Shown here one piece after another: positions 1 through 64,000 of a stretch of DNA of 64,000 nucleotides (within the stretch, counting starts at the first letter, position 1; every line of letters starts with the position of its first letter). The notes under the pieces are model-generated. The model saw only the letters and a list, made by a program, of their open reading frames with translations, did not search any database and was not told the origin of the DNA. Position numbers and translations under genes: made by a program. The DNA comes from Musa acuminata AAA Group (lineage: Eukaryota > Streptophyta > Magnoliopsida > Zingiberales > Musaceae): contig NC_088342.1 of NCBI RefSeq assembly GCF_036884655.1, positions 16,825,001-16,889,000 of the forward strand, written 5' to 3'.

Positions 1-442
1 AAAATTGTTTTGACATTTATGACTTGATTTTTCATCTATGTTATTTACCTTTGTCATAGTTTAGAAATTGATGTAAAGGGAAAAAAATATATAAATTATA
101 TTCTTCCCTTATTTTTGACAATGATAAAGGGGGAGATAGCTAGCTTGCATACTTCAAAAAGAAGCAAAAAGCTTGCTCATCTCAAAAAGATGCAAAAATC
201 TTGCCAACTTTCATATGTGTAAAATATGCTAGCTCACAAATTGTAAAGAGAAAAACTTGCTTGCTTGCTAGCATATCTAAAGAGAAGATGCAAACATACT
301 TCATGTAGCTTGCTTCATGTAAAACATTGTATATTGCTAGCTTGTTATCTTGCATTATTTTTCAAAAAACTTGTTAGCCTTTATACTTCAAAGAGAAGTA
401 ACACTTGCCAAATTGCTAGCTTGCATGTTGTAAAATAATATA
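1..442 (+). other. Non-coding 3' spacer of E0
   Basis: AT-rich, with no open frame of note. It carries repeated short phrases (gctagcttgc, agaagcaaaa) and one Sirevirus-type polypurine tract (aaagggggagat, 125-137), preceded by tttttgacaatgat. The matching spacer at 53040-53500 in E7 has the same phrases. It continues at 12015. Confidence 0.7.
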
Positions 443-774
443 AAATTTGTTGAATCTCGGATTTTGATGATGAAGTCAATTGTCATTTGTTATCTAATCC
501 ATATGTTGAGATAAGTGTGCAGGATTAACTACGATGAAAGACATGCAGCAGGAGTTACACAAGAGTCAAGACTATGATCACGTTGGGAGTTCGAGAGTTC
601 GTCGGAAGTCCGGACGGTTGTCGGAGGTTCTGCAGGAACAAATCCGAGAAGTCTAGGAGCTTGCCAAAAGAAGCTTGTCAGAAGTCCATAGGAGCATCAC
701 CGAGGGTTCATCGGATGATCGACGGAAGTTCGCCGGAAGCTCGCCGAAAGAAGCGATTGACGCACCGGAGCAAG

Positions 775-1265
775 TGTTAGGACTCTAGCTTGGAGAGTCC
801 TAATTGAGAGGGACTTTCATGTAAAACTGTTAGGACTCTAGCTAGGAGAGTCCTAATTGAGAGAGACATCCATGTAAAACTGTTAGGACTCTAGCTAAGA
901 GAGTCCTAATTGAGAGGGACATTCTATTAGGACTCTAGCTAGGAGAGTCCTAATTGAGAGGGGCATTCATGTAGGAGGTTTTTTCTTAGAGAAGAATTAG
1001 GAGTTGTAAGGGAATAGGAGTTTTGAGTAGGAGTCCTATTAGGAGTTGGTTAGAAGTAAGAATCTTAAGTAGGAGTCCTATTAGGAGTTAGGGTTTAGAA
1101 GCCCTATAAATAGCCATGTATTCCTTCTTTTTTCTTAAGCAATAGATGAATCTTTTCTGCAGCCTTTGAGCAGCAACTTGGAGGGAGGAACCCCTATAGA
1201 GTTCCAAGGAGGCCGATCCCCTAAAGAGATCAACCCCAAGTTTAGAATCTACAAGGGTTCTATCA
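775..1265 (+). repeat. Gypsy A 5' LTR
   Basis: Starts TGTTAGGACTC and ends GGTTCTATCA. The first 190 bases are four tandem copies of a unit of about 53 bases beginning TGTTAGGACTCTAGC; copy B has one. TATA box TATAAATA at 1105-1112. Confidence 0.93.
1105..1112 (+). promoter_or_regulatory. TATA box of gypsy A 5' LTR
   Basis: TATAAATA in the last third of the LTR, conserved in the other three gypsy LTRs (6111, 32835, 37899). It is the expected core promoter for the genomic RNA. Confidence 0.65.
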
Positions 1266-1267
1266 CC

Positions 1268-1280
1268 TGGTATCAGAGCA
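1268..1280 (+). other. Primer-binding site of gypsy A (tRNA-iMet type)
   Basis: TGGTATCAGAGC, two bases after the LTR end; complementary to the 3' end of plant initiator methionine tRNA. Confidence 0.9.
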
Positions 1281-2595
1281 GCGTTCTTGGCGTCTCGCTG
1301 CCCTTCCACAGCCATCCATCAATCCTCCACAACCGCCCAAAGCAATTCCCACAATTGCTTAAAAGATCGTCACCGAATTCCGCCATCATCTCCACCACCG
1401 CGGATCATCGTTTGATCTTCCCATGAATTGCAACAGGTTCTAGTTTCCTACCTTACTGCTGCTGCAATTTAGTTATCCTTAATCAAAAATCCAAAAAAAA
1501 AAAAAATATTCCTATATTGCTGCATAAACTTTTCGTCACAATGTTTTCATCTCTACGATGAAAGATACATTGCAAAATTCTAGCCGCATAGCACCATCTG
1601 TTTGATCTTGCTACTATGCTTTTTCTATCCAAATTTCTACAAAATTTTTATGACATCTTTGACACTTCCTAACAGTGGATTTCCCTTTGGTTTCATCAAA
1701 AAAATCTCAATATAAACTGCTGATCTTTTATGTCCAATCTGCTGCACTTGAATTGCAGAATTCAAGCCGCATAGCACCATCTGTTTGATCTTGCTACTGT
1801 GCTTTTTCTATCCAAATTACTACGAAATTTTTATGACATATTTGACACTTCCTAACAGTGGATTTCCCTTTAGTTTCATTGAAAAATTCTCAATATAAAC
1901 TACTGATCTTTCATGTCCAATCTGTTGCACTTGAAAATCTATGCTGCAGAAAATTTCAGTCACATATTGTTGCCTTAACCCATCTATTTGCAATCTTTTT
2001 TGAATGAAATTTCTTATACACTTTATAGATCATCTTGGCTTCCATCTAAGATTGATTTATTAAGAAATTCATCTCAAAAAACGATTTTGGGTTGATGCAA
2101 ATTTTCGTCGTTACCCGCTGAAATTTCTCGACGAGAATTCTGCAAGCGCAACTTGCACCAATTTCCTTGCTATTATACTGCCAAAATTTTCTTGATTAAA
2201 TTAGATATCCTTGCTGTCATATAAACTGTGATTTTTTTATCAATTTCCTCCTCAATTCTCTCAAGTTTTTGTTGGAAATTATGTCGAGAAACCGTTGTTT
2301 CTTCGACGACAATTCTACTCTTACAAGACAGCACATACTTGCTGCAACTTCCACTTATTTCTATCAAACCTTTGCTACCATCTACCACAGATCCAAAACT
2401 TTCATCTACAGCCCTAAAACTCCACTAAACCACACCCTCAAACTACACCCAAAATAGCCACAAAACAAGCCTAAACTGCAGCCTACATCCACCAATCCAC
2501 CAACCCTTTCGACCATCACTTCTCTCAACCTATACATGCCTTTAACCCAACAACAAAAGAGAGATCTTAACATCATAGATTTGAGGGCATATACT
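1281..2595 (+). other. Long leader of gypsy A with direct repeats
   Basis: About 1.3 kb between primer-binding site and gag, with no long open frame. It contains two direct repeats of about 183 bases (about 1571-1752 and 1754-1936; core 'gccgcatagcaccatctg') and a third partial copy from 1944. Copy B has the same arrangement at 33297-33690. Such a leader may hold packaging or translation signals; no function is shown. Confidence 0.7.
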
Positions 2596-4062
2596 ATGGC
2601 ATCTAAGGAGGTAATCAATGCTAAATTCGAAGCCTTGAAGGCACGAATGGAGGATAAGATTCGGACACTCTTTACCGAACTCAAATTGGGCCGACCACTA
2701 AGCCCGAAGAAATCATATCAAGGAGAGAGCTCTGCCCAATCGCACCAAGCCCGAAGAGATGACTTCCAAAAGAGGGGAGGTTCTATGATCGATCCCAACT
2801 ATCCACGCATGAGGGTGGACTTCCCTAGATGGGAAGAAGGAGACCCGATTGGTTGGATTTCACGTGCGGAGCGATATTTTTTGTACCACAAAACCGCGGA
2901 CGCATCTATGGTGAAAATTATAGCTATACATCTTGAAGGGGATGCCATACAGTGGTTTGACTAGTTTGAACACACTTATGGAGTCCTTTCATTGTGACAA
3001 TTCAAAGAAGGATTGCTGATCCGCTTCATACCAACCGATTACGAGAATATTGACGAACAACTAGCAAAGATCCGACAAACCTCCACCATTCAGGAGTACC
3101 AAACCAGGTTTGAAAGGTTATCTAATCAAAATCATGATTGGTCTCAAAAACAGCTATTGAGGACCTTCATTGAGGGCTTGAAGCTGGAGATCCGAGGAGA
3201 AGTTAAAGCGCGACAACCGTACACGCTTATGGCAGCCATATCTTTCGCACGACATCAAGCGGAGCAATTGAACCATGAAGCTCGGAGGACTAGGGTCACT
3301 CCTCAACCAGTAATATTGAAGCCCTCAGCCCCCCCTACTATCGACCAAGTCCCTGCACCAAAGAGGTTAATAGGAGAAGAGCTTCGGGAGCGATATGCGA
3401 AGGGGTTATGTTGGCATTGTGACGAGCCGTGGAGCCATGAGCATCGCTGTAGTAAAGGAGGACTTCTTATGATTGAACCGATAGAAGAAGAGGTCATTGA
3501 ACATTCAGAAGAGAGCCTTGAACATGAAGAAAAAGATGCAGAAGAAGAGCCACAACCGACCGAAGTTACGGTACAAACACTAGCTGGCTACTCAAACCCA
3601 CAAACGATGAAAGTTGGAGGCCTTCTCAAACAACAACCGATCACTGTTCTCATCGAGATGGGCAGCACTAATAACTTCCTAAACAGTAAGGTTGCTGTCC
3701 ATATGAACTTACCTATTGAGAATTGCAGCAAGTTTGTCGTTAAGGTCGCCAACGGACGGATTTTGAAGTGTGATCATAGGTGCCCGCAGGTGAAACTGTT
3801 GCTGCAGGACCAAGAGATAATTGCAGATTTCTTCCTCCTCCCTCTTGATGATTCTGAGGCCATACTCAGAATTAAATGGTTGATGACATTAGGTGATATT
3901 TCTTGGAATTTTTTGCAACTATTTATAAAATTTTACAGTAAGGAGAAACAGGTGATACTGCATGGGAAACGTGAGGGCGACGTAACGATGATTTGCACAC
4001 AACAAATGGAGAAGGTTTTGCATAAAGCATGCAGCGGCTTTTTGGTACAACTTGAGCAGTAA
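2596..4062 (+). pseudogene. Gypsy A gag and protease region
   Basis: The ATG at 2596 (MASKEV) is preferred because copy B starts at the same codon. The product would be the capsid/nucleocapsid plus the aspartic protease that trims the polyprotein. The gag domain is followed by a Cys/His knuckle-like segment (CWHC...HEHRC, about 3412-3453), an acidic Glu-rich linker (about 3475-3560) and a retropepsin-like region near 3640-3910. There the expected D-S/T-G reads E-M-G, so the catalytic Asp is lost. Three in-frame stops (TAG 2962, TGA 2995, TAA 4060) look like C-to-T or G-to-A changes; the first two are shared with copy B. The frame continues into the RT. Confidence 0.85.
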
Positions 4063-5763
4063 ACTAAGGGAGAGCCAACAAAATTTGAAGATCCAAATCT
4101 ACTTCCTTTGCTTGCTGAATTTTCAGATATATTTGACGAACCGCACAACCTACCTCTTACCCGTCGGCATGATCATTGTATAACGATTCTTCCAGGCAAA
4201 TCTCCAGCAAATGCTCAGCCATATCAGTATTCACATCTCCAGAAGGATGAAATAGAAAGGATTGTAAACGAGATGCTCAAAATAGGAGTTATTCGGCCAT
4301 GTTGCAGCCCCTACTCTTCACCGGTGCTCCTCATACGAAAGAAGGATGGAATATGGCGATTAGGTGTTGATTACCGAGCTCTCAATGGCATAACCATCAA
4401 GGATAAATACCCTATTATAGTAGTAGATGAGTTGCTAAGGGAGCACAAATCTTCACAAAGCTGGACCTTCGATCCGGGTATCATCAAATACGAGTATGCA
4501 AAGAAGACATACCGAAAACCACCTTTTGAACACACAACAACCACTATGAATTTTTGCTTTCTTCAAAAGAAGGTGGAATATCTTGGGCATATCATATCAG
4601 AGGAAGGTGTGGCAGTAGACCCCTTCAAAATTGGAGCAATGCAAAACTAGCTGACCCCGAGGAACATAAAATTGCTACATGGCTTTCTGGGTTTAACAAG
4701 CTACTACTGCAAGTTCGTGAAAAACTATGGAGAGATTAGTCCACCAGTTACTTCCTTACTGAAAAAACATATCTTCCAATGGTCGGACAAAGCCTCCACT
4801 GCCTTTGACAAACTTAAGACAGCCATGACGACAACGCCCGTGCTAACACTACTAGATTTCAACCGACCCTTCAGTATTGAGGCCGACGCATCTGGAGTCG
4901 GAATTGGAGCCATTCTCATGCAAGATGGTCAACCACTCACATACACTAGCAAGGCATTATCTCCCTCCCATCAAAATAAGTCAACATATGATAAGGAGAT
5001 GCTTGCCATTATGCGCATAGCAACGAGGTGGAGACCCTACTTGATTGGTCGACGATTTCAAATTAAAACTGACCATAAAAGCCTCGAGTACTTTTTGGAG
5101 CGAAAGATATCATCCCCTGAGCAGCAAAAATGGGTAACAAAACTTCTTATATTTGATTATGAAATAACTTACAAAAAGGGGAAAGAGAATGTTCTTGCAG
5201 ATGCGCTTTCGCAGCTACCCGAGCAAGCTGAAGTTTCGGCCATTTTACTTCCGACCAGCAACTTTTTTAAGGATATTAAGATGGAATGGCAGGAAGATTC
5301 AGAGACTAGTAAGATTATAAAAAAATTGGAGGAAGCACCAAGCTCTGTGGCTCATTACAATTGGGACTCAAAAGAATTACACTATAAGGGACGCATTGTG
5401 CTTATGATAAATTCTACTTGCATCTTCACGAGTAGATTTTGGACCAAGTTATTCTATATGCAGTGTACTAAATTGAAAAGGAGTATGGCATATCACCCAC
5501 AAATCGACGGCGAGACAGTTGTAAATAGGTGCTTGGAGACAGCCCAAAGCCACCCACCAAATATGACTATCCAAAGAGAACTCCAGACCTAGCGAAGTGC
5601 CATTATTGATCGACGGATCGTGACTCGACGACGACGACCCACTAATGAAGTTCTAATACAGTGGGCGAACCTACCAATAGAAGATGCCACTTGGGAGAAC
5701 TATGACGACTTGAAGATCAAATTCCCAGAATTCATGAATCATCAGCCTCGAGGACAAGGCTGA
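4063..5763 (+). pseudogene. Gypsy A pol: RT lacking its catalytic block, RNase H, integrase remnant, chromodomain-like tail
   Basis: It continues the gag frame. RT begins well (SSPVLLIRKKDG, VDYRALN, about 4315-4390). It then runs out of frame through the segment corresponding to the [10 protein letters not shown] motif (about 4455-4490) and jumps straight to VEYLGHI (about 4574). The block with the catalytic F/Y-x-D-D is missing. RNase H looks complete (EADASGVGIG, TDHKSLEYF, ADALSQLP, about 4870-5225). Integrase keeps only a short central piece (AYHPQIDGE, about 5489-5515); the zinc finger and most of the DDE core are gone. The C-terminal VLIQWANLPIEDATWEN (about 5650-5700) resembles the chromodomain-like end of chromoviruses. 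In-frame stops lie at 4648 and 5590. Copy B shares both deletions. Confidence 0.85.
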
Positions 5764-5765
5764 TT

Positions 5766-5780
5766 TGAAGAGGGCGGGTC
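5766..5780 (+). other. Polypurine tract of gypsy A
   Basis: tgaagagggcgggtc immediately before the 3' LTR; identical in copy B (37651-37665). Confidence 0.75.
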
Positions 5781-6272
5781 TGTTAGGACTCTAGCATGGA
5801 GAGTCCTAATTGAGAGGGACTTTCATGTAAAACTATTAGGACTCTAGCTAGGAGAGTCCTAATTGAGAGGGACATCCATGTAAAACTGTTAGGACTCTAG
5901 CTAAGAGAGTCCTAATTGAGAGGGACATTCTATTAGGACTCTAGCTAGGAGAGTCCTAATTGAGAGGGGCATTCATGTAGGAGGTTTTTTCTTAGAGAAG
6001 AATTAGGAGTTGTAAGGGAATAGGAGTTTTGAGTAGGAGTCCTATTAGGAGTTGGTTAGAAGTAAGAGTCTTAAGTAGGAGTCCTATTAGGAGTTAGGAT
6101 TTAGAAGCCCTATAAATAGCCATGTATTCCTTCTTTTTTCTTAAGTAATAAATGAATCTTTTCTGCAGCCTTTGAGCAGCAACTTGGAGGGGGGAAACCC
6201 CTATAGAGTTCCAAGGAGGCCGATCCCCTAAAGAGATCAACCCCAAGTTTAGAATCTGCAAGGGTTCTATCA
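5781..6272 (+). repeat. Gypsy A 3' LTR
   Basis: 492 bases, nearly identical to 775-1265, including all four tandem units and TATAAATA at 6111-6118. Confidence 0.93.
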
Positions 6273-6427
6273 GCAAGTTGCAGTAAATGTTTTAAGAAAT
6301 ATCATAGTTAGCATGATGATTAAGTTAGAAATAGGAGGTGATCTCATTAACTTAATCTTGGGGCAATTGGGCTCTTGATAGACCCAAATTGGGCCGAATG
6401 GATCAGCCCATTCGGACCCAGATTTCT

Positions 6428-6541
6428 TGGCCAACGGTGGCACCGCCTGGGTCGGCGGTGGCACCGCCCAAGGCTCAGTCTCCGAGCTAGGCTAGATGGT
6501 GCAACCGCCCCTGACAGGCGGTGGAACCGCCTGAGCTCGGT
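6428..6541 (+). repeat. Palindrome array in E1 5' LTR
   Basis: Three or four copies of a GGCGGTGGCACCGCC-like near-palindrome separated by ctcGGTCTCCGAGC-like palindromes. The array ends abruptly at the fusion to gag. Confidence 0.75.
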
Positions 6542-6542
6542 C

Positions 6543-6789
6543 TCACCAAAATCCAACCACCTTCATAAAAGGCCCTATCTTACATATTCGACACCAAAGC
6601 AAATGCAACTTTTGTTGCAAATATGGACACAAAACACATCAGTGTCCATTCAAGAAAATTAGTCCGAATAAATTAATTTGGGTTCCTAAAGGAACTATGA
6701 TAAACTCTATGCAACATGATAAACAATGTAGATCAGTTTTTGAGGCACCCAAAAGCAAATGGGTACCTAAAAATTATCCTTTCTTGTAA
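6543..6789 (+). pseudogene. E1 gag 3' remnant (second zinc knuckle)
   Basis: Encodes the C-terminal 80 or so residues of Sirevirus Gag, including the CX2CX4HX4C knuckle CNFCCKYGHKTHQC, and ends PKNYPFL-stop (TAA 6787). It aligns directly with 16760-17008 in E3 and 57333-57579 in E5. The N-terminal three quarters, including the first knuckle, is deleted: the preceding base pairs are LTR. Confidence 0.85.
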
Positions 6790-7689
6790 AGACATACACC
6801 ATCAAAAGCTAGGAGCAAGAGATAATATCTTGCTTTTTGGGTACTCGATATTCATGACTTGAGATCCAAAAGAACACGTAATGCTCTCTAGCCTAAATAG
6901 TAAAAAGAGGATTAGAAAATTAATATTGCAGAGTGATACTAATACAATCCTGTTTAATCCCTCAGATTTTGAAACTCATAATTCTCCCTTCACATACCCT
7001 CTAGATTTCTGAACTCATTGAATTGATTTCTTCTTTACCTTCGGATCCAACTATATCATGAACTTACGTCTTGCAAGCAAAGTTTGTCATAAACTTGCGA
7101 AGCTTACCAACTTGGATAATAAGTCATGAACATGTCTAAAATTGTGTAAGACATTTAAAGTAGAATATGCGCGTCACAAGATCTATCTTGAACGTACAAA
7201 ATTTCTCATCTTGAAATGGAAACTCTTACATAATTACGAAAGTAAAGTTGATTGCTCCACAAATGAAAACTCTCCTAAAGTTGAAAACATCCAAATCAGC
7301 CCATACAACCCTCAAACAAGTGCTCACCGCCTGTAGGTGGTGGCACCGCCCAACTGGCGATAGCACCGTCGGTTGTCACGGGTTGCAAGCGATTGCACCG
7401 CCCTAGTCAGCGATGCAACCACCCGCAATCTTACCCCCTTTTAAACTGAGCTAGGGCTGGTAGTGGAACCGACCCCAACTCTCTCCCTTCCCCTCTTTAC
7501 ACCACCAAAGCTTCTCCACCTCCATTTCTCCCATCTTAGCATCCCAAATACTCCTCATTTCGAAGCAAAAGATAAGCAATCTCTCCTTCTCTTAAGGATC
7601 TCACTTAAGATATTATCTAAGAAGCCTTTAAATTCTGTTTTTAAGTCATTTACTCTTGCTCATTACTATCTTCTTAAATAGTAGTAGTT
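6790..7689 (+). other. E1 gag-to-ORF2 spacer: decayed start of pol, palindromes and CT-rich leader
   Basis: The first 40 or so bases continue the gag frame as in E6 (HTPSKARSK) and then lose the protease. The rest is AT-rich and shared with 17009-17575 (E3) and 57580-58464 (E5). From about 7325 to 7420 there are GGTGGCACCGCC-type palindromes, then 'cccccttttaaac' (7434-7446), then a CT-rich stretch (7470-7570) that looks like a plant 5' UTR ahead of the ORF2 ATG. No intact gene seen. Confidence 0.65.
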
Positions 7690-8799
7690 ATGAGCTCTAG
7701 AAGATCCTCTAGGAACAAAGGGAAGAGGAGATTAGAAGAAGACTTTGATCTTACCCTTTTCGATTCAAAATATCATGCTGAAAAATTTTCTTCCTTCGAA
7801 TTTAGAAGTGTCAATAAGGGAAAACATGTAGATCTAGATGAACTAAGAGACTTAGAGACAATCTAATGGTTTGCAAACTTAGATCTACTCCCAATTTTAC
7901 AAATTAGTGAACCCATCTATCCAAGACTTGTTAGATTATTTTACAACAATCTACAAGTAGATGAAGAAGAAAGAGTGTCTACCTATCTCTTAGGAAAACA
8001 TATCTCCATTACGGATAGTTTCATTTGCAACATGATAAGCATTCCCGTAAAAAATAGAGGTCTTTATTTTAGAGGATCGTGGGATAATGAAACAGTTGAG
8101 ACAACATATGTTGAAGCCTTAGGAACAAATTTCGATAATCTCAACTTAGTGATAGTTCCTAAAAGCTATGAACATCTACTACCACTAAACACTAAGGTAT
8201 TTCATCATATCCTAACTAGCATCATTCTCCCTAAACAATACCATCATGATGAAGTAAGTCAAATGGAATTAGGAACCATGTATTGGATCATGAAAGGACA
8301 TAACATCTGTTTTGGTTACCTTATCCAACAAAACATGATAGAATTATCTAAGAAAGACATGACGCTTCCATATGGTGGTATAATCACTAGAATACTTAAA
8401 GCCTATGATATTCCAATACCACCCGACGAAGAAGTGATGAAAGTAGACAGGTTTAGCATAATAAATAAAAATCTACTTCACCGATTGAGTTGTTTTTATA
8501 GAAACGGTAATTGGGTTAGAATGCCTAGAAGAACTGATCCCCCTCAACTTGAATCAGAACCCGAAACACCAGTCTTTAGGGGTACTCAATCTCCTCCGAT
8601 ATGTCCCTTTGAGGAAACACATCCATTTGAGCAAGCTTCTGCATCATCTATCGAAGACATTGGGATTCAGATGGACCGATTTGAACAAAGATAAGATCTG
8701 CTTGAACATCGACAAGATCAAATCCTATCTGAGCTGCAGCAAATTCATCGATAATTTTACTCTTTATTTAGGCATTTTAATTTTCCACCTCCTGAATAA
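7690..8799 (+). pseudogene. ORF2 of E1: plant-transposon-protein-like ORF, nearly intact
   Basis: Begins MSSRRSSRNKGKRRLEED and ends FNFPPPE-stop in the frame used throughout: 369 codons, broken by TAA at 7864 (before WFANLD), TAA at 8692 and another near 8750. The sister copy at 22491 reads a sense codon (caa) in place of the second. Features: a basic N-terminus; a central domain with PRLVRLFYNNL, then YLLGKHISITDSFIC, LYFRG, HHILTSIILPK and LPYGGIITRIL; and a Gln-rich C-terminus (RQDQILSELQQIHR) likely to form a coiled coil. The layout resembles the 'putative plant transposon protein' domain (PF20167, from memory). Function is unknown. It stands where pol should be, between gag and an RNase H tail. 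Copies lie at 22491, 58465 and, on the minus strand, 27201-28570. Confidence 0.7.
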
Positions 8800-10588
8800 G
8801 CTTGTATATGTGGACACAATCACCTCTTGTTGTAATAATTACGTTGCTGTAAACTCTTTATGTTACTCACCTTGATCACAATGCCTTGATGACTACTAAT
8901 CTTTGATGTGGTTACTTAATGTATTAATTGGTTAGAATATGCAGGGTTACGTTGTTTAATCTCTTTACTTATTGTCGAATTTCACATTGAAATTAAATAT
9001 TTCTATAATGCCTACTTTGAAAACCTTGTGTCTTGATTTCCATGATAAATATGATTTGAGAAAGTAATATAGCCATGAAATTGATGTGTCATTACCATGA
9101 TGTTAATGTGTCATGATGTTACCATGATGATGATGTATTGCCATGATGTTAATGTGTCATTGTATTGCCATAGTACTAAACATCAACTAGCTGATATTTT
9201 TATAAAACCTCTAAGCGAAGAACAATTTGATTTCATTAGAAGAGAATTAGGAATGTTAATGTGTCCGAATACATAAACTTGTTAAAATTATTTTTCAAAC
9301 TTTATTGATTGAATGATCAAATCACTTGATTGCCATTATATGCCTAAAATTACATGTTGGAAATTATGTATTTTGGATACAAAAATTTCCATAACAATGA
9401 GCATGTTTTGTCTTCATGATTGGATTTGAAAATCTATAGTATAGTCTTGTCCGAATGCATGAAAGTGTTAATTTCATTTTCAGAATCTCTTAACTAGTGG
9501 TATCATAACAATCAGATTTTCTCGATACATTATTCTCTTCCGAACTTAAAAAGCATATGTCATATCGAGTTTGATTCTCATCATTGATCTTTGACATATG
9601 AAATCAACTAGCAAATACATCTCTCATACACTCATCATGTGAAAAATATTTTTTGAGAAATGGATTTGATGAAATGATTCCTACTTGTAAATTCCTTCTT
9701 GAAATATGGATGATAGTGTTTTTACTTGCAAGGATTTGTTTCACATACATATCTTGATCCTTGTAAAAATGAAGTTTGATTTAATCTCTCATCAATTTTA
9801 ACTTCATTCAAAGTAAACTCACAAATAGCTGGTATTATAAATAGCCTTCCTCCTTCATGCAAAAATATAATAACAAATAAAAAGGAAAAAGTATTCAAAG
9901 CTATCTCCATGTCATGTTTTCCTTGAGATGTTTGCATAATTGGTATCCTATCACTCACTAATGGAAATTGACATGAACCTAATTATGGCATGAATAATTA
10001 CCGCACTTATGCTTAAAATTTGCTTATATCGTTCTCCTTTTTGTTGATGACAAGGGGGGAGAAATATATGAATTGATACTATGAGTGCCATATTTGAATG
10101 AGAAATATATGAATTGATGCTATGAGTGCCATATTTGAACTATGTTATTGCCATATTTGCACTATGTTATTGCCATATCATGATAAAATATCAAGAACTT
10201 GCATAGCAACTTTACTTGTTGATATCTTGCCATATGGTGCTACGATTGCTAAACACTTGAAATGTTTGCTTTACGTTAAGATATCAAAAGCTTAAATTGT
10301 AAATTTAAATGTTGATATCTTATGTTGAACTGCTACCATCATTCATATTTGAAATGCAAAACTTGAGAATGGATGTCAAGTCTTGACATCATTTTCAGTA
10401 AGATACATCGTGATAGGAATCATGATGGGAATAATTGATAAGGTTAAGAGTTCTTAACTTATCAATAAGTCTATTGAATTCAAAGGCATTGAATTCAAGA
10501 ATGACTTATCTCAAGTATGGTATATAGATAGGGGGAGTTAAGGTTAACTCCGTTATCAATTGATTGTCATCATCAAAAAGGGGGAGAT
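8800..10588 (+). other. E1 3' spacer with multiple polypurine tracts
   Basis: AT-rich, non-coding except for the RNase H remnant at 9175. It has local tandem phrases (9097-9170 'ccatgatgttaatgtgtcat'; 10070-10170 'gaattgatactatgagtgccat'). Polypurine tracts lie at 10051-10063 and 10576-10588, both preceded by a gttgatgacaa or gtcatcatcaa phrase, as usual for Sireviruses. Confidence 0.75.
9175..9276 (+). pseudogene. Sirevirus RNase H C-terminal remnant
   Basis: 34 codons reading TKHQLADIFIKPLSEEQFD and on to a TAA stop: the classical end of the Ty1/copia RNase H. E6 has the same peptide at its pol end (about 40741-40840, minus strand). It lies downstream of ORF2 and shows that the ancestor had a normal pol. 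A few codons of the same tail survive in E3 near 23761-23780. Confidence 0.88.
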
Positions 10589-11099
10589 TGTTGAATCTCA
10601 GATTTTGATGATGAAGTCAATTGTCATTTGTTATCTAATCCATATGTTGAGATAAGTGTATAGGATTAACTACGATGAAAGTAAGACATGCAGAAAGAGT
10701 TGCACCGGAGTCAAGACTATGATCACGTTGGGAGTTCGAGAGTTCATCGGAAGTCCGGAAGGTCGTCTGAGGTTCTGCGGGAACAAATCCGAGAAGTCAG
10801 GAGCTTGCCAAAAGAAGCTCATCGGAACTCGCCAAGTGGATCGTTGCAAGTCCAGGAGTTTGCCGGAAGTCCGTAGGAGCATCACCGAGGGTTCATCGGA
10901 TGATCGACGGAAGTTCGCCGAAAGAAGCGATTGACGCACCGGAGCAAGTTGCAGTAAATGTCTTAAGAAATATCGTAGTTAGCACGATGATTAAGTTAGA
11001 AATGGGAGGTGCTCCCATTAACTTAATCTTGGGGCAATTGGGCCCTTGACAGACCCAAATTGGGCCGAATGGATCAGCCCATTCGGACCAAGATTTCTT

Positions 11100-11392
11100 G
11101 GCCAGTGGTGGCACCGCCCAGGGCTAAGTCTCCGAGCTAGGCTGGGCGGTGCAACCGCCCCTGATAGGCGGTGGAACTGCTTGAGCTCGGTCTTCGAGCT
11201 CTGCCAGGTGGTGCAACCGCCCTAGTTAGGCTGTGGCACCGCCTGGGCTTAGTCTCCGAGCTAGACTGGGCGGTGCAAACACCCCTGTCAAGCGGTGGCA
11301 CCGCCGGAGCTCGGTCTCTGAGCTCTGTCAGGTGGTTGTACCACCCCATTTAGGTGGTAGTACCGCCCCAGTTAGGCGGTAGTACCGCCAGA
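11100..11392 (+). repeat. Palindrome array in E1 3' LTR
   Basis: About eight GGCGGTGGCACCGCC-like near-palindromes alternating with CGGTCTCCGAGCTC-like palindromes, CpG-rich, ending about 60 bases before the TATA box. CpG- and palindrome-rich LTR segments are a known Sirevirus trait. Confidence 0.8.
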
Positions 11393-11450
11393 ACCCCAGA
11401 AATCCGGGAGGTGACATTTTTGAGCTCCAAATTCAAACCAGTTTAGGGCC

Positions 11451-11458
11451 TATATATA
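11451..11458 (+). promoter_or_regulatory. TATA box of E1 3' LTR
   Basis: 'gggcc TATATATA cccc'; the same context is found in the other Sirevirus LTRs (TATATAAA 14886 and 26123, TATAAATA 13581, 29342, 48903, 55153). Confidence 0.6.
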
Positions 11459-12009
11459 CCCCACCCTTTCCTGCATGAAAGGATACCGAAAATCCAATCT
11501 TACTCTATGATTTTTAGAGCTCAAAAGTGTTGTATGAGTTAAAAGTTCTCCTTCCTCTTTTCTTCCAAATTTTGATCTGTCAAGAGAGGAAAGAAAATTC
11601 TGTAAGGGTTGTCTCCTAAGCCCATCAAAAGGAGTGAAACTATAAAAGGGTGGTTGGCCTTCGCCTATTGAAGGAAGGCCTCTAGTGGACGTCGGTGACC
11701 TCATCGGAGGAGGAAGCCAAAAGTGGATGTAGGTCAAGATAGACCGAACCACTCTAAATTTGCAGTGCTCTCTGGTTTGCATTTATTCTTACTGCTTACC
11801 TTACTGCAAACCTCCATATGTACTTTATTTCCTCTTTACTTTTGCTGCACTCCTTTATGAACTCGCTTTCAAGTTAAGTTTCTGAAAATGGTTTTACGTC
11901 GGAAACGATTTCATCTTACGAACGCAGTTTTAAATGTCGAAAGTATTCTGCTGCACTAATTCACCCACCCCCCCCCCCCCACCCCCTCTTAGTGCTCTTG
12001 ATCCTAACA

Positions 12010-12502
12010 AAATTTTGCTAGCTTACACTTTGCAAAGGAAGCAAAAATGACACTTCTCAAAAGAGAAGAAAGAGCTTGTTATCTTGAACATCACCAAAAA
12101 ATTGATAGATTGCCTATCTTAAGAAACAAAAAGGCAAACTTGCATAATTTACGGTCTTGCACATCTTTAAAATTAATGATGATTTGGTGATTATGCATGT
12201 TGTAAAGTGATGCTAAATTTGCTAGCTTGAATGATGATAAAACTGAAGATCATAATTATATTACAATGATTTGAACTTCTATATCCAAATACTTGATAGT
12301 TATAACTTCTCCTTTTTGTTGATGACAAAAGGAGAGAAGTATGATCATGTTATGCCTGATGACATGTTGCAAATATTCATGATGAAATTTGCAATATGTG
12401 AATTCAGCTTGAATTCAAGGTTATATCAATATGGCATATTGATAGGGGGAGTTAAGGTTAACTCCGTCATCAATTGGTTGTCATCATTAAAAAGGAGGAG
12501 AT
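12010..12502 (+). other. E0 3' spacer, continued
   Basis: Starts with the duplicated AAATT target, then resumes the spacer that ended at 447. It contains polypurine-like tracts at 12327-12339 (acaaaaggagagaag) and 12491-12502 next to the LTR. No gene seen. Confidence 0.7.
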
Positions 12503-14110
12503 TATTGAATCTCAGATTTTGATGATGAAACCAATTGATAAGTGTTTATGAATTAATTTGTGTTTTGAGTGACGCGGGATGCTTCGATCAGGATGAGGCA
12601 ATTAAAGCAGGAAGAATCATGTTGGGCCGGTGGAACATATCAAAAGATTGGACATCTAGCCGGAGGATCGGATGACGTATTGACAAAATGCTTCGAGCCA
12701 TGGATTCAAGCATCGAGCTAAGAAGAGCAGAAATTGTGCTAAGGATATCAGAGTTGTGGAGGTCAATTGGCCGATTGGGCAATAGGCCGCAAGAGAGGAC
12801 GATGCGTCGAAGAATCGGACGAAGCGTCGATGGACCAATGACATGTCAGATAATATGATTCATGCTTAGTAATAATTGTCTAGATCAAAATGAATTTTTA
12901 CATGTGTAGGATTAACTATGATAGTAAGGCATAAAGTAAAATGAAGTCCCGGAGTCAAGAAAGTGATTTCATTAGGAGTTCGAGAGTTTGTCGAAAGTCC
13001 AAACGTTTGTCGGAAGTTCAGTCGGAATTGACCGAGAAGTCCCAGAGCTTGCCAAAGAAGCTCATTGGAACTCGCCAAGAAGATCATCATGAAGTCTAGG
13101 AGCTTGCCAAGAGTCTGCTGGAACATTGCCGAGAGATCGTCGAAAGTTCGTCGGAAGATCGCTGGAAGATCGTTGGAAGCTCGCCGGAAGAAACCTAGAC
13201 TTATGGACTCTATTTAGCTTAGTAAATATTTTAAAATTCATAGTTAGCACATAATAGGGATTAGAATTGGGCCAACCCAATGAGGGGATAGTTGGGCCAA
13301 GTTTGGGCTGTGTTGGGCCAAGAGAAAGGCCCAAACAATGACCTAAAAAGTGAAATCGTCATGGCACAGTCTCCGAGACTGTGTAAGGCGATGGTGCCGC
13401 TAGTCTGGGCAGTGGAACCTCCCAGACTCAGTCTCCGAGACTGTTTGAGTGGTGGTACCACTAGTCTGGGCAATGGTACCACCCAGTGTCAGGCTACAGG
13501 CGATGGTACTGCCTAGTGCAGGAGGTGGTACCGCCCATACCCTGAAATTTTGGACTCCAAATTTGAATCCATTTGGGGCCTATAAATACCTCAGCTATTT
13601 CTACATAGATTAGCAAGAAATATTGGGAAGAAACCTATGATTCTAAAGTTAGAAACCTTAGAAAGTTGAGTTCCCTCCTCCCAAAGGTTAGAGAGAGTTC
13701 TAAGGGAGGCTTAGAGAGAGTTCTAAGGGAAGTGTGAGAGGGATACCTTGTAAAAGAGGGTTGTAAAAGGTTGTCTCCTAAACCTGTGAAATGGAGAAGA
13801 GGGGAGTAAAAGGGTAGTTGGTCTTTGCCTATTGAAAGAAGACCGATAGTGGATGTCGGTGGCCTCGATGGAAGAGGAATCGGCGAAGTAGATGTAGGTC
13901 ACGACGATCGAACCACTATAAAAATCTGGTTTGCGTTTCTCTTTTGCAATTTTCTTTAATGCAAACCAACTTACTTGCTTTACATACACTATGCTCTTCC
14001 ATACACTTTTAGTGTTAATACTTTTATGAAATGATTTTTCGTCGGAAACAGATTTAATCACAATGAAGTTTTGAACTGACGTAATATTTACCGCTGCACT
14101 AATTCACCAC
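12503..14110 (+). repeat. E0 3' LTR, first 1.6 kb
   Basis: Begins TATTGAATCTCAG; 'gtgacgcgggatgcttcgatc' as in E7. Palindrome array about 13370-13535, TATAAATA at 13581-13588. It is interrupted at 'aattcaccac' by E3; its poly-C end resumes at 26680. It lacks the long TTTAGACGTAAA array of E7. Confidence 0.82.
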
Positions 14111-15374
14111 TGTTGAATCTCGGATTTTGATGAAGTCAACTGTCATTTGTTATCTAATCCATATGTTGAGACAAGTGTGCAGGATTAACTATGATGGCAG
14201 TAAGACATGCAGTAGGAGTTACGCCGGAGTCAAGACCATGATCACGTTGGGGGTTCGAGAGTTCGACGAAAGTCCGGACGGTCGTCGGAGGTTCTGCAGG
14301 AACAAATCCGAGAAGTCCAGGAGCTTGCCAAAGAAACTCATCGGAACTCACCAAGTGAATCATCACAAGTCCAAGAGTTTGCTAGAAGTCCGCCGGAGCA
14401 TCGCCGAGGGTTCGTCAGATGTTCGCCGAAAGTTCGCCGGAAGAAGCGATTGACGCACCGGAGCAAGTTGCAGTATTAATGTCTTAAATATCGTAGTTAG
14501 CATATAGATTAAGTTAGGAATGGGAGGTGATCCCATTAACTTAATCTAGAGACAATTGGGTCCTTGACAGACCCAAATTGGGCAGAATGGATCAGCCCAT
14601 TCGGACCTAGAATTCCTGGCCGACGGTGGCACCGCCTAGGAGACTTGGTCTCCCAGGAATTCTAGGCGGTGGTACCGCCCCTGTCAGGCAGTGGTACCGC
14701 TTGAGCTTGATCTCCGAGCGAAGTCAGGCAGTGGTACCACCCCTATCAAGCAGTGGTACTACTTGAGCTCGGTCTCCGAGTGGTGTTAGGTGATAGTATC
14801 GCCCAGTTATGGCAGTAGTACCGCCAGGACCCCAAAAAATCGAGAGATGACACTTTTCAGCTCCAAATTCAAACTGATTGGGGCCTATATAAACCCCACC
14901 CATCCTGCATGAAAGGGTAACCGAAAGCTTACATTTATTTTGAGAAATTGAGAGCTTAAAAGTTTTGTAAAAGGCTATAAGTTCTTCTCCCTCTCTTCTT
15001 CTAAGTTTTGATCATTCAAGAGTGGAGTGAAAATCTATAAGAAATGTCTCCTAAGCCCGTCAAAAGGAGAAAAGGTGTAAAAGGTGGTTGGCCTTCACCT
15101 ATTGAAGGAAGGCCTCTAGTGGACGTCGGTGACTTCGTCGGAGGAGGAAGCCAAAAGTGGATGTAGGTCAAGATTGACCGAACCACTCTAAAATTACGAT
15201 GCTCTCTGGTTTGCATTTATTCTTGTTGTTTATCTTACTGCAAGCCTCCATATGTGCTTTACTTCCTCATTACTTTTGCTGCACTCCTTTACGAACTTGC
15301 TTTCAAGTTAAGTTTTCGAAAACGGTTTTACATCGGAAACAATTTCATCGTACGAAGGTTGTTTGATCCTAACA
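14111..15374 (+). repeat. E3 5' LTR
   Basis: TGTTGAATCTCGG...GATCCTAACA, 1264 bases. Palindrome array about 14620-14825, TATATAAA at 14886-14893. Its end lacks the poly-C tract found in other copies. Confidence 0.92.
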
Positions 15375-15376
15375 AT

Positions 15377-15388
15377 TGGTATCAGAGC
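15377..15388 (+). other. Primer-binding site of E3 (tRNA-iMet type)
   Basis: TGGTATCAGAGC starting two bases after the LTR end. Confidence 0.9.
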
Positions 15389-15424
15389 GAGGTTAACTCT
15401 CAATCGGATTAAAACCCAAGCGAG

Positions 15425-17008
15425 ATGGCATACGCCGGAAACCAAGAGGGCCACTCTATTACACATCCACCCATATTCAATGGGACGGACTACACCTATT
15501 GGAAGACCCGAATGAGGATCTTCCTTATTTTCATAGATTTTGAACTATGAAATATTGTTGAAAATGGATTTTCAAAGTCTTCTCTTTCAATGATCGATTG
15601 GAATGAATTGGAGAAGAAGACTTTCGCTCTTAATGCAAAGGCTATGAATGTCTTATTTTGTGCGCTTGATAAAAATGAGTTCAATCGTGTTTCAATTTAT
15701 GAAACTGCATTTGACATTTGGCATACACTCGTAGTGACTCACGAAGGCACAAGTAGAGTGAAAGAGTCAAAAATTAATCTTTTAGTACATTCTTATGAAC
15801 TTTTTTAAATGAAACCGAGCGAGACCATAGGTGACATGTACACCCATTTCACGAATGTCGTCAATGGTCTAAAAGGACTTGGTAAAAGTTTTTTGGATTT
15901 TGAGCTCGTGAATAAGATTCTAAGATCACTTCCAAAGAGTTGGGACCCTAAAGTCACTGCTATTCAAGAGGCTAAAGATTTAAACAACTTCCCTCTTGAA
16001 GAATTAATCGGGTCATTAATGACCTATGAAATGACTTGCAAAGCTCATGAAGAGCAAGAAGACATCCTTCCAAAGAACAGGATGGATATGACACTTAGAA
16101 CTTTAGAAGACCACTTGAGTGAAAACTCAAGTGATGAGGACTATGACGATGACTTAGCACTTCTAACAAGGAAATTTAAAAAATTCATTAAAAGAAACAA
16201 GTTCAAAAATGACACAAAAAATAAATTTGAACCCAAGAAGGACCAAGTTATTTGCTACGAATGCAAGAAGCTAGGACACTACAAAAGTAATTGTCCCCAA
16301 GCCAAGAAGAGAACACCAAAGAAGAAGGCGCTTAAAGCAACGTGGGATGACTCAAGTGCGTCCGAAGAAGAGGAGTTCAACACCGAGCAAGTTGCTCACT
16401 ACGCCCTAATGGCCATTGGAGAGGAGGTAACAAATTTAATTGATGCAGATTTATCATTTGATGAATTATTAAATGCTTTCCATGACTTATTTGATGAATG
16501 CAAAATAATTAGTATAAAATATAAATTGTTAAAAAAGGAGCATTATAGTCTTATTAGTAATTTCGATAAACTAAAAACTGAATATCATAATAGTTTAGCT
16601 CCATGTATAAAATGTCATGATCTAGAAACTCTCTAAAAGGAGAACTTGCTACTTAATGAGACCTTGAAGAAATTCAAGGTTGGTAGTAAATCTTTGAATA
16701 TGATCCTTACAAATAAGCGTCACGTTCCTAAAAGAAGTGGAATCATATTTGTGAGAAGTCCTCACCAAAATCCAATCACTTTCATTAAAGGCCCTATCTT
16801 ACATGTTCGGCACCAAAGCAAATGCAACTTTTGTTGCAAATATGGACATAGAACTTATCATTGTCCATTCAAGAAAGTTAGTCCGAACAAACTGATTTGG
16901 GTTCCTAAAGGAACCATGATAAATTCTATGCAACATGATAAACAATTTAGATCAGGTTTTGAGGCACCCAAAAGTAAATGGGTGCCTAAAAATCATCCTT
17001 TCTTGTAG
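15425..17008 (+). pseudogene. E3 Sirevirus gag
   Basis: A single frame of 527 codons starting MAYAGNQEGHS, with three stops (TGA 15548, TAA 15806, TAA 16634). It encodes the particle-forming Gag: N-terminal copia gag domain (DYTYWKTRM, ALNAKAMN, LDKNEFNRVS), then SETIGDMYTHF...LRSLPKSWDPKVTAIQEA, an acidic stretch, first zinc knuckle CYECKKLGHYKSNC (about 16255-16296), a coiled Lys/Leu-rich part and second knuckle CNFCCKYGHRTYHC (about 16822-16863). It ends PFL-TAG, and the frame stays open for a few codons that match the start of pol in E6. The TAG may be the normal gag end. Confidence 0.9.
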
Positions 17009-17575
17009 AAACATACACCATCACAAGCTAGGAGCAAGAGATAATATTTTGCTTTTTGGGTTCTCAACATTCATGACCCGAGATCTAAAAAGACTCGTGA
17101 TTCTCTCTAGCCTAAATAATAAACAGATGATTAGTAGAATTAATACTACCAATTACTAAGTGATATTGATGCAATCATGTTTGATCCCTCAGATTTTGGA
17201 GCTTATAATTCTCCCTTCACACATCCCCTGGATTTCCGAATTCATCACATTCATACCTTCTTCATTTTATTTTTGGATCCAACTTACATCTTGCAAGCCA
17301 AGTTTGTCATAAACTAGCAAAGCTTACAAACTTGTATAATAAGTCATGAACATGTCGAAAATTGTATACGACATTTGAGGTAGAGTATGTACTTCATAAG
17401 ATCTATCATAAACGTATGAAATCTCTCATCTTGTGATGGAAACCTTTACATAATTATATAATTAAGTTTGATTGCTCCTCAAATAAAAATTTTCTACAAA
17501 TTGAAAACATCCACATCAGCCCACACAGCCCTCAAAATAGTGCTCACCGCCCAGTTGGCGATAGCACCGCCGACT
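17009..17575 (+). other. E3 gag-to-ORF2 spacer, first part
   Basis: The same decayed region as 6790-7430. It ends in GGCGATAGCACCGCC palindromes where the minus-strand LTR element is inserted. No gene. Confidence 0.65.
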
Positions 17576-18021
17576 TGTCACAGACTTAGCTGGTTTTGCC
17601 TAAGTCGTGCGGCACCCTCGCATGTCCGTCCGCAAAGGTCGGCCTCCCCGAAGCCTCCCATTATCCCTTAGGACCAACAAAAGAGAGAATGGGTTAGAGA
17701 GAACGCCTCAATCGGGATCCACAAGCAAACATCTCCGAAAAACACTTCATAGACAATGCAAATTACAAACAGACTTTGCAAGCTCTAAACAGTGGCACAA
17801 CAAAGGGTAAAATGGTCCATTATAGACCGAAAATCTCTCGCACGTGTCCACATGACACAACCTTTATTTACAAGCCTAAAGAGGCCACCAACCCAACTAA
17901 AATGGGACTATTAAGCCTTCGACCGCCCCTCTACATGTTATACAAGGCATGAACATGCCAAAAGACACGAACATACATAAGCATTACATCAAACACCTTG
18001 TTTACAAGTTTGTCCGTGACA
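17576..18021 (-). repeat. 3' LTR of the LARD-like element
   Basis: 446 bases. Read on the minus strand it starts TGTCACGGACAAACTTG. Very similar to 21732-22177. Confidence 0.85.
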
Positions 18022-18034
18022 TTCTCCCCCACTT
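18022..18034 (-). other. Polypurine tract of the LARD-like element
   Basis: The complement reads AAGTGGGGGAGAA directly before the 3' LTR start. Confidence 0.65.
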
Positions 18035-18039
18035 ATTCC

Positions 18040-21000
18040 TTTGACGTCCTCGTTGAAGCCTTTGTCGACACTGCAACTCCTCGCCTTTGCTAAGTCTTCA
18101 ATCTTCTACTCTAGCTACAATGCGCCTCTTGGCTCCTAGCTGCTCTCCGCTGTTGTTTTTGAGTAGTCGAACCTTTGATCCACCATGCTGCTTCAACTCA
18201 CCAATGACTCTGACTCTAGTGTGGGGTTGGCTGAGTTGTGTTGATCATTGTTGATTCCTGCGGATCCCTTAGATGAAGGAAAATACCATCCTTACTGCGC
18301 CAGTCTCTCAAATGCCTCATGCTGCTTGAACTGGGTGGATGCTTGTTGGAGCTTTTAACGAGCATCGTCTCGCAAACTTCTGAAGTTTTGGGTCCTTCCT
18401 CTATATAATTTGCTCATTGACTCTTCTTTCACTTAGTTATCACATCCAAGTAGGTTCGCATCACTTCTGCTTTCGATTGGCATTTCGTTGGGAAATGAAG
18501 TGGACAATCTACTCTCAGTAGCACTGATCACCGTTGGTGAGGATTTGTCAACTATTGTCTTCCATTATCTTTGAAGGGTCTTTGAACTTGCAGAGCTCCT
18601 CTGCTGGATAGATAAGAGAATTGGGGTACTCGGTTTCGCCCATTCTCTTAAGAGTTGAGAAGGCAAAGGTTACTTGACTTCGCCCGCCTCCTCGAGGTTG
18701 TACTCCATGTATCGAGTTGGTTATTGGCTTTCGCCTGCTCTTTGCTCACACTTCTGAAGCACTTGAAGTGTTTGCACTCCTTGCGTTGAGTTAGTTACTA
18801 TGATTCACCTTCCCAATGCTATCGAACTTCTGGAATGCAGGAAGTTTTCACCCCAACTTGGAGTAATTCTCTCATAGGTTTGGTCGCCTCTGGGATTGTA
18901 CCGTCTTCTCCATCAACCCTGCCGCCTACTCCACTGAGTAGCAAAGGTACAACACCGCGTACTGCCTGCTTCGTTCCTTGGTTATGCACTTTTGCATGAC
19001 CCGAAGTCCTTCACTTTCGGCTATCTTGATGAGAAGCTCATTGACACCGGTCTTACGAAGTTCCTCGGCCTCTGCCCTTCAGCCTTGTTTCGGTATTTGG
19101 AGATTGCCTCTGCATGCTCCACCTCCTCGGCCCCTTTCACGACCAAGCGCTCTCCCTCCATGAGAGCAAGGGATCAATGACTTTCATGGAAGTCCCGCCT
19201 CTACGGTACCATGGCACTGCCATGCCCATGGCCCTACTATCCGTCGCCTTGCATCTGCATCCCTTTTCTTCATGATCAGTAGATATGTCTCCATGGCACT
19301 CCTCTGAGTCCACCTCCATTCTAACTGATGCTTGATTTTGGGTAGCTAAGTCCCTTTGGACTCATCGTCGCTTCCTCGCCCCTTTCGACCCCCTACTTCA
19401 ACACCTCTGTGTTCTCCAAGCAGTCCATTTGGTTGATAGAAAGACAGACTGCAACTCCCATGCATGGCCTCTGCCATCACATTGTAGGGTTTGCACCGAT
19501 TGTGTTCTCCTTAGCTTCCTTGGTAGTAACGTTCGCTTACTTGGCCTTGTCCTCTGACTTGTCGGGCTCCCTTAAGCGAATATGAGCTCTGGAGCAGTCT
19601 AACTCTCCAGCTGCTTCGATCATACCTCTGCATGATCAAGTCCCTACCATGGAACTCACTGGTACTTGCATTCGAACTTTTCCCTTGGTGGAACCCAGCC
19701 CCCATATGCTGATGACCAAGGTTTTCATCCGATACAAAATTCGATGCACGCACGGAAGACCCGCCTCTGCAGTACCATGGCCTTCACTCCTTGAATCCAT
19801 AGCCCTTCTTGTTGTCGTGGTGTTCACCGAAGTGGAGCTTCCAGTAGCTCCCGATCATACCTCCATATGATCTAGTCCCTCATGGGGCTAGATCGTGTGT
19901 ATCACATTGCCACGAACTATTCCACTATGATCCGCTGCACCATGTCGCCTCCTGGTGACATCTCCATTGCATTCTGATCCTTGTGGAATAAACTCGAATT
20001 GTGAACCCTCCATGTGTGGCCTTTGCCAATACATCACAGGGTCTCTTCCACCTTCGATTTTGTTCGCTCCTTTGGCAATCGACCTTCATCCACCCACTCT
20101 TGGGTCACACCTAGATGAAGCACCGCTCTAGGACAGTCCGTCACCTAGTAGCTCCCGAAGTCCACTAACGTCACTATAATTTGTGTACTATTGTCTGGAT
20201 CCTGGGCCTCTGCCTCTACCAGCACAATCTCCGCTGCGCACCGCTTCCTTCATGGCAACTTGAATGGCAACACTATGGTATATTCTTTAAGAGTACCCAC
20301 CTTTGAGTCCTTTTGCCCCGTGCTAAGGCCTTCTGAACCCAACTTCGCCTCTGCAAATTGAGTCGCCTTAGTTCCTCCATCAAATGCTCCTCCAAGATAA
20401 GGTGCATGTGCCCAGAAGCTCCCTTCGTCTTTGACACCATGCAAGATGAGTCCACTCCGACATAATGAATGGCCCATGGAACAACATGATCCTGCTCTTG
20501 CCTCTACAAGAGTTCATGTCCTTGACCTCTGTCCAAGGAAAGCACTGTGCCTCTACTCCATGTTCCAACTTCTATGCTGGCTCCCTTCATGCGGTTTGAG
20601 TACTTCGCCAAGTTACACCCAAGTTGCTCCGCTCCTCGTTTTTGCATTGAGTTGATGGTGGCCCTCGTGCCCACCATTCCATGGGTCAGCCCTCCCTTGA
20701 GTCCGATCTCCACATCGACTCCAAGTGTGCTTTCATTTAAGTTGCTTTGGGTCGCTCCCCCACTTGATCTCGTAATGCATCCACTAATGCATTCTCTCAA
20801 GTGAGATCATGCGACGACTCCTCGCCGCTTGCTCAGTCCATTGAGCTTCGTGGAGTCGTTGTTTGTTGAGGTACTCCTCCTCAACATGTGAGGTCCGTCT
20901 CACATGATTCTCCCTCTAGAGAGCCAGGACTTATCCCTCCTGGATAACTGTCCCATTGGAGCAACATCTCTCTTCGTTTCGGAGACCACTATCCCCTTGG

Positions 21001-21717
21001 ACTACTTCGATCTGCTGAACAAACTGTGCATTGTTCTGCCTCCTGCAAACGCACTTGCTAGATTGTGACTCCACGTCAATACAGCCCCCGCTGCACCACT
21101 CAAGGCCTAGCAACATGCTGAACTCATTGCACACTCCAGCCTCCTACGGACGTATCCTTCACAAGCCGAAGAGAAATTTCTAATGCTCTATGGCACCGAG
21201 TTTCGGTCGCCTTGGGATAGCCATGAACATTCCATCGTCCGCATACAAGCCCATGCATGAGTACCAAATTCTTCGAGTTAGCAATTCCCCTCACCTCTGT
21301 GAGCTTTGCATAACTCTTTTGGTCATTGAGCAACTCATTCCACCTTAGATGGTCTCATCCTTTACCAAGCGCCTCACTTGCCTTGAGCACCATCAAGTAT
21401 GGTTGTCAACGTTGAGCCGTAGCTCAAACTTAGCCAACGTTGAGCGGGCATCTAACATTGGCATTCAGAGGAATGGCCAACCTTTGTGCGCTCCGCATTC
21501 TTCCAAGCTTACCTGTTCTCATGGTGCCTCTTGCGCGAAGGGTTGGCCATTCCTCTGAATGCCAATGTTAGATGCCCGCTCCTCCGAGCGACTCCTTTTC
21601 CCTACATCTCCATGCCCGTTTTTCCCCAAACGGTCGCGCGTGTGCTGACTGCCCTCAACGTAGCCCCGCTAGGTCCCCCACGTTTGCCTGCTAAGTGTTT
21701 TTATGAGTGCTTGTCCC
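18040..21717 (-). other. Internal region of the LARD-like element, no gene recognised
   Basis: GC-moderate, Cys/Ser-rich in all translations, with stops in every frame. Frames of up to about 113 codons exist on either strand but show no domain or consistent continuation. A long inverted repeat lies at 21442-21581. It may be a decayed gag-pol or captured DNA; I cannot tell. Confidence 0.5.
21442..21581. repeat. Perfect 41-base inverted repeat with 58-base loop
   Basis: 21442-21482 (gagcgggcatctaacattgg...) is the exact reverse complement of 21541-21581. It lies near the 5' (minus-strand) end of the LARD-like element, about 150 bases from its LTR. Confidence 0.9.
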
Positions 21718-21729
21718 ACTCTAATACCA
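21718..21729 (-). other. Primer-binding site of the LARD-like element
   Basis: The complement TGGTATTAGAGT differs by two bases from the TGGTATCAGAGC used by the neighbours; it lies two bases from the 5' LTR. Confidence 0.65.
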
Positions 21730-21731
21730 TC

Positions 21732-22177
21732 TATCACGGACTTAGCTGGTTTTGCCTAAGTCGTGCGGCACCCTTGCGTGTCCGTCCGCAAATGTCAACC
21801 TCCCCGAAGCCTCCCATTGTCCCTTAGGACCAACAAAAGAGAGAACGGGTTAGAGAGAATGCCTCAATCGGGATCCATAAGCAAACATCTCCGAAAAACA
21901 CTTCATAGACAATGCAAATTACAAACAGACTTTACAAGCTCTGAACAGTGGCACAATAAAGGGTAAAATGGTCCATTACAGATCGAAAATCTCTCGCACA
22001 TGTCCACATGACACAACCTTTATTTACAAGCCTAAAGAGGCCACCAACCCAACTAAAATGGGACTATTAAGCCTTCGGCCGCCCCTCTACATGTTGTACA
22101 AGGCATGAACATGCCAAAAGACACGGACATATATAAGCATTACATCAAACACCTTGTTTACAAGTTTGTCCATGACA
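21732..22177 (-). repeat. 5' LTR of the LARD-like element
   Basis: 446 bases, the pair of 17576-18021. The outer end (22177) starts TGTCATGGAC on the minus strand. Confidence 0.85.
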
Positions 22178-22490
22178 GACTATCACGGGCGACAAGCGGT
22201 TGCACCGCCCAGCCAGCGGTGCCACCGCCTGCAATCTGCCCCTTTTAAACCGAGCTAGTACCGGCGGTAGAACTAACCCCAACTCACTCTCTTCTCCTCC
22301 TAGCAGCTCTAAAATCTTCTCCACCTCCATTCCTCCCCTTTAGCTACCTAAAAACTGCCTATTTCGTGCAAGATCAAGAATCAATCATTCATCCTCTTGA
22401 AGATCTCAACTAAGGTATTCTCTAAGAGGCTTTTGATTTCTGTTTTGAATCATCTACTCTTGCTCATTATCTTCCTAAATAGCAATAGTT
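22178..22490 (+). other. E3 spacer before ORF2: palindromes and CT-rich leader
   Basis: Resumes the E3 spacer: GGTTGCACCGCC and GGTGCCACCGCC palindromes (22190-22232), 'ccccttttaaaccgag' (22239-22254), then a CT-rich leader up to the ORF2 ATG. The same order is seen at 7325-7689 and 58115-58464. Confidence 0.6.
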
Positions 22491-23599
22491 ATGGGCTCTA
22501 GAAGATCCTTTAGGGACAAAGGGAAGAGGAGATTAGAAGAAAACTTTGATTCCACACTTTTTGATTCAAATCTACATGCCGAAAAATTTACTTCCATAGA
22601 ATTTAGAAATGTTCATAAGGGAAAGTATATTGACTTAGATGAACTAAGTGATTTAGAGCCAATTCAATGGTTTGCAAATCTAGATCTTCTCCCAATCCTA
22701 CAAATAAATGAACCCATCTACCCTAGACTTGTTAGGTTGTTTTATAACAATCTACATATAGATGAAGAAGAACGGGTGTCTACCTATCTTCTAGGACATC
22801 ATATATTTATCACGGATAGATCCCTTTGCGACATAATAGGCATCCCTATAAAAGATAGAGGTTGTTATTTTAGAGGATAATGGGATGATGAAACAATTGG
22901 GACTACGTATGTTGATGCCTTAGGAACAATTTTCGGTAATCCCAACTTAATGGTTTTTCCTAAAAGCTATGAACATCTATTACCATTAAACACCAAAGTA
23001 CTTCATCACATTCTAAGTAGTATCATTCTCCCTAACAATACCATCATGATGAAGTAAGTCAAATGGAACTAGGAACCATGTACTGGATCATGAAAGGATT
23101 TAACAACTGTTTTGGTTACCTTATTCAATAAATTATGATAGAAATATCTAAGAAAAACATGATGCTTTAATATGGTGGCATAATCACTAGAATACTTAAT
23201 ACCTACGATATTGCAATACCACCCGATGAAGATGTTATAAAGGTAGATAGATTTAGCATCATAAATAAAAATCTGCTTCATCGAATGAGATGTTTATTTA
23301 GAAATAGAATGTGGGTTAGAATGCCTAGAAGAACCGATCCCCCTTAACCTAAACCAGAACTAGAAATATCAATCTTTAGGGGTACTTAATCTCCTTCGAC
23401 TAGTCTATTTGAGGAAACACATCCATTTGAGCAAGCTCCTGCATCATCTATCGAAGACATAGGGATTCGGATCGATCGCTTTGAACAAAGACAATATCGG
23501 CTTAAACATCGCCAAGATCAAATCCTATCTAAGCTACAGTAAATTCATCGACAATTTGACTCCTTATTTAGGCATTTTAATTTTTCACCTCCTGAATGA
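22491..23599 (+). pseudogene. ORF2 of E3
   Basis: Starts MGSRRSFRDKGKRRLEENFD and is open to a stop at 22878 after DRGCYFRG. It then continues in shifted frames (WDDETIGTTYVDALGTIFGNPN, HHILSSIILP, MPRRTDPP) to FNFSPPE-stop at 23597. Several stops and at least one base loss near 23035. Homologous along its whole length to 7690-8799; see that entry for domain layout. The N-terminal part is the cleanest. Confidence 0.72.
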
Positions 23600-25417
23600 G
23601 CTTGTATATGTAAATGTGGTCACAATTTCTTCTTGTCTTGTTGTAACAATTATGTTATTGTAAACTCTTTATGCTACTCACCTTGATCACAATGCCCCTT
23701 GCCTTGATAACTACTAATCCTTGATATGTTTTACTTAATGTATTATTTGGTGACAATATGCAGAGTTAGGAATATTAATGTAGATTGAACATCGTTTTTG
23801 GATTTTCCTTGAATCTCTTTACGCTACTCGTCTTCAAATTTTTCTTGATCACTTAAGTTTCATATTGAGATTGAATGCTTCTATAACTTGCTTACTTTAT
23901 AAGTTGAAAATCTTGTGCCTTGGTTTCCATGATGAGCATGTTATACTCTCATTGTGATTTGAGAAGATTCATACATCGAATTCTTAATCCTTGAGCACTA
24001 CAAAATTTTGTCTGAATGCATGAACTTATTAAAATTATTTTTCGGACTTTCTTGATTCAATCACTTAATGCTATGATGAGAAGCTTATATGATTACATGT
24101 CTTAATAACATGTTGAAAATTATGTGTTTTAGATATAAAAATTTTCATAATGATAAGCATGTTTTATCTTCATGATTATGTTTGAAAATCTATAGCAAAA
24201 CCATGTCTGAATGCATAAAAGTGTTAAATTTTATTTTCGGATTTTCTTGATCCTAACATGATTTAGTATTTCTCTTCCGGACTTAATGTAGCTTTCATAA
24301 GCATATGTCATATTGAGTTTGTTTCATATCATTGACATATGGAATCAATTAACAAATGCATCTCTCATAGACTTATCGTGTGAAAAATATTTTTTTTGAG
24401 AAATGAATTTAATGAAATGATTCCTTCTTATGAATTCCTTCTTGAAAAAGGAAGATCATTTTTAACACTTGCAAGGATTTGATTCACATACATATCTTGA
24501 TCCTTGCAAAAATGAAGCGTGATTTAATCTCTTATCGATTTTAACTTCATTCAAGTAAGCTCACAAATGATTTTCCTCCTTCATGCAAAAAGATAATGAC
24601 AAATAAAAAGGAAGAAGTAGTGAAAGCTATCTCCATGTCATGTTTTCCTTGAGATGTTTGCATAATTGGTATCCTATCACTCATTGTTAAAAAATGACAT
24701 GAATCATTACCGCACTTATGCTTAAAGTTTGCTTAAATAGTTTTCCTTTTTGTTGATGACAAAGGGGGAGAAATACATGGTAAATTGATGATAGAATTGC
24801 TATGAGTGCCATATTTGAATTATGTTAAGATATCAAAAGCTTGCATCAAAATATATGATATTTTGATGATAGAATTGCTATGAGTGCCATATTTGAATTA
24901 TGTTAAGATATCAAAAGTTTGCATCAAAATATATGATAAATTGGTGATAGAATTGCTATGATTGCCATATTTGCACTATACCATATTTGCACTATGTTAA
25001 GATATCTAGAGCTTACATCACAATTCTACAAATTGATATATTGTCATGAGATGAAATGCTATGATTGCTAAACACTTGAAATATTTGCATTATGTTAAGA
25101 TATTAAGAACTTACATCGCAATTTTACATGTTGATATCTTACTATATGATGAATTGCTACGATTGCTATCTTTCACATTTGAAATGTAAAACCTGAAAAT
25201 GGATGTCAAGCCTTGACATCATTTTCAGAGAAATGCATCATGATAGGAATCATGATGGGAGTATTGATAAGGTTAAACGATCTTAACTTATCAATATGTC
25301 TCTTGAATTCAAAGGCTTTGAATTAAATAATGACTTATCTCAAGTATGGCATATAGATAGGGGGAGTTAAGGTTAACTTCGTTATCAATTGATTGTCATC
25401 ATCAAAATGGGGGAGAT
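23600..25417 (+). other. E3 3' spacer with tandem repeats and polypurine tracts
   Basis: Non-coding, aligned with 8800-10588. A few codons of the RNase H tail near 23761. A repeat of about 90 bases ('gatagaattgctatgagtgc') occurs about three times in 24782-24985. Polypurine tracts at 24761-24773 and 25405-25417. Confidence 0.7.
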
Positions 25418-26679
25418 TCTTGAATCTCAAATTTTGATTATGAAGTCAATTTTTATTTGTTATCTAATCCATATGTTGAGATAAGTGTGCAGGATTAACT
25501 ACGATGGCAGTAAGACATGCAGTAGGAGTTACGCCAGAGTCAAGACCATGATCACGTTGGGGGTTCGAGAGTTCGACGGAAGTCCGGACGGTCGTCGGAA
25601 GCTCTACGAGAACAAATTCGAGAAGTCCAGGAGCTTGCCAAAGAAGCTCGTCGGAACTTACCAAGTGGATCGTCGCAAGTCCAAGAGTTTGCTGGAAGTT
25701 CGTCGGAGCATCGCCGAGGGTTCGTCGGATGTTCGTCAGAAGTTTGCCAGAAGCTCGCTGGAAGAAGCGATTGACGCACCAGAGCAAGTTGTAGTATTAA
25801 TGTCTTAAATATCGTAGTTAGCATGTAGATTAAGTTAGGAATGGGAGGTGATCCCATTAACTTAATATGGGGGCAATTGGGCCCTTGACAGACCCAAATT
25901 GGGCCAAATAGATTAGCTCATTCAGACCTAGAATTCCTAGCTGGCGGTGGCACCGCCCAGTAGACTTGGTCTCCCTGGAATTCTGGGCGGTGGTACCGCC
26001 TGAGCTCAGTCTTAGAGTGGTGTTAGGCGGTAGTACCGCCTAGTTATGGCAGTAGTACTGCCAGGACCCCAAAAAATCGGGAGATGACACTTTTCAGCTC
26101 CAAATTCAAACTGAATGGGGCCTATATAAACCCCACCCTTTCTACATAAAAGGGTAACCGAAAGCTTACAATTATTCTGAGAATGTGAGAGCTTAAATGT
26201 GTTGTAAAAGGCTATAAGTTCTTCTCCCTCTCTTCCTCTAAGTTTTTATCATTCAAGAGAGGAGTGAAAATCTGTAAGGGTTGTCTCCTAAGCCCGTCAA
26301 AAGGAGAAAATGTGTAAAAGGTGGTTGGCCTTCGCCTATTGAAGGAAGGCCTCTAGTGGACGTCGGTGACCTCGTCGGAGGAGGAAGCCAAAAGTGGATG
26401 TAGGTCAAGATTGACCGAACCACTCTAAAATTACGGTACTCTTCGATTTGCATTTAATCTTGCTGTTTACCTTATTTCAAACCTCCATATGTGCTTTACT
26501 TCCTCATTACTTTTGCTGCACTCCTTTATGAACTTGCTTTCAAGTTAAGTTTCCAAAAACAGTTTTACGTCGGAAACGATTTTATCGTACGAACGTTGTT
26601 TGAAATCAACAAAAAATTTTCCGCTGCACTAATTCACCTCCCCCCCCCCCCCCCTCTCTTAGTGCTCTTGATCCTAACA
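25418..26679 (+). repeat. E3 3' LTR
   Basis: Starts TCTTGAATC (TG changed to TC), ends GATCCTAACA after a poly-C tract. 1262 bases, the pair of 14111-15374, TATATAAA at 26123-26130. The palindrome array is shorter than in the 5' copy. Confidence 0.9.
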
Positions 26680-26705
26680 ACCCCCCCCCCTCTTAGTGCC
26701 GACTC

Positions 26706-27200
26706 TTTTTCTAACTAGGAGACCGAGTCCCAGGCGGTGCCACCACCGGCCGTGACTTCAGGTAATGAATGGGCTGTTCAACCGGCTCAATTCAGTCTTG
26801 TTAAGGGCCCAATTGGCCCATAACTAAGTTAGTGGGATTACCTCCCAATCCTAGCTCACCTAATGTTCTAACTACGATTAAGGCAAGTAATCTTTGTCCG
26901 GTATGTCGATTTTTCTCTCAGCAAACCTTCGGCAAACTTCTCGATGAGTCTTCTGGCAAGCTTCTGACGAACTCCTAACGAACCCTTAGTGAACTCTTGA
27001 CGTAGTCTCGGTGATCTTCCGATGAACTCTTGATAAGCTCCCAATACACTACAAGTACATCATCCAAATCTTTGACTCCGGCTCATCATTTGCTCTATGT
27101 CTTACCACTTTCGTAGTTAATCCTGTACACTTATCTCAATACATAAATTAGATCAAACAAATTACCAATTGATTTCATCATCAAATTTTGAGATTCAACA
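26706..27200 (-). repeat. Sirevirus LTR fragment, minus strand
   Basis: The complement starts TGTTGAATCTCAAAA at 27200 and runs through the cgtagtta-aagttagtggg region to a GGTGGTGGCACCGCC palindrome near 26736. It ends at a junction with 'gactctttttc'. Confidence 0.78.
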
Positions 27201-27503
27201 TATTGTTGTTTCCTAAATATTGGTGTTTCAGATACTGGATTAGGTGGGAGGGGGTCAATCCTTCTAGGTAATCTAGTCCAAGTCCCATTTCTGACTATAC
27301 ATATTAATCTTCTTAGCAGGTTTCTATTTATGATATTAAACCTATCTAGTTTCAAGATTTCTTCGTCAGGTGGAATGACTATGTCATATGCATGGATTAT
27401 TATAGTGATCAATCCACCATATGGAAGCATCATATCCTTTTTTGATAGTTCGATCATGTTTTGTTGTATTAGGTAACCAAAATAATTGTCATGTCCCTTC
27501 ATA
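27201..27503 (-). pseudogene. ORF2 C-terminal fragment, minus strand, unit 1
   Basis: Reads MKGHDNYFGYLIQQNMIEL, LPYGGLIT, IPPDEEILKLDRFNIINRN, matching codons 198-295 or so of the E1 ORF2, then passes into LTR sequence. Confidence 0.78.
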
Positions 27504-27772
27504 ATCCAACGAACTCTCGGTGAGCTCCCAACGAACCCTCAGCGAACTTCCGATGAACCCTCAGCGAACTCCAGACAAACTCTCGACGATCTTCCGATGA
27601 ACTCTCGGTGAGCTCCCAACACACTTCCGGTACATCATCCGAATCTTCAACTCCAACTCATCATCTACTTTATATCTTACAGCTATCATAGTTAATCCTA
27701 CATACTTATCTCAACATATAAATTTGATCAAACAATTTACCAATTGATTTAATCATCAAAATCCAAGATTCA
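27504..27772 (-). repeat. Second minus-strand LTR start fragment
   Basis: The complement starts TATTGAATCTTGG near 27772 and contains the gaactctcggtgagctccc region. About 270 bases. Confidence 0.7.
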
Positions 27773-28570
27773 ATAGATTCATGTTCCCTAAATATTGGTG
27801 TTTCAGGTTCTGGATCAAGTGGGAGGGGGTCAGTCCTTCTAGGTAATCTAGTCTAAGTCTCATTTCTGACTATACATCTTAATCTTCTTAGTAGGTTTCT
27901 ATTTATGATATTAAACCTATCTAGTTTCAACTTTTCTTCGTTAGGTGGAATGACTATGTCATATGCATAGATTATTCTAGTGATCAAACCACCATATGGA
28001 AGCATCATATCCTTTTTTGATAGTTCGATCATGTTTTGTTGTATTATGTAACCAAAACAATTGTTTTGAGAGTATAATACTTATCAAGATGTGATGAAGC
28101 AATTTGGCATTGAAAGGTAATAAATGTTCACAACTTTTTGGAAGGATAGACAAGTTTGGATTACCAAAAATAGTACCTAATGCTTCAAAATAAGTGGTTC
28201 CAACTAATTCTTCGTCCCATTGTCCTCTAATGTAACAACAGCTCATTTTCTCAGTAATTCCTATGAGGTTATAAATTATGCTATCTGTAATAGGTATATG
28301 ATGTCCTAAGAGATAGGTGGAGACCCTATCGTGTTCATCCATACGCAAGTTGTTGTAAAACAACTTAACAAGTCTAGGATAGATAGGTTTACTTATTTAA
28401 AGGATTGGGAGGATATCTAGGTTAGCAAACCATTGAATTAGTTCCAAATTACTCAATTCCTTTAAATCTACGTATTTACCCTTATGAACATTTCTAGATT
28501 CTATGGTTAGAAATTTAAGGCATGTTGAGGAGAATAAAAAAGTAGGGAGTCATAGGTTTCATCTAATCTT
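27773..28570 (-). pseudogene. ORF2 fragment, minus strand, unit 2
   Basis: The longest ORF2 piece of this locus. From 28570 it reads DETYDSLLFYSPQHALNF (N-terminal region), FYNNLRMDEHDRVSTYLLG, FEALGTIFGNPN, HHILISIILSKQ. A deletion follows that fuses this to FWLHNTTKHDRT in a shifted frame. The first 20 or so codons are removed by the E2 insertion. Confidence 0.75.
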
Positions 28571-29735
28571 TGTTGAATCTCGAATTTTGATGATGAAGTC
28601 AATTGTAATTTATTTTATCTAATCTATATGTTGAGAAAAGTGTGCAGGATTAACTACGATAGTAGTAAAAGATGAAGCAGGTGTTGTGCCGGAGTCAAGA
28701 TCAAGATCACGTTGGAAGTTCGAGAGTTCATCGGAAGTCCGAACGTTCATCAGAAGTTCTACGGGAACCAACCGAGAAGTCCAGGAGCTTGCCATAGAAG
28801 CTCATTGAAAATCGCCAAGAAGATCGTCACAAAGTCTAAGAGCTTGTCGGGAGTTCACTGGAGCATTGCCGAGAGTTCGTCAGATGTTCGCCGAAAGTAC
28901 GCCGGAAGCTCACCGGAAGTGCGATTGATGCATCGGAATATGAATTGCAGTAATCATGTCTTAATTATCGTAGTTAGAGTGTAAATTAAGTTAGGATTGG
29001 AAGGTAATCCCACTAACTTAATTATGGGCCAATTGGGCCCTAAGTTGGGCTGGTTTAGGTCGGATTCAAGGCCCAACCAAGACCTAGAATTCCTGACCGA
29101 CGGTGGTACCGCCTGGAAAGCAATGCTCTTGGATTCCTGGGCGATGGTACCGCCCAGGATGGGCGGTGGTACCACCGACAACAGTGCTGCCAACGATGGT
29201 ACCGCCCTTGTTCGGCGGTGGTACCGCCCAAGGTCATATCAGCGGCGGTAGTACCACCCAGTAACGGTGGTGGTACCGCTAGTAACCCAAATTTCGGGAA
29301 TTAGACACTTTTTGACTCTATTTTTGAAAGCAATTGGGGTCTATAAATACCCCACCCTTTTCTGCATGAAAGGGCACCGAAATCTTGATATATTCTTAAG
29401 TCTTTGAAGTGTTAAAGAGTTGTAGAAGGGTTAGAGTTCTCCTCCTTCCTTTCTAAGTGTCGAGATCATTCAAGAGAGGAGTGAAACGTATAAGGGTTGT
29501 CTCCTAAACCCCGAAAAAGGAGAAAAGCTGTAAAAGGTAGTTGGCCTTCACCTATTGAAGGAAGGCCTCTAGTGAATGCCGGTGACCTCATTGGAGGAGG
29601 AAGCCGAAAGTGGATGTAGGTCACAATTGACCGAACCACTCTAAATCTGATTTGCATTTCATTTTGAGCAATCTTCCTTAACTGCAAATCATTTTATAGC
29701 AAAGTACTTCTTCTCCTCAACTTGCTTTCACTGCA
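28571..29735 (+). repeat. E2: truncated Sirevirus LTR
   Basis: TGTTGAATCTCGAATTTTG start, palindrome array 29098-29275, TATAAATA at 29342-29349, then the usual 'tattgaaggaaggcctctagtg' R-like region. It breaks off near 29735 at 'cactgcacct' into E4 without the poly-C and GATCCTAACA end. No partner LTR found. Confidence 0.82.
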
Positions 29736-30017
29736 CCTCGGAGCAGGCCTGGAGTTTTGAGGAGCATCGTCGCAGCCCTACTGTGTGGATCACTACTAGA
29801 GAGGACGCTTGACCTCCTTCACCCTCTCCTAGAGATCTGCAAGGAAACAGGGATATATGATCTCCCTAGGTAACACAATCTATTCTATATATAGTTTGTT
29901 TCACGGATTTTTGCGCACCAATCTTTGCACAACGACGAACATCTTTTTTGGAAATTGGGGATTTTGTTTTCTTACTCTTCCACTACGCATGTGATGTCGC
30001 CCCAAGATTTCCAATAG

Positions 30018-30030
30018 TGGTATCAGAGCC
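30018..30030 (+). other. Primer-binding site of E4
   Basis: TGGTATCAGAGCC after an LTR end 'tttccaata'. Confidence 0.85.
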
Positions 30031-31170
30031 ATATTGTTCGTGCGAATGACTGGTTTCGAAGTGCGTGTGTTGTGCTTAGGAAGAATTTTGACGTTAAATT
30101 ATTGACGTAATAGACGAGGAAGGGTAGCAATTATTGCTGCCCTTGCTACGCTCGAAGATAACTGCCTGCTTGCTGCCATCTTCGTTCAGGCAGGTCGCCT
30201 ACAGCGGTGGCGCGCAAGAGCGGTGCCTACGGGTGTTGGACCCGTGGGCAAAGGTGCTGCGGGGCAGCGGTGCCTTCGGCCGCAGCACCCGCGGGCTGAG
30301 GCACCGTAGGGCAGCGTCGCTTGCGGCCGCTGCTCCAATAGGGTGACGCGCCGTAGGGCAACGACGCTTGTGGCTGCTGCTCCCATGGCAAAACCCCCAT
30401 AGGGGTGGTCACCCGGCGAGGCAGCACCGCTTGCGGGTGTTGCCTCGTGGGCAGAACCGCCCGCGGGGGCAACACTACCCATGGGGGCACCCACTTGCAA
30501 TGGTGGCACCCAAGCCCCGTTGCACATGCCGTCGCCAGTAGTGTGGCGTCGGCAATAGAAGCAGGGAAGAGGGAGAGGGGATTAGAGTTTTGGGCAAAAA
30601 GATAGTTTTACCTCTCGAAATTTGAGAAATTTCAATTTCTGTCTTTTGTTCAAATTACAAAAATACCCCTAGGAATTTAGAAATTTCCTACATGTCCCTG
30701 ATTTTAGAAAATATTAATTAATTAAAAGGTTTAGTTTATTATTATTTTTTTTATTATTTAGTAGTCTTACATGATAATGATTTTTACATGTGATGTTTAA
30801 TGTGTGGACGGATGATCATGGACCTTGTGATGTTTGTACTTGTGATTATTGTTATTGGGGTCTGCGAGCCTCTATTATATATCTCATTTATTGTCGGGTC
30901 TGCGTGCCTATGATTAAGTTATAATCACATGAGGAGGCGCAGCGGGAGCGTGGATGCGATAGCGGGACCCACGAGACGGATGATCGCGATGCATAAAGAT
31001 GCATCGAGATGTCGACGGAACCGACGAGGACGAGATGGACGATCATAGGACATGGAGATGCACCGTTGCACACATAGATCTTGATGTGAGTGATTAGGCC
31101 TACTGACTTGGGCCTGATCAAATTAGATTATGGTCCATGATCATCTGGTGTGATTGCTTATACACATACT

Positions 31171-31173
<3 letters not shown>

Positions 31174-31233
<60 letters not shown>
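31174..31233. repeat. (AT)n microsatellite
   Basis: About 30 uninterrupted AT units. Confidence 0.95.
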
Positions 31234-31237
<4 letters not shown>

Positions 31238-31401
31238 CATACGATGTAGATATATATTAAATATGTATATGTGTGATATATCATATTAGGAGACCAAATC
31301 ATAAAAACATCTCTCTCGATAATATTAATTCAGTAAACGTGAGGCAATTAGATTGACCCACGTGGCCTTCCATCGTTATAGGTAGGAATCGATTCCCCGT
31401 G

Positions 31402-31713
31402 TAGGTTGAGTTAGTCGAGTCCCTCGACGCTCACCTATATCGCGATTCACTATCTTGCTTATGACATAGAGATGTCATCGGTGACCTGAGGACATGGTAT
31501 GCTTAGTCGAGTCCCTCGAGGGTATATTATCGAATCAGACTCATCTTGTAACGATGGTGTTGACTTGACCGAGCATTATGGTTAGTCGAGTTCCTCGAGA
31601 CCATGGTGATTCGGTGTCCGAACAGGACAAGAATCACAAGGAGTTGTAATTGGCAAGAGTTGCCTACCTTTTGGGCTTAGTGTAATTAGTCAAGTCCCTC
31701 GAGGTTACACTAA
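31402..31713 (+). repeat. Four hairpins with a shared GTCGAG-TCC-CTCGAC tip
   Basis: Tips at 31414-31428, 31506-31520, 31585-31599 and 31689-31703 (92, 79 and 104 bases apart). Each is extended by its own outer stem: 31402-31410 with 31430-31437; 31498-31502 with 31522-31526; 31574-31582 with 31600-31608; 31677-31685 with 31705-31713 (nine perfect pairs). The outer stems differ in sequence but stay paired, some through G-U. Confidence 0.7.
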
Positions 31714-31899
31714 TATGCTAATTGGATCCTGATCCCCACTAGAAGTATGCCGGAGACTTCCGTTTCACGTGCTGAGGGTGTCGCGTGACTCGCTAGTAAA
31801 ATAGTGGGAGCATATTAAGATAGAAGCTCATATCTTGATTGTTTATTTCTTGCAAAATCTGCATGTCATTCATTTCTGCTGCATCTTTATTTTCAGAAA

Positions 31900-32152
31900 A
31901 TATCGGTTTCAAATCCCTTACGTGGCATACTTGATGTCAACCATCTCACTAGTGCAAATTATACAGATTGGCTCCACAACTTGAGAATTGTTCTCACGGC
32001 GGAGAAAATCACGTACGTTCTTGATATAGTGATGCCTACGCCCGAAGAAGGGGCAAGCGAGGATGAGATCGCTCGCTACGTGAAGTACATTGATGACTCC
32101 ACTCTTGCTCAGTGCTACATGTTGGGCTCTATAACTCCTGAGTTACAAAGAT
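31900..32152 (+). pseudogene. E4 copia gag, N-terminal fragment
   Basis: 84 codons: SNPLRGILDVNHLTSANYTDW, LRIVLTAEKITYVLD, ARYVKYIDDSTLAQCYMLGS. This is the typical N-terminus of plant copia Gag (UBN2-type). The expected start is ATA at 31900-31902 rather than ATG; the next ATG is at 31981. Cut by E5 after ELQRL. Confidence 0.87.
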
Positions 32153-32601
32153 TGTTGAATCTCGGATTTTGATGATGAAGTCAATTGTCATTTGTTATCT
32201 AATCCATATGTTGAGATAAGTGTGCAGGATTAACTACAATGGAAGAAAGACATGCAGTAGGAGTTGTGCCGGAGTCAAGACCTTGATCACGTTGGGAGTT
32301 CGAGAGTTCGACGGAAGTCCAGACGGTCGTCGAAGGTTCTGCGGGAACAAATCAGAGAAGTCCAGGAGCTTGCCAAAGAAGCTCGTCGGAACTCACCAAG
32401 TGGATCGTCGCAAGTCCAGGAGTTTGCCGGAAGTCCGCTGGAGCATCGCCGAAGGTTCATCGGATGTTCGCCGGAAGAAGCGATTGACGCACCATAGCAA
32501 GTTGTAGTAAATGTCTTAAGAAATATCGTAGTTAGCATGTAGATTAAGTTAGGAATGGGAAGTGATCCCATTAACTTAATCTGGGGGCAATTGGGCCCTT
32601 G

Positions 32602-32995
32602 TGTAAGGACTCTAGCTAGGAGAGTCCTAATTGAGAGGGACATTAATGTAAAACCTACCTAAGCCGACCCCTATTAAAGCGGTGAAGAAGCCGGCTAGGG
32701 TTAGGAGGTTGTTTGTTAGAGAAGAATTAGGAGTTGTAAAGGAATAGGAGTCTTGAGTAGAAGTCATATTAGGAGTTGGTTAGAAGTAGGAGTCTTAAGT
32801 AGGAGTCCTATTAGGAGTTAGGGTTTAGAAACCCTATAAATAGCCATGTATTCCTCCTCTTTTGATAAGCAATAGATGAATCTTTTCTACAGCCTTTGAG
32901 CAGCAACTTGGAGGGAGGAACCCCTATAGAGTTACAAGGAGGCCGATCCCCTAAAGAGATCAACCCCAAGTTTAGAATCTGCAAGGGTTCTAACA
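32602..32995 (+). repeat. Gypsy B 5' LTR
   Basis: Starts TGTAAGGACTC (one change from the 3' LTR), ends GGTTCTAACA. TATAAATA at 32835-32842. Confidence 0.92.
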
Positions 32996-32997
32996 CC

Positions 32998-33010
32998 TGG
33001 TATCAGAGCA
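32998..33010 (+). other. Primer-binding site of gypsy B
   Basis: TGGTATCAGAGC, two bases after the LTR. Confidence 0.9.
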
Positions 33011-34328
33011 GCGTTCTTGGCATCTTGCTGCCCTTCCACAGCCATCCATCAACCCTCCACAACCGCCCAAAGCAATTCCCATAATTGCTTAAAAGATCGT
33101 CGCCAAATTCTGCCGTCATCTCCACCACCGCGGATCATCCTTTGATCTCCCCATGAATTTCAACAGGTTCTGGTTTCCTACCTTATTGCTGCTGCAATTT
33201 AGTTATCCTTATTAAAAAATCCCAAAAAAATTGTTCCTATATTGCTGCATTAACTTTTCGTCATAAAGATTTCATCTCTACGACGAAAGATACATTGCAG
33301 AATTCTAACCGTATAGCACCGTCTGTTTGATCTTGCTACTGTGTTTTTTCTATCCAAATCTCTACAAAATTTTTATGACATCTTTGACACTTCCTAACAG
33401 CAGATTTTCCTTTGGTTTTGTCAAAAAATTCTCAATATAAACCATTGATATTTTACATCTAATCTGCTATACTTAAAAATCTGCACTGTAAAATTTCAGC
33501 CGCATAGCACTGTTTGTTTGATCTTGATACTATGTTGTTTCTATCCAAATCTCTACGAAATTTTTATGATAGCTTTGACACTTCCTAATAATAGATTTCC
33601 CTTTGGTTTCATCAAAAAATTCTCAATATAAACTAATGATCTTTTATGTCCAACCTGCTATACTTAAAAATCTGTGCTGCAGAAAATTTCAGCCGCATAC
33701 TGTTGCCTTAACCCATCTATTTGCAATCTTTTTTGAATGAAATTTCTTATACACTTCATAGATTATCTTGGCTTCCATCTAAGATTGATCTATTGAGGAA
33801 TTCATCTCTAAAAACGATTTTGTGTTGCTGTAAATTTTCATCGTAAACTGCTGAAATTTTTCGACAAGAATTCTGCTATCACAACTTGCACCAATTTCCT
33901 TGCTGTTATACTGCCGAAATTTTCTTGATTAAATTAGTCATCCTTGCTGTCATATAAACTGTGATTTTGCTATCAATTCTCTCCTCAATTCTCTCAAGTT
34001 TTTGGTGGAAATTACGTCGAGAAACCGTTGTTTCTTCGACGACAATTCTACTCTTACAAGACAGCACATACTTGTTGCAAATTCCACTTATTTCTATCAA
34101 ACCTTTGCTATCATTTACCACAGATCCAAAACTTTCATCCACAGCCCTAAAACTCCACTAAATCACACTCTCAAACTGCACCCAAAACAGCCACAAAACA
34201 AGCCTAAATCGTAGCCTACATCTACCAATCCACCAACCCTTTCGACCATCACCTCTCTCAACCTATACACGCCTTTAACCCGAAAACAAAAGAAAGATCA
34301 TAACATCACAGATTTGGAGGCATATACT
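33011..34328 (+). other. Leader of gypsy B with direct repeats
   Basis: Homologous to 1281-2595. Two direct repeats of about 190 bases ('gccgcatagcac' core, from about 33297 and 33488). No gene. Confidence 0.7.
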
Positions 34329-35760
34329 ATGGCATCTGAGGAGACAATCATTGCTAAATTCGAAGCCTTTGAGGCACGAATGGAGGATACGATTCAGACA
34401 CTCTTTACTGAACTCAGATTGGGCCGACCACTAAGCCCGAAGAAATCACATCAAGGAGAGAGCTCTGCCCAATCGCACCAAGCCCGAAGAGATGACTTCC
34501 AAAAGAGGGGAGGTTCTATGATCGATCCCAACTATCCACGCATGAGGGTGGACTTCCCTAGATGGGAAGAAGGAGACCCGATTCGTTGGATTTCACGTGC
34601 GGAGCGATATTTTTTGTACCACAAAACCGCGGACGCATCTATGGTGAAAATTATAGCTATACATCTTGAAGGGGATGCCATACAGTGGTTTGACTAGTTT
34701 GAACACACTTATGGAGTCCTTTCATGGTGACAATTCAAAGAAGGATTGCTGATCTGCTTCATACCAACCGATTACGAGAATATTGACGGACAATTAGCAA
34801 AGATCCGACAAACCTCTACCATCTAGGAGTACCAAACCAGGTTTGAAAGGTTATCTAATCAAACTCATGATTGGTCTCAAAAACAGCTATTGAGGACCTT
34901 CATTGAGGGCTTGAAACTAGAGATCCGAGAAGTTAAAGCGCGACAACCGTACATGCTTATGGCAGTATCTCTTTCGCACGACATCAAGAGGAGCGATTGA
35001 ATCATGAAGCTTGGAGGACTAGAGTTGCTCCTCAACCAGAAATATTGAACCCCTCAGCCCCCCCTACTGTCGATCGAGTCCCTGCACCAAAGAAGTTGAT
35101 AAGAGAAGAGCTTCGGGAGCAATCTGCGAAGCGGTTATGTTGGCATTACGACGAGCCGTGGAGTTACAAGCATTGCTGTAGAAAAGGGAGACTTCTTTTG
35201 ATTGAACCAGTAGAAGAAGAGGTCATTGAGCATTCAAAAGAGAGCCTTAAATATTATGAAGAAGATGCGGAAGAAGAGCCACAACCGACCGACGTTACAG
35301 TACACACACTAGCTGGCTACTCAAACCCGCAAACGATGAAAGGGAGACTTCTTATGATTGAACCAATAGAAGAAGAGGTCATTGAACATTCAGAAGAGAA
35401 CCTTGAATATAAAGAAGATGCGAAAGAAGAGCCACAATCGACTAACGTTACAGTACACGCACTAGCTGGCTACTCGAACCCGAAAACGATGAAAGTTGGA
35501 GGCCTTCTCAAACAACAACCGATCACTGTTCTCATCGACATAGGCAGTACTACTAACTTCCTAAATAGTAAGCTTGCTGTTCGGATAGCATTACCTATCA
35601 TGAATCGCTGCAGGTTTGATGTTAAGGTCACCAACTGATGGATTTTGAATTGTGATCGTAGGCGCCCGTAGGAGAAACTATTGTTGCAGGACCAAGAGAT
35701 AATTGCAGATTTCTTCCTTCTCCCTCTTAACAATCATGAGGCCATGCTCAGAATTAAATG
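34329..35760 (+). pseudogene. Gypsy B gag and protease region
   Basis: Starts at ATG 34329 (MASEETI). Stops TAG 34695 and TGA 34728 are at the same places as in copy A; TAG 34824 and a frameshift near 34965 are private. The frame then runs from 34997 to TGA 35636. The zinc-knuckle-like segment is altered (CWHYDEPW). The acidic linker is duplicated in frame: 35186-35341 and 35342-35494 both encode a GRLL-IEP-EEEVIEHS...AGYSNP unit of 52 residues. The retropepsin site reads D-I-G, keeping the Asp that copy A lost. Confidence 0.83.
35186..35494 (+). repeat. In-frame 156-base tandem duplication in gypsy B
   Basis: Two copies of the acidic linker between knuckle and protease; copy A has one. Confidence 0.85.
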
Positions 35761-37648
35761 GTTGATGACATTAGGTGATATTTCCTAGAATTTTATAAAA
35801 CTAATTATGAAATTTTACAGTAAGGAGAAACATGCGACATTGCACGGGAAACGTGGGGGCGACATAACAATGATTTGCACACAACAAATGGAGAAGGTTT
35901 TGCATAAAGCATGCAGCGGCTTTTTGGTACAACTTGAGCAGCAAACTAAGGGAGAGCCAACAGAATTTGAAGATCCAAATCTACTTCCTTTGCTTGCTGA
36001 ATTTTTAAATATATTTGACGAACCGCGCAACCTACCTCTTACTCGTCGGCATGATCATTGTATAACGATTCTTCTAGGCAAATCATCAGCAAATGCATAT
36101 CATTATCCACACCTCCAGAAGGATGAAATAGAAAGGATTGTAAAAGAGATGCTCGAAACAGGAGTTATTCAGCCAAGTTGCAACCTCTACTCTTCACCGG
36201 TGCTACTTGTACGCAAGAAGGACGGAACAAGACGAATATGTGTTGATTACCGAGCTCTCAATAGCATAACCATCAAGGATAAATACCTTGTTCCAATAGT
36301 AGATGAATTGCCAGATGAAAGGGAGCACAAATCTTCATAAAGCTGGACCTTTGATCCGGGTATCATCAAATACGAGCGTGCGAAGAAGACATACCGAAAA
36401 CCACCTTTTGAACACACAACAACCACTACGAATTTTTGCTTTCTTCAACAGAAGGTGGAATATCTTGGGCATATCATATTAGAGGAAGGTGTGGCAGTGG
36501 ACCCCTTCAATATTGGAGCAATGCAAAACTGGCTGACCCCGAGAAACATAAAATTGCTACATGGCTTTCTGGGTTTAACAAGCTACTACCACAAGTTCAT
36601 GAAAAACTATGGAAAGATCAATGCACCACTTACTTCCTTACTGGAAAAAGATGTCTTCCAATGGTTGGACAGAGCCTCCACTTCCTTCGATAAACTTAAG
36701 GTAGCCAAGACAATGACGCTGGTGCTAACACTACTAGATTTCAACCGACCCTTCATTATTGAGGCCGACGCATCTGGAGTCGGAATTGGAGCCATTCTCA
36801 TGCAAGATGGTCGACCACTCGCATATACTAGCAAGACATTATCTCCCTCCCATCAAAATAAGTCAATATATGATAAGGAGATGCTCGTCATTGTGCGCGC
36901 AGCAACGAGGTGGAGACCCTACTTGATTGGTCGACGATTTCAAATTAAAACTGACCATAAAAGCCTCAAGTACTTTTTGGAGTGAAAGATATCATCCCCT
37001 GAGCAGCAAAAATGGGTAACAAAACTTCTTAGATTTGATTATGAAATAACTTACAAAAAGGGGAAAGAGAATATTCTTGCAGATGCGCTTTCGCAACTAC
37101 CCGAGCAAGCTGAAGTTTTGGCCGTTTCACTTCCGACCAGCGACTTCCTTGAGGATATTAAGATGGAATGGCAGGAAGATTCAGAGACTCGTAAGATTAT
37201 AAAAAATTTGGAGGAAGCACCAATCTCCGTGGCTCATTACAATTGGGACTAAAAAAAATTACAATATAAGGGACGCATTGTGCTTATGATAAATTCTACT
37301 TGCATCTTCACGAGTAGATTTTGGACAAAGTTATTCTATATGCAGGGTACTAAATTGAAAAGGAGTACGGCATATCACCCACAAATCGACGGCCAGACAT
37401 AAGTTGTAAATAAGTGCTTAGAGACATCCCAAAGCCACCCGCCAAATATGACTATCCAAGGAGAACTCCAAACCCAGCCAAGTACCATTATTGATCGATG
37501 GAACGTGACTCGACGACGACGACCCACAACTAAAGTGCTAATACAGTGGGTTAACCTACCAATAGAAGATGTCCCTTGGGAGAACTATGATGACTTGAAG
37601 ATCAAATTCCAAAAATTCATGAATCGTCAACCTCGAGGACAAGGCTGA
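35761..37648 (+). pseudogene. Gypsy B pol remnant
   Basis: Same as copy A: RT start (SSPVLLVRKKDGTRRICVDYRALN), out-of-frame [10 protein letters not shown] segment, loss of the F/Y-x-D-D block, RNase H ([19 protein letters not shown]), tiny integrase piece (AYHPQIDGQ), chromodomain-like end (LIQWVNLPIEDVPWENY). Stops include 36338 and 36983. The final stop at 37646 matches copy A. Confidence 0.84.
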
Positions 37649-37665
37649 TTTGAAGAGGGCGGGTC

Positions 37666-38059
37666 TGTTAGGACTCTAGCTAGGAGAGTCCTAATTGAGA
37701 GGGACATTCATGTAAAACCTACCTAAGCTGACCCCTATTAAAGAGGTGAAGAGACCGGCTAGGGTTAGGAGGTTGTTTCTTAGAGAAGAATTAGGAGTTG
37801 TAAAGGAATAGGAGTCTTGAGTAGAAGTCCTATTAGGTGTTGGTTAGAAGTAGGAGTCTTAAGAAGGAGTTATATTATGAGTTAGGGTTTAGAAACACTA
37901 TAAATAGCCATGTATTCCTCTTCTTTTGATAAGCAATAGATGAATCTTTTCTACAGCCTTTGAGCAGCAACTTGGAGGGAGGAACCCCTATAGAGTTCCA
38001 AGGAGGCCGATCCCCTAAAGAGATCAATCCCAAGTTTAGAATCTGCAAGGGTTCTAACA
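37666..38059 (+). repeat. Gypsy B 3' LTR
   Basis: TGTTAGGACTC...GGTTCTAACA, 394 bases, TATAAATA at 37899-37906. Confidence 0.92.
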
Positions 38060-38116
38060 CCTTGATAGATCCAAATTGGGTCGAATGGATCAACCCATTC
38101 GAACCAGAATTCCTGC

Positions 38117-38365
38117 CAAGCGGTGGCACCGCCCAGGAGATGGTCTCCCAGGAAAGCTGGGCAGTGCAACCGCCCAAGTCAGGCGGTGGCATCGCTTGGG
38201 CTTAGTCTCCGAGCAAGACTAGGCGGTGCAACCGCCCAAGTCAGGCGGTGGCACCGCTTGGGCTCAGTCTGTGAGTGAGATTGGGTGGTGCAACCACCCC
38301 TGTCAGGTGGTGGCACTACCCAAAGGCTCAATCTCCGAGCTGCCAAGTGGTTGTACCGCCCTTGT
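38117..38365 (+). repeat. Palindrome array in E5 5' LTR
   Basis: About seven GGCGGTGGCACCGC-like units alternating with GTCTCCGAGC-like units. Confidence 0.75.
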
Positions 38366-38448
38366 CATGAGGTAGTACTGCCAGGACCTCGGAAATCTGG
38401 GAAATGACATTTTTGAGCTCCAAATTCAAACCAGTTTTGGGCCAATAT

Positions 38449-39798
38449 TGTTAGGATCGGAGCGGCACTAAGAGAGGGGGGTGAATTAGTGCAGCGGATT
38501 AAAACTTCGGTTTTGGAAAATCTTTTGATACGATAAAAATCGATCTTGAAAAGTTTAACTTGAACGCATGTTCGTAAAGGTATGCAGCAAAGGTAATGAG
38601 GTAATAAAGCACGTAAGAAGGTTTGCAGTAATGTAAATAGCAATAATGAAATGCAAACCAGAGATCACGCCGATTTTAAAGTGGTTCGGTCAAATGACCT
38701 ACATCCACTTGCGAGGCCCTCTTCGATGAGAATCCCACCTTCCACTAGTAAATCTCTTGAAGGGGAAAGGCAAATACCCCTCTTACAACTTTTTACAAGT
38801 AGTTCACACTCTTACAAATTTTCAGCAAGAAAGAAGGAGGTGAACACTCTAGCAAATTAAAAACAAGACTTGCTAAGACTTTTTTAAGACCTTTCTCTCA
38901 ATGAATTACTTCTCAAAAGTTGTGTTCTCAGCTGAGATTTGAGGGGTATTTATAGGCCTCAAGAGGATTCAAATTTGGGCTCCAAAATTTGAATTCTCTT
39001 TGGTTCCCGATGCTGGCGGTTCCACCGCCTGTCAGTGGCGGTAAGGCCTTTCTCTCAATGAATTACTTCTCAAAAGTTGTGTTCTCAGCTGAGATTTGAG
39101 GGGTATTTATAGGCCTCAAGAGGATTCAAATTTGGGCTCCAAAATTTGAATTCTCTTTGGTTCCCGATGCTGGCGGTTCCACCGCCTGTCAGTGGCGGTG
39201 TCACCGCCTGTCAGTGTCTGACACTGACAGTGGACTGGCGGGGCACTCGGGTGCTGGGCGGCGCCACCGCCAGACCCTTCGGTTCACTGGTTGGGCTTTA
39301 AATTTAGCCCAAACCAAGTCTAATTTTGGGCCCAATTGGCCCCTAACCGGGATATAGGATTATCTTTTAATCGTAATCCTAATTACATATGAACTACATA
39401 ACTAAAAATATCCCAAGCAAGTTTTCAATGAGCTTTCCGACGAACTTCCGGCGGGCTTCCGATATGCCCTCGGATTTCTTCCTACGGACTCCCAGCAAGC
39501 TCCCGATCTTATGATGACTTCAACGAGTAGCCGAGCCTTCTCGGTGATCTCCTCGAACCTCCGACGATCTCTTCGGCGAACTTCCGAAAATTCCGATAGG
39601 TTCCCGATTTCTTCTCGGTTGTTCCGGCAGCATCTCCGACGATTCTTCGGACTCTTAAACGTCCATCGAACTTGACTCTAGTATTCTTGCTTTATGTTTT
39701 ATGGTTATCGTAGTTAATCCTGCACACTTAACTCAATAATATGGATTAGATCAATTAACCCATCAATTGATTTTATCATCAAAATCCGAGATTCAACA
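38449..39798 (-). repeat. E6 3' LTR
   Basis: 1350 bases. It carries a 146-base tandem duplication (38894-39039 and 39040-39185) including the TATA region; the 5' LTR has only one copy. Confidence 0.9.
38894..39185 (-). repeat. 146-base tandem duplication in E6 3' LTR
   Basis: Two near-perfect copies starting 'cctttctctcaatgaattac' and ending 'gtcagtggcggt'. The unit includes TATAAATA (minus strand). Confidence 0.88.
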
Positions 39799-40740
39799 AT
39801 CTCCCCCTTGTTGATGATGACAATCAATTGATGACGGAGTTAAACATAGCTCCCCCTATCTATATGCCATATTATGAGAAGATAAAAACACTTGAATTCA
39901 ATCCCATTGAATTCAAGCATAAACCGATAAGTTCTAACCGTTGAACTTATCGTTATTCTCATTAAGCATAAGTAAATACGAAACTTTGATGAAAATCATT
40001 TTTAAGTCGAATGATAAGAGACAATTTTTACTATGACAGGAGATAAAGATTTTCAACATGAATTTCATGATATAAATATAAGGCATGCTTTCAATATGAT
40101 CAATCAATCTTGGGATATTCTCAAAGATTTTACAAGGCATATAAGATATTTGTATTATAAAAGCTCTTGTAATTCATATAAGTCATGTTATCGATGCGCA
40201 TAAGACATTTTCATTAAGTCATGTTATTGAAATGGTATAAGTCATCACTTAGTTATCACTTCTCCCCATTTGTCATCAACAAAAAGGGAATGAGACTTGA
40301 AGCACATAATTTGTGATTATAACATCAGGAATTCAGCATTGATCATACAAAAATTCATCATTCATCCATTTTATCAAATCTCTTATTTCTATAAATAACA
40401 AAAATTATAGGTGTACAAAGAAGAGATTGTGATTAAAAAAAATTTCAAGTAGTAACTCCAATAAGTCAAGATCATAATTCGAATACAAACTCATTCAAAT
40501 TCAAATCGTCAACTTGAAACTCATAATCAAGCCATCAAAATCAATTTCGAGATTCACAAAATATCATAAAATCATTAATCTTGATCAGATGGGAGTGATG
40601 TTTGACTCAAGATAGGATAAGGTAATTTAACGTGTCATTTAGAATCGAAAGAGAAGGATCAAATTCATCGAGAAACGGAGAGAGGATGAAAAACTTTATG
40701 GAAAATCCATTCAAACAAGTTTATTCTTAGGGACAATTTA
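39799..40740 (-). other. E6 3' spacer
   Basis: AT-rich and non-coding. Polypurine tracts on the minus strand at 39799-39811 (next to the LTR) and 40258-40268, each with the gttgatgatgac/gttgatgac phrase. No envelope-like ORF seen. Confidence 0.75.
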
Positions 40741-43700
40741 ACATACCTAATTCCCTTCTAATGAATTCAAATTGGTCTTCATTCTAAGCTTTTGTAAATA
40801 TATCTACTAATTGATGCTTTGTGTTAATGAATTCTAGAACAACATTATTGTTAAGGACATGATCGTGTATGAAATGATGCCTAACGTCGATGTGCTTAGT
40901 TCTAGAGTGCTAAATTAGATTTTTAGTAAGACATATGACACTAGTATTATCACATTTTATGGGAAGTTAATTCCATAGTCTTCTAATGTATTTTTCATCC
41001 AAATAACTTGTGCACAGTATGCACTTGCAGCAATGTATTCGGCTTCCACCGTAGATAGTGCAACTGAATTTTGTTTCTTGGAAGTCCAAGAAACAAGTGC
41101 ATGTCCTAAAAATTGGCATGTTCTGGATGTACTTTTTCTATCTATCCCGCATCCGCCAAAATCGGCATCTGCATAAGCTATTAAATCAAATTTTTCAGAT
41201 TTTGGATACCACAATCCTAGATTTGGAGTTCCTTTAAGATACCTAAATATTCTTTTGACACTCTTAAGATAAGATAATTTAGGATTAGATTGAAACCGAG
41301 CGCAAAGTCCTACACTAAACATAATATCCGGTCTAGTCATGGTGAGGTAGAGTAGGCTACTTATCATTCCCCTATATGTTTTTTGATCGAAATTTTCACT
41401 ATTTTCATCCATATCTAACTTAGTCGAAGTACTCATAGGGGTGCTTATTGCTTTTGAATTATCCATGTTAAATCATTTTAACAGTTCTAATGTGTATTTA
41501 GATTGGTTAAGAAATATACCATCACTAAGTTGTTTGATTTGTAATTCTAAAAAGAAGGTTAATTCACCCATTAAACTCATTTCAAATTCATGACTCATAC
41601 ATTTGGCAAATGATTCACATAGTGATTCATCCGAAGAGCCAAAAATAATATCATCAATATAAATTTACACAATAAGAAAATTATTTTCAAAATGTTTGAT
41701 AAACAATGTAGTATCAACCTTACCTTTGGTAAAATTATTTAAAATAAGAAAGGAACTAAGCCTTTCATACCAAGCTCTAGGAGCTTGTTTCAAGCCATAG
41801 AGAGCCTTAGTCAATTTGAATACATGATTAGGAAGAAGAGAATTTTCAAATCCGGGAGGTTGTTCGACATATACTTCTTCGGAAATAAAACCATTCAAGA
41901 AGGCACTTTTGACATCCATTTGTAATAGTTTAAAATTATTACTACTAGCATAGGCAAGGAGCATCCTAATGGCTTCTAATCTTGCCACAGGAGCGAAAGT
42001 TTCTTCGTAGTCGATACCTTCTTCTTGGTTGAAACCTTTGGCCACTAATCTAGCCTTGTTTCTAACCACGATACCATTTTCGTCGTGCTTGTTTCTAAAG
42101 ACCCATTTAGTACCAATGACTAAATGGTCAATGGGTCTAGGAACAAGCTTCCATATCTTATTCCTCTCAAATTGATTTAATTCCTCTTGCATTACAATAA
42201 CCCAAAAATCATCTTTTAAGGCCTCGTCAATGTATTTAGGTTCGATTTGAAAAAGGAAGGCGGTGTTAGCACAAAAATTCTTGAAAGTGGAATGAGTTTG
42301 AACCCCTTTTGATGTATATCCTATAATTAGCTCCTTTAGATGAACATCTATATACTTCCATTCCTTGGGTAAGGAAATTTCGGAAGAAGGTGCATCCAAG
42401 TTGCTATTTTGAGGAGGGGGTTTATTTAAATTCAAATTATCAAAACCAAGATCATCATCAAAATCATTTTTCTTTAAATTAGAAATTTCATTAAAAACTA
42501 CATGAATAGACTCTTCTATTACTAAGGTTCTTTTGTTAAAAATCCGAAAAGCCTTAGAAACGAAAGAGTAACCAAGAAAGATGCCTTCATCGGATTTAGC
42601 ATCAAAGTTTCCTAAGGCATCCCTTTCACTCAAAATAAAGCATTTACAACCGAAAACTTTAAAATAGGAAACATTTGGTTTTTTGTTATTCCATAATTCA
42701 TAAGGAGTTTTTGATAGGGATGGTCTTATTAGGACCCTATTCATGATGTAGCAAGCCGTATTTACAGCTTCGGCCCAAAAATACTTGGGTAGACTATGTT
42801 TATTTAACATCGTTCTTGTCATTTCTTGTAGGTTTCTATTTTTTCTTTCAACTACTTCATTTTGTTGGGGATTTCTCGGAGTGGAGAAGTTGTGATTGTA
42901 TCCATTAACTTCACAAAAATTTTGAAAGTCACAGTTTTGAAATTCGCCACCGTGATCACTCCGAATTGATGAAATCATGAAACCTTTTTCGTTTTGAGTG
43001 AGTTTACAAAATTTAGAGAAACATTTGAAATAATCACTTTTGTGAGCTCAGAAATAGGTCCAAGTGTATCTAGTATAGTCATCCACAATTACAAACGCAT
43101 ATTTGCTTCCTCCTAGACTTGTCATGTCAATTGGTCCAAATAAGTCCAAATGAATCAATTGTTATGGTCTAGTGGTGCTAATTTGAGTTTTTGGTTTGAA
43201 ACTAGTTTTTATTTGTTTACCTAGTTGACATGCATCGCATACTTTGTCCTTAATAAACTTTATATTTGAAATTCCTCGCACTAATTCTCTAGATGAGATC
43301 TTAGATATTAGTTTCATGCTTGCATGGCCTAGTCTCCTATGCCAAAGCCAAGCATCATCATTTAAAATGGAGAAGTACATTTCATTACTTAGTTCATCAA
43401 GGTTGATGGTGTAGACATTATTTTGTTTTAATGCAATCATAGTTATGTTATGGTTTGATTTTTCAATAATACACACATTTGATTCAAATCTAACGATATA
43501 ACCTTTATCGCATAATTGACTAACACTTAAGAGATTATGTTTCAATCCATCAACTAGTAAGACATCATCAATAGAAAATTTTAATTTGTTACCTATGGTT
43601 CCCTTGCCAATGATTTTACCTTGGTTGTTGTCTCCGAAGGTGACGTACCCTTCTTCTTTGCTAGTGAGCATAGAGAAATGAGATGGATCTCTAGTCATAT

Positions 43701-43761
43701 GTCTTGAACATCCACTATCTCGATACCATCTCTTGCTCCTTGCTTGTGATGGTGTATGTTT
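40741..43761 (-). pseudogene. E6 pol: protease, integrase, RT, RNase H
   Basis: Continues in the gag frame after a single TAG. Protease active site D-S-G at 43711-43719 (YRDSGCSRHMTRD). GAG-pre-integrase with WHRRLGHAS and CDACQLGK; integrase core [28 protein letters not shown] with [53 protein letters not shown] and catalytic YIDD at 41650-41661. RNase H with YADADFGG and VEAEYIAA, ending LGMLNCP near 40741. It makes the cDNA and integrates it. In-frame stops lie near 43162, 43050, 41665 and 41468; otherwise the frame is preserved, so decay is recent. Confidence 0.9.
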
Positions 43762-45346
43762 CTACAAGAAGGGATTATTTTTAGGTACCCATTTTCTTTT
43801 GGGTGCCTTAAAAACTGATTTGACTTGTTCATCATATTGCATAGAATTGATCATGGTTCCTTTAGGAACCCAAATTAGTTTGTTCGGACTAATTTTCTTG
43901 AATGGACATTTATAAGTTTTATGTCCATATTTGCAACAAAAGTTGCAATTGCCTTAGTGCCAAACATGTAAGATAGAGCCTTTAATGAAGGTGGTTGGAT
44001 TTTGGTGAGGACTTCTCACAAATCCGATTCCACTTCTTTTAGGAACGTGACCCTTATTTGTAAGGATCATGTTCAAAAACTTGCTACCAACCTCAAATTT
44101 CTTCAAGGTGTTCTTAAGTAGCAAGTTCTCCTTTTGGAGAGTTTCTAGATCATGGCATTTTATACATGGAGCTAAACTATCATGATATCCAGTCTTTAAT
44201 TTATCGACATTACAAGTGAGACTATCATGCTCCTTTTTTAGCAATTTGTATTTTCTACTAATTATCCTACATTCATCAAATAACTCATGGAAGGCATTTA
44301 ATAATTCATGATAAGGTAAATCTGCATCAATTAAATCCGTTACCTCTTCTCCGATGGCCATTAGGGCGTAATGAGAAACTTGCTCGGTGTTGGACTCCTC
44401 TTCTTCGGACGCGCTTGAATCATCCCACGTTGCCTTGAGCGCCTTCTTCTTTGATGTTCTCTTTTTGGCTTGAGGACAATCATTCTTGTAGTGTCCCGAT
44501 TTTTTGCACTCATAGCAAATCACTTGGTCCTTCTTGTGTTCAAATTTATTTTTTGTATTATTTTTAAATTTGTTCTTTCTTAAATATTTTTAAAATTTTT
44601 GAGTCAAAAGTGCAATGTCATTGTCACTGTCCTCATCACTTGATGTTCCTTTCAAGTGATCTTCTTGTGATGTGAGTGCCATATCCTTCCTGTTCTTTGG
44701 AAGGGGGTTCTTGAGCTCGTCATGAGCTTGACATGTCATTTCGTAGGTCATTAGAGACCCAATAAGTTCTTCAAGAGGGAATGTTTTAAGGTATTTGGCC
44801 TCTTGAATGGCCGTAACTTTTGGATCCTAACTTTTAGGGAGAGATCTTAAGATTTTAGTTACTAGTTCAAAGTTAGTAAAATCTTTACCAAGAGCTTTGA
44901 GTCCATTGATGACATCCGTGAACCGGGTGTACATGTCTCCGATGGACTCACTTGGTTTCATTCGGAAAAGTTCATAAGAGTGCACAAGGATGTTGATTTT
45001 AGACTCTTTCACTCGGCTAGTGCCTTCATGAGTGACCTCAAGAGTTCTCCAAATATCAAAAGCCGAATCACAAATTGAAACACGATTAAATTCATTTTTA
45101 TCTAGTGCACAAAACAAGGCATTCATAGCCTTTGCGTTTAAAGCAAAAACCTTCTTCTCTGATTTATTCCATTCGCTCATCGGAAGAGAAGATTTTTGAA
45201 ATCTTGTTTTCGACAATAGTCCAAAGCTCGAAATCCATGGAAATGAGGAAGATCCTCATACGAGTCTTCCAATAAGTATAATCCGACCCATTAAACATGG
45301 GTGGACGTGTGATAGAATGACCCTCATGTATGCCGGAGTAAGCCAT
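43762..45346 (-). pseudogene. E6 gag
   Basis: Starts MAYSGIHEGHSITRPP at 45346. A frameshift near 45190 moves to the frame used by the rest (FALNAKAMNALFCALDKNEF...). Stops at 44827, near 44585 and at 43954. Zinc knuckles CYECKKSGHYKNDC and CNFCCKYGHKTYKC. Ends NPFL-TAG at 43764-43762, after which the same frame reads on into the protease. Confidence 0.9.
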
Positions 45347-45384
45347 CTCTCTTGGGTATCAAACCAAATATGAGAGTGAGCTTA

Positions 45385-45396
45385 GCTCTGATACCA
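45385..45396 (-). other. Primer-binding site of E6
   Basis: The complement is TGGTATCAGAGC, two bases inside the 5' LTR. Confidence 0.9.
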
Positions 45397-45398
45397 AT

Positions 45399-46653
45399 TG
45401 TTAGGATCGGAGCGGCACTAAGAGGGGGGAGGGGTGAATTAGTGCAGCGGATTAAAACTTCAGTTTTGAAAAATCTTTTGATACGATGAAAATCGATCTT
45501 GAAAAGTTTAACTTGAACGCGTGTTTGTAAAGGTATGCAGCAAAGGTAATGAGGTAATAAAGCACGTAAGAAGGTTTGTAGTAATGTAAATAGCAATAAT
45601 GAAATGCAAACCAGAGATCACACCGATTTTAAAGTGGTTCGGTCAAATGACCTACATCCACTTGCGAGGCCCTCTTCGATGAGGCTCCCACCTTCCACTA
45701 GCAAATCTCTTGAAGGGGAAGGGCAAATACCCCTCTTACAACTTTTTACAAGCGGTTCACACTCTTACAAATTTTCAGCAAGAAAGAAGGAGGTGAACAC
45801 TCTAGCAAATTGAAAACAAGACTTGCTAAGACTTTTCTAAGACCTTTCTCTCAATCAATTGCTTCTCAAAAGTTGTGTTCTTAACTGAGATTTGAGGGGT
45901 ATTTATAGGCCTCAAGAGGATTCAAATTTGGGCTCCAAAAATTTGAATTCTCTTTGGTTCCCGATGCTGGCGGTGCCACCGCTTGTCAGTGGCGGTGCCA
46001 CCGCCTATCAGTGTTTGACAATGATAGTGGACTAGCGGTGCCACAGCCTGGCTCCCGGGTGCTGGGCGGTGCAACCGCCCAATCTGGCGGTGCCACCGCC
46101 AAACCCTTCGGTTCACTGATTGGGCTTTAAATTTAGCCCAAACCGAGTCTAATTTTGGGCCCAATTGGCCCCTAACCAGGATATAGGATGATCTTTTAAT
46201 CCTAATCCTAATTTCATGTGAACTACATAACTAAAAACATCCCAAGCAAGTTTTCAACCGCGAACGTCGAGTCTTTTTCCGGCGAGCTTTCCGATGAACT
46301 TCCGGCGGACTTCTGATATGCCCTCGGATTTCTTCCGACGGACTCCCAGCAAGCTCTCGATCTTATGACGACTTCAACGAGTAGCCGAGCCTTCTCGGTG
46401 ATCTCCGCGAACCTCCGACGATCTCTTCGGCGAACTTCCGAAAATTCCGACAGGTTCCCGATTTCTTCTCGGTTGGTTCCGGCAGCATCTTCGACGATTC
46501 TTCGGACTCTTAAACGTCGATCGAACTTGACTCCGGTATTCTTGCTTTATGTTTTTTGGTTATCGTAGTTAATCCTGCACACTTAACTCAATAATATGGA
46601 TTAGATCAATTAACCCATCAATTGATTTTATCATCAAAATCCGAGATTCAACA
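45399..46653 (-). repeat. E6 5' LTR
   Basis: 1255 bases. On the minus strand it runs TGTTGAATCTCGG...GATCCTAACA. Palindrome array about 45967-46105. Confidence 0.92.
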
Positions 46654-47185
46654 TATATATACCCCACCCTTTCCTACATGAAAGGGCACCGAAAATCCAA
46701 TCTTATTTTGTGATTTTTAGAGCTCAAAAGTATTGTAAAGGCTAGAAGTTCTCCTCCCTCTTTTCTTCTAAGTTTTGAGATTTCAAGAGAGGAGAGAAAT
46801 TCTATAAGGGTTGTCTCCTAAGCCTGTCAAAAGGAGTGAAACTGTAAAAGGGTGGTTGGCCTTCGCCTATTGAAGGAAGGCCTCTAGTGGACGTCGGTAA
46901 CCTCATCGGAGGAGGAAGCCGAAAGCAGATGTAGGTCATGTTTGATCGAACCACTCTAAAATCTGGTTTGCATTCCCTTTGTGCTATTTATCTTAATTGC
47001 AAACTGCCTTCCTACTTTACTTCAAATACGTTTCCGTAAGCTTTCAAAGTTATTATCTGCACGAAATGATTTTTACGTCGGAATTAGATTTCAACGTACA
47101 AACGCAGTTTTAATCGTCGAAAGTTTTCCACTGCACTAATTCACCCCCCCCCCCCCCCCCTCTTAATGCTCTTGATCCTAACAAT

Positions 47186-47197
47186 TGGTATCAGAGC
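47186..47197 (+). other. Primer-binding site of E5
   Basis: TGGTATCAGAGC two bases after the LTR end at 47183. Confidence 0.9.
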
Positions 47198-48902
47198 GGG
47201 GTTAACTCTCAAACGGATTAAAACCCAAGAGAGATGGCATACACCAGAAACTAAGAGGGCCACTCTATTACACGTCCACCCATGTTCAATGGGACAGACT
47301 ACACCTATTGGAAGACCCGAATGAAGATCTTCCTTGTTTCAATGGATTTTGAACTTTGGAATCTTGTCGAAAATGGATTTTCGAAGTTTTCTCTTCCAAT
47401 GATCGATTAGAATGAATTGGAGAAGAAGACTTACGCTCTTAATGCAAAGGATATGAATGCCTTATTTTGTGCGCTTGATAAAAATGAGTTCAATCGTGTT
47501 TTGGTTTGTGAAAACGCGTTTGATATTTAGCATACACTCGAAGTGACTCACGAATGTTGAATCTCGTATTTTGATGATGAAACTACTTGATATATGTTTA
47601 TGATTTAATTTGCGTTTTGAGTGACGCAGGGTGCTTCGATCGGGATGAGACAATTAAAGCAAGAAAATCATGTTGTGCCGGAGGAACATGTCAGAAGATT
47701 GGACGTCGGGCCGGTGGATCGGTTGACGTATCGACAGAAGGCTTCGGGCCGTGGACTCGGGCATCGGGCCAAGAAGAGCGGGTATTGTGCCAAGGATATC
47801 GGAGTTGCAGAGTCAACAGGCCGATTGGGCAATAGGATGCAGGAAAGGACGATGCGCCGAAGAATCGGACGAAGCGTCGAGGGACCAATGACATGCCGGA
47901 CAACTTGGTTAATTGCTTAGGATTAATTGTCTCGATCGAAGTTTTGCTTTAATTGTGCAGGATTAACTATGATAACGATGAAGACATAAAGCGAAACAAA
48001 GTGTCGGAGTCAAGCGCGAAGGATTTGTTGCAAGTTCGAGAGTTCGACGGAAGTCCGAAGGTTCGTCGGGAATGCTACCGGAACTAGCCGAGAATGAGTT
48101 GGGAGCTTGCCGAAGGGTTTTTCGGAAGCTCGCCGGAAGGTTCGTTGGGAGTTCGCGGAGCTCGCCGAGAAAGATCGGAGCTTACCGAAGAAGCTCGTTG
48201 GAACTCGCTAAGAACAAATCGTGAAGTCTAGGAGCTTGCCGGGAGTCCGCAGAATGGTTTCCGAGAGTTCATCGGAAGACCGCCGGAAGTTTGCCGAAAG
48301 CTCGCCAGAAGAAGTCTTGACTTGCGGACTTTGTAATAGCTTATAAAATGTCTTTAAAATCATAGTTAGCACATTAATTAGGGTTAGGATTAGGTGTTAA
48401 TCCTATAACCCAAGTAGGGGCCAATTAGGCCCAAGTTCGGACTGGTTTGGGCCAAGTTTGGAGCCAAACCAAGTGAGCTGAAATAGTGAAAGAGGTGGCA
48501 CCGCCCCAGCCAGGAGGTAGCACCGCCCAGGCTATGTCTCCCAGCGAGAATGGGAGGTGCAACCGCCCCAGCCAGGAGGTGGCACCGCCTGGGGCTCAGT
48601 CTCCGAGCGAGACTGGGCGGTGCAACCTCCCTGACAGAGAGGTGGCACCGCCTGAGCTCGGTCTTCGAGCTCTGGCAGAGAGGTGCAACCTCCTCAGTCA
48701 AGAGGTGGCATCGCCTGGGGCTCAGTCTCCGAGCCAGACTCAGGCGGTGCAACCGCCCCTGATAGAGAGGTGCAACTGCCTGGGCTTAGTCTTCGAGCTC
48801 TGCCAGGCGGTGCAACCTCTCCAGTCAAGAGGTACAACCGCCTGATCCCGGAATTCCGGGATTTGATCGTTTTGAGCTCCAAATTTGAATTGGATTGGGG
48901 CC

Positions 48903-48910
48903 TATAAATA
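48903..48910 (+). promoter_or_regulatory. TATA box of E7 5' LTR
   Basis: TATAAATA in 'gggcctataaatacccc', about 60 bases after the palindrome array. Confidence 0.65.
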
Positions 48911-49565
48911 CCCCACCCATTCAGCATTGAAAAGATACAGACCTACACCGAAATCTTGATCTTTTCTGTGATTCTAAGAGCTCAAAAGTGTTGTAAAGCC
49001 TTTAAGTCTCCTCCTTCTGTTCTTCAAGTTTTGAGTTGTAAAGTGAGGAGAGAAAGGTCTGTAAAGGTTGTCTCCTGAGCTTGTCAAAAGGAGAGAAACT
49101 GTAAAAGGGCAGTTGGCCTTCGCCTATTGAAGGAAGGCCTCTAGTTGACGTCGGTGACCTCGTCGGTGGAGGAAGCCAAAAGTGGAGTAGGTCAAGACTG
49201 ACCGAACCACTCTAAATCTCTGGTTTGCATTTATTTTGAGCACTTTATCATTACTGCAAACCTCCTTCATAACTACTGCTCTCTGCGCTTTTACGAACAA
49301 GTTCTAAGTGCTGTTCTTTCCGAATCTGCATTCAGACGTAAATCGGTGTTTTCGTACATTACAGTTTACGTTTACGTTTTGATTCTGCAAAACTATCTTC
49401 TGCGCCTTCACGAACAAGTTTCTAAGTGCTGATCTGTCCGAATCTGCTTTCAGACGTAAACCAGTGTTTTCGTACGATATTTACATTGCAGTTTACGTTT
49501 ACGCCTTGATTCTGCAAAACTGTCTTCTGCGCTTTTACGAACGAGTTTCTAAGTTCAGATCCCTT

Positions 49566-49880
49566 TGAAACTGCGTCTAGACATAAAATTGCGTTTAGAC
49601 GTAAAACTGCCCAAATTGTGTTTAGACGTTTTAGACGTAAACTGAGTTTAGACATAAATCTGCGTTTAGACGTAAAACTGCGTTTAGACGCAAACTACGT
49701 TTAAACGTCAAACTGCGTTTTAGACGTAAACTGAGTTTAGACGTAAATCTACGTTTAGACGTAAATCTACGTTTAGACGTAAATCTGCGTTTAGACGTAA
49801 AACTGCGTTTAGACGCAAACTGCATTTAAACGTAAATTGCGCTTAGACGCAAACTGGGTTTAGACGTAAACTGCGTTAAG
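49566..49880 (+). repeat. 18-base tandem array (CTGCGTTTAGACGTAAAT) in E7 5' LTR
   Basis: About 17 variable units, each with an ACGT core, lying 650-970 bases downstream of the TATA box. Earlier looser units start near 49330. Confidence 0.9.
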
Positions 49881-50037
49881 AAGTAAAACTGCGCTTAATC
49901 TTAAGTAATCTTAAAATCGGCTTTTACATCGAAATCGTTTTTATTAAACGAACGCAGCTTTCATTTTTAATCGCTGAAAGATTTCCGCTGCACTAATTCA
50001 CCCCCCCCCCCCTCTCAGTGCTCTCGATCCTAACAAT

Positions 50038-50049
50038 TGGTATCAGAGC
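50038..50049 (+). other. Primer-binding site of E7
   Basis: TGGTATCAGAGC two bases after the LTR end. Confidence 0.9.
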
Positions 50050-50085
50050 GGGGTATTTCTCATTTCGGATTTACACCCGAGAGAA

Positions 50086-51096
50086 ATGGCTCTTCAAGAG
50101 GGCTTTTCGGTCTTTCGTCCACCGTTATTTAACGGATTGGACTACACTTATTGGAAAACTCGAATGAGATTTTTCTTGATTTCTCTAAATCTGGATTTAT
50201 TGAATATCATTGAAAACGGTTTTCAACTTCCCTCTAAACCGATGAACGAATGGTCGGTTTTAGAGAAGAAGTATTTTTCTTTAAACGCAAAGGCTATGAA
50301 TGCCTTATTTTGCGCTTTGGACAAAAATGAGTTCAATCGGATTTCTACGTGCGAAACAGCTTTTGACATTTGGCGAACACTTGAAATCACGCATGAGGGA
50401 ACTAGTAGTGTCAAAGACTCGAAAGTTAACTTTTTATTGCATGATTTCAAGCTTTTTCGAATGCAACCAAGCGAGACTATAGGCGACATGTACACCCGTT
50501 TCACGGATGTCGTCAATAGTTTAAGAGCTCTTGGAAAATGTTTTTCGGACTTTGAACTCGTAAACAAGATTTTGCGTTCACTTTCTAAGAAGTGGGATTC
50601 AAAAGTAACTGCAATACAAGAAGCTAAAAACCTAAACAACTTACCACTTGAAGAACTAATTGGTTCATTGATGACATATGAAATGGTGCACAATGCACAT
50701 AATGAACATGTTGAACACAATCACCTTCCAAAGAACAGGAAGGGTTTGGAACTCTGGACAAATGAATGCCACTTGAGCGATGACTCAAGTGATGAGAACA
50801 ATGATGAACAAAACAACCTTCCAAAGAACAGGAAGGATTTGGGACATAGAACATTTGAAGACCACTCGAGCATAAGCTCAAGTGATGGTGAACTTAAACT
50901 ACAAATGAAATGAAAATTAAAAAGCAAAAAGAATCGAACTACTTGCTTTAAACGCAAGAAGAAGAACAAAAATTGGGATGAATCGAGCTCCTCCGAAGAA
51001 GAGAAAGTCAACAAAAGCAAGGCGGCAAACTACGCCTTAACATCCTACAATGATGAGGTAATCGAAATCCCCCTAATTTATTTTGAAATTACTTGA
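50086..51096 (+). pseudogene. E7 gag without zinc knuckles
   Basis: Starts MALQEGFSVFRPPLFNG and is open to TGA at 50911, then continues in frame to a second TGA at 51094. The capsid-like N-terminal two thirds is well preserved (DYTYWKTRMRFFL, FALNAK-like FSLNAKAMNALFCALDKNEF, SETIGDMYTRFTDVVNSL, KVTAIQEAKNLNN). The two zinc knuckles of its relatives are absent: the sequence goes from an acidic repeat (NLPKNRKDLGHRT, present twice) through Lys/Arg-rich KSKKNRTTCFKRKKKNKNW to the SSSSEEE segment. RNA binding would rest on the basic tract. The single internal stop leaves 275 codons intact. Confidence 0.85.
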
Positions 51097-53811
51097 TGCT
51101 TTCATGATGTATTTTTCTCTTTTAGTTTAGAATTAATTTTCTTAAAAATTACATGTTAAAAAAAAAATTATTATGATCATACTAAGTAATTTCGAAAATG
51201 ATAATATTGCATATTTTATGATAAACAAATAAAATGATCTTGATTGAAAATATGAAATCATGGTTAAGAAGTAATAATGTGTATTACGTTGATTTCCATT
51301 GTTATTTCTCGATTTTGATTAAAGATCATGTTTGATTTGAAGAAATGCATAATGATGAAATTAAATATTTTGATTAACAATTTTATGCATGAGATTTTAA
51401 GCCGATGATAAGCATGTGTTATTCTCATGAGTATATTTGAAAAACTATGGCAAAAATGTGCTCGAATGCATGAACGTGTTAAGATTATTTTTCGGACATT
51501 CTTGATTCAATGTTCAAAACACTTAATTGCCATGATGAGTTTACACTATAACATGTTGGAAATTATATGTTTTGGATACATAAATTTTTATGATCATGAG
51601 CATGTTTTATCTTCATAATTGAACTTGAAAATCTATAGCAAAATCTTATCTGAATGCATGAAAGTACTAATTTCATTTTCGGATTCACTTAACAATTGGT
51701 ATCCTAACAATCGGATTTTCTCATACACTTATGAAAAATATTTTTCTAAAATGGATTTGATGAAATGATTCCTGCTTATAAATTCCATCTTGAAATATGA
51801 ATGATAGTGTCTTTGCTTGCAAAGATTTGTTTCACATACATATCTCCTATGATTCATGTGCAGAAAAAGAATTTATAAATCATAATACAATGAGAATTCT
51901 TATGCAAAAATAAAGTGCTTTTGTGATTCTTTGCTAAAGAGAATAATTATTAAATTCATGATCTTGATAATTATAACATAAAGCTCTTTATAAATCAAGA
52001 TCGTTCATTATGCTCCCTACATTTATCAAAAAGGAGTTCTTCAAATGAAATGCAACTTGTCTTTTGATTTCATGATATTTTGTGAATTTCGAAATTAATT
52101 TTAATGACTTGATTATGAGTTTCAAGTTGACGATTTGATTTGAATAAGTTATGTCTAAATCATAATCATGATCTTGCAAAATTGAAATCACAAATAATAT
52201 CTTTTGGTATTCATGAATTGATACTCACAATATGAAAGTATTGGTATTCATGACTTGATTTTGATTGAAACATTACATGCTTAAATTAATCATTCTTCTA
52301 TGTTTCAAAATTTCTTTAAATGCCTTATGTGATGACTGAAAATTAATTTGCTTTATGATGAATCACGAATCATGACTTGATCTATGATATTGAAATATTC
52401 TAATCATGATTCTTGGTTATATAATTCCTTTGCCCTATTAAAAGGATTTGTTGAATGGATCATGTCCTTCTTGAACTTTCTTGATATCATGACAAGATTT
52501 TGTAATATGGCCTGTATAATAATTAAAAAATTTTGGCCATTGATTTCTCCCTTCTTTTCGACAAAAACAAAGGGGAGAAAGCTTTTGCTAGTTAGAACAT
52601 GCAAAGAAAAGCAAGTGCAATCTTGCACATGAAGCAAGTGTTGAATTGCCATGATTGAACCTAAGAATCTTGCTATGCTTTTGTGCATATATGTTGTGAT
52701 GAAAATATAGCTTCATGTTATAAAAACTTGCATATCTTTTAAAATAGCTAGAGCTACTTCTCCTTTTGTTGATGATAAAGGGGGAGAAATATATGAATTG
52801 ATACTATAAGTGCCATATTTGAATTTTCATCATGTTAAGATATCAAGAACTTGCATCGTAATTCTACTTGAAGATATCTTGCCATGTGATGAAATGCTAC
52901 GATTTGTTGCTAAAATGATGCATGCAATACTTATGCTTTCTACGTAATGTATTGCATATGATATGAACCTTGATTAAAATTGCCTTGATTTGAATTCAAG
53001 GTTTATCTCAATTATGGAATTTTGAAATAAAAATGATTACTCACCTTTGTCATGATTTAGAAATTGACAGAAAGGGTTTTCCCTTCTTTTTGACAATGAC
53101 TAAGGAGGAGATAACTTGCCTGCACAATTCAAGAAGAAAGCAAATTTTCACTTCTCAAAAGAGAAGAAATTGCTATCTTGAACATCTTAAGAAACAAAAA
53201 GAACAAAGGTGCTATCTTGCCTATCTCAAGAAGCAAAACATGCTAACTTGCGCATCTAGCAAAGTGGACAAAATTTTCATATTTCAAGAAGCAAGAGTTG
53301 CCTTCTTGAACATATCTAATTTGCTAGCTTGCATAATGTAGAACTTGCTATCTTGAACATCTCTAATTTTCATACCAAGTGCTATCTTGTATGCTATCAA
53401 ACTTGCATATCTAAAACTTGATAGCTTGAATATTCTAAGCATGATTCAACACTTGCTATATTTTCTAGCAAAATTGCATGATGATAAAACTTGATATTAT
53501 GTTTTTCATGCAATGAGTTGAACCAATATCACAAACACTTGATTGTGATACTTCTCCTTTTTGTTGATGACAAAGGGGGAGAAGTATGTTGATGAAAGTA
53601 TGTTGATGACATGACATGTGATGCATAAGTTTATGCATATGTTCATGTTGACGTGTTGCAAATATTCATGATGAATATTGCAATGACTTGAATTCAGTTT
53701 GAATTCAAGGTTCTATCAATATGGCATATTGATAGGGGGAGTTTGTTTAAACTCCGGGAGTTAAGTTTAACTCCGTCATCAAGTGGTTGTCATCATCAAA
53801 AAGGGGGAGAT
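51097..53811 (+). other. E7 internal non-coding spacer with multiple polypurine tracts
   Basis: AT-rich, no gene. Tracts at about 52570-52580 (aaaggggagaaag), 52777-52790, 53101-53112, 53571-53584 and 53800-53811, most preceded by 'ttttgttgatgacaa'. 53100-53500 is rich in 'cttgctatcttgaacatc' phrases shared with E0 (1-447). Confidence 0.75.
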
Positions 53812-56310
53812 TGTTGAATCTCGTATTTTGATGATGAAACTACTTGATATATGTTTATGATTTAATCTGCGTTTTGAGTGACGTAGGGTGCTTCGATCAG
53901 GATGCGACAATTAAAGCAGGAAAATCATGTTGTGCCGGAGGAACAAGTCAGAAGATTGGACGTCGGGCCGGTGGATCGGTCGACGTATCGGCTTCGGGCC
54001 GTGGACTCGGGCATCGGGCCAAGAAGAGCGGGTATTGTGCCAAGGATATCGGAGTTGCGGAGTCAACAGGCCGATTGGGCAATAGGCTGTAGGAAAGGAT
54101 GATGCGCCGAAGAATCGGACGAAGCGTCGAGGGACCAATGACATGCCGGACAACTTGGTTAATTGCTTAGGATTAATTGTCTCGATCGAAGTTTTGCTTT
54201 AATTGTGCAGGATTAACTATGATAACGATGAAGACATAAAGCGAAACAAAGTGTCGGAGTCAAGCGCGAAGGATTTGTTGCAAGTTCGAGAGTTCGACGG
54301 AAGTCCGAAGGTTCATAGGGAATGCTACCAGAACTAGCCGAGAATGAGTTGGGAGCTTGCCGAAGGGTATTTCGGAAGCTCGCCGGAAGGTTCGTTGGGA
54401 GTTCGCGGAGCTCGCCGAGAAAGATCGGAGCTTACCGAAGAAGCTCGTTGGAACTCGCTAAGAACAAATCGTGAAGTCTAGGAGCTTGCCGGGAGTCCGC
54501 AGAATGGTTTCCGAGAGTTCATCGGAAGACCGCCGGAAGTTTGCCGAAAGCTCGCCAGAAGAAGTCTTGACTTGCGGACTTTGTAATAGCTTATAAAATG
54601 TCTTTAAAATCATAGTTAGCACATTAATTAGGGTTAGGATTAGGTGTTAATCCTATAACCCAAGTAGAGGCCAATTAGGCCCAAGTTCGGACTGGTTTGG
54701 GCCAAGTTTGGAGCCAAACCAAGTGAGCTGAAATAGTGACAGAGGTGGCACCGCCCCAGCCAGGAGGTAGCACCGCCCAGGCTATGTCTCCCAGCGAGAC
54801 TGGGAGGTGCAACCGCCCCAGCCAGGAGGTGGCACCGCCTGGGGCTCAGTCTCCGAGCGAGACTGGACGGTGCAACCTCCCTGACAGAGAGGTGGCACCG
54901 CTTGAGCTCGGTCTTCGAGCTCTGGCAGAGAGGTGCAACTGCCTCAGTCAAGAGGTGGCACCGCCTGGGGCTCAGTCTCCGAGCCAGACTCAGGCGGTGC
55001 AACCGCCCCTGACAGAGAGGTGCAACCGCTTGGGCTTAGTCTTCGAGCTCTGCCAGGCGGTGCAACCTCTCCAGTCAAGAGGTACAACCGCCTGATCCCG
55101 GAATTCCGGGATTTGATCGTTTTGAGCTCCAAATTTGAATTGGGTTGGGGCCTATAAATACCCCACCCATTCAGCACTGAAAAGATACAGACCTACACCG
55201 AAATCTTGATCTTTTCTGTGATTCTAAGAGCTCAAAAGTGTTGTAAAGCCTTTAAGTCTCCTCCTTCTGTTCTTCAAGTTTTGAGTTGTAAAGTGAGGAG
55301 AGAAAGGTCTGTAAAGGTTGTCTCCTGAGCCTGTCAAAAGGAGAGAAACTGTAAAAGGGCAGTTGGCCTTCGCCTATTGAAGGAAGGCCTCTAGTTGACG
55401 TCGGTGGAGGAAGCCAAAAGTGGAGTAGGTCAAGACTGAACGAACCACTCTAAATCTCTGGTTTGCGTTTATTTTGAGCACTTTATCATTACTACAAACC
55501 TCCTTCATAACTACTGCTCTCTGCACTTTTACGAACAAGTTCTAAGTGCTGTTCTTTCCGAATCTGCATTCAGACGTAAATTGGTGTTTTCGTACATTAC
55601 AGTTTACGTTTACGTTTTGATTCTGCAAAACTGTCTTCTGCGCCTTCACGAACAAGTTTCTAAGTGCTGATCTGTCCGAATCTGCTTTCAGACGTAAACC
55701 AGTGTTTTCGTACGATATTTACATTGCAGTTTACGTTTACGCCTTGATTCTGCAAAATTGTCTTCTGCGCTTTTACGAACGAGTTTCTAAGTTCAGATCC
55801 CTTTGAAACTGCGTCTAGACGTAAAATTGTGTTTAGACGTAAAACTGCCCAAACTGTGTTTAGACGTTTTAGGCGTAAACTGAGTTTAGACGTAAATCTG
55901 CGTTTAGACGTAAATCTGCGTTTAGACGTAAATCTGCGTTTAGACGTAAAACTGCGTTTAGACGCAAACTACGTTTAAACGTCAAACTGCGTTTTAGACG
56001 TAAACTGAGTTTAGACGTAAATCTACGTTTAGACGTAAATCTGCGTTTAGACGTAAATCTGCGTTTAGACGTAAAACTGCATTTAGACGCAAACTGCATT
56101 TAAACGTAAATTGCGCTTAGACGCAAACTGGGTTTAGACGTAAACTGCGTTAAGAAGTAAAACTGCGCTTAATCTTAAGTAATCTTAAAATCGGCTTGTA
56201 CATCGAAATCGTTTTTATTAAACGAACGCAGCTTTCATTTTTAATCGCTGAAAGATTTCCGCTGCACTAATTCACCCCCCCCCCCCCTCTTAGTGCTCTC
56301 GATCCTAACA
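53812..56310 (+). repeat. E7 3' LTR
   Basis: 2499 bases, the pair of 47555-50035. Differs by scattered substitutions, two small deletions (7 and 12 bases) and two extra 18-base units. TATAAATA 55153-55160; array about 55806-56155. Confidence 0.93.
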
Positions 56311-57579
56311 ACGAAGGCACAAGTAGAGTGAAAGAGTCAAAAATCAATCTTTTGATACATTCTTTTGAACTTTTCCGAATGAAACCGAGCGAGACTATTG
56401 GCAATATATACACCCGTTTCACGGATGTCGTCAATGGTCTAAAAGGACTCGGCAAATGTTTTTTGGATTTTGAGTTCGTAAATAAGATTCTAAGATCCCT
56501 TCCTAAGAGTTGGGACCCTAAAGTCACTGCTATTCAAGAGGCTAAAGATTTAAACAACTTTCTTCTTAAAGAACTAATCGGATCATTAAAGACCTATGAA
56601 ATGACTTACAAGGATCATGAAGAGCAAGAAGACATCTTTCCAAAAAACAGGAAGGATATGGCACTTAGAACTTTAGATAAACACTTGAGAGAAAACTCAA
56701 GTGATGAGGACTGTGACGATGACTTGCCACTTCTAACAAGGAAATTCAAAAAATTCATTAAGAGAAACAAATTTAAAAATTGACACAAAAAATAAATTTG
56801 AACCCAAAAAGGACCAAGTTATTTGCTACGAGTGCAAAAAGCCAGGACACTACAAAAGTGATTGTCCCCAAGCCAAGAAGACAACATCAAAGAAGAAGGC
56901 GTTCAAAGCAACGTGGGATGACTTAAGCACGTCTGAAGAAGAGGAGTCCAACACTAAGCAAGTTGCTCATTATGCCCTAATGGCCATCGGAGATGAGGTA
57001 ACAAATTTAATTGATGCAGATTTATCATTTGATGAATTATTAAATGCCTTCCATGACTTATTTGATGAATGCAAAACAATTAGTAGAAAATATAAATTGC
57101 TGAAAAATAAGCATGATAGTCTTATTAGCAATTTTGATAAATTAAAAACTGAATATCATGATAGTTTAGCTCAATGTGAAAAATGCCATGACCTAGAAAC
57201 TCTCCAAAAGGAGAACTTGCTACTTATGGACGTCTTGAAGAAATTCGAGGTTAGTAGCAAGTCTTTGAACATGATCCTTATAAATAAGGGTCATGTTCCC
57301 AAAAGAAGTGGAATCGGATTTGTGAGAAGTCCTCACCAAAATCCAACCACCTTCATAAAAGGCCATATCTTACATGTTCAGCACCAAAGCAAATGCAACT
57401 TTTGTTGCAAACATGGACATAAAACGTATCATTGTCCATTTAAGAAAATTAGCCTGAACAAACTGATTTGGGTTCCTAAAGGAATCATGATAAACTCTAT
57501 GCAACATGATAAACAATGTAGATCATTTTTTGAGGCACCCAAAAGTAAATGGGTACCTAAAAATCACCACTTTTTGTAG

Positions 57580-58464
57580 AAACGTACACCATCAAAAGCT
57601 AGGAGCAAGAGATAATATCCTGCTTTTTGGGTACTCGATATTCATAACTCGAGATCCAAAAGAACACGTAATGCTCTCTAGCCTAAATAGTAAAAAGAGG
57701 ATTAGAAAATTAATATTACAGAGATTCTAATACAATCTTGTTTGATCCCTCATATTTTGAAACTCATAATTCTCCCTTCACATACCCTCCGGATTTCTGA
57801 ACTAATCGAATTTATTTCTTCTTTACCTTCGGATCCAACTATATCATGAACTTACGTCTTGCAAGCAAAGTTTGCCATAAACTTGCGAAGCTTACCAACT
57901 TGTATAATAAGTCATGAACATGTCTAAAAATTATGTACTACATTTAAAGTAGAATATGCGCTTCACAATATCTATCTTGAACGTACGAAATTTCTCATCT
58001 TGAAATGGAAACTCTTACGTAATTACGAAAGTAAAGTTGATTGCTTCACAAATGAAATCTCTCCTCAAGTCAAAAACATCCAAATCAGCCCATACAGCCC
58101 CCAAAAAAGTGCTCACTACCTGTAGGCGGTGGCACTGCCCATCTGGCGGTAGCACCGCCGGTTGTCACGGGTTGCAAGTGGTTGCACCGCCCAGCCAACG
58201 GTGCCATCGCCCGCAACTTTGCCCCCTTTTAAACCGAGCTAGGGCCGGCGGTGGAACCGACCCCAACTCACTCCCCTCTCCTTCCAGTAGCTCCAACACT
58301 TCTCCACCTCCATTTCTTCCCTTTAGCTGCCCAAATACTGCCCATTTCAAAGCAAAGATCAACAATCTCTCATTCTCTTGAAGATCTCACTTAAGGTATT
58401 CTCTAAGAAGCTTTTGATTTCTGTTTACTCTTGCTCATTACTATCTTCTTAAATAGCAGTAGTT
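57580..58464 (+). other. E5 gag-to-ORF2 spacer
   Basis: Same order as in E1: residual pol start, AT-rich tract, GGCGGTGGCACTGCC palindromes (58115-58255), 'gcccccttttaaaccgag' (58220-58237), then a CT-rich leader before ORF2. Confidence 0.65.
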
Positions 58465-59171
58465 ATGGGCTCCAGAAGATCCTCTAGGGACAAAGGGAAG
58501 AGGAGATTAGAAGAAGACTTTGATTCCACCCTTTTCGATTCAAAACCTCATGCCCAAAAATTTGCTTCCATAGAATTTAGAAATGTCCATAAGGGAAAGT
58601 ATGTTGATCTAAATGAACTAAGTAATTTAGAGACAATTCAATGGTTTGTAAATTTAGATCCACTCCCAATACTACAAATTAGTGAACCCATCTACCCAAG
58701 ATTTGTTAGGTTGTTTTACAACAATCTACAAGTAGATGAAGAAGAAAGAGTGTCTACTCCAATCTACAACAATCTACAACAATCCATAAGGGAAAGTATG
58801 TTGATCTAAATGAACTAAGTAATTTAGAGACAATTCAATGGCTTGTAAATTTAGATCTACCCCCAATACTATAAATTAGTGAACCCATCTACCCAAGATT
58901 TGTTAGGTTATTTTACAACAATCTACAAGTAGATGAAGAAGAAAGAGTGACTACCTATCTCTTCGGACAACACATTTTTATTATGGATAGATTCATTTGC
59001 GACATGATAGGCATTCCCGTAAAAGATAAAGGTCTTTATTTTAGAGGATTGTGGGATGATGAAACAGTTGGGACAACCTACGTCGAAGCCTTAGGAACAA
59101 TTTTCGGTAATCCCAACTTAGTGATAGTTCCTAAAAGCTGTGAGCATCTACTACCACTAAACACTAAAACG
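58465..59171 (+). pseudogene. ORF2 of E5, with internal duplication and 3' truncation
   Basis: MGSRRSSRDKGKRRLEEDFD is open through LVDEEERVST-type sequence. A duplication of about 190 bases with offset 197 (58587-58752 repeated at 58784-58949) follows and breaks the frame; the second copy carries a stop. It continues YLFGQHIFIMDRFICDMIG...YVEALGTIFGNPN to LPLNTK, where the chromovirus LTR begins at 59172. See 7690-8799 for the domain. Confidence 0.78.
58587..58949 (+). repeat. Tandem duplication in E5 ORF2
   Basis: 58587-58752 and 58784-58949 are near-identical, separated by 'actccaatctacaacaatc'-type repeats. Confidence 0.88.
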
Positions 59172-59470
59172 TGGCATCATCAGTGAATGAAGCATTTCAG
59201 AGCATATCAAAAACAAATATCGTACAGAAGCTCAAACGTCGTCCTTGACGTTGCAATCATATCATTCTTATCCAGAGCATGAACAGAAACAACTCACCAA
59301 AACTCTGGATGTCATATCAAACATATAGAAGGTGTAGTGGGATCTCAGTCAGAATGTGATTCATCCATTTCTGAATGACCACCTGACAAAAGTCTCCCAC
59401 GTCTGGGAGCTCCATCCACCCACGTCTAGGTGAAGTCAGAGGGGCCGGCAGAGCATCGCAGGCTCTAAGC

Positions 59471-59640
59471 ACATACCCTTTACCATTTCTGGCAAAGGTC
59501 CAGAATATCCCACATAGCGGGACCCCACATAGCGGGCAATAAGCGCATACCCTTTACCATTTCTGGCAAAGGTCCAGAATATCCCACATAGCGGGCAATA
59601 AGCGCATACCCTTTATCATTTCTAGCAAAGGTCCAGACAA
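59471..59640. repeat. 59-base tandem repeat in gypsy D LTR
   Basis: Three units beginning 'cataccctttaccatttctg', the first with an internal 15-base duplication (cccacatagcggga). Confidence 0.88.
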
Positions 59641-60672
59641 TCCCACACACCAGAGTATAAGAGGGCAGTTTCAACAATAAGTAGCAAATATTGGAAGCAC
59701 ACGCGGAACAACAAAACGTACATGTGCCTTTTCGAAACAATACGAAACAAAGAACAAATCTCTCACAAACGTATTCAGATTTGGAATGAAATGAAAACAA
59801 GAGTGTACAGGGATTCCAAGCAATCATATTTAGCTCAATTCCAATAAGAAGGTTAGACGAATTCAAATATCCAAAGGAATGTAATAGAATACGCGAAATC
59901 GACCAAAGCTCGATTTCGGACAGAATTCCAGTGGCACATCAAACAAATACTTCAGAATATCAATTATGCTCCAATACCCGTAAGAAAGCTATGGTCGAAC
60001 CATATATCAATCTATATTCTGATGGAACAAATTTCATATGAAACAGGGTTCCCAACACGGGGTTACCTTTGATTTGGTAACACAAGGTCAAAAACACAAT
60101 CACTGTTTTGCAGAATTTATAGGGTCGGATTCAACAGATAATAGGGTAGGAAATTGAGTTCCAAAATTTTCAAAATATATGTCGAAAGAAAGATTTTCAA
60201 GTCTAGTTTCAAATAAAATCAGTTTCGTACAAATCAGAATTTTCAACAGGGAGTTATAGGCATTTTAGTATCGACAGGTCAGAAATCTTGAACCCTGTTT
60301 TACAACGTCTATAGGCTCATTTGAAACAAATGTTTGGGTAAGTATTCGGTGTCCAAAATCTACAAAATCAGTGTCAAATGGAAGATAATAGAGTCTAATT
60401 TCAAACAAAATAGTTCCTGTCTGAATTCACATTTTGTACTAAAACTTATAGCTGATACAGTGTATAGGGGTCAGTTTACAGAAAAATCTTCAGAATCCAT
60501 GGTTCTATGTCCAAAGAGAGACATATCAGTTTCTAAATAGAAATCCATCAATTTATTTTGAATCAACATAAAAATAGAGACTAAAACTTCTGTAGGATGG
60601 GGTTAGAACACTTGCCTTTGATAATTTTGGCCCGAAGTGAAAAGATTAAAGTAAGAACCCTAAAAACCCCAA

Positions 60673-60737
60673 TTTTCTTCTTCTTCTTCTTCTTCTTCTT
60701 CTTCTTCTTCTTCTTCTTCTTCTTCTTCTTCTTCTTT
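60673..60737. repeat. (TTC)n microsatellite
   Basis: About 21 units inside the LTR of gypsy D. Confidence 0.95.
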
Positions 60738-61048
60738 CTTTCTTTCCCTGATCACCCACGAGCTGCCTTCTCTGCTTCCTTAAGAACGAAGGCAGAGAGG
60801 CTTAAACGGTGGAATTTGTCATTTTGTGTGTTTTGCAGTTTAGTCCTTGTTTTTATCATATTCACGATTAGGTTCTTAGGGTTTACATATAGGTCCCCAG
60901 ATTCTTTCTTTTTTTTTTTGAACAGATCTCCCAAATCTTACAAATAAATTACCTCTGATTCATACTCTATTTCTTTTGTCAATTTAAAATAAATGCTTAC
61001 ATTATCACCAGAAATTTATACGAAAATTCGGAAATGAGAGAAGTTACA

Positions 61049-61068
61049 CCCTCCCCCCCTTAAAAGAA
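61049..61068 (-). other. Polypurine tract of gypsy D
   Basis: The complement reads cttttaaggggggaggg directly before TGTAACTTC. Confidence 0.7.
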
Positions 61069-61072
61069 AAAT

Positions 61073-63890
61073 TTAGTCCTCTAAATTTATCGTACCTCTA
61101 TCGATGAAAAGACGGGGGTACACCTTCTTCATTTCCTCCTCTAGCTCCCAAGTTGTCTCCTCTCCAGAATGATGTCTCCAAATTACTTGAACCAGCGGGA
61201 TGACCCGATTCCTTAGGACTTTTTCTTTCTTATCAACAATCTGAATAGGCTCTTTCCACATAAGATAAATCTTTATCAATCTCCACCAGCTCATACTTGA
61301 TGATGTGAGAAGGGTCATATATATACTTCCTAATCATCGAGACATGAAATATATCATGGACATGGCACAATGCTGGTGGCAAGAAAATCCTATAAGCGAC
61401 AGAACCAACCCTCTCAAGAACCTCAAAAGGTCCAATAAATCTTGGGCTTAATTTTCCTTTCTTCCCAAACCTTATAATGCCTTTGGAAGGGGAGACTTTT
61501 AAGAATACAAAATCTTCGATTTCCAACTCAATATCTCGCCTTCTATTGTCGGCATAACTCTTTTGACGACTCTGAGCAGTTTTTAGCCTTTTTCTTATAA
61601 CTTGAATTTTCTCGGTAGTTTCTTGTACCTTGTCCAATGCTAACAGCTTTCTGTCACCAACTTCCTCCCAACATATAGGTGTTATGCACTTTCGCCCATA
61701 TAAAGCTTCATAAGGAGCCATCTGAATACTTGAATGATAACTATTATTATAAGTGAACTCAACAAGTGAAATATCCTTATCCCATTCACCTTTCCAATCC
61801 ATAACATAGGCTCTAAGCAAATCCTCAAGGGTTTGAATCGTTCTTTCTGACTGACCATCAGTCTGAGAATGATATGCATTACTAAACTTGACTTTAGTGC
61901 CCATAGACTCCTGCAATCTTCTCCAGAATCTAGAGAGAAATCTGGAGTCTCTATCAGAGATAATCTCCTTTGGAATACCATGAAGTCTTACTATTTCATT
62001 AACATATAAATCTGCAAGTCTATCAAGCGAATAAGTCATATTAATCGGTAGGAAATGCGCAGATTTTGTTAACCTATCAATGATAACCCAAATAGCATCA
62101 TGCTTCCTCGAGGTTCTGGGTAGTCCCGAAACAAAATCCATAGTAATACATTCCCATTTCCATTCAGGAATAACTAAAGGTTGCAACAACCCTCCAGGTC
62201 TTTGGTGTTCTACTTTAATTTGCTGACAAGTCAAACATTTTGAAACATACATTGCAATTTCCTTCTTCATGCCTTCCCACCAGTAATGACCTTGAAGATC
62301 TCTATACATCTTAGTGCTCCCAAGATGTATGGTGTACTTTGAAGTATGACTTTCATTTAGGATTTGATTCTTGATATCTGGTTCATTTGGTACACATACT
62401 CTCTCCCCAAATCTCAATAGGCCATCCTTTGAAACTTGAAATTGTGGCTTCAATTCCTTTTCTACTTCACTCCTCAAGTAAATTAAATGTGGATCTCGTA
62501 ATTGTCCTTCCTTAATTTGTTGAATAAGATCAGATTGCACTTGAATGGAGGCCATCAATATCATCGAGTCTTGCTCTTTCCTCAAAGCTTTCAAATCAAA
62601 ATTTTCTTCTAATAACTTCCATTGCTTCACGACCAGACTAGCCATAAAACTTGTAGATTTCCTACTAAGTGCATCAGCTACAACATTTGCTTTGCCTGGG
62701 TGATAACGGATGACACAATCATAATCCTTCAGAAGTTCTATCCATCTTCGCTGCCTCATGTTTAACTCTTTCTGAGTGAAAATATATTTTAAACTCTTGT
62801 GATCAGTGAAGATTTCAAATTGTCGACCATACAAATAATGTCTCCAAATCTTTAGAGCAAAAATAATTGCTGCTAATTCCAAATCATGAGTTGGATAATT
62901 CAATTCATAACCTTTAAGTTGCCTAGAAGCATAAGCAATTACTCTCCCTTCCTGCATCAAAACATATCCTAAGCCCTTTCTTGAAGCATCAGTATATACT
63001 ACAAATCCCTCACTACCACTTGGAATAGTGAGAATAGGGGCACTAGTCAATCTTCTTTTTAACTCTTGAAAGCTTTGCTCACAGTCATCACCCCATACAA
63101 ATTTCATATTCTTCTTAGTGAGTTTGGTGAGAGGTTGAGCAATTCGAGAAAATCCCTCCACAAATCTCCTGTAATAACCTGCCATGCCCAAAAAACTTCT
63201 AACCTCTGTTACATTTGTTGGTACTTCCCATTCAACTACAGCTTCTATTTTCCTTGGATCAACAGATATACCCTTCCCTGAAATCACATGGCCTAAGAAA
63301 GCAACTTCATTCAACCAAAATTCACATTTGCTGAACTTCGCATACAACTTCTTTTCTCTTAGTATGGACAATACATCTCTCAAGTGTTCCTCATGCTCCT
63401 GATTACTCTTTGAATACACCAATATGTCATCAATAAATACAATTACACAGATGTCCAAGAGCGGTTGAAATATCCTATTCATTAGTTCCATAAAAGCTGC
63501 AGGGGCATTTGTCAAACCAAAAGGCATCACTAAGAATTCATAATGACCATATCGAGTTCTGAAAGCAGTTTTTGAAATATCCTCCTCCTTGATCTTCAAC
63601 TGATAGTAACCTGACCTCAGGTCAATCTTAGAGAATACTTGTGCACCCTGTAGTTGATCAAACAAATCATCAATTCTAGGTATGGGATATTTGTTTTTGA
63701 TGGTCACCTGATTCAACTGTCTATAATCAATACAAAGCCTCAATGTTCCATCCTTCTTCTTCACTAATAGTACCGGAGCACCCCATGGGGATACACTGGG
63801 TCGTATGAAACCCTTATCTAATAATTCTTGTATTTGCTTCTTTAACTCTTCTAGCTCGAGTGGGTTTTCTGATTTGAATGCTTCTTTAAG
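61073..63890 (-). CDS. Gypsy D pol: RT, RNase H, integrase, chromodomain
   Basis: Open from the LTR fusion near 63890 to 61233. RT has [48 protein letters not shown] and catalytic FIDD; RNase H has [20 protein letters not shown] and ADALSRK. The integrase zinc finger is [11 protein letters not shown]...CLTCQQIK and the core is [32 protein letters not shown]. It ends in the [15 protein letters not shown] linker. One extra A near 61254 (gaaagagcc) shifts the frame just before the chromodomain, which continues to 61073 ([25 protein letters not shown]). Chromodomains guide such elements to heterochromatin. There is no own start codon, gag or protease, so the catalytic domains are preserved but the copy is not functional as it stands. 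Confidence 0.9.
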
Positions 63891-63892
63891 TC

Positions 63893-64000
63893 TCTCACGT
63901 TTGGGAGCTCCATCCACCCACGTTTGAGTGAAGTCAATGGGGCCGGCAAAGCAATCGCGGGCTCTAAGCATAACTCCCTTTACCATTTATGGCAAAGGTT
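63893..64000 (-). repeat. Part of gypsy D 5' LTR
   Basis: Matches 59393-59500 ('cacgtttgggagctccatcc', 'ggctctaagca', 'accctttaccattt') with scattered changes; continues past the window. Confidence 0.75.

What the first reader, a model, noticed from the sequence alone, without database searches (positions are those of the whole stretch)
7690..9276. A non-autonomous Sirevirus subfamily in which an unknown gene replaced most of pol
Seen: in E1 the order is gag end, decayed first codons of pol, spacer, ORF2 (369 codons), the last 34 codons of a copia RNase H, spacer, LTR. E3 (22491) and E5 (58465) have ORF2 in the same place after gag, and a fourth locus (27201-28570, minus strand) has ORF2 joined to an LTR. 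Known: Sireviruses normally carry gag-pol and sometimes an envelope-like ORF after pol. Inferred: ORF2 was captured in place of protease, integrase and RT, and the hybrid multiplied using enzymes from relatives such as E6. The long collinear conservation of ORF2 suggests it was useful to the element or tolerated during recent spread.
Basis: partly seen in the sequence, partly recalled or inferred. Interest (0 to 1): 0.78.

Follow-up and report, generated by a model that had tools for sequence, protein, structure and literature searches.

The report
Retrotransposon trading polymerase for regulator gene
In a plant genome, a family of jumping genes has lost its own copying enzymes but kept a coat gene and a second gene under strong selection; that second gene may be a DNA-binding protein that helps the element escape silencing, which would explain a long-puzzling "envelope" gene.

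The parts
438..774 (+). E1 LTR fragment, first part (interrupted by a Ty3/gypsy element at 775-6272)
   Evidence: blastn to 3' LTR 10588-10949, 80%
6272..6543 (+). E1 LTR fragment, second part, fused to gag end
   Evidence: blastn to 10943-11193, 86%
6542..6789 (+). E1 gag 3' end (zinc-knuckle-like motif by eye), stop at 6787-6789
   Evidence: tblastn to the gag of E5, 81% aa; sequence
6790..6910 (+). E1 decayed pol start (stub), shared with E3 and E5
   Evidence: alignment with E3, E5 and E6 pol start; blastn of gag end and first part of the stub to L009, 84%
7320..7480 (+). GC-rich RM-type cluster before ORF2 in E1 (GC 0.60; one exact GGTNNNACC box left)
7481..7689 (+). ORF2 leader of E1
   Evidence: collinear with L009 4994-6611, 80%
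7690..8799 (+). ORF2 of E1, PF20167, 369 codons with three in-frame stops
9172..9276 (+). last 34 codons of copia RNase H, then stop
   Evidence: translation; tblastn to 30 of 30 pol loci
9277..10588 (+). linker with PPT octamers at 10530 and 10579 (the latter 10 bp before the LTR)
10589..12010 (+). E1 3' LTR (start from sequence, end approximate)
14111..15374 (+). E3 5' LTR; ATTGGTATCAGAGC att-PBS at 15375
15569..17008 (+). E3 gag (end at 17008 is the last ORF stop)
   Evidence: tblastn 81-85% to E6 gag pieces; Pfam Retrotran_gag_2 and zf-CCHC
17572..22182 (.). unrelated LTR-type insertion nested in E3 (terminal repeats 17578-18021 / 21734-22177, 95%)
22183..22290 (+). RM-box cluster before ORF2 in E3 (2 exact boxes)
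22491..23600 (+). ORF2 of E3 (start intact; stop at codon 130, a frameshift and further stops)
24009..25416 (+). E3 pol-end/linker with PPTs (24763, 25359)
25417..26680 (+). E3 3' LTR
46654..47183 (+). E5 5' LTR part; att-PBS at 47184
47363..47556 (+). E5 gag, part before nested E4
47557..56313 (+). E4: Sirevirus with gag ORF 50086-50913 and no match to E6-type pol (2.5-kb LTRs 96% alike), nested in E5 gag
56311..57579 (+). E5 gag, part after nested E4
58110..58270 (+). RM-box cluster before ORF2 in E5 (3 exact boxes)
58465..59184 (+). ORF2 of E5, with a 197-bp internal duplication, truncated
27786..28560 (-). diverged ORF2 copy, interrupted by another LTR at 28570
38447..46653 (-). E6: relative carrying gag and pol (RT by Pfam; other pol pieces by position and by matches to other pol loci)
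   Evidence: Pfam RVT_2 and SH3_retrovirus

Best explanation
E1, E3 and E5 are old members of a long-lived two-gene Sirevirus family that also has young copies. It codes only for Gag and for ORF2, and takes protease, integrase, RT and RNase H from pol-bearing relatives in trans (inferred). ORF2 with its upstream RM boxes and leader corresponds to the Sirevirus RM-ENV module, standing where pol was. ORF2 is probably not an envelope. It is most likely a nuclear DNA-binding protein with a long C-terminal helix. It would be made from its own internal RM/TATA-like promoter and bind the GGTNNNACC boxes in the LTRs and in that promoter, keeping the element unsilenced and transcribed in the manner of VANC proteins. 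Shown: the architecture, lack of pol in the copies seen, insertion with TSDs, recent spread, constraint on ORF2, and restriction of the boxes to the two promoter-like regions. Inferred: trans-supply of enzymes, DNA binding, and anti-silencing. My confidence is about 0.95 in the architecture, about 0.8 in ORF2 being useful to the element, and about 0.35-0.4 in the RM-binding/anti-silencing role.
Confidence: 0.42

Rival explanations
1. ORF2 is the ordinary Sirevirus ENV-position gene of an autonomous family (gag-pol-ENV). Pol was lost by deletion, and ORF2's conservation reflects its role in that full-length family.
For: In the published set, linker RM boxes occur only in ENV-bearing elements (nine of them), upstream of ENV (PMC2829016), as here before ORF2. 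56,704 first-look pol candidates exist in the genome.
Against: ORF2 lies before the last pol codons and the linker, not after them (E1, E3, L009, L012). No pol match in 12 of 12 ORF2 copies. No ORF2 in 30 of 30 pol loci, whose flank however ends about 550 bp past pol. Low dN/dS between E1 and L009, both pol-less with shared junctions.
Confidence: 0.25
2. ORF2 works as an envelope-like or movement protein (the classical ENV-like hypothesis).
For: Position by RM boxes matches the genes called ENV. PF20167 also occurs in an Athila 3' extra ORF (PMC11728184, passages read).
Against: Highest 19-residue hydropathy 1.09-1.29 in 5 of 5 proteins tested, and the N-terminus is basic, not hydrophobic (hydropathy only, no signal-peptide program run).
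Confidence: 0.08
3. ORF2 is a structural or RNA-packaging helper of Gag, acting on the RNA or particle rather than on DNA.
For: Long C-terminal helix and mostly helical model; retained together with gag and nothing else.
Against: Own promoter-like cluster shared with the LTR. Fold searches gave no significant match of any kind, so they do not decide.
Confidence: 0.17
4. ORF2 is a passenger; its low dN/dS is a relic, and the copies spread only because the LTRs, PBS and PPT are recognised.
For: E4 shows that a relative with gag, without pol or ORF2 and with a similar LTR core also inserted.
Against: dN/dS far below the non-coding control between pol-less copies; 94 of the 111 best copies without a stop.
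Confidence: 0.07
5. All copies stem from segmental or tandem duplication of one locus.
For: One tandem array, period 6664 bp, on contig C13.
Against: 8 of 12 copies have different perfect TSDs.
Confidence: 0.01

Closest known systems
ENV-bearing Sireviruses (e.g. Inga, Barbara, Osr10, HOPIE; PMC2829016)
   Same: PBS, multi-PPT, palindromic RM boxes in the LTR and upstream of an extra ORF; Inga's box AGCGGTASTACCGCT also has GGT-N3-ACC
   Different: Those carry pol with ENV after it; here pol is gone and ORF2 precedes the pol end. Whether their ENV proteins are PF20167 was not testable here.
TR-GAG (gag-only non-autonomous LTR retrotransposons; search listing, definition recalled)
   Same: Gag without pol, presumably spreading by borrowed enzymes; E4 in this window looks like this kind
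   Different: Has a second conserved gene with its own promoter-like cluster
Athila elements with a PF20167 extra ORF (PMC11728184)
   Same: Same Pfam domain in the extra ORF; predicted nuclear there
   Different: Ty3/gypsy backbone; extra ORF at the 3' side
VANC21 / VANDAL anti-silencing proteins (PMC5735166; PDB 9lnj)
   Same: Transposon-encoded extra protein; possible fold match; target motifs repeated in the non-coding DNA of the own element
   Different: DNA transposons of Arabidopsis; DUF1985 not found in ORF2; different motif; DNA binding of ORF2 untested
Retand elements with TRP28 antisense ORFs (PMC11963269)
   Same: Extra ORF with proposed DNA-binding regulatory role; some elements non-autonomous
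   Different: Gypsy lineage, antisense ORF, other domain

Membership tests
Sirevirus (Ty1/copia) | 5' LTR/PBS junction CA/ATTGG + TATCAGAGC | tested here: met
   E3, E4, E5, E6 in the window; 12 of 12 fetched copies
Sirevirus (Ty1/copia) | AGGGGGAG PPT 10 bp before the 3' LTR and further copies in the linker | tested here: met
   11 of 12 fetched copies and E1
Sirevirus (Ty1/copia) | palindromic RM boxes in the LTR | tested here: met
   104 boxes in ten 5' LTRs against 2.8 expected
Sirevirus (Ty1/copia) | pol with PR-IN-RT-RH | tested here: not met
   no match in 12 of 12 copies; only stub and end remain. So a non-autonomous derivative, not a full member
Sirevirus ENV-like gene | RM-box cluster directly upstream | tested here: met
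   3-5 boxes in 12 of 12 copies
Sirevirus ENV-like gene | lies in the linker after pol | tested here: not met
   precedes the pol end in E1, E3, L009, L012
Sirevirus ENV-like gene | transmembrane domain | tested here: not met
   hydropathy only, 5 of 5 proteins below 1.6, a recalled threshold
PF20167 Transposase_32 | score above the curated cut-off | tested here: met
   P0002 55.2, E1 piece 46.1, cut-off 45; shorter pieces such as the E3 start (15.3) fall below
VANC anti-silencing proteins | DUF1985 domain | tested here: not met
   not listed for any of 36 members at E up to 10 (filters drop most matches above 0.1)
VANC anti-silencing proteins | VANC21 fold | tested here: inconclusive
VANC anti-silencing proteins | binds a short motif repeated in the element and lowers methylation | not testable with these tools
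   a repeated motif is present; binding and methylation not measurable here
TR-GAG | gag as the only ORF between LTRs | tested here: not met
   ORF2 open beside open gag in 6 of 12; E4 does fit

The most novel reading that the evidence does not exclude
PF20167 genes, including at least some so-called ENV genes of Sireviruses and 3' ORFs of Athila, are not envelopes but VANC-like, sequence-specific anti-silencing or activating factors. They bind the RM palindromes in their own LTRs and internal promoter. A pol-less element has lived for millions of years by supplying only Gag and this factor while taking all enzymes from others.
Probability: 0.3. Interest if true: 0.9.

Novelty: new variant of a known kind. 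Interest (0 to 1): 0.72.

Why it matters
The functions of the Sirevirus ENV-like gene and of the RM boxes were both left open in PMC2829016 (2010). A pol-less element that keeps only gag, ORF2 and the boxes links the two and gives a direct test: does ORF2 bind GGTNNNACC? It is also a case of selection on an accessory gene in an element that cannot copy itself, which bears on how non-autonomous retrotransposons persist and whether they help or only exploit their helpers.

Tried and rejected
Homologs were sought in genome contigs, viral contigs and plasmids: none. The first AlphaFold model was too poor to use (pLDDT 49); the second, with distant homologs, was better (pLDDT 80). Foldseek against viral and PDB libraries gave nothing significant. 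A sequence link to VANC was looked for in Pfam and PDB and not found; a missing listing does not exclude it. E6 was considered as helper: leader and gag 76-82% alike in DNA and LTR ends shared, but most of the LTR does not align, so the helper remains open. E4's LTR core is closer (92% over 874 bp), but E4 shows no pol either. My first ORF2 translation was one base out of frame and was corrected. The segmental-duplication idea was rejected by TSDs. Not achieved because the genome search did not complete: an unbiased sample of ORF2 copies by leader DNA, a copy count by pattern, PF20167 and DUF1985 family searches of the genome, and a search with E1's ORF2.

Full report
What is in the window. 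Self-comparison, translation and Pfam resolve nested Sirevirus elements. E1 is an LTR fragment split by a Ty3/gypsy insertion and fused to the end of gag; then follow a dead pol stub, spacer, GC-rich cluster, leader, ORF2, the last 34 codons of RNase H, linker, PPT and LTR. E3 has both LTRs and gag, a nested 4.6-kb insertion, then the cluster, ORF2, linker and LTR. E5 has an LTR part, gag split by element E4 (gag, no pol match), then cluster and a truncated ORF2. The three share collinear stretches (83-89%). E6 is a relative with gag and pol. Its three pol pieces match nothing else in the window at E up to 0.001. ORF2 is PF20167.

Homologs. Three protein searches gave complete homologs of 364-373 aa (P0002, P0003, P0011, P0012). 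The nearest named ones are from Musa (among them P0012, P0014, P0022); distant ones are from Punica and Cephalotus. By my reading, one Musa gene model (P0057) joins a gag piece to an ORF2 piece, hinting that the gag-ORF2 order exists there too. The host is therefore probably banana or a close relative. The genome has 1.53 Gb, and contigs seen with numbers up to C33 are 33-53 Mb long, so it may be a phased triploid; this is my inference, not a tool result, and phasing would inflate copy counts.

Genome-wide. The ORF2 homolog P0002 had 10,613 first-look candidates. The 111 best, the only ones scored, matched at 96-98% identity (110 over residues 1-368, one over 1-367), and 94 had no stop. I fetched 12 of these 111. 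All 12 have gag and ORF2; none matches protease, integrase or RT of E6 inside the element. The single pol hit, in L015, lies outside the element on the other strand at 30% identity. ORF2 is open in 11 of 12; six have a 527-aa gag and a 368-aa ORF2, both open; four keep a recognisable RNase H end after ORF2. The internal region is about 4.6 kb, too short for pol besides gag and ORF2. Perfect 5-bp TSDs: L009, L010, L012, L013, L015, L016, L018, L019. L011 matches 4 of 5, L020 shows none, and L014 and L017 were not assessable. LTR K2P of 10 of 12 is 0.0103-0.0297, or 0.40-1.14 My at 1.3e-8 per site per year (the rate is recalled). These copies were chosen by protein match, so they are biased to the young.

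One origin. The stub aligns among E1, E3 and E5. E1, E3 and E5 align to L009 and L012 through the gag end (E1 and E5 also into the stub), through cluster, leader and ORF2, and (E1, E3) at the pol-end/linker. The hybrid is thus older than their split (ORF2 dS 0.62 between L009 and E1, of the order of 20 My at the recalled rate, a rough figure).

Selection. Nei-Gojobori counts with bootstrap: ORF2 L009-E1 0.155 [0.107-0.221]; L009-E3 0.166 [0.122-0.230]; L009-E5 0.117 [0.056-0.198]; E1-E3 0.274 [0.184-0.396], a pair not chosen by protein match; E3-E5 0.246 [0.137-0.409]; E1-E5 0.467 [0.264-0.844]; pairs with the diverged fourth locus, whose element is unknown, 0.090-0.152. Gag L009-E3 0.112, L009-E6 0.120, E3-E5 0.234. 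The 12 young copies pool to 0.137 for ORF2 (biased) and 0.202 for gag. The same method on non-coding pieces gave 0.64-0.93. ORF2 is thus constrained about as strongly as gag. Against a simple picture, gag dS among the 12 copies (0.23) exceeds ORF2 dS (0.083); this may reflect recombination between gag backgrounds or the way copies were chosen.

The boxes. GGTNNNACC occurs in ten elements (L014 and L017 left out) 104 times in the 5' LTR and 99 in the 3' LTR (2.8 expected each), 43 times in the 160 bp before ORF2 (0.7 expected), and never in gag/leader, spacer, ORF2 leader, ORF2 or 3' region. With spacers of 0-2 and 4-8 bases the GGT/ACC pair reached at most 10 in the LTRs and 5 before ORF2. Of five other half-sites tried, GTG-N1-CAC also stood out (41, 17 and 0 elsewhere), but it lies within the same box (GGTGGCACC). 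Spacing differs between the LTR (22/40 bp) and the pre-ORF2 cluster (21/32/21), so the cluster is not just a copied LTR stretch; 12 of 12 copies have 3-5 boxes there. In the older window copies E1, E3 and E5 keep 1, 2 and 3. PMC2829016 (passages and section 10 read) describes palindromic CGG-CCG boxes in Sirevirus LTRs, with 77 of 79 linker copies upstream of ENV in nine ENV-bearing elements and none in the four without ENV; six other ENV-bearing elements lack boxes. It supports an internal ENV promoter and leaves ENV and box function open. E6 and E4 LTRs also carry boxes without having ORF2; two gypsy controls have none.

Prior art. The paper searches used were PF20167 (one paper, PMC11728184), Transposase_32 (24), putative plant transposon protein, Sirevirus/non-autonomous/gag, extra ORFs, captured/replaced pol, Musa, VANC21/DUF1985 (92), TR-GAG (117, listing only) and Sirevirus with anti-silencing terms. 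Read in part: PMC7264820 (outline and one section), and passages of PMC2956553, PMC10398659, PMC12844716, PMC3599292 and PMC11963269. In these I saw no report of a pol-less Sirevirus with gag plus a PF20167 gene, nor of a DNA-binding role for Sirevirus ENV. The library lacks most subscription journals.

Noticed in passing
window 47557-56313: E4 is a Sirevirus with gag and no pol match, 2.5-kb LTRs (96% alike), nested in E5's gag. Its LTR core is 92% like that of the young ORF2 family over 874 bp, so the two non-autonomous kinds share promoter sequence.
   Followed up: partly
window 775-6272 and 32602-38062: Two similar Ty3/gypsy elements are inserted about 100 bp apart in the same part of two different Sirevirus LTRs, suggesting a preferred target.
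   Followed up: no
window 26968-28064: A 575-bp tandem duplication joins an ORF2 3' half to an LTR start.
   Followed up: partly
L017 (G000 contig C13, about 6.82-6.84 Mb): A head-to-tail array of at least three ORF2 copies, period 6664 bp, 99.8% alike over the 3.3 kb compared.
   Followed up: partly
window 61233-63986, minus strand: An open 917-aa Ty3/gypsy pol frame (RT, RNase H, integrase zinc-binding domain).
   Followed up: no
window 17572-22182: An insertion with 444-bp terminal repeats (95% alike) and no ORF of 120 aa or more inside: a non-coding LTR-type element nested in E3.
   Followed up: no
L009-L020: Gag is more diverged among copies (dS 0.23) than ORF2 (dS 0.083), as if ORF2 modules move between gag backgrounds, or as a result of choosing copies by ORF2 match.
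   Followed up: partly
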